Shown in pieces: positions 1 through 64,000 of a DNA stretch of 64,000 bases. Below the pieces are notes generated by a model. That model saw nothing but the letters and a program-made list of their open reading frames with translations. It made no database searches and was not told where the DNA came from. Where the stretch lies: the NCBI RefSeq assembly GCF_018446385.1, contig NC_056002.1:32846636-32910635 (forward strand), read 5' to 3'. Positions within the stretch are counted from its first letter, which is position 1. Each line of letters starts with the position of its first letter. Made by a program: the position numbers and the translations under genes. The stretch comes from Zingiber officinale (lineage: Eukaryota > Streptophyta > Magnoliopsida > Zingiberales > Zingiberaceae).

Positions 1-1041
1 TGATAGACATCAATATTTTTGTTTCATTTTTTTGCTACGTTTTTTAAATTTCTCCTCAAATAATAATTAAACAGTAAGGGGCATTTGATTCGGATTTGTA
101 AATCGAAATAGCAATGAGTTTAATTATAGGGCCAATGGGAAAAGAATAAGAATTTTATTACGAGTGTTTGGTTAAATCGACGTCAGTAATGGGAATTAAA
201 TCAATTTCGAATTTTACATTTGTTTATCACCTCGTTTCGAATTTCGACGTCAGTTTGGTGACATTTTATCATTTGTTTATCACCTCGTTTGATCACTGAG
301 TTTCTGATTTTTAATTTGTTAGTAAAAGAAATCATGGATTTTAATTGGGGCATACGCAGTTTAATTGGATGGATGCGCCATTTAATTAAAAAAATAATTT
401 AAGTATCATTACTTCATATTCAATAATTGATTAATTTATTTATTAAATATGATATTTGGTTAATATATAAGAATAAATAATTATGAAAAAATTTTAAAAA
501 TAATTTTAATGAATGATTTTAGATTAGACTTTAATATCTAATATTCAATTATTATTTATTAATTTAAATTTCTGGCCAATCCTGCTTTCCAAGCTTTCAG
601 CTATACGTGATTTGTTTATTTTTTTAAAAAAACTTATGATTAATATTTAAAAATAAATAATTAAGAAAAATTTTTAAAAATAATTTTAATAAATGATTTT
701 CGATTTGAATTTAATATCTAATATTCAATTATTATTTATTAATTTAAATTTCTAACTAATCCTGCTTTCCAAGCTATAAGCTATACGTGATTTTGTTTAT
801 TTTTTTAAAAAAAAATTCCAAGTTCAAAATTTGATTAATTTTAGCAGGATCGGCCAAAATAAATTTGTTATTTTTATTCTTTTGTCAGCTATTTTTTTTC
901 TTAATACATTTAAAAAAAAAAGATTGGTGACGTTTTATCAGTTGTTTATCACCTCGTTTGTGATTTTTAATTTGTTAGTAAAAAATATCCTGGATTTTAA
1001 TTGGGACATGCGCCAGTTTAATTGCATGAATGCTTAATATT

Positions 1042-1086
1042 GGTCCCACATCCGTTATTTTTAAAGTAGTTGAAGCTTTATTATTG
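1042..1086 (+). promoter_or_regulatory. USE and TATA-like box of truncated U3 copy A
   Basis: GGTCCCACATCCG at 1042-1054 matches the plant snRNA upstream sequence element, and CTTTATTATT at 1077-1086 sits at the TATA position. The USE lies 65 bp from the expected first base of the gene, one base shorter than in all other copies of the array. Confidence 0.6.
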
Positions 1087-1106
1087 CAGCAGAAGCAAAG
1101 TCAAAT

Positions 1107-1250
1107 ATGACCTTATTTGAACAGGATCTGTTCTATAGGCTCGTACAACAGTATCCTTGAGTGTAAAGGAGACAGGCAACCACTCTGGTTGATGACATAA
1201 TATCTCTAAATCAGAGCATGATTAATGGTTCGGGTCCCTTGGGATTCCAA
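1107..1250 (+). pseudogene. U3 snoRNA pseudogene, copy A (3' truncated)
   Basis: Matches the first two-thirds of the U3 genes downstream: box A (GGATCTGTTCTATAGG) and box C' (GGTTGATGA) are present. The 5' end is altered (ATGACCTTATTTG instead of ACGACCTTACTTG). The sequence ends at GGGATTCCAA, where it runs into spacer, so box B, box C and box D are absent. Not expected to give a stable box C/D RNA. Confidence 0.85.
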
Positions 1251-1520
1251 TTTTTTATTAATCATGCGACTAAATTAAGAGGCGTGCAATAGAAGGTCAA
1301 TATTTTTATACCCTATTTAAACATATAAATTTGCTATTTTTATTCTTTTGTCAGCTATTTTTTTTTGATATAGTTTCAAAAAAAAAAGTTTGGTGACGTT
1401 TTATCATTTGTTTATCGCCTCGTTTGATCACTGAGTTTGTGATTTGTAATTTGTTAGTAAAAGAAATCTTGGATTTTAATTGGGGCATGTGCCAGTTTAA
1501 TTGGATGGAAGCTTAGTATT

Positions 1521-1566
1521 ATTCCCACATCCGTTATTTTTGAAGTAGATGAAGCTTTTAATATTG
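1521..1566 (+). promoter_or_regulatory. USE and TATA-like box of truncated U3 copy B
   Basis: USE-like ATTCCCACATCCG at 1521-1533 (AGTCCCACATCCG in the intact units) and CTTTTAATATTG at 1555-1566. The USE starts 66 bp before the gene. Confidence 0.55.
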
Positions 1567-1586
1567 CAGCAGAAGCAAAGTCAAGC

Positions 1587-1687
1587 ACGAACTTACTTGA
1601 ACAGGATCTGTTCTATAGGCTCGTACAACTATATTCTTGAGTGTAAAGGAGACAGGCAACCACTTTGGTTGATGCTTGGGATTCCAA
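1587..1687 (+). pseudogene. U3 snoRNA pseudogene, copy B (internal deletion, 3' truncated)
   Basis: Starts ACGAACTTACTTG and keeps box A. It jumps right after GGTTGATG to CTTGGGATTCCAA, losing about 46 bp of the central region, and then runs into spacer at 1688. Boxes B, C and D are missing. Confidence 0.85.
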
Positions 1688-1958
1688 TTTTTTATTAATC
1701 ATGCGACTAAATTAAGAGGCGTGCAATAGAAGGTCAATATTTTTATACCCTATTTAAACATATAAATTTGCTATTTTTATTCTTTTGTCAGCTATTTTTT
1801 TTTGATATAGTTTCAAAAAAAAAAAGTTTGGTGACGTTTTATCATTTGTTTATCGCCTCGTTTGATCACTGAGTTTGTGATTTGTAATTTGTTAGTAAAA
1901 GAAATCTTGGATTTTAATTGGGGCATGTGCCAGTTTAATTGGATGGAAGCTTAGTATT

Positions 1959-2004
1959 ATTCCCACATCCGTTATTTTTGAAGTAGATGAAGCTTTTAAT
2001 ATTG
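1959..2004 (+). promoter_or_regulatory. USE and TATA-like box of interrupted U3 copy C
   Basis: Same sequence as in copy B: ATTCCCACATCCG at 1959-1971 and CTTTTAATATTG at 1993-2004, 66 bp from USE start to gene start. Confidence 0.55.
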
Positions 2005-2024
2005 CAGCAGAAGCAAAGTCAAGC

Positions 2025-2138
2025 ACGAACTTACTTGAACAGGATCTGTTCTATAGGCTCGTACAACTATATTCTTGAGTGTAAAGGAGACAGGCAACCA
2101 CTTTGGTTGATGACGTAAGATCTCGTGATCAGAGCATG
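2025..2138 (+). pseudogene. U3 snoRNA pseudogene, copy C, interrupted by the CACTA element
   Basis: The 5' half of a U3 gene with box A and box C' reads up to GATCAGAGCATG, where the CACTA element begins. Beyond the element the sequence resumes with the duplicated ATG and ATTAAC (10421-10429), then passes directly to AGCATACAATATTTTTG, the start of the next spacer. The 3' third of the gene with boxes C and D is therefore missing on the far side as well, so this copy was, or later became, truncated independently of the insertion. Confidence 0.85.
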
Positions 2139-2157
2139 CACAACAAGAAAATTATCA

Positions 2158-2490
2158 TTTAGCGACGGACTTAGAGACGGAAATATAATTCCGTCTCTAA
2201 TTAGAGACGGAAATATACTTCCGTCTCTAATTAGAGACGGAAATATACTTCCGTCTCTAATTTCGCTGTTTTAAAATTTTAAATGAGTGAATCTGTAAAA
2301 ATTAGTGACGGATATTTTGATTCCGTCTCTAAATAGAGACGGATATTTTGTTTCCGTCTCTAATTAGGGATGAAATATTTATTCCTTCGCTATTCAAACA
2401 GGGAATTAAGCCCCACCTAGGCGAATTAGAGACGGAACTATTAATTCCGTCTCTAACTAGCGACGGAATTATTAATTCCGTCGCTATGAT
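2158..2490. repeat. Left subterminal repeat array of the CACTA element
   Basis: Repeated AGAGACGGAA or GCGACGGA motifs paired head-to-head with their complements (TTCCGTCTCT, TTCCGTCGCT), separated by short AT spacers and often by the palindrome ATTAGAGACGG/CCGTCTCTAAT. About ten motif pairs can be read. In the En/Spm family such repeats bind the element's accessory protein (TNPA) and bring the ends together; here that role is inferred by position. Confidence 0.85.
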
Positions 2491-2499
2491 TGGGATTTA

Positions 2500-3050
2500 G
2501 GGCACGGGTTCTTCACTTCGGCCTCTCCATTTCCTGCATTTCCTCTCCTCCGGCGCTCGAATAGTTGTCGGCACTGGATTCCGACTCGAGCTCCGTCTCC
2601 TGCATTTCTTTCCGTCTCCCCCGGTGTCCTCTCCTCCGGCGTCCTCTCCTCCGACGCTCGAACAGTTGTCGCTGCCAGACTCCGACTCGGCTCAACGCAG
2701 TCTGTTCGTCATCCTTGCCAACGAGCTTCTTCCTTGCAGAGTGTGCTCCATCGCTGGTAATTTCTCTTTTCTCCTCAATCTCTGTTCCTTTCTTGACTTC
2801 CCCGTCCAGTCATCGAATCTCTGGCTGCTGTTCCAGTAGGAATAGTGGAAGCGCCACGACTTCCCCGTCCTGTCATCGAAGCTCAGCAGCATCCCTTTCA
2901 CAAAGCAGCATCACGTCGCTGGTGATTTCATTTTTCTCCTCAATCTCTCTTTTCCTTTCTTGTTTCTCCTCAAAACATAAAGGGGCTGGATCCCTTGTAC
3001 ATCTTGAGTTAATAATATTATTTGCTTCCCCATTTGTTGAGAGTTGAGTT
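2500..3050 (+). promoter_or_regulatory. GC-richer leader region upstream of the CACTA transposase
   Basis: A C/T-rich block stands out from the AT-rich surroundings and holds two related segments (ATCGCTGGTAATTTCTCTTT near 2750 and a close copy near 2920, each followed by CTCCTCAATCTCT). GGTAATTT near 2756 could be a 5'-UTR donor, and TTTATTAG at 4144-4151, just before the transposase ATG, a matching acceptor. This would make the block a first non-coding exon with its promoter. Open frames across it on both strands are low-complexity Ser/Arg/Glu-rich translations and I do not accept them as genes. The stretch from 3050 to 4150 is AT-rich without recognisable features and would be the intron. 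Confidence 0.4.
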
Positions 3051-4157
3051 GTTTTGGTGGCACAATTTGTTCGTATTGCATCAAGTTGTATGAGTGCCAA
3101 ACTTTTAATTCGGTCTCTGGTACAAATATATGAATACATTCCCTCAAATACATGCTTCATTTTGTTGATTCTGCTGCTTGCAAACTCATGTATAACTTCT
3201 GTTTTATAGAAAAAATCTAATTGTGAAATTCATGTTTCTTTTGAGAAGGTTGTTTGTTGCTTTGAATTTGGCTGCCCTTCTGATTGTCAACCAAAATGAA
3301 AGAAACCTGTGCATTTTAGTAGAGAAGTCCATTTGTAGGTTTATAATTAGTTCTCATCAACCATGCACAAATATCCTAAAATAGTTCCACCTTATCATCG
3401 ATAGTGATTTGTCATGATTTTGACTAATGGAGAAGTTATCCCTCAATAAAAATGGTTAAATACATGTAATTGTCTATTGCTTGTGCAGTCATTCATTTAT
3501 AGATATTCAGTTGTTTGAAAATTAGAACATGATTGTATTTGATTTTCATTCTTGTAAAGTTAGACTGAAATTTAAAAAAAGATAATCAAAATACATATGA
3601 GAATATCATTGACTGAGACATAGATATAGCCTTAACCTAACCAAAGATGATCAAAATGGCCTTGGTATAGGGATATGAATATAGAAAGTCAATGGAAGGA
3701 TTTATATTTCATATTGTAGTAACTTCTAAAGCTTCCAGTAGTTAAAGCCAAACTAATATATTAAAGATAGATTAAAACTAGGCATACAAACAAATCTAAT
3801 AATCCATGGATAAAAATCAAAAGGTAAGGACCAAGAGGAAATATGAAGAAATTTGAATAACTAAGAAAACAAGAAAGAGAAAGGATTGATGATGATTTAG
3901 AGACCAAAAAATAAAACACCATACGACTGCCACCTATTATGATATGATATTTTGATAACACCTATGAAATTGATTTAAAATTATCTAAATGTGTTTTTAT
4001 TTTATTTTTTTTAATTTAAATATCAACTTCTTAATTATATACTTAATATTTTGTATTCATGGTATGGTTTTTGAATATATTGAATCATATGTGTAGTACC
4101 TCTATTATATTACTTATATACTTACTAAGTAATCAATCTTATGTTTATTAGGATACA

Positions 4158-7100
4158 ATGTACTTGAACAAAGATTGGATGTACAATCGATTAGAAAATG
4201 GATTTATCCGAGATGAATATTTTGCTGGAGTTGAAGAGTTTGTGAACTTTGCGAAGAGTCATCCAGAATGTATGGATGGTGTCACGTTACGTTGTCCATG
4301 TAATCATTCCAAATGTAGAAATAAAGCTTTCCATGATGAGGATACTGTCAAAGTACATCTATGTAAAAAAGGATTTGTTCCAAATTACTACAACTGGTAT
4401 TGTCATGGAGAGCCTTATTTGTCTCACCGTATTGGAACTTCGGTTGCTTCTTCATCAGACACAACTCATGTAGGGGAATCATCATCTAATGAGAATGCAA
4501 TGCAATCAATGGTTTATGACGCTATAAACGCTGTTGATCATTCAAATATAGATGATGTACCAACACTTGAAGTTCAGCAAATGTATGACATGTTAAAGGC
4601 TAGTGAAAGAGAAGTGTGGGGAGGGATTCCATCTGGTCATTCCCAATTATCAGCTACTGCAAGATTATTGAACATAAAGGCAGAGCATCATTTTTCAGAA
4701 AGATGTTACGATGACATCTGTCAATTGATGTCTGAGTTACTTCCTACTGATAACATAATGCCTGATAGCTTCTATACTACAAAAAAATTGGTGAGAGGTT
4801 TAGGTTTGCCGGTAGAGAAGATTGATTGTTGCATTAATAACTGCATGATATTTTGGAAAGAAGACAGTGAACTGATTGAATGCAGAATATGTACTCACCC
4901 TCGTTATAAGCATAGTAGTCGAATACCAGGGAAGAAAAATAAAAAGATTGCATGGAAAGTTATGTATTATTTCCCGTTAACTGCTAGACTCCAACGCTTG
5001 TACGCATCTACTGCAACAGCAAGCTACATGAGGTGGCATCATGAGCATGTGCACGAAGAAGGTATAATGTGTCATCCTTGTGATTCGCCTGCTTGGAAAC
5101 ATCTTGATATAACATTTTCCTCATTTGCAATGGAACCACGTAATGTGAGACTTGGACTTTCTGCAGATGGATTTCAACCATTTGGTCAGTCTGGACAGCA
5201 ATATTCATCTTGGCCAGTTATAATAACACCTTACAACTTACCGCCCTGGATGTGTATGAAAGATGAATTTATGTTCCTTACTGTCCTTATTCCAGGGCCA
5301 ACTAATCCAAAAGAAAAGATTGATATTTTCTTGCAACCTCTGATTGCCGAGTTGAATGAATTATGGAATGTAGGGTCACTGACTTATGATGTTGCAAGCA
5401 AAACTAATTTTAGATTGCATGCTGCATTATTATGGACAATTAGTGATTTTCCAGCATACTCAATGTTGTCGGGATGGAGCACGGCTGGTAAATTAGCATG
5501 CCCATACTGCATGACAGAGTCTGATGCATTTTCATTACCCTGCAGTGGGAAGATATCTTGGTTTGATAATCATCGTAAATTTTTACCAGTTGATCACCCT
5601 TTCAGGCGGAATAAGAAAAATTTCATTAGGAATGTTGTAGTCAGAAAACTTCCTCCAACAGTCAAGTCAGGTGAAGAAATCCTTGACCAAATAGACAACT
5701 ATGGTTTTCTACCAGTAGCTGAGACTAATTCTGATGAGATAAATAAATACATTGTTAGGCAGTGCAAGTGCGGTTGGAAGAAAAGGAGTATTTTTTGGGA
5801 GCTACCATATTGGAAGTATCTACTTATTCGACATAATTTAGATGTAATGCACGTTGAGAAAAATTTCTTTGATAATATTTTTAACACTGTGATGAATGTG
5901 CATGGAAAAACTAAAGACACTGCAAAATCACGTGAGGAATTAAAAGAACTAGTTAGCAGACCAGAGTTGCATCAGGATGAAACAACCAATAAATTCCCAA
6001 AGGCTTGTTATACATTGGACAAAGACGGTAAACAAGTTTTATGTAATTGGTTGAAAGAAATTAAATTTCCAGATGGGTATGCCTCGAATATGGCTCGATG
6101 CGTGGATATGAACAGGTTAAAGATGTTTGGAATGAAGAGTCATGACTGTCATGTATTCATGCAAAGACTTATTCCAATAGCTTTTCATGACTTACTTCCT
6201 CAAAATGTTTGGCAAGCACTCACAGAATTGAGTCTATATTTTAGAGATTTGACTGCGAGGTGTATTATGATGGATGATATGCTTCGACTAGAAACAGACA
6301 TTCCTCTTATACTATGTAAGCTTGAACGTATTTTTCCACCCAGTTTTTTTGATTCAATGGAACATCTACCAGTACATTTAGCGTACGAGGCACGAATAGC
6401 TGGTCCTGTCCAGTATAGATGGATGTATCCATTCGAACGGTTTTTAAGGAAATTAAAGAATAATGTTCGTAACAAAGCTAGAGTTGAGGGGTCAATCTGT
6501 AATGCTTATCTGGTTGAAGAAGCATCCTCATTCTGCTCCTATTATTTTTCTGATAATGTAAAAACCAGACATCGCAAGTGTCCTAGAAATTCAGATGATG
6601 CACGACCTATAGACCCATCTATGCTTTCTATTTTCAAGTTTCCTGGCAAGCCAATGGGAGCATCTGTTTCTAGATGGTTAACTCCACAAGAATATCATGC
6701 TGCGAGGACATACATACTCTTAAACTGTGATGAAGTCAAACCCTACATAAAGTAAGTTGACTTCTTGAATCAAACATTTATCAAAAAATAAGTTGTTTCC
6801 CGATAGTGTATTTTTCTTAAAATTACCTTATTTTTCAGCTTGTATGAACAACAACTACAAGTACAAAATCCATCAATTCGTGCAAGTGAGATAGCTGAAA
6901 AGTTGGAGACGGAATTTGCATTATGGTTTCAAATCTATGTAAGTTAGAGCATAATTTTAATTTCTTACATCCATATTAAATTATCAGAGGTTTATTTTAT
7001 ATTCTACTATTGTTATAGGTGTCCGATCGAAGAATATCTAATGTGCAAGATTCCAGGATAATCAATCTTGCATCTGGACCTCTCCGTAAGATAATAGTGT

Positions 7101-7728
7101 ACTCTAGCTACTATGTTAATGGTTTTAAATTTCACGTAACACAACGGGATTCACGCAGACTAACTTTCAATTCCGGTGTTTGTGTGAAAGGATCTATCAA
7201 CAACAATAATTCTGAGTTTGATTATTATGGGAGACTTGAAGAAATCATAGAAGTTGAATATCCGCTTTACCCATCAAAAGATGTGTGTTATTTAAATGTT
7301 CTTGGTATGATCCGACTCCAAGAACAGGTACCAGAATACATCCAAACTACAATTTAGTTGAGGTAAATGCAAACAAAAGCTTCAACAAGTATGAACCTTT
7401 CATTTTTGCGGTACAAGCGGGGCAGGTTTTCTATCTTGAATATCCCACGAAGAGGAGAAGAGCTAGTGAATGGTTAGCAGTTTGCCGAACAAAGCCACGC
7501 TCTACCATAGAAATGCCCAACTCTATCATGAACCAAAACCATGATGCATTTCAAGATGATACAGTGGAGATATATTCAGTAGATTCTCAGATTCAATCAA
7601 CATCTCAATTACTTGTAGATGTTAATGTACCTTATGAGGAAATAGATGATGAAGAAATATCCAGCAGCGAGGAACTTATTGAACTAACAGAGTCTAGTGA
7701 GGAGGATCTACAAAATGTTAACGATTAA
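4158..7728 (+). CDS. TNP2-type (TNPD-like) CACTA transposase, three exons, one frameshift
   Basis: Catalytic transposase of the CACTA element, expected to act in the nucleus on the element's ends. Exons: 4158-6751, 6839-6938 and 7019-7728. The donors (GTAAGT at 6752 and 6939) and acceptors (CAG at 6836-6838, TAG at 7016-7018) keep phase. The first exon encodes about 865 residues: a Transpos_assoc-type N-terminus (about residues 4-78, with DWM and HPEC), the Transposase_21/TNP2 core with ADGFQPF (D337), PYNLPPWMCMK and LDVMHVEKN (D562, E567), and a DUF4218-like region (about 735-795). Exon 3 carries DUF4216 (GFKFHVTQRDS, then LFKCSWYDPT). Between EYP and ALPIKRCVLFKC the frame shifts by one missing base near 7263, so full-length protein is unlikely, although the catalytic part is open. 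The start follows a possible acceptor at 4151. Confidence 0.9.
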
Positions 7729-7886
7729 AATTGTTATATCTTCATGTTAAGCATTGTTAAGTTAAATTTTAGATCTAAATATTCATGGTTATATCACTTG
7801 TCTTACTCTATTAGTCATTATTATTTTTTTGATAAAAAAATAGTGTGCATGCGTATGTGTTATAATGTAATTCTACAGATATAGAC

Positions 7887-9220
7887 ATGTCTGACGCTGG
7901 TGGCCAGATTGTTCTACGGATTATCGGGGGTTGGTAAGTATTAGTGTTATTAGTCTTATTCACTGCATTTATTTTGTTAACATATTTATTTAATTTTATT
8001 TGTTAAATGCAGTTTTACCCCAGATGGTCATAGAGTAGCTGCATACATCACCTCAAAATTTAAAGAGCGATTTAGTCCCGCTGGTACTACATGGAAGCGG
8101 GTAGACCCGGATATGAAGCAATTTTATTACGATGAGTTTTTGGTAAGTCATTTTAATTATCATGATTTTATTATATTTTTATAATAATTTGTGAACATAT
8201 TATTGAAGAAAGATATACTTGGGAGACAGAGCACGAGGCAGAATTTTATGCTACCTGGAACGCAGCTTGTGCCAAACTATACAAAGACATGTTATACAAA
8301 GCAAGACAAAAGGGAATAAAACCATCCTATGTACCTGAGAACATTTGGGATGCATGGAGAGCCATTTGGGCTGCAGACAGATGGCAGGAAAATGCAATGA
8401 TAGCTCGAGCCAATAGAAGGAGTGAGTTGGCTGGCCCTAGTACCGGAGCGACAAAACATACCGCTGGATCCCGATCGATCGTCGAGCATGCCTTAGACTT
8501 GGTGAGTTAGTAATTTTAAAATTCTATAAGAGTTTTGTACCTAGAACATACCACTGGAAATATTTACATCTTTTAATATTCAGGAACATGATCTACAGCG
8601 ACCTCCTACTTGTTGGGAGATATTTACGAAGACACACAAGTCAAAAGATGGCAACTTTATAGATCGTCGATCGTCGGCATTAGACGTAAGAATCTATACT
8701 TGAATATATTTAACTATTAACAATGATTATCTATCATTTCAGTAAATATCTGATAATATTTTTTTTATGCAAATAGGAGGAAATTGCGGCTAGGGTGGCA
8801 CAGGCGTCTCAGCCTAGTTTAGAGGGAGGTGAGGAGCAGATTTTATCTACTGACCAGATAAATGAAATTTATTATGATGTGGTTGGTGGAAGGAAAAAGA
8901 CCTCTACCCTCTATGGTCTTGGGGCCCAGGCGAGAGTTGTATATGATCAGGCGATGACTCCTAGGGCCAGGGGTCGTTCCAGCACATCATCGAGTGCATC
9001 CGAATCATCTGCTAGAGTAGACGTCTTAGAGCAAGAAAACGCAGATTTGAAGACTCGTCTCTCAAACTTGGAGGCAGATTTTCGAGCAGAGCGACAATCC
9101 CGATTGGATCTTGAGAAAATTGGGCGAGATATGCAAGCCTTCTTGGATCAAATGAGTGCAACGCCACATCGTTTTGCCTCTCAGGAGACTCAAGACCCTA
9201 ATAATCCCCCTGATCCGTAG
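7887..9220 (+). CDS. Transposase_24-type (TNPA-like) CACTA accessory protein, five exons
   Basis: Second gene of the CACTA element, of the plant PttA/En/Spm (Transposase_24) family, whose members are thought to bind the subterminal repeats. Proposed exons: 7887-7933, 8013-8142, about 8209-8501, 8584-8685 and 8777-9220. Family-like stretches are KQFYYDEFL, NIWDAWRAIW, RANRRSELAG followed by an HTAGSRSIVEHA block, PPTCWEIFTKTHKSKDG and STLYGLGAQA. The last exon ends in a coiled-coil-like segment (DVLEQENADLKTRLSNLEAD) and a Pro-rich tail. Exons 1-2, 3-4 and 4-5 join in phase with good GT/AG signals. The exon 2-3 junction leaves the frame off by two bases with the only visible acceptor (AAG at 8206-8208), so either that acceptor is wrong or an indel is present. 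ATG at 7887 is the first in frame. Confidence 0.75.
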
Positions 9221-9847
9221 ATTGCCATAGGTATCTTGATGTTTAACTTTTTAATTTTTTTTTGTTCACTAATGAAACTATGTCTAACATTGTATTATAT
9301 CTTTTCAGGAACATTGATATCTATACAACACCATCATCGTATATCCAAACTAGCACTCAAGTATGTAAAATAAATTCATAATATTAAATTTAATATGTTA
9401 CACATAATTGTGTACTAGTTTATTCTTTGTTTTATTATTAATCTATCGTATTAACATTTTTGCAGGATTGATTACTACTCGCTAGCTTAGGATTGGATTT
9501 TCTTTGCTAGAAGGTGTTGTATTATGTTTTTTAATTTCAGATGTTGTAGTACTATACAATCAGGTGTTTATGGTTAGAGATGTTTGGATAATTATCTTTG
9601 TTTTTTAATTGGATATTTAGTTTTAGTTTTGTGTTTGTATTATTATTATTGGAGATGTTGTAAGAATGTAGTGTGCTTGGATTGGATACTTGGTTTGATA
9701 TTTGCATTCATATATTATTTTGTATTGTCATTGTCTAATTGTGTATGTATTGTGTTATTTGGAAACCATTGTATGTGATGGTCTAGATTGATATGAAATG
9801 TAAACAAGGATAATTGTAGAAATCAAATTGTGCTGCTAAAATTTCCA
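9221..9847. other. CACTA 3' non-coding region
   Basis: T-rich sequence between the second gene and the right subterminal array. A 64-residue open frame at 9584-9778 is hydrophobic and low in complexity, with no family resemblance. Possible small 3'-UTR introns occur (GTATGT near 9361, TTGCAG near 9461), but nothing firm can be called. Confidence 0.5.
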
Positions 9848-10400
9848 GGTATTAGAGACGGAATATTAAAATTCCGTCTCTAATTAGAGACGGAAATTTA
9901 ATATTCCGTCTCTAATTTCACTTTGGAATTTACTGTTATAACGATACCTTACGACGGAATTATAATTTTCCGTCGCTGAGTGACCTGAATTTGTCTGAAA
10001 TGACGATAACTTGCGACGGAACATAACAAATCCGTCTCTAATTAGAGACGGAATATTAAACATCCGTCTCTAATTAGAGACGGAATTTTAATATTCCGTC
10101 TCTAATTAGAGACGGACCATTAAACTTCCGTCTCTAATTAGAGACGGAATTTTAATATTCCGTCTCTAATTAGAGACAGAAACTAGAGATCGGATTCTAT
10201 GGTTAGCGACTGATTATTAAATTCTCGTCGCTATATTTTAGAGACGGAATATATATTCCGTCTCTAATTAGCGACGGAATTTAAAAATCCGTCTCTAAAT
10301 ACGGTCAGCGACAAAACTCGTGTCGACGCAGTTATTCAGTCGCTAATCAGTCGCTAATCTAGTTTAGCGACGGAATAGAGACGGAAAATTCCGTCTCTAA
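9848..10400. repeat. Right subterminal repeat array of the CACTA element
   Basis: More than a dozen AGAGACGGAA or GCGACGGAA motifs and complements, many arranged as GAGACGGAATATT/AATATTCCGTCTC palindromes joined by CTAATTAG. It is longer than the left array (about 550 bp against 330 bp), as is usual in this superfamily. Some motifs read CGACGG instead of GAGACGG, forming two interleaved subtypes. Confidence 0.85.
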
Positions 10401-11251
10401 TGCTGATTTTTTTTGTAGTGATGATTAACAGCATACAATATTTTTGTTTTATTTTTTTTTGCGTCCGTTTTTATAAGCTTACATTTTTTAAATTTCTCCT
10501 CAAATAATAATTAAACAGTAAGGGGCATTTGATTCGGATTCGTAAATCGGAATAGCAATGAGTTTAATTAATTGGTTAATAGGAATAAGAACAAGAATTA
10601 TATTACTAGAGTTTGGTATAAATCGACGTCACTAATGGGAATTAAATAAATTTCGAATTTTACCCTTAGTCGTTAACGTATTAAAAAAATAATTTAAGTA
10701 TCTTCACTTCATATTCAATAATTGATTGATTTATTTATTAAATACGATATTTGATTAATATTTAACAATAAATAATTCTGAAAATTTTTAACAAATAATT
10801 TTAATGAAAGATTTTAGATTCGAATTTAATGTCGAATATTCAATTAGTATTTATTAATTTAAATTTCTAACTAATCCTGTTTTCTAACCTATCAGCTATA
10901 TGTGATTTTATTTATTTTTTTTACATTTTTTTTTCCAAGTTCTAAAATTGAATAATTTAAGCAGTCCGATAAAATTTTTTTATTAATCATGCGACTAAAT
11001 TAAGAGGCGCGCACATGAATAGAAAGCCAATATTTTTATACCCTATTTAAACATATAAATTTGCTATTTTTAGTCATTTGTATGTCATTTTTTTTGGATA
11101 TATTTTCAAAAAAAAATAGTTTGGTGACGTTTTATCATTTGTTTATCGCCTCGTTTGATCACTGAGTTTGTGATATTTAATTTGTTAGTAAAAGAAATCT
11201 TGTATTTTAATTGGGCCATGTGCCAGTTTAATTGGATGGAAGCTTAGTATT

Positions 11252-11297
11252 AGTCCCACATCCGTTATTTTTGAAGTAGATGAAGCTTTTATTATTG
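11252..11297 (+). promoter_or_regulatory. U3 copy 1 promoter: USE and TATA-like box
   Basis: AGTCCCACATCCG at 11252-11264 fits the plant snRNA upstream sequence element RTCCCACATCG. The TATA-like TTTTATTATT begins at 11287, 22 bp after the USE. In plants about 23-24 bp between these elements specifies RNA polymerase III and about ten more specifies Pol II, so this is a Pol III arrangement, as known for plant U3. The gene starts 66 bp after the start of the USE. Confidence 0.85.
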
Positions 11298-11317
11298 CAG
11301 CAGAAGCAAAGTCAAGC

Positions 11318-11524
11318 ACGACCTTACTTGAACAGGATCTGTTCTATAGGATCGTACAACTGTATCCCTGAGTGTAAAGGAGACAGGCAACCACTCTGGT
11401 TGATGACGTAAGATCTCGAGATCAGAGCATGATTAACGGTTCTGGTCCCTTGGGATTCCAAGCTGTAGAGGAGTGTTCCTAGCAGATCAATGATCTACTG
11501 GGGTGGTCATGAGATTGTCTGACA
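11318..11524 (+). ncRNA. U3 snoRNA, copy 1
   Basis: U3 is a box C/D small nucleolar RNA that base-pairs with the pre-rRNA 5' ETS and 18S region in the SSU processome. The copy starts ACGACCTTACTTGAACAG and has box A GGATCTGTTCTATAGG (11335-11350), box C' GGTTGATGA (11398-11406), a box B-like AGAGGAGTGTT (about 11467-11477), box C CAATGATCT (11488-11496) and box D GTCTGA (11517-11522). The 5' ACGA can pair with TCGT at 11352-11355 to close the 5' hairpin. It has private changes: GGATCGTAC instead of GGCTCGTAC, ATCCCTGAG, and GGTCATGAG. All boxes are intact. Confidence 0.93.
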
Positions 11525-11535
11525 GACACACAATA

Positions 11536-11555
11536 TTTTTGTTTTATTTTTTTTT
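11536..11555 (+). terminator. Pol III terminator after U3 copy 1
   Basis: T5 at 11536-11540, about 12 bases after the end of the RNA, followed by T4 and T9 runs. Runs of four or more T stop plant Pol III, which fits the Pol III promoter spacing. Confidence 0.7.
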
Positions 11556-12356
11556 ACGTCCGTTTTTATAACCTTACGTTTTTTAAATTTCTCCTCAAAT
11601 AATAATTAAACAGTAAGGGGCATTTGATTCGGATTCATAAATCGGAATAGCAATGAGTTTAATTAATTGGTCAATAGGAATAAGAACAAGATTTATATTA
11701 CTAGAGTTTGGTTTAAATCGACATCACTAATGGGAATTAAATAAATTTTGAATTTTACCCTTAGTCGTTAACGTATTAAAAAAATAATTTAAGTATCTTC
11801 ACTTCATATTCAATAATTGATTGATTTATTTATTAAATACGATATTTGATTAATATTTAACAATAAATAATTCTGAAAAAATTTTAAAAATAATTTTAAT
11901 GAAAGATTTTAGATTCGAATTTAATGTCGAATATTCAATTAGTATTTATTAATTTAAATTTCTAACTAATCCTGTTTTCTAACCTATCAGCTATATGTGA
12001 TTTTATTTATTGTTTTTACATTTTTTTTTCAAGTTCTAAAATTGAATAATTTACGCAGTCCGATAAAATTTTTTTATTAATCATGCGACTAAATTAAGAG
12101 GCGCGCACATGAATAGAAGGCCAAAATTTTTATACCCTATTTAATCATATAAATTTGCTATTTTTATTCTTTTGTCTGCTATTTTTTTTTGGATATATTT
12201 TCAAAAATTTTCAAAAAAAAATAGTTTGGTGACGTTTTATCAATTGTTTATCGCCTCGTTTGATCACTGAGTATGTGATTTTTAATTTGTTAGTAAAAGA
12301 AATCTTGGATTTTAATTGGGGCATGTGCCAGTTTAACTGGATGGAAGCTTAGTATT

Positions 12357-12402
12357 AGTCCCACATCCGTTATTTTTGATGTAGATGAAGCTTTTATTAT
12401 TG
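12357..12402 (+). promoter_or_regulatory. U3 copy 2 promoter
   Basis: USE at 12357-12369 and CTTTTATTATTG at 12391-12402, with the same 66-bp spacing to the gene as copy 1. Confidence 0.83.
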
Positions 12403-12422
12403 CAGCAGAAGCAAAGTCAAGC

Positions 12423-12629
12423 ACGACCTTACTTGAACAGGATCTGTTCTATAGGCTCGTACAACTGTATCCTTGAGTGTAAAGGAGACAGGCAACCACT
12501 CTGGTTGATGACGTAAGATCTCGAGATCAGAGCATGATTAACGGTTCTGGTCCCTTGGGATTCCAAGCTGTAGAGGAGTGTTCCTAGCAGATCAATGTTC
12601 TACTGGGGTGGTCTTGAGATTGTCTGACA
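12423..12629 (+). ncRNA. U3 snoRNA, copy 2 (altered box C)
   Basis: 207 bp, nearly identical to copy 3. Boxes A, C', B and D are intact, but box C reads CAATGTTCT instead of CAATGATCT. Box C/D form the kink-turn bound by the 15.5K/Snu13 protein, so this base change may weaken snoRNP assembly. The promoter and the T-rich stop (12641-12660) are normal, so it may be transcribed yet unstable. Confidence 0.88.
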
Positions 12630-12640
12630 GACATACAATA

Positions 12641-12660
12641 TTTTTGTTTTATTTTTTTTT
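12641..12660 (+). terminator. Pol III terminator after U3 copy 2
   Basis: T5 followed by T4 and a longer T run, 12 bases past the RNA end. Confidence 0.65.
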
Positions 12661-13461
12661 ACGTCCGTTTTTATAATCTTACGTTTTTTAAATTTCTCCT
12701 CGAATAATAATTAAACAGTAAGGGGCATTTGATTCGGATTCATAAATCGGAATAGCAATGAGTTTAATTAATTGGTCAATAGGAATAAGAACAAGATTTA
12801 TATTACTAGAGTTTGGTTTAAATCGACATCACTAATGGGAATTAAATAAATTTTGAATTTTACCCTTAGTCGTTAACGTATTAAAAAAATAATTTAAGTA
12901 TCTTCACTTCATATTCAATAATTGATTGATTTATTTATTAAATACGATATTTGATTAATATTTAACAATAAATAATTCTGAAAAAATTTTAAAAATAATT
13001 TTAATGAAAGATTTTAGATTCGAATTTAATGTCGAATATTCAATTAGTATTTATTAATTTAAATTTCTAACTAATCCTGTTTTCTAACCTATCAGCTATA
13101 TGTGATTTTATTTATTGTTTTTAAATTTTTTTTTCAAGTTCTAAAATTGAATAATTTACGCAGTCCGATAAAAAATTTTTATTAATCATGCGACTAAATT
13201 AAGAGGCGCGCACATGAATAGAAGGCCATTATTTTTATACCCTATTTAATCATATAAATTTGCTATTTTTATTCTTTTTTCTGCTATTTTTTTTTGGATA
13301 TATTTTCAAAAATTTTCAAAAAAAAATAGTTTGGTGACGTTTTATCAATTGTTTATCGCCTCGTTTGATCACTGAGTATGTGATTTTTAATTTGTTAGTA
13401 AAAGAAATCTTGGATTTTAATTGGGGCATGTGCCAGTTTAACTGGATGGAATCTTAGTATT

Positions 13462-13507
13462 AGTCCCACATCCGTTATTTTTGATGTAGGTGAAGCTATT
13501 ATTATTG
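13462..13507 (+). promoter_or_regulatory. U3 copy 3 promoter
   Basis: USE at 13462-13474. The TATA-like box reads CTATTATTATTG (13496-13507), closer to a TATA consensus than the CTTTTATTATTG of its neighbours. Confidence 0.83.
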
Positions 13508-13527
13508 CAGCAGAAGCAAAGTCAAGC

Positions 13528-13734
13528 ACGACCTTACTTGAACAGGATCTGTTCTATAGGCTCGTACAACTGTATCCTTGAGTGTAAAGGAGACAGGCAA
13601 CCACTCTGGTTGATGACGTAAGATCTCGAGATCAGAGCATGATTAACGGTTCTGGTCCCTTGGGATTCCAAGCTGTAGAGGAGTGTTCCTAGCAGATCAA
13701 TGATCTACTGGGGTGGTCTTGAGATTGTCTGACA
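13528..13734 (+). ncRNA. U3 snoRNA, copy 3
   Basis: 207 bp with every box in the array consensus: box A, GGTTGATGA, the AGAGGAGTGTT segment, CAATGATCT and GTCTGA. Together with its promoter this is one of the best candidates for a working gene in the window. Confidence 0.93.
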
Positions 13735-13745
13735 GACATACAATA

Positions 13746-13765
13746 TTTTTGTTTTATTTTTTTTT
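13746..13765 (+). terminator. Pol III terminator after U3 copy 3
   Basis: T5, T4 and T9 runs directly downstream of the RNA. Confidence 0.65.
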
Positions 13766-14560
13766 GCGTTCCGTTTTTAAAAGCTTACGTTTTTTGAATT
13801 TCTCCTCAAATAATAATTAAACAGTAAGGGGCATTTGATTCGGATTCGTAAATCGGAATAGCAATGAGTTTAATTAATTGGTCAATAGGAATAAGAACAA
13901 GAATTATATTACTAGAGTTTGGTTTAAATCGACGTCACTAATGGGAATTAAATAAATTTCAAATTTTACCCTTAGTCGTTAACGTATTAAAAAAAATAAT
14001 TTAAATATCTTCACTTCATATTCAATTATTGATTGATTTATTTATTAAATACGATATTTGATTAATATTTAACAATAAATAATTCTGAAAAGATTTTAAA
14101 AATAATTTTAATGAAAGATTTTAGATTCGTATTTAATGTCGAATATTCAATTAGTATTTATTAATTTAAATTTCTTACTAATCCTGTTTTCTAACCTATC
14201 AGCTATATGTGATTATATTTATTTATTTTACATTTTTTTTTCCATGTTCTAAAATTTAATAATTTAAGCAGTCCGATAAATTTTTTTTATTAATCATGCG
14301 ACTAAATTAAGAGGCGCGCACATGAATAGAAGGCCAATATTTTTATACCCTATTTAAACATATAAACTTGCTATTTTTATTCTTTAGTCTGCTATTTTTT
14401 TTTTAGATATATTTTCAAAAAAAAATAGTTTGGTGACGTTTTATCATTTGTTTATCGCGTCGTTTGATCACTGAGTTTGTGATTTTTAATTTGTTACTAA
14501 AAGAAATCTTGGATTTTAATTGGGGCATGTGCCAGTTTAATTGGATGGAAGCTTAGTATT

Positions 14561-14606
14561 AGTCCCACATCCGTTATTTTTGAAGTAGATGAAGCTTTTA
14601 TTATTG
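14561..14606 (+). promoter_or_regulatory. U3 copy 4 promoter
   Basis: USE at 14561-14573 and CTTTTATTATTG at 14595-14606. The interval before the gene has GCAGCATAAGC where others have GCAGCAGAAGC. Confidence 0.83.
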
Positions 14607-14626
14607 CAGCATAAGCAAAGTCAAGC

Positions 14627-14833
14627 ACGACCTTACTTGAACAGGATCTGTTCTATAGGCTCGTACAACAGTATCCTTGAGTGTAAAGGAGACAGGCAAC
14701 CACTCTGGTTGATGACATAAGATCTCGAGATCAGAGCATGATTAACGGTTCTGGTCCCTTGGGATTCCAAGCTGTAGAGGAGTGTTCCTAGCAGATCAAT
14801 GATCTACTGGGGTGGTCTTGAGATTGTCTGACA
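14627..14833 (+). ncRNA. U3 snoRNA, copy 4
   Basis: 207 bp with all boxes present. It shares the variants ACAACAGTATCC and TGATGACATAAG with copy 6, and its spacer also groups with that of copy 6 (TCGCGTCG, TTACTAAAAG, ATTCTTTAGTCTGC), so the two arose from one ancestral subtype. Confidence 0.92.
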
Positions 14834-14844
14834 GACATACAATA

Positions 14845-14866
14845 TTTTTGTTTTATTTTTTTTTTG
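14845..14866 (+). terminator. Pol III terminator after U3 copy 4
   Basis: T5, T4 and a T9 or longer run downstream of the RNA. Confidence 0.65.
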
Positions 14867-15645
14867 CGTCCGTTTTTATAAGCTTACGTTTTTTAAATTT
14901 CTCCTCACATAATAATTAAACAGTAAGGGCATTTGATTCGGATTCGTAAATCGGAATAGCAATGAGTTTAATTAATTGGTCAATAGGAATAAGAACAAGA
15001 ATTATATTACTAGAGTTTGGTTTAAATCGACGTCACTAATGGGAATTAAATAAATTTCGAATTTTACCCTTAGTCGTTAACATATTAAAAAAATAATTTA
15101 AGTATCTTTACTTCATATTCAATAATTGATTGATTTATTTATTAAATACGATATTTGATTAATATTTAACAATAAATAATTCTGAAAAAAATTTAAAAAT
15201 AATTTTAATGAAAGATTTTAGATTCGAATTTAATGTCGAATATTCAATTAGTATTTATTATTTTAAATTTCTAACTAATCCTGTTTTCTAACCTATCAGC
15301 TATATGTGATTTTATTTATTTTTTTTCCAAGTTCTAAAATTGAATAATTTAAGCTGTCCGATAAAATTTTTTTATTAATCATGCGACTAAATTAAGAGGC
15401 GCGCACATGAATAGAAGGCCAATATTTTTATACCCTATTTAAACATATAAATTTGCTATTTTTTTTCATTTGTCTGCTATTTTTTTTGGATATATTTTCA
15501 AAAAACAAAATAGGTTGGTGACGTTTTATCATTTGTTTATCGCCTCGTTTGATCACTGAGTTTGTGATTTTTAATTTGTTAGTAAAGGAAATCTTGGATT
15601 TTAATTGGGGCACGTGCCAGTTTAATTGGATGGAAGCTTAGTATT

Positions 15646-15691
15646 AGTCCCACATCCGTTATTTTTGAAGTAGATGAAGCTTTTATTATTG
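15646..15691 (+). promoter_or_regulatory. U3 copy 5 promoter
   Basis: USE at 15646-15658, CTTTTATTATTG at 15680-15691, spacing as in the other copies. Confidence 0.83.
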
Positions 15692-15711
15692 CAGCAGAAG
15701 CAAAGTCAAGC

Positions 15712-15918
15712 ACGACCTTACTTGAACAGGATCTGTTCTATAGGCTCGTACAACTGTATCCTTGAGTGTAAAGGAGACAGGCAACCACTCTGGTTGATGA
15801 CGTAAGATCTCGAGATCAGAGCATGATTAACGGTTCTGGTCCCTTGGGATTCCAAACTGTAGAGGAATGTTCCTAGCAGATCAATGATCTACTGGGGTGG
15901 TCTTGAGATTGTCTGACA
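15712..15918 (+). ncRNA. U3 snoRNA, copy 5
   Basis: 207 bp with all boxes present. Private changes lie around box B (CCAAACTGTAGAGGAATGTTCC) and just outside the 3' end (GTCTGACATACAT). Otherwise it equals the array consensus. Confidence 0.92.
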
Positions 15919-15929
15919 TACATACAATA

Positions 15930-15949
15930 TTTTTGTTTTATTTTATTTT
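15930..15949 (+). terminator. Pol III terminator after U3 copy 5
   Basis: T5 followed by three T4 runs separated by single purines. The long T9 of the other units is broken up here, but T5 and T4 should still suffice. Confidence 0.6.
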
Positions 15950-16742
15950 ACGTTCCGTTTTTATAAGCTTTCATTTTTTGAATTTCTCCTCAAATAATAA
16001 TTAAACAGTAAGGGGCATTTGATTCGGATTCGTAAATCGGAATAGCAATGAGTTTAAGTAATTGGTCAATAGGAATAAGAACAAGAATTATATTACTAGA
16101 GTTTGGTTTAAATCGACGTCACTAATGGGAATTAAATAAATTTCGAATTTTACCCTTAGTCGTTAACGTATTAAAAAAATAATTTAAATATCTTCACTTC
16201 ATATTCAATAATTGATTGATTTATTTATTAAATACGATATTTGATTAATATTTAACAATAAATAATTCTGAAAAGATTTTAAAAATAATTTTAATGAAAG
16301 ATTTTAGATTCGTATTTAATGTCGAATATTCAATTAGTATTTATTAATTTAAATTTCTAACTAATCCTGTTTTCTAACCTATCAGCTATATGTGATTTTA
16401 TTTATTTATTTTACATTTTTTTTTCCATGTTCTAAAATTTAATAATTTAAGCAGTCCGATAAATTTTTTTTATTAATCATGCGACTAAATTAAGAGGCGC
16501 GCACATGAATAGAAGGCCAATATTTTTATACCCTATTTAGACATATAAACTTGCTATTTTTATTCTTTAGTCTGCTATTTTTTTTTAGATATATTTTCAA
16601 AAAAAAATAGTTTGGTGACGTTTTATCATTTGTTTATCGCGTCGTTTGATCACTGAGTTTGTGATTTTTAATTTGTTACTAAAAGAAATCTTGGATTTTA
16701 ATTGGGGCATGTGCCAGTTTAATTGGATGGAAGCTTAGTATT

Positions 16743-16788
16743 AGTCCCACATCCGTTATTTTTGAAGTAGATGAAGCTTTTATTATTG
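16743..16788 (+). promoter_or_regulatory. U3 copy 6 promoter
   Basis: USE at 16743-16755 and CTTTTATTATTG at 16777-16788. Confidence 0.83.
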
Positions 16789-16808
16789 CAGCAGAAGCAA
16801 AGTCAAGC

Positions 16809-17015
16809 ACGACCTTACTTGAACAGGATCTGTTCTATAGGCTCGTACAACAGTATCCTTGAGTGTAAAGGAGACAGGCAACCACTCTGGTTGATGACAT
16901 AAGATCTCGAGATTAGAGCATGATTAACGGTTCTGGTCCCTTGGGATTCCAAGCTCTAGAGGAGTGTTCCTAGCAGATCAATGATCTACTGGGGTGGTCT
17001 TGAGATTGTCTGACA
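16809..17015 (+). ncRNA. U3 snoRNA, copy 6
   Basis: 207 bp with all boxes present. It carries the copy-4 subtype changes (ACAACAGTATCC, GACATAAG) plus GAGATTAGAGC and CCAAGCTCTAGAGG near box B. Confidence 0.92.
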
Positions 17016-17026
17016 GACATACAATA

Positions 17027-17048
17027 TTTTTGTTTTATTTTTTTTTTG
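17027..17048 (+). terminator. Pol III terminator after U3 copy 6
   Basis: T5, T4 and a T10-like run downstream of the RNA. Confidence 0.65.
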
Positions 17049-17839
17049 CGTCTGTTTTTAAAAGCTTACGTTTTTTAAATTTCTCCTCACATAATAATTA
17101 AACAGTAAGGGGCATTTGATTCGGATTCGTAAATCGGAATAGCAATGAGTTTAATTAATTGGTCAATAGGAATAAGAACAAGAATTATATTACTAGAGTT
17201 TGGTTTAAATCGACGTCACTAATGGGAATTAAATAAATTTCGAATTTTACCCTTAGTCGTTAACATATTAAAAAAATAATTTAAGTATCTTCACTTCATA
17301 TTCAATAATTGATTGATTTATTTATTAAATATGATATTTGATTAATATTTAACAATATATAATTCCGAAAAAATTTTAAAAATAATTTTAATGAAAGATT
17401 TTAGATTCGAATTTAATGTCGAATATTCAATTAGTATTTATTAATTTAAATTTCTAACTAATCCTGTTTTCTAACCTATCAGCTATATGTGATTTTATTT
17501 ATTTTTTTTACATTTTTTTTCCAAGTTCTAAAATTGAATAATTTAAGCAGTCCGATAAAATTTTTTTATTAATCATGCGACTAAATTAAGAGGCGCGCAC
17601 ATGAATAGAAGGCCAATATTTTTATACCCTATTTAAACATATAAATTTGCTATTTTTTATCTTTTGTCTGCTATTTTTTTTGGATATATTTTCAAAAAAA
17701 AAAATAGTTTGGTGACGTTTTATCATTTGTTTATCGCCTCGTTTGATCACTGAGTTTGTGATTTTTAATTTGATACTAAAAGAAATCTTGGATTTTAATT
17801 GGGGCATGTGCCAGTTTAATTGGATGGAAGCTTAGTATT

Positions 17840-17885
17840 AGTCCCACATCTGTTATTTTTGAAGTAGATAAAGCTTTTATTATTG
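17840..17885 (+). promoter_or_regulatory. U3 copy 7 promoter (USE variant)
   Basis: The USE reads AGTCCCACATCTG (17840-17852), with T in place of C near its end. TATA-like CTTTTATTATTG at 17874-17885. Confidence 0.75.
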
Positions 17886-17905
17886 CAGCAGAAGCAAAGT
17901 CAAGC

Positions 17906-18107
17906 ACGACCTTACTTGAACAGGATCTGTTCTATAGGCTCGTACAATTGTATCCTTGAGTGTAAAGGAGACAGGCAACCACTCTGGTTGATGACGTAAG
18001 ATCTCGAGATTAGAGCATGATTAACGGTTCTGGTCCCTTGGGATTCCAAGCTGTAGAGGAGTGTTCCTAGCAGATCAATGATCTACTGGGGTGGTCTTGA
18101 GATTGAC
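17906..18107 (+). pseudogene. U3 snoRNA, copy 7, box D deleted
   Basis: Boxes A, C', B and C match the array, but the 3' end reads GAGATTGACAGAC where the others have GAGATTGTCTGACAGAC. A 4-bp loss removed box D. Without box D a box C/D RNA is not processed or protected, so this copy is probably dead. The USE variant upstream supports relaxed constraint. Confidence 0.85.
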
Positions 18108-18540
18108 AGACATACAATATTTTTGTTTTATTTTTTTTTTGCGTCCGTTTTTATAAGCTTACGTTTTTTAAATTTCTCCTCAAATAATAATTAAACAGTA
18201 AGGGGCATTTGATTCGGATTCGTAAATCGGAATAGCAATGAGTTTAATTAATTGGTCAATAGGAATAAGAACAAGAATTATATTACTAGAGTTTGGTTTA
18301 AATCAACGTCACTAATGGGAATTAAATAAATTTCGAATTTTACCTTTAGTCGTTAACGTATTAAAAAAATAATTTAAGTATCTTCACTTCATATTCAATA
18401 ATTGATTGATTTATTTATTAAATATGATATTTGATTAATATTTAACAATAAATAATTCTGAAAATTTTTTACAAATAATTTTAATGAAAGATTTTAGATT
18501 CGAATTTAATGTTGAATATTCAATTATTATTAATAAAATA

Positions 18541-18728
18541 GTTATCATTTGTGTTTAAAATAAATCCTTACGCCTTTAATCTTTTCCCTCCAAAATCATT
18601 TTTGAAAAAGTCATTTTGATTTTTTCACCATCCGCCAATAATAGTGAAATATAATATTTTCCAAAATCTGAAATAATATTTTTTATACATTTTATTAATA
18701 TTTTTTTATTTTTTTAAAAAGTAAAATT
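18541..18728. other. AT-rich flank between the U3 array and the retroelement nest
   Basis: After 18540 the sequence leaves the U3 spacer and becomes unrelated AT-rich DNA with T runs. I see no gene or known repeat. It is the left flank of the outer Gypsy insertion and is continuous in origin with the sequence after 61158. Confidence 0.6.
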
Positions 18729-18733
18729 GGTGA

Positions 18734-19906
18734 TGATCCTTTTTGAGAAACTGACAAAACGGAAAGTTGGGGAGAGAACCCAATGTTGATGAAAAAGAGT
18801 ACTTGGAGACTTCCAATCCGAGAAAATCAAAGTGGATCCAGAAGAAGAAAATTACAGAATACCTCTTTGTGCAAAGACCCATGGGCGGAAGGAAGAATCC
18901 CCGGAAGAATACCAGGATTTGGAGCTGTAACAACCTCCTGCGCACAAGAGACCAGCCAATACTATTGTCAGCGATCTAAGATCGGGGAGGGAATCCCTAG
19001 CTAGGCCCTCCGACGCTCAAGTTAGTGATTTCTCTCGGTGGGGAAGAAGGAAGAAGATGAACAATAACTCTAAATTAGGATTTGCAATAGATGACTATGT
19101 GTGTTGTGAGCGTGTGCATACTTGGCCAATGAAGAGGATTCCTCTTTTTATACCACTTCATCTAACCTCCATAGTCATGAAGTAGACCTCGGTTTGTTAG
19201 AGTTTGTTATGAGATGACATAAGCCATGTACTTGCATAAAATAATTTTTAAGGAATCTTTCTTATACCCCAGATGTACCTTTTTTGTCGCTTAATACCTG
19301 CAGAAGAGTCTAGAAACATTCTTCCCACCAAATTAATCAACCTGTTATACAATCACATGCTGCAGATATTTTCATAAGCTATTTATAAATATTCCCGAAA
19401 TATTTGTTCCGCCCTATCTTATAAATTATATCGAGGTATATTTATCGCTTATGCCTGCCCGCCCTATTTTTGCTATGTTATATACAACCCGATATTATAC
19501 TATGATTTGTATCGGGCGGAATTGAACCTACGTTATGTTCGGGCGGATTATTATTACTATTCAACCTATGTCCTATTCGTCCAATAATATACTATAAATT
19601 ATGTACGACTTTGTTTCTTTATATACCCAAGCGATCATATACATCCGACTCATACTAGTCTATATCCAGATGTACTAATTCAGACAATCCTGACCATCTA
19701 TCTTAAAGTGCAAACTCGATCGACATTGACCAATCTTTCTTAAAGTATTATCCCGACCGATATTGACCTATTTTTTTAAGGTATTATCCCGACCGATATT
19801 GACCTATTTTCTCGAGCATATTACCCCGGCCGATATCCATGCTTGTTTAATCCTGCTATCTCTTTTCTCCTTCCCACCGAGGACCTATTAAACCTAACCT
19901 ATATCA
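18734..19906 (-). repeat. 3' LTR of the outer Gypsy element
   Basis: 1173 bp, homologous along its whole length to 59923-61153. It contains several degenerate copies of a short motif built around TATCGGCCGGGATAATA (19690-19830 on the minus strand), which is the seed of the minisatellite seen in the related solo LTR at 51056-52979. Confidence 0.9.
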
Positions 19907-20079
19907 CTAGCATTCTCTTCAAGTCTAGTCGAAGGAGGTATCAGCCGACTGACTAGACATGCATTTATGTTTAGTTGAGTTACACAACTTGAGCAATATT
20001 ACGTGCTCATTCGGGCTTTGCCTATTAAGTGTTACTTGTTTTTTATTTAACTGATGATATGCTCTAAGTTATATAAGTC

Positions 20080-22245
20080 TAAATGCCTCCAATGCGATCA
20101 ACATATTATGTTCAAATTTCATCCTCTTTCAACAAGGATGCTAGGCTTGCTATTCGTAGGTAATATGAAATTTCTAGGGAATATGACATCATAATTCCTA
20201 AACCAGATGAGCATCCTCACCATCTCCTTGCTAACTGCGTAACTTTCTTTAGGGATCAGTTGATAGGGGGCTTAAAGTTTCCCATTCCTCCTTTTCTGAT
20301 TGATGTAAGCCAATACTTCGACATTCCTCTTCAACAATTTATGCCTAATGCCTTTCGTTATTTGTGTGGCGCATACATGTTGTCTCGTACATTCGATATT
20401 CCTCCTACTCCTCAAAATGTTTTCATGTTTTCCTATCCAAAGGTGGCAGAGCCAGGTGTTTTTCTTTTCCAATCTCGGACTAAGATGGTCCTTTTTGATG
20501 ATATGCCTTCTTCTCTTAAAGTCTGGAAATCTCGTTTCTTCTTTATAAAGTTTCCGGGACCTATTCCTTGGTCCCATGCTTGGAGATCTTCTTTACCTCC
20601 TTTACCTGATATCAAGGAGTTTCATCTTCACCCTTCTTTTTCCCTTTATTGTGAAAAATTGCTATGCCGTCGCCTTTCTATCACTAAATGGCTACGGAGC
20701 GACCTTCTGTACTGTTTGGTTTGAGCCCGGTCAAATTTAAGATACACGGCTCCTTAGGTAAAGTTCTTGTTTCTTCTCCTATTACTTTTTACTAACTAAA
20801 ACATTTTCTTCCATTTTGTGTAGTGGCTGATTTTTATGCTGCTCTGATTGATGAAGAACTACTTATATAAGAGGCCGAACTTCATGGTAAAGAGCAACAA
20901 CTTCTTACTGCAATTAATCCACCATCTTCAATTGGAGTTTCGGTTCCTCTGGTCGAAGCTTCCAGCTCTCAAGTGGTTCCTGAAGTTCCTGAGGACCTTT
21001 CGGTAGGAACTCCTGCTGTCCCTTTGCCAGCTACTTCTTCGTCCGTGGCTGTTGCTCCTTTACCTACCGCTTCTCTTCCTATTATCGAGCTTACATCCCC
21101 TGTAATCTCAGAAAAATCCCCTGCTAAGGTTGCCCCTAGCAAATGCCCGGGGTGCAAACTCACCAGAGCTCCCCCTTCTAAAGGAGACTCATTCTTCCTT
21201 CTGAGGAATTGCTTTCAGAAGGTTTTGCTCCTACTACCCTTCCCCCTACTAAGCCTACTTTGGTTGATCTTTATCCTTCCCTTATTTTCTCTTCCTCTCC
21301 TTCTTCCAGCAGTACTGCTCTCGATGGTACTTCTTTTACTTTTCTCCTATCTCTTCCAGAATCTGGGTCTTTACCTACTTCATCCTCTTCTTATTTGGTT
21401 TTCGCTCCCCCTTCTATTCCAACCTCTTCCCTTTCTATAAGTTCTTCTTCTGTTCTTGTCCTCCCTATATTGCTGGGAGGTTCTTTCACTACTGTCCGGG
21501 AGGAAATTCGCCCACTCTTTGGAGGGCTTAGCCCTTCCGAGATAATTGATCAATTTTCTCATGAGGAAACCAAGGTATTTTTACTATTATTTCTTTATGG
21601 TTTATCCCTGACTATTTTATGACCCATTCTTATGTTCTTAGCAATTGATGGCCAATATGGGTCTGGCTAGACTAATAAACAACTTATATTCGGAGAACGA
21701 GAAGCTTAAACAATAGGTTGCTGAGATGTCCTCTACCAAACTTTTAGAAGAATCTAAGAAACAGTATGAAGCCCAGCTTGAGAGCCTTCAATCTCAATTT
21801 AAATCGGCTACGGACCTCAACACTGAATTATCTGAGACAAACAAACTAAAGTCTGATTATGAGTTTGCATTAGCTGACAAACTTAAAACTCTACATTTGA
21901 AAGATGATGAAATAGCTTATTTGAACGTCTCCTTGAACACAGCTAAAGCAGATGTCTCCACTAAAGATACCGAATTGAAGACTTCTCAAACAACCCTAGT
22001 TGTTTATAAAGCTGGTGAAGATGATCGTTTCAAGGAGTGAGCCACAACCCTAATTAGATTTACTGAATTCAATAGGCCAATTGTGAAACCTATTTTGGCA
22101 GCTTATACTGCCAAAGCTGAAGAAGTCGTTGAGCAATTACGATAGAAAGGCTTCCTGTCCCATAATCCCCCTCCCAACTTCTTGGATCGACGCAAGCTGA
22201 TTGATAATAGACCTGATAATCTGTTTCCTCAATTATCTATAGAAT
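20080..22245 (+). pseudogene. Antisense extra ORF region 1 of the Gypsy element (Transposase_28-like start, coiled-coil end)
   Basis: On the strand opposite to gag-pol. An N-terminal part (in 20260-20724) has GLKFPIPPFLIDV, IPLQQFMPNAFRYL and related stretches resembling the 'putative gypsy type transposon' domain (PF04195). A Ser/Pro/Leu-rich low-complexity middle follows, then a coiled-coil-like part (21726-22040) and a tail with FLSHNPPPNFLDRRKL. Extra ORFs in antisense between pol and the 3' LTR are known in Tat-type Gypsy elements; their function is unknown. This copy is broken. Confidence 0.6.
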
Positions 22246-23315
22246 AACTCTTTTACTTTACTATAAAGTTAACTATGACTTGTTATGACAGTTCCTATCA
22301 GAAACTGGTTTATTTTTGTGAAGTTAAACTTCTTATTTGTTCCTGATGTTAATTTTTTTTTGTGTTAATGAATTTACCCGACCACTTGGTTCATATGCTT
22401 ATTTTATGCTTTTATCTTTTCACATTTATATGTTTAAAATTATTCTTCCCCTGTTATCAAACTTGTTTTTTTTGGTGATTTACTGCCTCCTTCTTGAATT
22501 TATCCCCTTTTCGTAACTGGCTTTCTCTTGCTCACCTTATCCTAACATGTCAAATATTGCCCGGTTTATCGCTATTAATTAACTATATTTAAATAAGGTC
22601 CTAATTTTTAATCAGTACATTATAATACCATCAATCTCGACCGGTCTATTATAATCGGTCGATTTACCATTATGTTTGCAAATATCGTCCGATACTTTAT
22701 ACTTAACTAGATTTCGTCCGATCTAACATAATCGTCCAGGTATGTTGTTTAATCAGATAGGTAGTCTTAAGCCACTCGATCGACCTTATACCTGACCAAT
22801 TTTCCCCCATACCTCATTGAATCTTTTAAGAATCAGGTGCAGAAGAGAGGAAAACCTATCACGTTTTTCGAGAATGATTGCTGAGCTTATCACCCTCTCC
22901 TTGGGATCTAACCTTCTTTTTGAATTTGATCTCATTCCTCGATGATATCACCTCTTTATGCCAGTTATAATTCTGTGTGTTCTTCTTTGTTGGGTTTATG
23001 CTTTTTCTTTTCCTACCCTCTTTTGTACCTAAGTTCTGCATGAACTATCATTGGTCTTTAGGTTTCTCCTTTTTCCAGTTCTTCTTCCATCTCTGTTTAA
23101 GGGTTTTTGGTATAAGGCATAGAGGAAGGGAAAAAAGATTTAAGACGCTATCTTTTGCTCCCAGCCTATCCCTTCCTCTTCTTCTTCCTTTGTTCGCCTT
23201 CCTTCTACTGTTTAGCCATGGCCACTTCTTCCCCAGCGTGGTTTCTTTCGTGTGCTTCTCGCCTTATCGATTCAGAGGAGGTGGAATTGAAAATGAACTA
23301 CGGTTTTCCCTCCTA
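22246..23315. other. Non-coding gap between the two antisense ORF regions
   Basis: T-rich DNA with scattered CGATCGGTC-like and TCGTCCGAT-like motifs (22640-22750), reminiscent of the degenerate LTR repeats. Short open frames here are low complexity. No gene. Confidence 0.5.
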
Positions 23316-25672
23316 AATGGTTCGTCCTTCCTCTCATAATGGTCCGCATCTCCCTCCTCCAGGAAGTATATCTATCTTTTGGGATCAAGCTTTACAAGGT
23401 TTCCGATTCCCCCTTCATCCCTTTTTTGCTGATGTTAGTATCTACTTTGATATTCCTCTTAATTGGCTTATTCCTCAATCTTTTTCTATCCTTGTGGGTT
23501 TTGTTGGGGCATCCAAACTACTAGATTTTCCTTTATCTCCTCGCCTTTTTCATCACTTCTTCGTTCCCCACCAGGTAGACATTAGTATTTTTTAGTTTTG
23601 GTCTCGTCCTAAAGCTATTTTGTTTAGTGGGATTCTTCCTCAAGAGGAATGACGTCACAAATTTTTCTTTATGCGTCTCCCTTCTCCCCCTCCTTTTCCT
23701 ATCAACTGGATATACGATCTCCCTCTAGTTCCTAGCACTACCCACCTCCTTATTGATCCCTCTATCTCTTTTGCCTTATCCAAGCTAAAGGGGGCCAAAT
23801 TTTGTTTATCGACCTTGATTGTTGAGGATCTAATGTTTCCTTTTGGACTAAGACCCATTGAAACCCCCTTGGAGGTCTCCTTTGGTATGTCCAGACATTC
23901 TCGACTATGTTTATTAGCTATTTGCTAACTATTCTTCCTACTGACACCTGATTCTTATGTTTCAGCTGATGCTCTTCTACCTGCTTTTATGTACAAGAAT
24001 ACCACTATGACCAAATCTTTTTTTGAATAAATTTGGAGAAAAATTGCTACAGGCTCGTCGAGCAAATCTTACCATCTCTACTCTTGGCTTGTTATCTGAG
24101 GAAGAACAAGCAGTGGAAGCTCCTGCTTCCTCGAAAGAGGAACAACCTTTTGTTGTCATACACAAGAAACCCAGGCTTACTAAAGAGGTTCCCTTTCGTG
24201 ATAACTTTGGTACTTTCGTGCAGACCCCCATCATTCCTTCAGCTATTTCTTATGAGAGAGGTAAGAAAATAATGCCCCTACTCACCTTATTCCCAACCTT
24301 TCTCTTAATATGATGAGACTGAGTCTACTTATTCCTTCCTCTTCTAATTTTGTTTCAGCTGCTTCTGCTTCCCTGCTGACTACTACTGCTTTTGCATCCT
24401 CTCAACCTATTCCCTTGGTCTTACCTCCTATAGCTTCTGGACCTCGAGCTAAAAGAGCACCCTGCAAGAGATCTTCTCTCAGTCCAGGGCTATCAGCTAT
24501 CCATACCTCAACAACCGACTCAACTCTCCTTGCTTTGCCATCTTTCTTCCCGTTTGGCTCTTCCTCTGTTGTTCCAATTTCTACTACTTCCCTTCCCTCT
24601 CTTCCTTCTTCTTCTACACGACCCTCTTCCCCTTCTATCCCCACATCTCTTTTTAGGCAGGCTTTAGGTTTGCCCTCTCAACTAGGACAAGCCTCAGATC
24701 CTCCTACTTGGGGTTCTATACAGCTACAAGGCCTGTTGGCTGAATCTTGGCTATATAGCCAAGAACTATTGAAGGGCGCCAGTATCTCAAGCCGCGTTGA
24801 CAGTCATAGTCATCAAGCTGCTGCTGTAAGTATTTTTAATTATATGTTGTTAACTTCTTATCATTCCCTCTAACTGCATTATTATTTTATTTAGTTCTTT
24901 GCCTCAAGTTTTCATCTAGATCAGTTGCTCATTGCTTTAGAAAAGGATAACAACAAGTTGAGGGCCTAAGTAGAGGCACTGAAAGCCACTCTTCCTCCTT
25001 CCCACATTGATCTTACTCAATTACGAGAGAAGATAGCTTTAAAAAACTCAACAAATAGAGACTATGAAGAAGGAACTACAACATTGACAACAATTATTGG
25101 AAAACAAAGAGCTTGAAAGGAAAACCTTGGAGTTACAAGTAGATCGGTTAAACTCCAGCCTCCAGGTGGGAACTGCTTTGAAAGACAAAGCTATTTCAGA
25201 TGTTTCTCATAAAAACATTATCTTAGAGAAAGTGGAGAGGCTTCACAATATCTTTCTTTCCGAGCAGGCTCAAGATTCAGCATCAAAAGAGTTTGCTCTT
25301 CTACAAGAACAAGAACAGAGAAAGGCTCAGGATGCAGAGATATCCTCACTCCAAAAGGAATTAGAGCAGCTTAAATTAGAAAGAGACACTTTCAAAGATC
25401 AAGCTGCCAAACTACAAACCGAATTTCAAAGTTATAAAGAGCATGAGGAAGATCGATGGGAAGACAAGCACCTAACCTATCTGGGGTCCCCAGGGTTTAA
25501 TGGCGAATATGTCCATCGTATCATAAGGACTTTAAATCATACTGTGGCCGGGGTTATTCAGCAATTACGGGAAGGTGGTTATCTATCTCACGAACCTCCC
25601 TCTCATTTCATAAATCGTCGTAGACTTAACAAGGAATTGCCCGAAAACTTGACAAGCAACTTTAAGTAAGCA
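23316..25672 (+). pseudogene. Antisense extra ORF region 2 of the Gypsy element, diverged relative of region 1
   Basis: Same layout as region 1: an N-terminal GFRFPLHPFFADV and IPLNWLIPQSF segment (23317-23595), a Ser/Pro/Thr-rich middle (24310-24873), then a coiled coil (25097-25450 range, with many Leu-x-Leu and Glu/Lys repeats). The conserved tail has GGYLSHEPPSHFINRRRL, the same signature as FLSHNPPPNFLDRRKL in region 1. The last coiled-coil frame (190 codons) is open. The region as a whole is broken. Confidence 0.6.
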
Positions 25673-25919
25673 TGATTGTGTATTTATAAAAGACTTGTAA
25701 TCAAGTACTTGCATTTTTGTAAAAATTTGTACTTACCTGTTTTTCCGACCTTGGTTATCTTGCTACTGCTTCCCTTGAAGTGATCATAAGAGCTAAGAAT
25801 AAGTATTATCTTGTTCAAGAATTCTTCCTTATTTCTTGAAGTTATGAACTATTTTAATAAACTCTTCCATTGGTGGTATCTTGATTGATCATATGATCCT
25901 GAACAATAAGGCTTTCCAT

Positions 25920-26335
25920 AAACTCCTTGAACTTTGATCAGGCACGACTGTATATAAAGAATCTCAAAAACCTCAGTACTTCGGAGTGGCGTGTACTCCC
26001 GAGCAACTTTATATGAAGAACCCCATAAGTTGTATACATTTCGGTCGGGCATACAATCCCGAGCGATTTTATATAAAACACTTTATATGATTGCGACTTC
26101 TGATCAGGAGTGTAATTTTGAATTATATATATATAAAGCATTCCCACTGAATTTTGAATCCCGGTCGGGAGTATAATCCCGAGTGGTTTTTCATAAAGAA
26201 ATCCAGATGACTTTGAATTCCGGTCGGACGTGTAATCCCGAATGGAGAATTCAATCAGCTATGATTTTCATTCGAGCATGTAATCTCGATCGATCAAATT
26301 TCGGTCAAGCTTGTAATCCTGATTGATTTGAGCCA
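25920..26335. repeat. Degenerate tandem repeat of about 65 bp with a TCGG...CCCGA core
   Basis: About six imperfect copies, each centred on CGGTCGGGCATACAATCCCGA or a variant, followed by a TTTATATAAA-like segment. The core can fold as a short hairpin (TCGGG/CCCGA). It lies in the Gypsy element between the antisense ORFs and the minisatellite. Confidence 0.7.
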
Positions 26336-26380
26336 GTAGGGTGCTATACTTCAAGATATTTTTCTATCAATTATATTTTT

Positions 26381-27490
26381 GATAGTTTAAAGTCTCCATC
26401 TCCTCTCGACAAGGCTCGTCTGGGTTACTTTAAGAGATTTCTCGATCGACTGTATTTTTGATAGTTTAAAATCTCCAGTTCCTCTCTAGAAGGCCTGCCC
26501 GGGTTACTTCAAGAGATTTCTCGATCGACTGTATTTTTGATAGTTTAAAGTCTCCGGTTTCTCTCGAGAAGGCCGGTCCGGGTTACTTCAAGAGATTTCT
26601 TGATCGACTGTGTTTTTGATAGTTTAAAGTCTCTGGTTCCTCTTGAGAAGGCCCGTCCTAGTTACTTCAAGAGATTTCTCGATCGACTGTGTTTTTGATA
26701 GTTTAAAGTCTCTGGTTCCTCTCGAGAAGGCCTGTCCGTGTTACTTCAAGAGATTTTCTGATCGACTGTGTTTTAGATAGTTTAAAGTCTCTGGTTCCCC
26801 TCGAGAAGCCCCGTCTGAGTTACTTCAAGAGATTTCCCAATCGACTGTGTTTTTGATAGTTTAAAGTCTCCGGTTCCTCTCGAGAAGGCCCATCCGGGTT
26901 ACTTCAAGAGATTTCCTGATCAATTGTGTTTTTGATAGTTGAAAGTCTCTGGTTCATCTCGAGAAGGTCCGTCCGGGTTACTTCAAGAGATTTCTCGATC
27001 GGCTGTGTTTTTGATAGTTTAAAGTCTCCGATTCCTCTCGAGAAGGCCTGCCCGGGTTACTTCAAAAGATTTCCCGATCGACTGTGTTTTTGATAACTTA
27101 AAGTCTCCGGTTCCTCTCGAGAAGGCCCGTCTGGGTTACTTCAAGAGATTTCTCGATCGATTGTGTTTTTGATAGTTTAAAGTCTCTGGTTCCTCTCGAG
27201 AAGGCCCGCCCGGGTTACTTCAAGAGATTTCTTGATCGACTATGTTTTAGATAGTTTAAAGTCTCCGGTTCCTGTCGAGAAGGCCCGTTCGGGTTACTTC
27301 AAGAGATTTCCCGATCGACTGTGTTTTTGATAGTTTAAAGTCTCTGGTTCCTCTCGAGAAGGCCCTTCTGGGTTACTTTAAGAGATTTTTCGATCGACTG
27401 TGTTTTTGATAGTTTAAAGTCTCTGGTTCCTCTCGAGAAGGCTCGTCCGGGTTACTTCAAGAGATTTCCCGATCGATTGTGTTTTTGATT
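26381..27490. repeat. 79-bp minisatellite, about 14 copies
   Basis: Copies begin GATAGTTTAAAGTCTC at 26381, 26460, 26539, 26618 and so on, spaced exactly 79 bp. Each holds CCTCTCGAGAAGG, GGGTTACTTCAAGAGATTT and CGATCGACTGTGTTTTT. Copies differ by a few bases. It sits just after the end of the integrase region of the outer Gypsy element, a usual place for tandem repeats in Tat-type elements. Confidence 0.92.
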
Positions 27491-27879
27491 GAAACTAAAA
27501 ATGCTTTACCCTAACCTTGTGATGATTTAACGTCTTCGATATTTCTTAAGGTATCCCGGTCGACCATTCCTTCAAGCCCTCAATTGACAGCCGCTTGAGC
27601 TGAATAAGAATGTCTACCCAGTAATCACCACATTGTTTAAACCGTGTTTGTCTTTCGAGCGATATTTGGCCTGCATTGTATTCACAAAATTAAATGAAGT
27701 GTATAAATTGCAAATATACTTGTTATCTTTTCGCTCGGCCGGGCGAAGGGGACTTGCTTAAAGTAAACTTGATTTGTTCCCTGGGGCATGTTAAGCTTCA
27801 CGTGATTGGGTGATTGGAATATACTGAGGAGGAATTAATCCGCTCATTCAGGGATATGTATACTCCTCTAGCGATATAA

Positions 27880-28045
27880 ACTTGTTAACTTCGGTAGGGC
27901 TGTAAATGATTTGCACTCCATGGATGCTCGAGAATTCTTCCCTCTGCGTCCTGGAGATAATATGAGCCAAATGCAAGTTTTTCTACCACCTGGTAGGGTC
28001 CTCCCCATTGTGGTGTCAATTTGTTAACATTCCCAGCGGGCTTGA
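27880..28045 (-). pseudogene. Gypsy integrase C-terminal segment
   Basis: On the minus strand this piece has the family pattern around LTPQWGGPYQVV and HPWSANHLQPYR, typical of the C-terminal end of Ty3/Gypsy integrases, followed by a stop near 27880. It is separated from the rest of pol (37399 onward) by the plus-strand Copia element inserted between them. Confidence 0.7.
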
Positions 28046-30420
28046 TGTTAGAGTGTATACTAAAAGCCTAGCTTTTGGTATAAACATTTATCTAGAAATA
28101 AGAATCACATTGGTCAAATGTCTACATTTATGATAAATGTAGTTGTTCAATTAATTTATATTGTAGATAACATGGTGTGTGGTGTCACACACAGAGGATC
28201 ATGTTATCAGTATCTTATAAATTATAAACAGTAGCTCACGACCATAATGGAAAGGAACAAACCATTGGAAGGTCATAGTGTAATTAGGTATCAGTTTATC
28301 TTGACTGTATAATTACACTAGTACACTCAGAGTGTATTGAGTAGGACCATTTGAGGTCGTTTCTTTTATACTGACTTTATAAAGAAACAAAGACCTCGGT
28401 TATTATGGAAGTGTGTGCTCTTAATCCTAATATAATAACAAACACATATATTTGATATTTATTTCTTTAATTTATCAATGGGTGAGATTTAGTTCAATAA
28501 ATCAATAAGCCCGATAAGTTGGGAAATGGTATCACTTATAGTGTGTGTTGTTGATTATAGAAGGAAACTGTGTCCTAGATATACTAGGTTGATAATGTCC
28601 TCAAGAGGAGCTCATAAGGATTGTCATGTTAAACCCTGCAGGTGGACTTAGTCCGACATGATAATAAGGTTGGGTGGTACTACTCTTGGACTAAGATATT
28701 AATTAAATGAGTTGTCAGTAACTCACTTAATTAGTGGACATTCGATATCTTAAACACAGGGAGACTAACATGCTCATAATAAGAAGGAGCCCAAAAATAT
28801 AATTTGGGATTGGTGCGGTAGTTCAATAATAGTTCTCTAGTGGAATGAATTATTATTGATAAAATTAAGTTGTGTGTTCTGGGAACACGGATGCTTAATT
28901 TTATCGGAGAAAACCAATTCCTCCTCTCGTCCCTATCGTAGCCTCTTATTTATAGAGTTCTATACCCACCTATACCCACCTTCTATACCCACCTAATAGG
29001 GGCCGACCAAGCTAGCTTGGGAACAATGGCCGGCCCTAGCTTGAACCCAAGCTAGTGGGGCCGACCAAATTAAATTAAAAAGGATTTTAATTTTAATTTT
29101 TATTATGTGGAAGAAATAATTTATTAAAGAGAATTAAAATAAAAATATCTCTCTTGTAAAAGATCTATTAAAGATTAAAGAAAGAGATTAAATCTCTTTC
29201 CTTATTTGTAGATTGGTGAGATATTTTATTTTCTCTTTAAAATTATTCACGTGTTGATAAAATTAAAATTATAGAAATTTACTTTTATCAACCATGAAGA
29301 GATTTTTAAAGAGAAATTTTATTTTTAAAATTTCCGGAAACAAATTAGGAAGTTTTAATTTGTTGATTAAAACTTGTCTAATTTATTTCCTCTTGATGTG
29401 GCCGGCCATTAGAGATTAATTGGGGAAATATTATTTTATTTTTCTCAATTAAATCATGTCAAGGGAATTAAGGAAATTTTATTGTAATTAAATTTCTTAA
29501 TTTGCCTCGGCCAAGGAATATAAAAGAAGGGGTGAGGGTGCCTTCACGAGATACAACCTCTATTATTCTCCCTCTCCTATTCTTTGGTGTGGCCGGCCAA
29601 CGTCTTCTCCCTTTCTTCCTCTTTGTGGTGGCCGAAATTCTCTATTGCTTGGAGCTCTTGTGGAGGCCGGATACTACTTGGAGAAGAAGAAGAAGAAGGA
29701 GAGAAAGCTTGCATCTCTTGGAGCTTGGTTGGTGTTTTTCTTCTTCCTTGGTGAAGCTTTATTTTTTATGGCCGAACCTAGCTAGGAGGAGAAGAAGGTG
29801 GTTGGTGGTTTCTCATCTCGGAAGATCGTTGCCCACACAACGTCCGAGGTTAGAAGAGGAATACGGTAGAAGATCAAGAGGTTTTTCTACAAGGTATAAC
29901 TAGTAATTTTTCTTTCCGCATCATACTAGTTATTTATGGAAATAATACCAAATACAAGAGGCTTACGATTCTAGAATTTCGAATATGTTTTTCGATGTTG
30001 TGTTCTTTTGTTTTTTCTTTTCCTTGTGATTTGATTGTTCTTTTCGGTTAACCTAAAGTTATTTTAGGAAATTAAATATTAGCTTTCTATAAAAGGTTTT
30101 GTCTAGTCGGTGGTGGTTGCTCCCATATCCAAGAAGGCCATGTGCCTCGCCACGTCAGTACTGGGAACCGATTATGGAAATTAATATTTAATGAAATTAA
30201 TAACTTAAGGCGATTTGGGTCGAACGTGTTAAGTTCCGCAGGAGACCCAAGTCAAAACCTAAAAGAACGAATAGATTAAGTTTTGGATCAAACGTGTTAA
30301 GTTCCGCAGGCGATCCAAAATTTAATTTAAAAGAACACATGGTAGCTAGGAAAAGGTTCAGACCTTTGTACAAAATTTTTGTACAGTGGAACCTCTAGGT
30401 TTTCCGAGTAGCAACCAACA
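28046..30420 (+). repeat. 5' LTR of the plus-strand Copia
   Basis: 2375 bp. A TATA-like GGAATATAAAAGAAGG near 29516 precedes a purine- and pyrimidine-rich transcript start region. Short open frames after it (for example 29502-29903) recur in both LTRs and are not genes. Confidence 0.9.
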
Positions 30421-33400
30421 ATTGGTATCAGAGCTAGGGTTTTGCCTCTGTGTATTTGGTATTAGTTTAATTATGCACATGTCATACATAATTTAGGCAG
30501 GATAATAATAGGATGTGCTAACTTTGTGGATGCAGGATCCAACTATTATGGCTTATAGTTTTATGTGTGTGATTGGACCCTTGGACATGTCAAGTGCATT
30601 TATATGTGTGTGCATGATTGTATTATAAAATACAGCAGGAGCTGTATTTAGTTTTATTAGGATTTTATTTTTGATCTAGATACATGTACATTGCTTTTAT
30701 GGAATATAGGATCAAAATTGTAAAATTCTATTTATGTCGCGGATCGAATCTTGCAAAGCGTGGAACCTTCTAAGGACCAGAGGCTCAGCGGAACAAGGAG
30801 CAAGATGGATGCGACAGCTAGACCCGGTGGCGGTGGCCAAATATGGCAGCAGCTTGGGATGACAACACACGGAGGACAACTAGAGATAAAAGCCATAATA
30901 GTTGAAAATTAGATTTTCTATTTATTGCTTTTATATTGTGCTATGTGTGCATGTTAGTTTACAAGTTTAGTAGGCTAGCATAGTTAAAATTCCTCATTAA
31001 TAAATAACTAAGTGGGAGAGGGATTTTTAAGTAAATCCCATGGTCTCCATTACTGGTTTGTAAGTGATGCAAACAAGCTTGCTGGCTCGAGTGCCTTCCT
31101 CCATAACGGATGAGCTAGTTTGCAGATCACTAGAATGTACTTCCATTTTGGATGACTATAGGAAGTTAATTAAGAGCGTGTGATCTTCCCCAACGGAAGG
31201 GCATAATCTTATTAATGGACTTAGTGTCAAGTAATGGTATACACTTAGACACATCTAATAGTATCCTCCCCATCGGAGTCACTGTTATTATTTGTGTGAC
31301 CAAATGAAACCAACTATTAATTTGTCATAAAACTAGGTTGACAAGATAATAAAATTAAAGGGTTAAAACCCCTCTTACAAATGATTGATTTTGTATACGT
31401 CCACACTAACGTGGCATACAAAATTAACGGTGTTTGAGATAATTTTATTTGTCATAAAGTTACGTTGACAAGATAGTTAATGGGTAAAACCCTCCTCTTA
31501 CAAATGTTGATTTTGTATACGTCCACACTAACGTGGCATGCAAAATTCACGGTGTTTTGAGGTGTTGGTAAATTTAAATAGTATTGTTAGAGGAATCAAT
31601 ATTATTTTAAATTTAGAAGTCTTGACCAAATATTTGATTAAAGATAGACCAACTATTAATTTTATTCATAAAGTAAGGTTGACGAGATAATAAAATTAAA
31701 TGATAAAATTTCCTCTTTGAATTTGTATACGTCCACACTAACGTGGCATACAAGATTCATGGGGATTTTTAAGGAGTTGGTCTTAACCAAATATTTTTGT
31801 GATTCTTAGGATGATGGTCAATCCCTAGCTGATATACTTTAGGATAGACTTAATGGTCCCAATTATAATTGATTGGAAATAGGATTTGGACATTAAGGTA
31901 GACTATCCTCTTAGAACTAAGAACAATATAGGTGTATTTTATTCATTAGTTGAAACATGTTTAGTGGTGTTATCTACCAGAACCTGGAGTGTAGATACAG
32001 ATGCCATTAATCATGTCCGCAATTCATTGCAGGGTTCCAGGAAACCCGACAACTAAATGAAAATAAAAACACCGTCCACATGAGCACTGCTGTAAAAGTG
32101 GCAGTTGTTGCAGTGGGAGATGTCTATCTTTTGATAAAAATAAAACATGAATTTTTGAGTAATTGTCTTTACGCACCAAGTTTAGAAAGAACTAGTTTTC
32201 AGTTTCTAAACTATTCAAAGAACATGATATTCTGTCTCTTTTAATAACAAAGTTGTTATTAAGAAAAAGAGGGAAGTTATCTGTTCTGGTACGTTGGTTG
32301 GCAATTTATAAATCCAATAACTCTCACGATGCAACAAATGGAAATTAGTAACACATCTTCTAACTTTAAGAGAAAGTAACCTTCGGAAATGAACCAATTA
32401 TATCTTTGGCATCTAAGGCTAGGTTATATTAACTTGAGTATGATTCATTGGTAGCTGATGAACTTTTGGGTTCATTAGTAGTGGAAATCTTTCCAACCTG
32501 CGAGTCTTACTTGGAAGAAAAAATAACCAAGAAGCTTTCAAGTCTAAGGGGTATGGAGTCAAAGATATGTTGAAATTGGTTCATTCTGATTTGTGTGATC
32601 CTATGACTATCCAAGCAAGAGGTTGTTTCAAATATTTCGTCTATTTTATAGACAACTATTTGAGATATGGATACATTTACTTGATGTGCCACAAGTCTAA
32701 GTGCTTTGATTAGTTCAAAGAGTACGAGGCTGATGTGGAGATACGTCAAAGTAAAAGTATCAAGACACTACGGTGAGATCGTAGTAGCAAGTACCTCTTG
32801 GAAGAATTTAGGAGTCACTTATCAAAAGTAGGGATTCAATCCCAACTAACTGCACCTGGTACACCCCAACAGAATGGTGTAGAAAATGGAAGGTATAGGA
32901 CTCTTATAGAAATAAGTAGATTGATGATGAGTTATTTAGAAAATTACCAAATTCATTTTAAGGGAATACTCTAGAAACGAAAGTGAACATAATACCTTCC
33001 AAACTCAGAACTCTCTACTCATATAGAATTGCTGAATAGGCGTACGCCTATTTTGAAGCATATTCGGATTCGGGTAGTCCAGCACATATGCTGAAGAGAG
33101 ATAATGATAAGTTGGACAGGAATTCACTTGTTTGTGGGTTATCCTAGAGAAATGAAAGTAGGTTTATAGTCTTAAAAATAAGAAGGTCATTGTTAGCATC
33201 AATGACCGATTTTTAGAAAAGGACTATGTAATAAACCACGTGCCCATAAGAAAATTTGTTCTTAAGGAAATAATAAAAGACATGTCTAATCTAGTACCAA
33301 TTGTACAAGATGAGATACCATAAGGAAACTGCAACACGTATCACAAATGATACACAATTACAGAAAGTGCCTTGTCATAGTGGGAGGGTTGTTAGACAAC

Positions 33401-34993
33401 CTAAAAAGATTCATGTTTTGGGAGAGTTTTTGGACTCGATCCCTGGAGGACATGAACCTGATCTCTGGTCATATGATGAAGCACTCCAAGATAAAGATGC
33501 AATATCTTGACAAAGAGTAATGAATAACAGAATTAGAATATATATATTCTAATAAAATCTGGAAGCTTGTAGAACCACCAAATAGTGTAAAAGCTTTTGG
33601 GTATAAAAAAGTCTATAATAGGAAAAGAGGGATAGACAGGAAGGTAGAAACCTTCAAAGCAAGGCTTGATGAAAAAGGAAACTTTTTCACTGGTAGCCAT
33701 GCTTAAGTCTATCCGGATTCTTTTATCTATTTGGCAAGTGGATGTCAAGACAGCATTTCTTAATGGAAGTCTTGAAGAAAGCATCCATATAAAGCAACCA
33801 GAAGGGTTCATTGCAAAGGGCTAAGAGCATCTTGTGTAAAGCTCAATCAGTCTATGGACTGAGGCAAAACTTCAAGGTCTTGGAACATCCGGTTTATCAA
33901 AGTAATTCAGACCTATGGATTTATTTAGTAACCGGGTAAGTCTTGTGTATACAAAAGGTGTGATGGAAGCGTGGTGGTATTTCTTGTACTATACGTAGAT
34001 AACATTTTTGGTAGTTGGAGACAATATCAAAATGTTGTCAGAAGTAAGGGTATGGTTGTCCAAACAATTCGATATAAAGGACTTGGGAGAATAAATATAT
34101 TCTTGAGATCAAAGTAATAAGGGATCGCAAGAAAAGAATATTTTACTTATCCCAAGCTTCATACATCGGAAAAATCCTTGCTCGTTTTAAAGCATGCAAA
34201 ACTCCAAGAAAGGTTTCTTACCTTTTCAGGATGGAGTAACTTTATCTAAAGATATGTCTCGAGACATCAAAGGAGATAAAGGAAATAAAGGCGGTTCTTT
34301 ATGCTGTTGGAAGCCTAATGAATGCTATGCATGAGATAAGGAATCTGTTTGCCAAGGGCATAGTTGGCAGATATCAAAATAACTATGGACAAGGACTGCA
34401 GTAAAGCATATATTGAAGTGCCTTAGAGGCACTAGAGATTATATGCTAGCTTACAAGGCAGTTAATTTGGTCCTTGTGGGTTGCATGGATTTTGACTTCC
34501 AATCGAATAGGGACAATAATAAGTCAACCTCGGGGTTTTGTGTTTACTTTAGGAGGTAAAGTCATAACTATGGAAGAGTGATAAACATAGGTATTTTTCT
34601 GGACTCCACCATAGAAGCTTAGTATATGGCAAGCCTATGAGGTAGCTATAAAAGCTGAATGACTCAATAATCTCAAGATAGACTTAGATATGATTTCTGG
34701 TTTGCCCAAAGATTATTACAATTTATTGTAATAATATTGGTGCAGTAGCAAACTCGAAGAAACCATAAGTCTATAAAGGCAAGTAAACACAATAGAGCGC
34801 AAGTACCACCCAATACGAGAAATCGTATAAACGAGGAGAAGTTGTTGCTACCTAGATTGCATCAGGTGATGACCTATAGATCCTTCCACCGAGATCCTTA
34901 AGGCAAGAGCTTTTGATGGACATGTTGAAGGGTTAGGAATCAGATGTATGGCAGCAGATATAGCAGCTTAGTCTTTTAGTATAAGTGGGAGAT
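30421..34993 (+). pseudogene. Interior of the plus-strand Copia: decayed gag-pol
   Basis: The gag part (about 30720-32100) is not recognisable as a frame. An integrase segment is visible around 32400-32960 (SQLTAPGTPQQNGVENG near 32838-32888). A reverse-transcriptase segment lies around 33560-34250 (WQVDVKTAFLNGSLEE near 33732-33779), with an RNase H-like tail to about 34700. All are broken. Confidence 0.75.
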
Positions 34994-37398
34994 TGTTAGA
35001 GTGTATACTAAAAGCCTAGCTTTTGGTATAAACATTTATCTAGAAATAAGAATCACATTGGTCAAATGTCTACATTTATGATAAATGTAGTTGTTCAATT
35101 AATTTATATTGTAGATAACATGGTGTGTGGTGTCACACACAGAGGATCATGTTACCAGTATCTTATAAATTATAAACAGTAGCTCACGACCATAATGGAA
35201 AGGAACAAACCATTGGAAGGTCGTAGTGTAATTAGGTATCAGTTTGTCTTGACTGTATAATTACACTAGTACACTTAGAGTGTATTGAGTAGGACCATTT
35301 GATGTCGTTTCTTTTATACTGACTTTATAAAGAAACAAAGACCTCGGTTATTATGGAAGTGTGTGCTCTTAATCCTAATATAATAACAAACACATATATT
35401 TGATATTTATTTCTTTAATTTATCAATGGGTGAGATTTAGTTCAATAAATCAATAAGCCCGATAAGTTGGGAAATGGTATCACTTATAGTGTATGTTGTT
35501 GATTATAGAAGGAAACTGTGTCCTAGAGATACTAGGTTGATAATGTCCTCAAGAGGAGCTCATAAGGATTGTCATGTTAAACCCTGCAGGTGGACTTAGT
35601 CCGACATGATAATAAGGTTGAGTGGTACTACTCTTGGACTAAGATATTAATTAAATGAGTTGTCAGTAACTCACTTAATTAGTGGACATTCGATATCTTA
35701 AACACAGGGAGACTAACATGCTCATAATAAGAAGGAGCCCAAAAATATAATTTGGGATTGGTGCGGTAGTTCAATAATAGTTCTCTAGTGGAATGAATTA
35801 TTATTGATAAAATTAAGTTGTGTGTTCGGGGTGAACACGGGATGCTTAATTTTATCGGAAGACCAAAACCAATTCCTCCTCTCGGTCCCTATCGTAGCCT
35901 CTTATTTATAGAGTTCTATACCCACCTATACCCACCTTCTATACCCACCAATAAGGGGCCGGCCAAGCTAGCTTGGGAACCAAGCTAGGGCCGGCCTAGG
36001 TATAATTTGGGCCCTAGCTTGAACCCAAGCTAGTGGGGGCCAGCCAAATTAAATTAAAAAGGAATTTTAATTTTAATTTTTATTATGTGGAAGAAATAAT
36101 TTATTAAAGAGAATTAAAATTAAAATATCTCTCTTGTAAAAGATCTACAAAAGATTAAAGAAAGAGATTAAATCTCTTTCCTTATTTGTAGATTGGTGAG
36201 ATATTTTATTTTCTCTTTAAAATTATCCACATGTTGATAAAATTAAAATTATAGAAATTTCCTTTTATCAACCATGAAGAGATTTTTAAAGAGAAATTTT
36301 ATTTTTAAAATTTCCGGAAACAAATTAGGAAGTTTTAATTTGTTGATTAAAACTTGTCTAATTTATTTCCTCTTGATGTGGCCGGCCATTAGAGTTTAAT
36401 TGGGAAATATTATTTTATTTTTCTCAATTAAATCATGTCAAGGAAATTAAGGAAATTTTATTGTAATTAAATTTCCTAATTTGCCTAGGCCAAGGAATAT
36501 AAAAGAAGGGGTGGGGTGTCTTCATGAGATACAACCTCTATTATTCTCCCTCTCCTATTCTTTGGTGTGGCCGGCCAACATATTCTCCCTTTCTTCCTCT
36601 TTGTGGTGGCCGAAACTCTCTATTGCTTGGAGCTCTTGTGGAGGCCGGATACTACTTGGAGAAGAAGAAGAAGAAGGAGAGAAAGCTTGCATCTCTTGGA
36701 GCTTGGTTGGTGCTTTTCTTCTTCCTTGGTGAAGCTTTATTTTTTGTGGCCGAACCTAGCTAGGAGGAGAAGAAGGTGGTTGGTGGTTTCTCATCTCGGA
36801 AGATCGTTGCCCACACAACGTCCGAGGTTAGAAGAGGAATACGGTAGAAGATCAAGAGGTTTTTCTACAAGGTATAACTAGTAATTTTTCTTTCCGCATC
36901 ATACTAGTTATTTATGGAAATAATACCAAATACAAGAGGCTTACGATTCTAGAATTTCGAATATGTTTTTCGATATTGTGTTCTTTTGTTTTTTCTTTTC
37001 CTTGTGATTTGATTGTTCTTTTCGGTTAACCTAAAGTTATTTTAGGAAATTAAATATTAGCTTTCTATAAAAGGTTTTGTCTAGTCGGTGGTGGTTGCTC
37101 CCATATCCAAGAAGGCCATGTGCCTCGCCACGTCAGTACTGGGAACCGATTATGGAAATTAATATTTAATGGAATTAATAACTTAAGGCGATTTGGGTCG
37201 AACGTGTTAAGTTCCGCAGGAGACCCAAGTCAAAACCTAAAAGAACGAATAGATTAAGTTTTGGATCAAACGTGTTAAGTTCCGCAGGCGATCCAAAATT
37301 TAATTTAAAAGAACACATGGTAGCTAGGAAAAGGTTCAGACCTTTGTACAAAATTTTTGAACAGTGGAACCTCTAGGTTTTCCGAGTAGCAACCAACA
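34994..37398 (+). repeat. 3' LTR of the plus-strand Copia
   Basis: 2405 bp, nearly identical to 28046-30420, with a few single-base differences and small indels (the clearest around 35830-36020). Confidence 0.9.
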
Positions 37399-40300
37399 CT
37401 TGACACGTTTCCATACTAGATCTCTTACTTGAAAGAATCTCGGGATGACTCTCCTGTTGCAATTTTGCCTCATTCGTTGTTGGTATGATGTAAGACGAGT
37501 TGTAGCTTTATCTCGAATTTCTTCTATTAGATCTAGCTCCATAAGTCGCCGCCCCGCATTGTCATCGTCATATAGTTGCCTTCTATCAGATTCTACTCCC
37601 ACCTCGATAGGAATTACAGCTTCTCCTCCATAAACCAATTGGAAAGGCGTGATCCCTGTAGCTTCTCGGGGCGTAGTACGATATGCCTAAAGAACACTGG
37701 GCAACTCATCTACCCAGCTGCCACCAATATGATCCAGTTTGGTTTTGAGGCCTCTTATAATCTCTCTGTTAGTTACTTCTGCTTGGCTGTTACTCTGTGG
37801 ATATGCCACAGAGGTGAATGCTTGAGTAATACCGTAACTTTTACACCAGTTTAAGATTCTATCTCCTTGAAACTGCCTTCCATTATCAGAGACTAGTTTA
37901 TGAGGAATACCGAATCTGCAGACAATATTTTTCCACAAGAATTTGATAACCGCATCCTCAGTAATCCGAGCAAGTGGTTATGCTTCTACCCATTTAGAGA
38001 AATAGTCCATTGCTACTAATAAAAATCTTCTTTGTGCAGTTGCCATAGGAAATGAACCCACTATATCCATGCCCATTGGTCAAAGGGGCAGGAAACTATA
38101 GAAGTTCTTAATAATTGTGTAGGATGATATGAAATATTCTGATGTTTCTGACAGAAAATGCAAGTTCTTACAAATTTGGCAGCATCTTTATGTAGAGTAG
38201 GCCAAAAATATCCTGCTAGTAAAATTCTGCGAGCTAAAGATCTTCCCCCTATGTGACTGCCACATGAGCCCTGATGAACCTCTTACAAGATAAACTGTAT
38301 ATCTCCTGTTCCAATACATTTAAGTAAAGGTCTAGAGAAAACCCTTTTATATAACTGCTCCCCCCATAGTGTATTGGGAAACTCTCTTTTTAAATATCCT
38401 TGCTTGTTCTGCATCAATTGGAAGAATACCCTGCTGCAAATATAATATGATTTGTGCTCTCCAATCACCTTGTATCTCTATATCAGCTTGTCTTTCAATA
38501 CATGATACTAACAATGTCTACTCAACTGGCCGATCTAGGATCCATGGTGTTATAGCAGAGGTCAACTTAGCTAATTCATCTGCTACTTGATACTCAGATC
38601 GAGGAATTTTTTGTATATTTATTTCTTGAAATTGAGCCTTCAATTTATCAAATGCCTCAGCATATAACCTAAGTCTATCATTATTAATTTCAAAGTTAAC
38701 TGATAATTGTTGGGTTGCTAACTGAGAGTCAGAATAGATATAAACCCGGGCTGCTCCCACATGCCGAGCAGCTTGTAACCCTGCTATCAGTGCTTCATAT
38801 TCTGCTTCATTATTAGTGGTCCTATAATTCAGCCTGACAGAAAGTTAAAGCTTATCTTCCCTTGGAGATGTAAGGAGAATACCAATTCCACTACCTTGTC
38901 TGGTTGAAGATCCATCCACATATACTTTCCAAGTACTCTCTTCTTTAGGACCCTAAACCTCTATGATGAAATCTGCCAACGCTTGTGCTTTGATGGTCGA
39001 GCGCGATTGGTACTGTATATATACTCACTAAGTTCAGTCGTCCATTTGATCAACCGACCAGATGCCTCTGGGTTAAGCAACACCTGCCCGAGAGTACTGT
39101 TGGTCAAGACAATAATTGCATGTGCTAAAAAATATGGACGCAACCTCTGGGCAGTTAATACTAATGCATAGGTCAACTTTTCGAGTGTAGTATATCGACA
39201 CTCGGCTCCCTTTAATAAATGACTAGAAAAATATACAGGGTGTTACTCTTTCCCTTCTTGTTTAACTAACACAGAGCCTACAACATTTTCATTGCCTGAT
39301 AAATACACCTATAGGGTTTCTCCTACTATAAGCTTAGCCAACACAAGAAGGGTGGACAAGTAGTCTTTCAATTCTTGGAAGGTTTTGTCACATTCTTCAT
39401 CCCACTAAAATTTGTTAGCCTTCTGGAGTATTTTGAAGAAATGGAAGCTACAATCGACCGACCTTGAAATGAATCTAGACAAGGCGGTGATCCGGCCGGT
39501 GAGTCTTTGAGCTTCCCTCATATTGCGTGGTGGCTCCATATTTTGAAGTGCTTTGACTTTGCTTGGGTTGGCCTCTATTCCCCGCTCGGACACCATATAA
39601 CCCAGGAACTTTCCACTTTTTGCTCCAAACAAACATTTGCCCGGGTTCAACTTGAGGCCATACTGCTTTAATGTTTTGCAAGTTTCTTCTACATCCCTAC
39701 AGAGATCAGTAGCCTGAAGATACTTAATTAAGATATCATCAACATATACTTCCATATTTCTTCCACTATTTCCGGAAGACCTTATTCATAAGTCTTTGAT
39801 AAGTTGCTCCTACATTTTTTAGTCCAAACGACATAACATTATAACAATAAGTACCTTCAGATGTTATAAAACTGACCTTCTCTTGATCCTCCATAGCAAA
39901 AAGGACCTAATGATAACCCTGATAGGCGTCCAACATAGAAATATATTCACATCCAGCCGTAGAATCCACTAATTGATCGATCCGGGGCAATGGATAATAA
40001 TCCTTTGGGCAGGCTTGTTAAGAACATGAAAATCAATACATACCCTCCATTTGTTTCCCGGTTTAGAGACCAGGACAACATTAGCCAACCAGCTGGGGAA
40101 TTGCACCTCCCTGATGTAGTCGACTTCCATCAGTTTAGCCACCTCTTCCTTGATGATTTGATTTTGCCCTACACTGAAATTCCTCTTTCTTTGCATGACA
40201 GGCCGAGCATCTGGGAAGACATGTAAAGAATGCTCCATTATTGAAGGAGAAATGCCCATAACTTCTTTGGTCATCCAAGCAAAGACATCATTATTTTTTT

Positions 40301-40740
40301 TCAAGCATTGAACCAACTCTATTTTCAAGGTAGGATCAAGGTTGGCCGCTATATAGGTGACGGCTTCAGGTCGACCGGTCTGTATCTGGACCTCTTCCTT
40401 CTCCTCATAAACCAGGACATGTGACTTCTCTTGTATGGTACTGACCTCCATTCTTTGCATTTTTCGGGCAGCATCAGCTTCAGTTCTGACGATCTCCACA
40501 TAACACTTACGAGCTGTCTTCTGATCACCACGTATTTCCCCAACCTGATCACCAACAGGAAATTTAATTTTCTAACAAAAAGTAGAAATAACTGCCCTAA
40601 ACTCATTTAAGGCCGATCGACCCAATATCACATTATAGGCGGATGGGGCATCCACCACCATGAAGTGAGATCTTCTTGCCCTCATTAGGGGCTCCTCCCT
40701 TAAAGATATGACCAACTTTATTTGACCGAGCGGTTGTACT
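37399..40740 (-). pseudogene. Gypsy pol: protease end, reverse transcriptase, dual RNase H, integrase
   Basis: Read on the minus strand from 40740. A VQPLGQIKLVISL segment follows the protease. Reverse transcriptase lies at about 40500-39400, including VYVDDI-type and GKCLFGAKSGKFLGYMVS stretches. A first RNase H is around 39400-38960 and a second, archaeal-type RNase H around 38930-38520 (YSDSQLATQQL, SEYQVADELAKL). The integrase core at 37938-37687 has NGRQFQG and AYPQSNSQAEVTNREI, and further integrase sequence runs to 37405 with YGGEAVIPIEVG. Two RNase H domains mark the Tat lineage. Broken in several places. Confidence 0.8.
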
Positions 40741-42508
40741 TGTTGGGAGTTTCGAGCCGTAAAAATCACTTTTTGCATTGCGGAAACCTCAAAGTCTTGC
40801 CACGGATCCATGCGAAGATATATAAAATAAATCATGTACATGTTTCTAACCTAGATCTACCTTAGATCTACATGAATAAGAAGCGTTACCCTTGTTGCGA
40901 AGCCCTTCGCTTATCCCGCTCGTCCAAAAGGTTGCCGGATCTCGAGAGTGTCAAGCGTACACTCCTCTATACATATCCACACAGACAATAGGTGGAGAAG
41001 AACCACTTAGAGTGTTCTAGCACTCTTGGGGTGGCTCGGCAATGGAGGAGAGGGAGAGAGAGATAGAAGAGAGGAAGAACAATGATGATTCATTTATTTT
41101 GAAAAATAAGAGTAAAATGACTTAAGTATTTTCATCTAATGAAAATACTTAATGCTCATTAACTCCATTAATGAGCCTCATTAATGAGTCTTAATGAGTA
41201 TTTAATGAATATTCATTCTTCATTAAATGGCCATTTTGAAACTGCTCTTCTCTTCATAATTTGAATCGAAATTTGAATCTAATATTCAAATTGAATTCAT
41301 AATTCAATGAATGTCACTATTTATCATTGAATTCAAAATTCAATTAATATCATCATTAAATCTCACTTGAGTCTAACTCAAGTCTAGCCTCACTTGAGTC
41401 TAACTCAAGTCTAACTTAATCGAGTCTTACTCAATTAATCTAATTTGGATTACACTTAATCCAATTTGGTTCATCATATGAACCTAATCCTCTTGGTTCA
41501 TCATATGAACATAATCTCCATCTAATTGCCCTTTGTGTGTGACCCTATAGGTTCTTGTAACGTTGGCAATGCTCCTAAACCTATTTAGAAGCATAAGTAA
41601 TGAGCGGTATCTAACAACACATCATTACTACCCAAGTTACAAGAATGTTGAGATCCAACATCACCTTTGTGACTACTAATTGTGACTCTCACAATATGTG
41701 ACAATGTCCTTCTATCCTTGACATCTAGATTGATCAACTGAGGCATAGACCGTGTCATCCTCGAATCAATCTATGTCTTGAACTCCAAGTAGACTCACTA
41801 TAAACAAATGAGCTCAATATCTTATATTGACTCATTTGGGCATGACCATACACTTAGTGGTCTCACTCTATCAAGAATCATGATGTCACTCCTGTCATAT
41901 AGGAGGGATAGATCCCATCTACATCACTCACATCCCTCCGTATAATTTGTTACATACCCAGTAATCGCCTTTATAGTCCACCCAGTTACGGGTGACGTTT
42001 GATGAAGCCAAAGTATGCAACTCCTTATATAGGGAACCATGGTGACTTCAGGTTCAAGGACTGATAGTCATACTAATAGTCACATGAGAAAGTATATGAC
42101 ACTCATATAACAATCCATGATACTTTCTCATGGCGGGTCATTCAATATACATTCTCCAATGCATACCCATGTGTCAACTTGATATCTCTATATCCATGAC
42201 TTATGAGATCAAGTCATCGAGTTGACCTACATGCTAGTCTCATCGCATTAACATTGTCCCTGAATGTTAATACTTGACTAGGAATGATTAAGAATAGTGT
42301 TCTCTATATCATCTCACTATCAATTCAACCAATTGATTGATATAGATAAGAACCTTCTACTCAAGGACGCTATTATACTTAGTTATTTGACACCAATACA
42401 AGTAAGTATAATAACCATAAAGAAATTCCTTTATTAATATATAGGAATATGATATAACGAGTCCATACAACAATCATCATATGATTGACTCTAGGGCTCT
42501 AACTAACA
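40741..42508 (-). repeat. 3' LTR of the minus-strand Copia
   Basis: 1768 bp, homologous throughout to 56415-58170. It contains AT-rich short direct repeats (ATTCAAATTGAATTC, TTGAGTCTAACTCAAG) near 41280-41420. Confidence 0.9.
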
Positions 42509-42621
42509 ATCTCCCACTAGCACTAGTGCCAATTAGTGTAGGCTCTAAGCCCAATGACCTAGTGTAACCATCATGCTTTCTCTGTGCCAAAGCCTTAGTC
42601 AAGGGATCAGTTAGTTAGCCT

Positions 42622-43711
42622 CTATGAACTCTTCCATCTCAGAGTACCACCATTCAAGCAAAACACGAACCCAGACTGCGATATATAATCATCCTGGTCA
42701 GTTTGGAAGCTAGCATCAATGTAACCCTTTATAGCTAGCTCGTCATCGCCTCCAAATATCAAGAAATATTCTTTAGTCATTCTTAAGTACTTAAGAATAT
42801 TCTTGAATGTTATCCAGTGACGTTCACCTGGATCTGACTGGTATCTGCTCGTCATGCTCAAAGCATACGAAACATCAGGACGAGTACATAGCATGACGTA
42901 CATGATAGATCCTATGACTGAAGCATAAGATATCTTATCCATGCGGCCTCTCTCCTCTCTAGAAGAGGGACTTTAAGTCTTTGAAAGACTCACACCATAT
43001 GACATCGGCAGAAATCCTTTCTTGGAATTCTGCATGGCAAACCGTAGTAATACCTTGTCAATATATGTACTTTGACTTAAGCCAAGCAATCTCTTAGATC
43101 TATCTTTATAGATCTTTATGCCTAGAATATAGGCTGCTTCACCTAAGTCCTTCATTGAGAAACAATTCCCTAGCCAAGTCTTTACAAACTGCAGCAAAGG
43201 GATGTCATTCCTAATGAGTAGTATGTCATCCACATACAATACAAGGAAGACAACTGTGTTCCCAATAACCTTCTTGTAGACACAGGGTTCATCTTCATTC
43301 TTGATGAAATCAAACTGTTTGATCACATCATCGAATTGAAGATTCCAGCTCCGAGAAGCTTGCTTTAGTCCATAAATGGACTTATACAGCTTGCATACTC
43401 TGTCAGTATACAGTGGATCTACAAAACCCTCAGGTTGTGTCATGCACACATCCTCGAGCAAGTTTCCATTCAGAAACGTGGTTTTGACATCCATCTGCCA
43501 GATCTCATAATCGTGGTATGCTGCAATAGCAAGCATGATCCGAATGGACTTAAACATCGCTACTGGAGAAAAGGTTTCATCATAGTCAATACCATGAATT
43601 TGCTTGAAACCTTTAGCTACCAAGCGACCCTTATAGGTAATATGTCCATCCATATCAGTCTTTCTCTTAAAGACCCACTTACATCCAATGGGTTTGACAC
43701 CTTCAGGTGAA
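42622..43711 (-). pseudogene. Copia reverse transcriptase and RNase H segment
   Basis: The minus strand has RLVAKGFKQIHGIDYDETFSP, WQMDVKTTFLNGNLLED, VLYVDDILLI and YGLKQASRSWN, all hallmarks of Copia reverse transcriptase. The RNase H part follows (SIMYVMLCTRPDVSYALSM). The RT reading begins at 43711, where the gag-only element has inserted. Confidence 0.85.
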
Positions 43712-43716
43712 TCAAC

Positions 43717-45464
43717 TGTTGGTGCAACCTTAGGTCAAGGTTGACTTGTTTGACCTGACTCGAGTTGACCTGACTCGAGTTGTGTTTTGATGTTTGACGA
43801 TGTTTGACGAGAAGAGAGTTGTATTCTTGATGTTTGACAAGAATAGGTGTTTGGGAGATTGTAGGTGCAACCTTAGGTCAAGGTTGACCTGATTCGGGAA
43901 AAGTCCAAGCAGGGAGCTTGGCACGCGAAAAATCCAAGTATGGAGACTTGGCACTGGAAAAGTCCAAGTACGGAGACTTAGCACGGGGAAAAGTCCAAGC
44001 AGGTAGCTTGGCACGCGGAAAGTCCAAGTATGGAGACTTGGCACGGGGAAAGTCCAAACAGGGAGTTTGGCACGGGGAAAAGTCCTGGTGAGTGAAGCCA
44101 GGCAGTCGGAGAAGTCCTGGTGAGTGAAGCCAGGCAGTCGGGAAATCCTGGTGAGTGAAGCCAGGTGAAAATCCTAGTGAGTGAAGCTAGGTGAAAATGG
44201 AAGTCCTGGTGAGTGAAGCCAGGCATTCGGGAAAGTCCTGGTGAGTGAAGCCAGGCAGTTTGGAAGTCCTGGTGAGTGAAGCCAGGCAGATTGGAAATCC
44301 TGGCGAGTGAAGCCAGGTGAAAACCCTAGTGAGTGAAGCTAGGTGAAAGTCCTGGTGAGTGAAGCCGGGCAAGGGAAAATCCAGATGGATCAAGGGTGAT
44401 CGGACATCTGGTGATGAGAAGTCCAAGTAGGTCATAGGAGTGACCGGATACTTGGTACGGAGAGAAAAGTCTAAGTGGGTCAAAGGGATTGACCGGACAC
44501 TTAGCGGGGAGTCCTAGCAGGTCAAGGGAGTGACTGGATGCTAGGCGCAATGTACCAACAGGTCAAGATTGACCGGATGTTGGTTTGGACTTGGTTTGGG
44601 TGAAAACCATGAGCTGGATCGATCTGGTGATCGATCCGGTGATCCATGAATATTCGATCGGTGCGGTGACCGATCGCTATCGATAGCATCTTGTGTGATA
44701 ACGATCGATGCGGTGACCGTCGAGTCGATCGAAGCGAGCGAGGCGGGCGCAGAGGGCTGATCGGTGCGGGACCGATCGGCCCTGATCGGTCCCGGACCGA
44801 TCGGAAGTTCTAATCGATGCGTGGACCGATCGGTGGATTCCACGATCGGTCCACGGACCGATCGAGCACTGACGCAGCGGCTAGATTTCTTCGTGCTTCT
44901 TTCTCCGCGGTATAAAGGAGGCTGCTGCTGCGAACCTCGCCCTTCTTCTTCCTTCTTCTTCTTCCTTGGATTGAAGCTTCTACTGCTGAGTTCTGAGCTT
45001 TGTTGAGCTCGCTTCCGAAGCTTCGCGTGAGCTTCCAGTCGTCGATCAACTGCTGCGTTTGGGTTCTGAAGTTGCTGCTTCATCGCCTCCGATCGACAGA
45101 GAAGGCAAGCGAGTGTTGCATTCATATTGTTGTTTGTATTTGCTTCTTGCTTTCCTTGTACTCCTTTCTTGTTGTTACAAGTATTGTGGCGAGGTTTCTC
45201 CACCCACAAGGAGCATTTATTAGCCGGTTCTCCGGGGACTCATCCACCGACGGATTGATAGGCTTCGTCCACCTTACGGACACGCCGAGGAGTAGGAGTT
45301 TATCTCCGAACCTCGTTACATCGGTTTGTTTGAGGTTTGTCTTATTTCCCTTTCATTTCTGTGTTTATTTTCCGCTGCGCTAACACGTTTTGTAGAAAGA
45401 AACGACGATTTGGGGTCGGCTATTCACACCCCCCTCTCTAACCTCCGTACGAAGGATCCTAACA
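43717..45464 (+). repeat. 5' LTR of the gag-only element
   Basis: 1748 bp. Order: palindromic GGTCAAGGTTGACC start, hairpin array (43905-44585), GATCGGTC/GACCGATC inverted repeats (44610-44870), TATA-like GGTATAAAGGAGG near 44909, a T/C-rich leader, and the end at AACA. Confidence 0.9.
43905..44585 (+). repeat. Array of variable-arm hairpins in the 5' LTR
   Basis: About 21 consecutive short inverted repeats, each introduced by (A)AGTCC or AATCC. First type: CCAAGC/GCTTGG, CCAAGT/ACTTGG, CCAAAC/GTTTGG. Second type: CCTGG...CCAGG and CCTAG...CTAGG around the loop TGAGTGAAG. Third type, two-level stems with a GGA bulge: CCAGATG/CATCTGG, CCAAGTA/TACTTGG, CTAAGTG/CACTTAG, CCTAGCA/TGCTAGG and CCAACA/TGTTGG, each enclosing an inner GGTCA/TGACC-like stem. 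Arms change together from unit to unit. Confidence 0.85.
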
Positions 45465-45527
45465 AGTGGTATCAGAGCGAGGCGCGCTCTTCGTCGGATT
45501 AACACCCGTGGGAGCACAAGCTAGAGA

Positions 45528-47000
45528 ATGGATAGACTCGGAGAAGACATTACGTTTCCACCCTTCTACGAGTGCTGCGACTTCGCGTATTGGAAGGTAA
45601 GAATGAGGTATTTCCTTATGACTAACATTGAAAATTGGAGTTGTGTACAATTAGGTTTCAAGCCTCTAATGGACAAGAAAGGAGAAACCCTAGAGAAGAA
45701 GGAGTGGACCAAGGAGCAAATCCACCAATCAACCATCAATGATGAGGTAACGAAAATCATTGAATTCTCTTTACCTAATGATATTTTGTGTAAGATAGGA
45801 GGATACAATAATGCCAAGGAGTTGTGGAACAACTTGGCCAAACTCCATGAGGAGAGCCCCACTTCAAGCCATGAAGAGGAGCCTAGTGAGCCAAGTAGCT
45901 CACATCGTGGAGGTGAGGAATTAGAAGTTGAGGGCTACTCAACATCTAAAGAAGAAGAGGAGGTGAGTTCTTCTTCAAGATCGGAGCACGAAGAAGAAGC
46001 TTCTACCTCCGGGAGGGATGAAGAAGAGAGCATCCATCCATCCTCAACCCTAGGTAACTCAAACACTTTAAGTTCAAGTAAATTGCATATAATGTGTTTT
46101 GAGTGTAGGGAATTTGGACATTACAAGAGTAAATGGCCAAAGACTAAGAAGACTCCACCGGCGCCAAAGATCAAGGAAGTCGGAGTCCCAAAACGCAAGG
46201 GCAAGGAGCACGTGGTGTGCTTCCAATGCAAGCAACGGGGACACTATAGGAGTCAATGTCCAAGGGGGAGGCAATCTCACAAGGACAAAAGACCAAGCAC
46301 GTGTAAAGGGGGAGCGAAGGCAAACCCTAAGGTATCCTCTAAGGTTTATTCTTGCACTTCTAATAAGATACATGCTAGTAGTCTTATTGCAATTGTCAAG
46401 AATGATAAGCATGATAATAATAGAAATCAACATGTGTGCTTAGGTGCTAAACATCTTAGCCTAGATAAGAACAATACTAGGAAGGCCAACCCTAGGATTA
46501 ACTCATCTAAGGCTAAGGAGAACCTAGGTAGAAACCCCAAGACAACTAGACATATGCCTAGGAACACCTCAAGAAAGAATGATAAATTAAAACTTGAGGT
46601 ATTAGAGAAGGAGAATCAAGTCTTGAGGTCAAGACTTGATACTTTGGAAAAGGCTCTTAAGAACTTAGAAAAGTCAACTCTAGGGTCTAAGGGTCAAAAA
46701 CCCAAGTCAAAGGACAAGAGAGGTTTGGGTCACAAACCTAAGTCCCAAGTGGTCAAGCCCACTTATCATAATGTTCCATTCGATTATGGAACAAAATCTA
46801 GGGCTAGGAAGACCACCACCAAGGTCACAAGGGGAGTCACCCCTAGAGTTGATCTTGATGAGTCCCAAATGACCAAGGCTTTAAAGCCTAAGAGGGTCAT
46901 TAGGAGGGTTGCTAGGGAAGTTATCCCTAGTGAATATTTAGTGAACCCAATGAGCTCAAATAGGTATTGGGTACCTAGGAGCATCTTCTCTACCCCTTAG
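45528..47000 (+). CDS. Gag-like polyprotein of the gag-only element
   Basis: A 490-codon open frame beginning 63 bp after the 5' LTR. The N-terminal part (about residues 1-115) resembles Copia-type gag (DUF4219/UBN2 style): FAYWKVRMRYFL, then IEFSLPNDILCKIGGYNNAKELWNNLAKLHEE. An acidic Ser/Glu-rich linker (about 115-180), a zinc-knuckle region (about 190-250: CFECREFGHY and CFQCKQRGHYRSQC), a basic stretch and a coiled-coil-like segment (about 350-385) follow. No protease or pol follows. Expected role: forming virus-like particles in the cytoplasm that package the element's RNA. Confidence 0.75.
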   Translation: MDRLGEDITFPPFYECCDFAYWKVRMRYFLMTNIENWSCVQLGFKPLMDKKGETLEKKEWTKEQIHQSTINDEVTKIIEFSLPNDILCKIGGYNNAKELWNNLAKLHEESPTSSHEEEPSEPSSSHRGGEELEVEGYSTSKEEEEVSSSSRSEHEEEASTSGRDEEESIHPSSTLGNSNTLSSSKLHIMCFECREFGHYKSKWPKTKKTPPAPKIKEVGVPKRKGKEHVVCFQCKQRGHYRSQCPRGRQSHKDKRPSTCKGGAKANPKVSSKVYSCTSNKIHASSLIAIVKNDKHDNNRNQHVCLGAKHLSLDKNNTRKANPRINSSKAKENLGRNPKTTRHMPRNTSRKNDKLKLEVLEKENQVLRSRLDTLEKALKNLEKSTLGSKGQKPKSKDKRGLGHKPKSQVVKPTYHNVPFDYGTKSRARKTTTKVTRGVTPRVDLDESQMTKALKPKRVIRRVAREVIPSEYLVNPMSSNRYWVPRSIFSTP

Positions 47001-48742
47001 ATGGGTTAGAGAGTGTCAACTCCGATTAGAAGGGTAGTTAACCCAACTTTGAGGAAATTGACACTCAAGGAGCATTTTCAAGGTTTTTGGGAACCTTTGA
47101 AAATGAAATGGAACAATCATTAATATTTACTCCTTGGAAGAGTAAAATGTGCCATCATGGAAAATGATGATGTTAATTTCAATTGGCACAATTTGGGAAA
47201 ATCTAGAGAACTCTTGAGGAAAAATGAAACATGCCAAGATTTGAGGATAAATTTGATCTTTAAGTGGCATGAATAAATCTAGAGTTCAAGAAGTGTCAAA
47301 ATTAGGATTTTGGCATATTAGGGCAATCAAGGGTTAAAGCTTAAGTATTAGCTAAGGCTAAGGATACTTAGATAGATAATCTAGGTATGTCTTATTCATG
47401 CTAAATCTTGCCATGATTATTTGCCCTCACATGTCATAACATCATGTTTAATTTTATCATTTGATATGTCATGATAAAGCTTAGGTTCTTTATATGTCAT
47501 GCTTTAGTTTAAGTTTCATACTTTATGCCATGACATCATGACATTGGCACATGCTTTTATTTATGATATTATTTCATGTCATGTCATCATCTCTTGCATT
47601 AATAATCAATGAATTTGATTTAAGGATAAAAACACATTTTGATATTGAGATCAAAGTGTAGTTTAGCAAATGCATGAGAACTTAGCCTAAGATAACCTAA
47701 ACCCATATCTCACATCAAAATTGACTTGGATGTGTTTGATACACTTTAGATGTGTGTGATATATTAGGATCATGAGTTAGGATCAAGGTACATAGTTCTT
47801 GTACCTAGATGAGCCTAATTCAAGAGATTGGGGATCATAGGGAAAGCTTGTGTACAAGTCATGTGCATATAGCCCTAAGATTGTGGTCCCAAATTAAAGG
47901 GTTTAAAATCATTTCAAAATTGATTTGAAAAACCTTGGTGAAGCTTTTCTAGTGATAGCATTCATCATTGAACAAAGTGATACAAAGTTTTGAAACTTTG
48001 AGCTATTTCAAAACTTTTCGAACTTTGTATCAAGATTTGAAAATGGAAGTTATTTTCATAGAAAACTATTTTTCCTTGATAGTATATGTTATGAGGAATA
48101 TATCCTCAAAATTTTATAATTTTTGGAATTTTTGGAATTTGTTGTGAGTTTACGAATTTGGAGAAAATCGAACTCGAGTCATCAAAATTTGGATCGGTCC
48201 TTGACCGATCCGAGGCTGGATCGATGCGAGGACCGATCGAGGAGTCTGATCGGTTGGTGACCGATCGGAGTCTTAATTCTTGAATTTATTGTGGTGCGAA
48301 ATTTCAGCTGTGGGAGTTGAGTTTCGGGTTTCTAAAGGTTTGAAACTCTCCAAGACATTGTTGGTGCAATGGTCAAGGGGGAGTTGACCTTTAGGGAGAG
48401 TTTTACCTATTAGTCAAGGGGAAGTTGACTTTTAGGGGGAGTTTTTACTTTTTACTCCTAAAGACTTGAGTGATATGGGATTATCACTAAGTTGAGAGTT
48501 GACTCTAGTGTCAAGGGGGAAATTAAGGGTTTCAATGAAAGGTATGAGACTTTCATTAGGAAGAAACTCTTGACCTTGATTCCCTCTTTTTGATGTGTGT
48601 CAAAAAGGGGGAGAGATGTCCCAAGGGGGAGAGTGTAGGTTTTGGAATAATGTTCAAGGAAGAACATTGGAAAACCTAAGTTATGTTATCGGGTTAACCT
48701 AACTTGATTTTGGATTTTATCAAACATCAAAAAGGGGGAGAT
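47001..48742. other. Non-coding 3' interior of the gag-only element
   Basis: No open frame of note. Features: repeated CATGTCATGACAT-like segments (47420-47590), a cluster of GATCGGTC/GACCGATC inverted repeats (48190-48265), several AAGGGGGAG purine tracts (48370-48640), and the polypurine tract just before 48743. Confidence 0.6.
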
Positions 48743-50461
48743 TGTTGGTGCAACCTTAGGTCAAGGTTGACCTGGTTGACCTGACTCGAGTTGACCTGAC
48801 TCGAGTTGTGTTTTGATGTTTGACGTTCGAGGAAGAGTTGTATTCTTGATGTTTGACAAGAATAGGTGTTTGGGAGATTGTAGGTGCAACCTTAGGTCAA
48901 GGTTGACTGGTTGACTGATTCGAAAAGGGAGCTTGGCACGTGAAAAGTCAAGTATGGAGACTTGGCAAAATCCAAGTACGGAGACTTGGCACGGGAAAAG
49001 TCAAGTATGGAGCACGGGAAAAGTCAAGTATGGAGACTTGGCACGGGAAAGTCAAGCAGGGAGTTTGGCACGGGAAAAGTCCGGTGAGTGAGCCGATGTC
49101 GAATCCTGGTGAGTGAAGCCAGGTGAAAATCCTAGTGAGTGAAGCTAGGTGAAAGTGGAAGTCCTGGTGAGTGAAGCCAGGCATTCGGGAAAGTCCTGGT
49201 GAGTGAAGCCAGGCAGTTTGGAAGTCCTGGTGAGTGAAGCCAGGCAGATTGGAAATCCTGGTGAGTGAAGCCAGGTGAAAACCCTAGTGAGTGAAGCTAG
49301 GTGAAAGTCCTGGTGAGTGAAGCCGGGCAAGGGAAAATCCAGATGGATCAAGGGTGATCGGACATCTGGTGATGGGAAGTCCAAGTAGGTCATAGGAGTG
49401 ACCGGATACTTGGTACGGAGAGAAAAGTCTAAGTGGGTCAAAGGGATTGACCGGACACTTAGCGGGGAGTCCTAGCAGGTCAAGGGAGTGACTGGATGCT
49501 AGGCGCAATGTACCAACAGGTCAAGATTGACCGGATGTTGGTTTGGACTTGGTTTGGGCGAAAACCATGAGCTGGATCGATCTGGTGATCGATCCAGTGA
49601 TACTGCGAATATTCTGATCGATCTGGTGATCGATCCAGTGATACCGCGACTATTCTGATCGGTCTGGTGACCGATCAGGAGTCGATCAGAAGCCGAACAG
49701 GAGCGAGGCGCAAGAGGGGCTGATCGGTCTGGGGACCGATCAGCACAAAGCCTGATCGGTCCCCAGACCGATCAGGAAGTTCCCTGATCGGTCTGTGGAC
49801 CGATCAGTAGGTTCCCTGATCGGTCCACAGACCGATCAGGGCACTAGCCGTTGCGACGCAACGGCTAGATTTCTTCTGTGCTTCTTTCTCCGCAGGTATA
49901 AAAGGAGGGCTGCTGCTGCGAGCCTCTGCCCTTCTTCTTCCTTCTTCTTCTTCCTTGGATTGAAGCTTCTGCTTCTGTGCTCTGAGGTTCTGAGCTTTGT
50001 TGAGCTCGCTTCCGAAGCTTCGCGTGAGCTTCCAGTCGTCGATCAGCTGCTGCGTTTGGGTTGTGAAGTTGCTGCTTCATCGCCTCCGATCGACAGAGAA
50101 GGCAAGCGAGTGTTGCATTCATATTGTTGTTTGTATTTGCTTCTTGCTTTCCTTGTACTCCTTTCTTGTTGTTACAAGTATTGTGGCGGGGTTTCTCCAC
50201 CCACAAGGAGCATTTATTAGCCGGTTCTCCGGGGACTCATCCACCGACGGATTGATAGGCTTCGTCCACCTTACGGACACGCCGAGGAGTAGGAGTTTAT
50301 CTCCGAACCTCGTTACATCGGTTTGTTTGAGGTTTGTCTTATTTCCCTTTCGTTTCTGTGTTTATTTTCTGCTGCGCTAACACGTTTTGTAGAAAGAAAC
50401 GACGATTTGGGGTCGTCTATTCACACCCCCCTCTCTAGCCTCCGTACGAAGGATCCTAACA
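48743..50461 (+). repeat. 3' LTR of the gag-only element
   Basis: 1719 bp, homologous to 43717-45464. The first hairpins of the array are partly eroded by small deletions (48900-49130), while those from 49160 on are kept. Here the inverted repeats of GATCGGTC are clearer (49610-49850) and lie just before the TATA-like GGTATAAAAGGAGG near 49895. Confidence 0.9.
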
Positions 50462-51050
50462 TCAACCAAAGTCCATACTTAGTTGGTGTACATGGATTCC
50501 ATCTCGGATCTCATGGCCTCTAGCCATGACTCAGAATCTGGTCTCATCACTGCTTCCTGATAGGAGGTAGGCTCATTCTCAACGAGCATAATATCGTCAT
50601 GGTCAGGCAAGAGAAATGAGTATCTCTCAGGCTGACGACGTATCCTATTAGATTTGCAAAGAGGTAGGTCTACTTGAACTAGTTCTTGTTCCTCAACTCC
50701 TTGTGGAGTAATCTCACCATCCACAATATTTTGTGGTTCCAGTTCAACTTCTATCAAGGCATCAGTGCTATGGTCCATATCTTGAACATCTTCAAGATTG
50801 AACGTACTCCCACTAGTTTTTCTAGAAACAAAGTCCCTTTCTAGAAATACCTCAGTCTTAGCCACAAACACTTTGTGTTGGCTGACAATGTAGAAGTAAT
50901 ATCCCTTCGTTTCCTTGGGATATCATATAAAATATCACTTATCAGATTTGGGTCCCAGATTGTCCGAGACTTGACGTCGAACGTAAGCCTCACAACCCTA
51001 AATCCTTATAAAAGACACCTGGGCATCTCTCCCAGTCCATATCCTATATG
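50462..51050 (-). pseudogene. Copia segment between integrase and reverse transcriptase
   Basis: Minus-strand piece with the end of integrase (PYRIWTGRDAQVSFIRI-like, about 51045-50980) and a connector frame (50871-50479) ending in the reverse-transcriptase start (SYQEAVMRPDSESWLEAMRSE). It is separated from its neighbours by the solo LTR on one side and the gag-only element on the other. Confidence 0.75.
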
Positions 51051-51055
51051 GTGTC

Positions 51056-52979
51056 TGATATGGGTTAGGTTTTGTGGGTCTCCCGATGAGGAAAGAAAAG
51101 GAGGAAGGAAAAGCAAAAGTGATAGGCTAATATCGGCCGGGACATACCTTTAGGATGAAGGTAGGCTAATATCGGCCGGGACATACCTCGATAGGAGGTA
51201 AGCCTATATCGACCGAAATACGCCTCCCAAGAGAAAGATATATATACTCTAAAGAGAATAGACTAATATTGGCCGGGACATACCTTCAGGATGAAGGTAG
51301 GCTAATATCGACCGGGACATATCTCGATAGGAGGTAAGCCTATATCGACCGAAATACGCCTCCCAAGAGAAAGATATATATACTCTAAAGAGAGTAGGCT
51401 AATATCGGCCGGGACATACCTTCAGGATGAAGGTAGGCTAATATTGGTCGGGACATACCTCGATAGGAGGTAAGCCTATATCGACCGAAATACGCCTCCC
51501 AAGGGAAAGATATATATACTCTAAAGAGAGTAGGCTAATATCGGCCAGGACATACCTTCAGGATGAAGGTAGGCTAATATCGGTCGCGACATACCTCGAT
51601 AGGAGGTAAGCCTATATCGACCGAAATACGCCTCCCAAGGGAAAGATATATGTACTCTAAAGAGAGTAGGCTAATATCGACCGGGACATACCTTCAGGAT
51701 GAAGGTCGGCTAATATCGGCCGGGACATACCTTCAGAATAAAGATAGGATAATATCGGTCAGGATATACCCCGATAGGAGGTAAGCCCATATCGACCGAA
51801 ATACGCTTCCCAGGAGGAAGATATATATCCTGTAATGAAGGTAGGCTAATATTGACCAAGACATAACTTTAGGACGAAGGTAGGCTAATATCGGTCGGGA
51901 CATACCCCGATAGGAGGTAAGCCTATATCGACCGAAATACGCCTCCCAAGGGAAAGATATATATACCCTAAAGAGAGTGGGCTAATATCGGCCGGGACAT
52001 ACCTTCAGGATGAAGGTAGGCTAATATCGGTCAGAACATACCTCGATAGAAGGTAAGCCTATATCGACCGAAATACGCCTCCCAAGGGAAAGATATATGT
52101 ACTCTAAAGAGAGTAGGCTAATATCGGCCGAGACATACCTTCAGAATGAAAGTAGACTAATATCGATCGGGGATATCCTTTCAAGGGGAGAGCCAGTACA
52201 GGCCGGTCGATCAATACCTTGGAAAGATACTGGATAAAATGCAGCTTATTAATATAAAAAGGATGCAAATAGAAGCTGCATAAAGATGCATGAGAAAGGA
52301 TCATAAATGAATATTTCAAAGAAGATAATTAACGAGGATATTTGTAATATGTAAATACATGACAGGTGTTATATATTTTGGCGGGAAATATGCTTCTAGA
52401 TTATTTTGCAGGTACTAAACGACAAAGAAGGTACATCTGGGGTACAAAAAAGATTCCTTAAAAGTCATTTACCACAAGTACGCCACTGACATCATCTCAT
52501 AACGAACTCTAACAAACTGGGTCCACTTCATGACTACGGAGGTTATATGAAGTGGTATAAAAAGGGGAATCCTCTCCGTTGGCCAAGTAAGTTCACATCA
52601 TTGCACACATTCATAACCCTAATTTTTCAACTACTATTCATCTTCTTCCTCCTTCTTCCACACCGAGAGAGATCACTGACTTGAGCGTCGGAGGGCCTAG
52701 CCAGGGATTCCCACCCCGGTCTTAGGTCACTGACGGTAGTGTTGGTTGGTCTCTTGTGCGCAGGAAGTCTCGGAAGCTTCGGATCTGGGTTTTTTCTCTT
52801 CAGATTTGGATTTCCTCTTCATCATCGAGCCTTCGTGGAGGAGGACCTTCGGTGACTCTATTTTCTCCCGATCCTCTTTGGGTTTCTCGAATCGGCGTTC
52901 TACGAGTATTATTCTTCATCAGCGTAGTGGGTTTCCTTCTTTCGGATCTCCGCCTTGTTCAGCTTCTCAGACAGGATCA
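51056..52979 (+). mobile_element. Solo LTR of a Gypsy element related to the outer one
   Basis: 1924 bp, TGATATGGGTTAGG...CTCAGACAGGATCA, with a perfect duplication GTGTC (51051-51055 and 52980-52984). Both termini and the transcript-start region (TGGTATAAAAAGGGGAATCC near 52551, then GCGTCGGAGGGCCTAGCCAG) match the LTRs of the outer Gypsy (59923-61153, opposite orientation). It has no interior or second LTR, so it is a recombination product. It inserted into the integrase region of the minus-strand Copia. It is about 700 bp longer than the outer Gypsy LTRs because of an expanded minisatellite. Confidence 0.88.
51110..52200. repeat. 136-bp minisatellite inside the solo LTR, about eight copies
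   Basis: AGCCTATATCGACCG recurs at 51201, 51337, 51473 and 51609, exactly 136 bp apart, and further on with small gaps. Each unit contains two GGCTAATATCGG(C/T)CGGGACATACC blocks, one AGGTAAGCCTATATCGACCGAAATACGCC block (the reverse sense of the same motif) and GAAAGATATATATACTCTAAAGAGAG. Confidence 0.9.
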
Positions 52980-52984
52980 GTGTC

Positions 52985-53600
52985 TTTATCACAGCCTTGG
53001 ATGGAACACGGTTAAGTGTGAAGGTTGCTGTGTCTAGAGTATATCCCCAAAAGGATATAGGAAGATCTGTGTGACTCATCATAGACCGTACCATATCTAA
53101 TAGGGTACGATTCCTCCTTTCAGATACACCATTCCACTGTGGTGTTCTAGGAGGAGTGAGTTGTGATTGAATCCCACACTTAGCTAGATAGTCACGAAAC
53201 TCATGGCTAAGGTATTCACCACCTCGATCTGATTGAAGTATCTTAATACTCTTGCCTAGCTGGTTTTGTACTTCATTCTTGAATTCTTTGAACTTTTCAA
53301 AGGATTGTGACTTATGTGTCATCAGATACACATAACCATATCTATTGAAGTTATCAGTAAATGTAATGAAGTACCTATAACCACCTCTGGCAGCGACATT
53401 GAAAGGGTCACATACATCACTATGTATAAGTCCTAACAAGTTAGTCGCTTTGTCATTGTGTCCACTAAAGGGAGTCTTGGTCATCTTGCCCAGTAGGCAT
53501 GACTCGCATGTCTCATATGATTCGAAATCAAATGAGTCCAGCAAACCATCTTTATGGAGCTGGGATAAGCGATTCTCATTTATATGACCTAAGCAACAAT
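52985..53600 (-). pseudogene. Copia integrase segment
   Basis: The minus strand reads the integrase core: CESCLLGKMTKTPF, GLIHSDVCDPF, SDRGGEYLSHEF, GIQSQLTPPRTPQWNGVSERR and RTLLDMVRSMMS. The HHCC-like upstream part lies near 53540-53600. The piece ends where the solo LTR inserted. Confidence 0.85.
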
Positions 53601-53601
53601 G

Positions 53602-54055
53602 CTAGAGATAGGTTTGGTTCATTTCATTTGACTTGAACCTTTTGATACTTATGTTATAGATGAGGTTCTCTAAGTCTAGAATGTAGAGTCCGTTCATCAG
53701 AGGTGCACTACAGTAGAATATATCTTTTAAATAAACAGAACAATATTTGTTCTTTATTACAAAAGAAAAACCTTTCTTATCCAAACAAGAGACTGAAATG
53801 ATGTTCTTTGTAAGAGCAGGACATAACAACATTCATCTAATTCTAGTACAAGCCTAGAGGGCAGAGATAGATAGTAAGTTCCTACAGTAACAGCAACAAC
53901 CCGTGCTCGATTGCCTACTCGTAGGTCCACCTCGCCCTTCGTCAATGCCCTGCTATTTCTCAGCGTCTGCACATTAGTACAAATGTGAGAAGCACATCCG
54001 GTATCCAATACCCACGATGCAGAAATAGATAGATTGACTTCTATAACATATATAC
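53602..54055 (-). pseudogene. Copia protease and linker segment
   Basis: Minus-strand pieces with a DTGCASHICTN aspartic-protease signature (about 54005) and linker stretches (NIISVSCLDKKGFSFVI) typical of the region between gag and integrase in Copia elements. Broken. Confidence 0.75.
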
Positions 54056-54056
54056 C

Positions 54057-54900
54057 TTAAGTAGAAGTCTTACTTCTCTTCTTCTTAAGATCTTCCAGAT
54101 ATACTTTGCAGTTCCTCTTCCAGTGTCCGGTTTGACCGCAGTGGAAGCAGGTAGCATCCTTGGCAACCCGTCCTTTAGGTTTTAGTGCATTGCCTTTGCC
54201 CTTGGCTTGGGACTTTCCCTTACTTTTAGGCTTGCCCTTGCGTTTATACTTTTGCACCATCAAAATGGAGTTAGGCTTTACCTTCTTAAGGTTGAGCTCA
54301 GCAGTTCGCAACATGTTTAACAGCTCAGGCAGTGGCTTGTCAATTTCATTCATGTTATAATTCATGACAAATTGACTATAGCTCTCTGGCAAGGATTGCA
54401 AGATCAAGTCTGTGGCCAGCTCTTGGCCAAGTGGGAATCCCAACCTCTGTAGGTTCTCTATGTACCCAATCATCTTGAGCACATATGGACCTACGGGAGT
54501 CCCATCTTGCATCTTGCACTGAAACAATGCCTTGGAGATCTCAAATATCTCGTGCCTTGCTTGTTCTTGATATAGTTGACGAAGATGTTTAACCATATCA
54601 TAAGCAGTCATCAACTCATATTGCTTTTGAAGCTCAGAGTTCATGGTCACGAGCATGAGGCATGACACATCGAATGCATCCTCTTGATGCTTCTTATAAG
54701 CATCTCGGTCAGCTCGTGTGGCAGTGGTAGGAGGTGCCTCGGGAATGAGCTGCTCCAGAACATACAGTTTTCTTTCTTGTGTGAGAACGATTCTCAGATT
54801 CCTGTACCAGTCCAGGAATTAGCTCCATTGAGCTTGCCCTTGTCAAGGACAGAATGCAGGGAGAAGGTGTTCGTGTTTGTCGACATGGCAATCTACCACA
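54057..54900 (-). pseudogene. Copia gag segment with zinc knuckle
   Basis: Minus-strand gag: the start near 54888 reads STNTNTFSLHSVLDKGKLNG. A UBN2-type body follows (YDMVKHLRQLYQEQARHEIFE, LLNMLRTAEL) and then a Lys-rich region with one zinc knuckle CFHCGQTGHWKRNC (about 54155-54110). Broken. Confidence 0.8.
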
Positions 54901-56414
54901 GAAATAATGTAGAAAGTAAATATCATATTCCTTTAATCATTTAATTAAGCCTTTAATTAAATGATGCTCCCGCTGAATTATAGAGCTTTTGTAGAATCAA
55001 GTCATGGATGTGATCAAACCACACTACTAGATTCTTACCAATTAGCTATAATTTTCATGGGACAAGATCCACATCATACTATGACTTGAGTTAGCTTTGG
55101 CTAAAATGCCCAAGACTTAGTATGATCGGTAGATAATTAATTATCAATTACATCTCTATGCAACTCTTGTTTATAGGATCAAAAATCTCATTTATATTAA
55201 AACTTGAGTTAGCTTTGGCTAAATCACCCAAGATTTAGTATAAATGTGATTTTTATCCTATCGTCCAACCGTTGGAAAATGCCTATAGTTTTACGCGATC
55301 CAATTGAGTTAGTTATGCTCAATCTAATTGAGTTTGTACTCACCCAAGCTTTGATAGGCGGGACCAAGGTTGTCCCTCCGCACCCTACCAAGATAATATG
55401 CGTTGCTCTGCTTTGGCAGATTCAACAACAACAAATGATCGAGGTAGTGATGGGTATCAAAACTTGGTAGGTATCAAAACTTGGTAGGCATATCGAGTTG
55501 ACTTGATTAAGATCTAATCTAATCGTGGATTCGTATCTTATATGCATCAAGGCACTAATTATCCTACATTATCATGCATCACATACACAAACAATGATAG
55601 ATAAATAATTATTTTATAATGAGGTCATGGCCCTACTACGATTTTTTTCAAGCCAATGAAAAGATCGGACGGTCAACCTAGGGTTAACGACTTCTTCAAG
55701 CGCCTCCCATTGACCGCCATGTGTTGAAATCACCCTCCTCGTATCTCCTTCTTGAGTGGACCTTCCACCGCTTCATTTTGTACATTACAAATGTGAAACT
55801 CGAGTTACATTCGAGTCTAAAATCTATTTACAACAAGAATATAAAAGAGAAGGTACGACGCGCAGGTCGCATATCAATACAACACACATAACACACAAAA
55901 ATGGCGCGCAGGCCATATTATGAATTACAACACAATTCTGTCCAATCAAATTGGGTTTTTGGGCCATGACCATCACAAAAGTATACATAATTCTAAATTA
56001 TATATTTTACATAAACTTCTATAATTTTACTAATGATTTTATCAATTTTATGAGTCACAACTTCCCAGCGGTCCCGTTTAGCGGTTTTCGGGCGCGATCG
56101 TGGGACAATGCCCCTTGCGGGGTTAGGGGCAGCGCCCCTTCTCACGAAATGAATATTGCGAGTGTCCCATCTTGATCTAACAACGTCTTAAGCTGCTGTC
56201 CCAAAATGATTTGGGCGAGACCTTGCCGTTTCGGAAGGTTTTTCTCGGTAGTCGAAGCCTACAAGTGTCCAAGCACTTGTTGCTTCGCTTTTACGAGAAA
56301 AATACTCAAAAATTCTATAAAAATAGCAAACTTACAGAAACTTATAGATCTAACATATTTTCATAAAAATAAAATACAAACTTGTACATGCTTCGCACGT
56401 GGCTCTGATACCAC
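54901..56414 (-). other. 5' leader of the minus-strand Copia
   Basis: About 1.5 kb between gag and the 5' LTR with no credible gene. It has two related segments of about 110 bp (around 55060-55130 and 55190-55260, sharing ACTTGAGTTAGCTTTGGCTAAA) and a direct GTATCAAAACTTGGTAGG duplication near 55455-55490. The primer-binding site lies at its right edge. Confidence 0.6.
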
Positions 56415-58170
56415 TGTTGGGACTTTCGAGCCGCAAAAACCGCTTTTTGCGTTGCGGAAACCTCGAAGTCTTGCCACGGATCCGTGTGAAGATATATAAA
56501 ATAAATCATGTACATGTTTCTAACCTAGATCTACCTTAGATCTACATGAATAAGAAGCGTTACCCTTGTTGCGAAGCCCTTCGCTTATCCCACTCGTCCA
56601 AAAGGTTGCAGAATCTCGAGAGTGTCAAGCGTACACTCCTCTATACGTATCCACACTGACAATAGGTGGAGAAGAACCACTTAGAGTGTGCTATCACTCT
56701 TGGGTGGCTCGGCAATGGAGGAGAGGGAGAGAGAGCTAGAAGAGAGGAAGAATAATGATGATCCGTTTATTTTGAAAAATAAGAGTAAAATGGCTTAAAA
56801 AATTTCATCTAATGAAAATACTTGATGCTCATTAACTCTATTAATGAGCCTCATTAATGAGTATTTAATGAATATTCATTCTTCATTAAATGGCCATTTT
56901 GAAACTCCTCTTCTCTTCATAATTTGAATCAAAATTTGAATCTAATATTCAAATTGAATTCATAATTCAATGAATGTCACTATTTATCATTGAATTCAAA
57001 ATTCAATGAATATCATCATTAAGTCTCACTTGAGTCTAACTCAAGTCTAGCCTCACTTGTGTCTAACTCAAGTCTAACTTAATCGAGTCTTACTCAATTA
57101 ATCTAATTTGGATTACACTTATTCCAATTTGGTTCATCATATGAACCTAATCCTCTTGGTTCATCATATGAACCTAATCTCCATCTAATTGCCCTTTGTG
57201 TGTGACCCTATAGGTTCTTGTAATGTTGGCAATGCTCCTAAACCCATTTAGAAGCATAAATAATGAGCGGTATCTAGCAACACATCATTACTGCCTAAGT
57301 TACAAGAATGTTGAGATCCAACATCACCTTTGTGACTACTAATTGTGACTCTCACAATATGTGACAATGTCCTTCTATCCTTGACATCTAGATTGATCAA
57401 CTGAGGTATAGACCGTGTCATCCTCGAATCAATCTATGTCTTGAAATCCAAGTAGACTCACTTTAAACAAATGAGTTCAATATCTCATATTGACTCATTT
57501 GGGCATGACCATGCACTTAGTGGTCTCACTCTATCAAGAATCATGATGTCACTCCGTCATATAGGAGGGATAGATCTCATCTACATCACTCATATCCCTC
57601 TGCATAATTTGTTACATACCCAGTAATCGCCTTTATAGTCCACCCAGTTACGGGTGACGTTTGACGAAGCCAAAGTATGCAACTCCTTATGTAGGGAACC
57701 ACGATGACTTCAGGTCCAAGGACTGATAGTCATAATAATAATCACATGAGAAAGTATATGACACTCATATAATGATCCATGATACTTTCTCATGGCGGGT
57801 CATTCAGTATAGATTCTCCAATGCATACCCATGTATCAACTTGATATCTCTATATCCATGACTTGTGAAATCAAGTCATCGAGTTGACCTACATGCTAGT
57901 CTCATCGCATTAACATTGTCCCTGAATGTTAATACTTGACTAGGAATGATTAAGAGTAGTGTTCTCTATATCATCTCACTATCAATTCAACCAATTGATT
58001 GATATAGATAAGAACCTTCTACTCAAGGACACTATTATACTTAGTTATTTGGCACCAATACAAGTAAGTATAATAAGCATAAAGAAATGCCTTTATTAAT
58101 ATATAGGAATATGATATAACGAGTCCATACAATAATCATCATATGATTGGCTTTAGGGCTCTAACTAACA
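56415..58170 (-). repeat. 5' LTR of the minus-strand Copia
   Basis: 1756 bp, homologous to 40741-42508; several small indels separate the two. Confidence 0.9.
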
Positions 58171-59922
58171 TTACCTCATTACCAGTGAACCCATATAGAG
58201 GAGTCACCATCTGTTGAAGTTCACTCGGGCCAATCTGCAGTTGATCAAAAGATTTTTTGAAAATAATATTTACAGAACTATCAGTATCTATAAATGCACG
58301 AGAAATAGTGTAATTGACTATCACAGCCTTAATTATTAACGCATCATCATGGGGTATTTCTACCCCTTCAAGATCTCTGGGCCTAAAGCTGATTTCCGGC
58401 CCTGCTGCTCTTTCCATGCTACATCCTACAGCATAGATCTCAAGTCTTCGTGCGTGTTCCTTTCTGGCCATGTTGGAATCTCCATTAGTGGGCCCACCCG
58501 CGATCATATCAATGCTGCCCCGGGCGACGTTGCTCCTGTTCTCTTCTTGCCGGGCTATCATAGCCTTAGGCTGAGTTTTCTCAGGCACTTGAGTTGTACC
58601 GGCCGGGGTTGGTAATACACCTTGTTGAGGCTCGACCGGGTGATATTCTAATTTGAGTGGACTTTGCTACCTGAGATATTGCTTTTGATAGTAGTTTTGC
58701 TTCTGATAACGATCCCTATTTGCTTTCTTATTTTTTAAGACAAAACAATCTTCTGTATGATGACTGCTGGTCTTGTGATAAGTACACCATCTTCTTGGTG
58801 CTTCCTGATGCATCTCCACATGTTGTACCACTTGTGGACGATATTCTGGATGACGATGGGGTGGAGGGATTACTTGAGGTCCCCTTGGTGGAGGAACTGG
58901 AGCGGGAGCCCTCTCCTTAACAGGAGCAGAAGAAGAAGTAGTATCTTCTTTTCTGTGTGCAGCCTGAGCTTCTTCGACATTAATAAATTTAGTAGCACAT
59001 TCAATTAATGAGTCAAAATTTGTAGGGGTATTTCTCACCAAATCTTTAATGAAATCATTATCATTCAAGCCCTGAGAGAAAGCACTTACCAATATCTCAG
59101 TAGTAGCATTGGGTACATCAATAGCTACCTGATTAAATCTCTTGATGTAGGCTCTGATGGCCTCTTTAGATCCTTGTTCAATTGAGAATAAGCTCTAGGG
59201 AGTTTTATGATACCTCTTGTTGCTGGAAAAATGGTGTACAAAAACCTTCTTGAAATCTTTAAACCTTCGGATAGAATTTTCAGGCAATCTTTTGAACTAG
59301 CATTGAGCAGCTCCTTCGAGTGTTGTAAGGAACATTCGACATTTTACTCCATCAGAAAATTATTGTAATAATGCTACATTCTTAAATTTTAATAAATGAT
59401 CCTCTAGATCTGTGATTCCAGTGTATTCGCCTATCTGAAGATTTTGATATCGCTTAGGAAGCGGATCATCCAGTATACCTTGAGAAAATAGAGAAATAAT
59501 TCTCTTTGGTGAGCTATCACTGGCCACCATCATTTTAGCTTTGCGCTTCTCCTTGTCCTGTGCCTCACCAGAGGATTCTTGAAATACAGGCCTTCGTCCT
59601 CCTTGCTCGATAGGAGTATGAAGAAAGGCTCGAGGGCGTCTAGTCGGAGAAGCAGTGGTCGGAGTAATATATACACGATCTTCTTCTTCCAACTCTCTTT
59701 CCTTTCATCGATCAGTAGTTGAGACAGTCGGATTATGAGCTACCGGCAGAGCTCCGGTATGAGCTTGCTGTTGTTGTCATTGTTGTTGTAGAGCCTTCTG
59801 CACATGAGTGTTAATAAGGAAATCCAGATCTTCATGACTAATAGTGAGTAGGTTCGATTTTCCAGCTTCTTCCATCTTGCAATCTCAGATTCAGGTGAAA
59901 GTCCTACAGATGGGGTCAAATT
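58171..59922 (-). pseudogene. Gypsy gag and protease region
   Basis: Minus strand. The start of gag at about 59692-59360 ends in GITDLEDHLLKFKNVA. A gag body (59092-58667) has SAFSQGLNDNDFIKDLV, a Pro-rich linker and a CTYHKTSSHHTEDC knuckle. A retropepsin-like protease (58588-58171) contains AVIVNYTISRAFIDT and PLYGFTGNEV, and continues at 40740 on the far side of the Copia insertion. Broken. Confidence 0.75.
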
Positions 59923-61153
59923 TGATCCTGTCTGAGAAACTTGACAAAATGGAAAGCTGGAGAGAGAACCCAATGTTGATGAAAAAGAATACCTGGAGAC
60001 TTCCGATCCGATAAAACCAAAGCGGATCCAGAAGAAGAAAATCACAGAATACCTCCTTGTGTAAAGACCCAAGGGCGGAAGGAAGAATCCCCGGAAGAAT
60101 ACCAAGATCTGGAGCTTTAACAACCTCGTACGCACAAGAGACCAGCCAACACTATTGTCAGCGACCTAAGACCGGGGCGGGAATCCCTGGCTAGGCCCTC
60201 CGACGCTCAAGTTAGTGATTTCTCTCGGTGGGGAAGAAGGAAGAAGGAAGAAGGAAGAAGGAAGAAGGAAGAAGGAAGAAGGAAGAAGGAAGAAGGAAGA
60301 AGATGAACAATAACTCTAAATTAGGGTTTGCAATAGATGACTATGTGTGTTGTGAGCGTGAGCATACCTGGCTAATGGAGAGGATTCCCCTTTTTATACC
60401 ACTTCATCTAACCTCCATAGTCATGAAGTGGACCCCGGTTAGTTAGAGTTTGTTATGAGATGACATAAGCCATGTACTTGCATAAAATAGTTTTTAAGGA
60501 ATCTTTCTTGTACCCCAGATGTACCCTTTTTCTCGCTTAGTACCTGCAGAACAGTCTAGAAACATTCTTCTTGCCAAATTAATCAACCTGTTATACAATC
60601 ACATGCTACAGATATTTTCATAAGCTATTTATAAATATTCCCAAAATATTTGTTCCTGCCCTGTCTTATAAATTATATCGAGGTATATTTATCGCTTATG
60701 CCTGCTTGCCCTGTTTTTGCTATGTTATATACAACCCGATATTATACTATGATTTGTATCGGACGGAATTGAACCTACGTTATGTTCGGGTGGGTTATTA
60801 TTACTATTCAACCTATGTCCTATTCGTCCAATAATATACTATAAATTCTGTACGGCTTTGTTTCTTTATATACCGAAGCGATCATATACATCCGACCCAT
60901 AGTAGTCTATATCCAGATGTACTAATTCAGACAATCCCGACCATCTATCTTAAAGTGCAAACCCGGTCGACATTGACCAATCTTTCTTAAAGTATTATCC
61001 CGGCCGATATTGACCTATTTTCTTAAGGTATTATCCCGATCGATATTGACATATTTTCTCGAGCATATTACCCCGATCGATATCCATGCTTGTTTAATCC
61101 TGCTATCTCTTTTCTCCTTCCCACAGAGGACCTATTAAACCTAACCTATATCA
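59923..61153 (-). repeat. 5' LTR of the outer Gypsy element
   Basis: 1231 bp. On the minus strand a TATA-like GGTATAAAAAGGGGAATCC lies near 60405. It carries a 7-bp microsatellite expansion at 60232-60302 not seen in the partner LTR. Confidence 0.9.
60228..60302. repeat. (GGAAGAA)n microsatellite
   Basis: About ten tandem copies of a 7-bp GGAAGAA unit. The homologous place in the 3' LTR (about 19040-19055) has only two, so the expansion followed insertion. Confidence 0.9.
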
Positions 61154-61158
61154 GGTGA

Positions 61159-61815
61159 AATACTATATTTTTTCTCCAGCACTGCTAATCCAAGACCAAG
61201 TCTTGGGATCTTTCTTTTGTTTCGTTGTGTGCAAGACCAATGTCTCTTCTTGAAGGACGGAGCATCAACGAACCACCTCCATATGAGATGTACGAGAGGC
61301 ATGAATTCAATTTGTGGAGAATGCAGATGGAAAGCTTCATCTTCATGAACGACTTTGATAGTGGCTTGGCACTGAGAAGATCAACACAAAACTCGGAAGC
61401 AAACTAAAAGGTAATAAAGTTAGTTTCAGATTTATTACCTAACAAAGTTAATTGCAGGATAGGAAAAGTCAAGGATGGCCACGAGTTTTGGACCTGTCTG
61501 ACCAAGTTTCACGAGGAGCCGTTGGAGTTAGATGATCAAGCCAAAATCGAATCCATACTCGAGTCAGATCCAACGGAAAAGGCTACTGAATTAGGGGTTG
61601 CGCTCAAGGTTAGTATTATTTACCAAAATACTCCTGCTAATAGTAGTTTAAAAAATATACATGTTAATTTGGATATTTTTGAAAATATATGTGAAAATAG
61701 TGTAGTTGACAATACTTGCAAAAATACCCCTAGGATATTTTCTGATAAAATAAATCTAATTAATTTAGAATGTAAAATACCGAAAAGGGTGAATCACCAT
61801 AAGGGAATTTTTTGA
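61159..61815 (+). pseudogene. Copia-type gag remnant
   Basis: An ATG at 61240 opens a short frame with PPPYEMYERHEFNLWRMQMESFIF, and further on are pieces such as GKVKDGHEFWTCLTKFHEE. Both resemble the start of the gag at 45528 (FAYWKVRMRYFL, AKELWNNLAKLHEE). No LTR is visible on the left because the outer Gypsy inserted just upstream (61153). Broken fossil, lineage uncertain. Confidence 0.5.
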
Positions 61816-62760
61816 AATTTTTTGAAATTTTCTGGGAATTTTTCGGAGACCGTATGACTTCGTTTACGAGGAGAATATTGGGCCTTGGGAATGCCTGTTT
61901 GGGATACCCCATTTAAGCGAGGAAATGTTGATTTCCTTTTATTTTCTTTTTTCTTTTTTTCTTTCTTTCCTCCTCCGCACGCCCGAGTCTTCTTCCCCGC
62001 CCAACATCGTGCCCTAACCGCACGCGGCGGTTTCCTATTCCCCCGAGCGTACAAACCCGTGCCCGATCACTTCCCCTTCTCTTCTCTTCTCCTTCTTCCT
62101 CCCTGAGCCGATCCTCTTCCGTCCCTGCCCAAGTGCCGACAACGCGCAAGCCACTGCCGGTCCGTGCCTAGCGCTGGCGTAAATCCAGCAATTCTTCTTG
62201 AGCATGCCCTAGCGTGGAATCCAAGCCCTAGCCTTCTGCGGCATCTCCTCACCCGATCCTCCTCTTCTTCGCGCCGCCGGTACCCTACCTAGTTTGCTTC
62301 GGTGCCATTGGATTAAGTTGGTGCCACCACTGATCGTCGGAGAGGAAGGGCTATCCAGACTCCAAGGGTCAGGGTCGAGTCTTCTTCTTCCCCTCTGGAT
62401 TTTTTCGGCTCGGTGCCCTAACTGCGATCTAGAAGGTAAGGGATTACTCAGTTGGAATTTGGGATCTAATTCTATACTTCGGTTGGATTCTTGATCTCCT
62501 TCTGTTCTGGTCAGTGTAGGATTTCAGTGAGTGAGGAGGGGTTGTTCGGTGAACCTGGATTTGGAGCGTTTGATTTGAAAGACAACAGGACTTGCTGTGC
62601 TGCTGGAATTGTGATCGCAAGGTGAAGTAAGACTTGTTGTGGGGTTGTTCTTAGATCCTGCAATCACTCCTTCCAGCAACTCTTTGATTCCAGCAGCAAG
62701 AACGGCTGTGAACTTGAGGTAAGGGTAGGGATTTGATATATGTGTTGAATTGGGTATGTT
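61816..62760 (+). other. GC-richer leader-like region, possibly part of an LTR element
   Basis: Direct repeats GGAATTTTTTGAAATTTTTTG precede a GAATATTGGGCC segment, then a long T/C-rich tract (61930-62110) and a GC-rich stretch (62110-62300) before possible splice donors (AGGTAAGGG near 62434, AGGTAAGGG near 62718). This layout resembles the transcript start and leader of plant Gypsy LTRs, but could also be a host 5' UTR. Open frames are low-complexity Arg/Ser-rich and not accepted. Confidence 0.3.
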
Positions 62761-64000
62761 ATGGATTACATAATTAGTTATTTATGTGTAAAAGGAATTA
62801 GGTTTTTATTATTAATTTAATGGTTGATTGGGGATTAAGTAACTAACCCTAATTGATCGTCAATTTTGTTTAGACAGGATGATGGTCATGTGATTAGGAT
62901 TTTACCCTAATTTAGGGTTAGAGATTTTATTTAGCTATTTATAATAATTGTAGCTAAATAAAATATATTTATATTGGTGACATAGGAATTTGACGTGAGA
63001 CGAGTATCTCAACGTCAGATTTGGACAGGATACGATCCTTTCTATTGGAGGCGGCGGGAACCTTGACTTATCTTTTAGATTTGTCATTTGATGTTCATAG
63101 TAATTTCTTAACAAATAGTAATGATTATGTTTTATATCTGCATCGGTATGTCATTATCCATTACCTTTGCATGCTTTGATTATTTTCCTATTTGCATTCA
63201 TGTTTGTACCTTCAGATTACTTATGATGATAAAGGTAATGACATACCATGCCATAGGATATACCAGACTTATTTGATGCCATATCTGACCTGTGTACCTA
63301 GATTTTTCTGATTTGATCTATGTATATTTTTGGTACATATTTTATAGAGGTAGATATGGTCAGGATCTTCATGCTTAGTGTCATGCACCATCTCGCATGA
63401 TTACATGTTGTGTGATAGTCGGCTCTATTATTGTTGAGCACATCGTCAGTTACATAGATCTGTACACACCACCACTCATGGGTTAGTGGTATGTCAGGCA
63501 GGTGTGTGGCAATTCTGCTGTTAGGCTCCGCTGGTCCGGTGACTCAACGTGGTAGCCGGCAGACAGTTCTGCTCTGTTAGGCTCCGCTGGTTCGATGATG
63601 CAGCGTGGTAGCCTGCAGACAGTTTGCTCTGTTTGGCTCCGTTGGTCTGCTCATGGGTAGTGTGACGCAGCGTGGTAGCCAGCAGGGATCCCTCCTTTGG
63701 ATTGTCTCATGGAGATGAGAGCATTGCGCTTCCCCACTTATGATTTGGGGTAGGAGGATAGGTATACTCTGACAGCATCCCATCCACTCGGTCACTAATT
63801 AGGAGCAGTGACGACAGAGTGCACGGTTGTCATAGCCCTACCTACTCCGTCTCACCATCGTGTGTGAGATGGCTGACTGGCATCAGGGGTGACCAGGACA
63901 TGTCATTGACATCATATGCATTGATGTATTTATTGCTTGTGTTTGCTGCACTTGTATGTTGTATATTGAATGGATGCATTTGTTTGACATATATATAGGA
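62761..64000. other. Unassigned sequence, repeat-like, running off the window
   Basis: No coding region seen. It contains ACGTGAGACGAGTATCTCAACGTC near 62991 (imperfect palindrome), an AT-rich middle, and three short tandem repeats at 63511-63690. It probably belongs to the same element as 61816-62760, but no second LTR is in view to prove it. Confidence 0.35.
63511..63690. repeat. Three tandem copies of a 55-65 bp repeat
   Basis: Each copy contains CTGTTAGGCTCCGCTGGT (or a close variant) followed by CGTGGTAGCC(G/T)GCAGACA. Copies start near 63511, 63566 and 63622; the third has a short extra segment. Confidence 0.75.

What the first reader, a model, noticed from the sequence alone, without database searches (positions are those of the whole stretch)
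10436..18540. Tandem array of U3 snoRNA genes with Pol III-type promoters
Seven consecutive 1.1-kb units each carry a 207-bp U3 gene, identified by box A, C', B-like, C and D, with a USE, TATA-like box and T-rich stop. Five copies look intact. Plant U3 genes are usually described as dispersed or in small groups; a regular array of full transcription units with about 890 bp of spacer, organised like 5S rDNA, is to my knowledge unusual. The U3 identity rests on the recognised sequence; the unusual nature of the array is my inference.
Basis: partly seen in the sequence, partly recalled or inferred. Interest (0 to 1): 0.88.

Follow-up and report, generated by a model that had tools for sequence, protein, structure and literature searches.

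The report
Decaying tandem array of plant U3 genes
A plant chromosome carries a head-to-tail row of at least ten U3 genes (an RNA that helps make ribosomes), seven of them full length with their own promoters and the others truncated or split by a jumping gene; it looks like an ordinary duplicated gene cluster rather than a new kind of system.

Summary
Seven full-length Plant_U3 matches (151.8-169.3 bits, cut-off 80) lie head to tail at 11318-18116, starts 1085-1105 bp apart. Each has a USE-like element, an AT box at about -31 and a T5 run just downstream, at RNA polymerase III-type spacing. Five keep all boxes; 11318 has a box A change and 17906 a damaged box D. The array is larger than reported: truncated copies start at 1107, 1587 and 2025, and a U3 3' tip opens the window. 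An 8.3-kb CACTA transposon (2139-10420) sits inside the copy at 2025. Shared variants point to one- and two-unit duplications. Constraint on the gene is at most weak: 12 of 209 gene columns vary against 77 of 870 others, p = 0.16; a count over copies, which counts shared variants repeatedly, gives p = 0.018. Best reading: a functional Pol III U3 gene amplified by unequal exchange, its copies now largely drifting; expression is untested. A tomato U3 locus with "tandemly repeated pseudogenes" (1990) is a precedent that I saw by title only.

The parts
1..850 (+). left-most array spacer, rearranged and diverged, beginning with the 3' tip of a U3 gene (about 1-30)
   Evidence: sequence; 1-217 aligns from U3 gene position 203 onward at 83%; pieces at 81-92% identity
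1107..1250 (+). truncated U3 copy L1 (3' half deleted), with USE-like element and AT box upstream
   Evidence: Plant_U3 87.1 bits, above cut-off
1587..1687 (+). truncated U3 copy L2; USE-like element has two mismatches (TTCCCACATCC)
   Evidence: Plant_U3 74.5 bits, below the cut-off of 80; lies in a 438-bp direct duplication 99.8% identical
2025..2138 (+). U3 copy L3, 5' part, split by the CACTA insertion
   Evidence: Plant_U3 83.2 bits; 95.6% identical to copy 13528 over 114 bp
2139..10420 (+). CACTA (En/Spm-type) DNA transposon inserted in U3 copy L3: ends CACAACAAGAAAA and, reverse complement, CACTACAAAAAAA; subterminal GAGACGGA-type repeats; tnp2 transposase frame 4152-6755; target duplication ATG at 2136-2138 and 10421-10423
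   Evidence: Pfam PF02992 1.4e-79, PF13960, PF13963; PF13952 in the frame at 7258; ends and motif counts
10421..10433 (+). residue of the 3' side of U3 copy L3; most of its 3' half is missing
   Evidence: sequence
10434..11528 (+). array unit 1 (spacer + U3 gene 11318-11528; box A C34A)
11529..12633 (+). array unit 2 (U3 gene 12423-12633, boxes intact)
12634..13738 (+). array unit 3 (U3 gene 13528-13738, best score; gene identical to the array consensus)
13739..14837 (+). array unit 4 (U3 gene 14627-14837, boxes intact)
14838..15922 (+). array unit 5 (U3 gene 15712-15922; CTGA of box D intact, one change just after it)
15923..17019 (+). array unit 6 (U3 gene 16809-17019; box cores intact, changes just before box B and box C, pair-breaking changes at 44 and 148)
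17020..18116 (+). array unit 7 (U3 gene from 17906; 4-nt deletion removes CTGA of box D; last USE base T)
18117..18537 (+). partial spacer after unit 7; array homology ends here
   Evidence: blastn 95.8% to the unit, ending at 18537
13463..13473 (+). example of the USE-like element (GTCCCACATCC, -65 to -55) of the gene at 13528; AT box starts at about 13497; same layout in all seven full units

Best explanation
A plant U3 snoRNA gene with a gene-external Pol III promoter was amplified head to tail, spacer included, by unequal crossing-over or a similar DNA-level duplication. The right-hand units are young and still alike; copies on the left are older and truncated. A CACTA transposon jumped into one copy and split the array. 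The founder gene almost certainly worked as U3 (made by Pol III, assembled as a box C/D particle, paired with pre-rRNA to guide 18S release). Probably some of the five box-complete copies are still transcribed and add to the U3 pool, but no single copy appears essential. Shown here: U3 identity, unit structure, promoter layout, shared-variant pattern, transposon split, at most weak constraint. Inferred: the mechanism of amplification, transcription, contribution to U3 supply.
For: Seven full and three partial Plant_U3 matches in one orientation. Promoter, gene and spacer are repeated together, which retroposition would not give. Units 2 and 3 share 20 variants, 4 and 6 share 13, 5 and 7 share 6; these pairs differ at 13, 14 and 25 sites against 30-43 for the other 18 of 21 pairs. 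Two 438-bp blocks in the left part are 99.8% identical. No T4 run in the first 206 bp of any of the 7 genes and a T5 run just after each. 61 of 66 Rfam pairs form in copy 13528 and 59-60 in the other six, the count for 17906 being approximate because of its deletion.
Against: No transcript data, and no genome or plant relative to compare. Against the 'drifting' part: genes carry fewer changes from the consensus than far spacer, 15 of 1477 against 109 of 5680 sites, p = 0.018, though shared variants are counted more than once. Against 'still working': 9 of 12 gene substitution sites are paired positions (132 of 211 positions are paired; P = 0.28 for nine or more), 6 of them break a standard pair and none is compensated. 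The two-unit duplication is only modestly supported: 2.9% of ordered quadruples do as well or better, itself included. Left pieces do not form a smooth outward gradient. Crossing-over was not told apart from gene conversion or circular-DNA reintegration.
Confidence: 0.72

Rival explanations
1. A working, dosage-type U3 locus organised like 5S rDNA: most full copies are transcribed and the array is kept for high U3 output. (Overlaps with the best explanation, which shares its history and differs on how many copies matter.)
For: USE, AT box, T5 run and all boxes in 5 of 7 full copies. Genes carry fewer changes than far spacer by a count over copies (p = 0.018); one search lists 11 gap runs in the spacer and none in promoter or gene, the one gene deletion (unit 7) showing.
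Against: By variable columns the difference is not significant (12 of 209 against 77 of 870, p = 0.16). 2 of 7 full copies have box damage and three more are truncated. Pair-breaking changes are uncompensated.
Confidence: 0.3
2. A satellite-like pseudogene array: the copies are silent by-products of tandem duplication beside a functional U3 gene elsewhere, as the tomato paper's title suggests for that locus.
For: At most weak constraint, uncompensated pair breaks, truncated neighbours, surroundings rich in transposable elements. Title of Kiss and Solymosy 1990 in a reference list.
Against: Promoter elements and five box-complete genes are preserved; the two basal elements of plant Pol III snRNA genes are USE and TATA box (PMC9845283 passages).
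Confidence: 0.3
3. An assembly artefact.
For: Tandem repeats are error-prone in assembly (general knowledge).
Against: The seven units differ from each other at 13-43 sites and by distinct indels, and the transposon has matching target duplications inside one copy.
Confidence: 0.03

Closest known systems
Plant U3 snoRNA genes (Rfam RF01847; USE + TATA, Pol III type 3 promoter)
   Same: full-length covariance match, boxes, external promoter with USE and AT box at Pol III spacing
   Different: arranged in a regular 1.1-kb tandem array. For Arabidopsis the passages that I saw speak of U3.1 on chromosome 1 and two other U3-like RNAs (PMC7464842)
Tomato U3 RNA gene locus with tandemly repeated pseudogenes (Kiss and Solymosy 1990)
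   Same: plant U3 sequences in tandem at one locus, by its title
   Different: cannot be compared in detail because the paper is not held; here seven full units carry promoters, five with box-complete genes
Tandem snRNA gene arrays such as human RNU1 and RNU2
   Different: those are Pol II spliceosomal snRNA genes (recalled); total copy number and activity here are unknown
Euglena gracilis multi-copy U3 genes
   Same: U3 multiplied, at least 14 genes (PMC2784804, passages and one section)
   Different: frequently linked to U5 genes; tandem U3 was looked for by PCR there and not found
5S rDNA
   Same: Pol III genes in regular tandem units (general knowledge)
   Different: 5S genes have an internal promoter (PMC9845283 passages); high copy number is not shown here

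Membership tests
Plant U3 snoRNA (RF01847) | covariance model match above the curated cut-off, full length | tested here: met
   7 full matches of 151.8-169.3 bits, cut-off 80
Plant U3 snoRNA (RF01847) | boxes GAC/A, C', B, C and D (box names recalled) | tested here: met
   box cores present in 5 of 7 full copies; one box A change (11318), box D lost in 17906
Plant U3 snoRNA (RF01847) | transcribed and found in the nucleolus | not testable with these tools
   no RNA data, no genome held
Plant Pol III type 3 promoter | USE (RTCCCACATCG) and TATA-like box one helical turn closer than in Pol II snRNA genes | tested here: met
   USE matches 10 of 11 bases in all 7 full copies; 23-nt gap to the AT box in all 7; definition
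Plant Pol III type 3 promoter | monocot-specific element RGCCCR (monocots only) | tested here: not met
   absent within 130 bp upstream in 9 of 10 copies; one reverse-strand match at 11318. Fits a non-monocot, but the species is unknown
5S-rDNA-like functional array | regular head-to-tail full transcription units | tested here: met
5S-rDNA-like functional array | gene clearly more conserved than spacer | tested here: inconclusive
   columns p = 0.16, copy count p = 0.018 with repeated shared variants; left pieces p = 0.28
Tomato-type tandem U3 pseudogene locus | as described in the 1990 paper | not testable with these tools
   title only; paper not held
CACTA transposon | CACTA-type ends, 3-bp target duplication, tnp2 transposase | tested here: met
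   the left end reads CACAA, the right CACTA

The most novel reading that the evidence does not exclude
A plant keeps its main U3 supply in a 5S-rDNA-like, Pol III-transcribed tandem array whose copy number sets U3 dosage and whose copies make sequence-distinct U3 RNAs.
Probability: 0.15. Interest if true: 0.5.

Novelty: new member of a known kind. Interest (0 to 1): 0.3.

Why it matters
Copy-specific variants in a Pol III snoRNA array would let U3 dosage, homogenisation and pseudogene decay be followed copy by copy. If transcribed, it would be a plant counterpart of the tandem snRNA arrays of animals. The split, partly truncated structure also shows how such arrays come and go. As it stands it is a well-defined but ordinary tandem gene cluster.

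Tried and rejected
Retroposed U3 pseudogenes: rejected, since promoter and spacer are repeated with the gene. Selection on the gene: tested on the right units and on the left pieces. My first figure, 14 of 211 gene columns, p = 0.34, counted two columns that come from the unaligned 4-nt deletion of unit 7; without them it is 12 of 209, p = 0.16. Compensatory changes: none among the 9 substituted paired positions. A direct repeat inside the unit that might drive amplification: none of 16 bp or more in unit 3; three inverted pairs, not pursued. Relatives elsewhere: one exact 32-letter pattern in viral contigs and in genome contigs gave 0 and 0, as expected for collections of viruses, bacteria and archaea. 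Own genome not held. Literature: ten searches; among the titles and abstract openings listed I saw no plant array of promoter-bearing U3 units. The library is open-licence only and one search showed 25 of 9,251, so this is weak evidence of absence.

In one search the labels 'B' and 'C(+)' are off: the stretch labelled C(+) holds box B (GAGCATGATTAAC), and box C is the TAGAGGA stretch at gene position 149, checked. Box names are recalled. The consensus used was built from the right units, which favours them in the comparison with the left pieces; those percentages are substitutions only, gaps left out.
Full report
What is there. A covariance scan of the whole window gives nine matches at or above the curated cut-offs, all of them Plant_U3 (RF01847) (seven lower-scoring overlapping matches of the same clan were left out by the tool). 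Seven are full-length, at 11318, 12423, 13528, 14627, 15712, 16809 and 17906, with 151.8-169.3 bits. Two, at 1107 and 2025, are truncated (87.1 and 83.2 bits). With a laxer threshold a third truncated copy appears at 1587 (74.5 bits, below the cut-off of 80). One unit used as a blastn query finds seven full units between 10434 and 18116, a partial spacer to 18537, and diverged pieces from 36 to 2138. The first bases of the window align from U3 gene position 203 onward, so the array runs on to the left outside the window.

The split. Between 2138 and 10421 lies an 8.3-kb element with CACTA-type ends (CACAACAAGAAAA on the left, CACTACAAAAAAA as the reverse complement of the right) and the bases ATG on both sides. 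Of 40 matches in the window to four short GAGACGGA-type motifs, 39 lie in it. It carries an 867-codon open frame matching tnp2 transposase (PF02992, 1.4e-79), Transpos_assoc and DUF4218, and a second frame matching DUF4216. The bases before and after it read GAGC-ATG and ATG-ATTAAC, the same stretch as GAGCATGATTAAC in the full copies. The transposon therefore jumped into a U3 gene. The far side of that gene has also lost most of its 3' half.

Unit anatomy. By the array consensus the unit has about 0.9 kb of AT-rich spacer (25% GC) and a 46% GC gene. Upstream of each full gene sits GTCCCACATCC, or GTCCCACATCT in the last unit, at -65 to -55, with an AT box starting near -31 and a 23-nt gap between them. 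As a control, RTCCCACATCG with up to one mismatch occurs 8 times in the window on both strands: at the seven full copies and at the truncated copy at 1107. Shuffles give 1.08 on average and at most 5. The copies at 1587 and 2025 have a second mismatch. [quoted passage not shown] Here the centres are about 33 bp, three turns, apart, which fits Pol III. No T4 run occurs in the first 206 bp of the seven genes, and a T5 run follows each. The monocot element RGCCCR is absent within 130 bp in 9 of 10 copies tested.

Which copies look intact. Five of seven keep all box cores (12423, 13528, 14627, 15712, 16809). 15712 has one change just after CTGA of box D, and 16809 one just before box B and one just before box C. 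11318 has C34A in box A. 17906 has lost CTGA of box D in a 4-nt deletion. Of the Rfam pairs, copy 13528 forms 61 of 66 and the others 59-60. Apart from that deletion the genes vary at 12 sites. Nine are paired positions (43, 44, 51, 106, 145, 148, 176, 192, 208), of which six break a standard pair, three keep one, and none is compensated; 34, 91 and 156 are unpaired. Nine of 12 is no avoidance of pairs, given 132 of 211 paired positions (P = 0.28 for at least nine).

History. Pairwise substitutions among the seven units are 30-43 for 18 of 21 pairs but 13 (units 2 and 3), 14 (4 and 6) and 25 (5 and 7). The same pairs share 20, 13 and 6 variants found in no other unit. This fits a one-unit duplication (2 and 3) and a two-unit duplication (4-5 to 6-7). 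The latter is only modestly supported, since 2.9% of ordered quadruples do as well or better. In the left part two 438-bp blocks are 99.8% identical, a further recent duplication. Spacer substitutions from the array consensus are 5.6-13.3% in the four left-most pieces, 9.7% in copy L1, 1.9% in L2 and L3 next to the transposon, and 1.4-2.3% in the right units. So the outer left part is older, in a step rather than a smooth gradient: the outermost piece, at 7.1%, is not the most diverged. The consensus was made from the right units, which favours them. Stronger homogenisation of inner units is an inference.

Is the gene under selection here? At most weakly. In the right units 12 of 209 gene columns vary against 77 of 870 others (columns with gaps left out), Fisher p = 0.16; the uncorrected count was 14 of 211, p = 0.34. 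Counted over copies, genes differ from the consensus at 15 of 1477 sites and far spacer at 109 of 5680, p = 0.018, but this counts variants shared by sister units more than once. In the left pieces, counting the 438-bp duplicate once, genes differ at 13 of 232 sites and far spacer at 93 of 1196, p = 0.28. Power is low, so moderate constraint is not excluded.

Comparison with what is known. Plant U3 genes are Pol III genes (passage and reference titles in PMC2784804). For Arabidopsis the passages seen speak of U3.1 and two other U3-like RNAs (PMC7464842). Tandem small-RNA arrays are known for human RNU1 and RNU2 (PMC4802181 passage). Kiss and Solymosy 1990 describe a tomato U3 locus with 'tandemly repeated pseudogenes'; I saw the title only, in the reference list of PMC6239184, and the paper is not held. 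In the listings of ten searches of an open-licence library I saw no paper describing promoter-bearing U3 units in a regular plant array.

Verdict. I rate it a new member of a known kind, interest 0.3. The mended selection figures did not change my odds: they move slightly towards constraint, but the stronger one rests on non-independent counts.

Noticed in passing
18734-19906 and 59923-61153: Direct repeat pair (92% over 324 bp and 95% over 866 bp) that looks like the two LTRs of one large element with others nested inside; it begins about 200 bp after the array ends.
   Followed up: partly
43717-45464 and 48743-50461: LTR-like pair, 89% identical over 1796 bp, with a frame at 45525-47000 that by eye has zinc-knuckle-like motifs between them; a copia-type reverse transcriptase (RVT_2) lies next to it at 42973-43734.
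   Followed up: partly
28046-30424 and 34994-37402: Direct repeat pair 97% identical over 2.4 kb, probably LTRs of a young element.
   Followed up: no
40741-42508 and 56415-58170: Direct repeat pair 95% identical over 1.8 kb, probably LTRs.
   Followed up: no
26347-27489: Array of a 79-bp unit, 14.5 copies, 88% matches.
   Followed up: no
51116-52165: Array of a 136-bp unit with internal 39-bp repeats.
   Followed up: no
1238-2112: Two 438-bp blocks 99.8% identical, holding truncated U3 sequence and its promoter: a much more recent duplication than its surroundings.
   Followed up: yes
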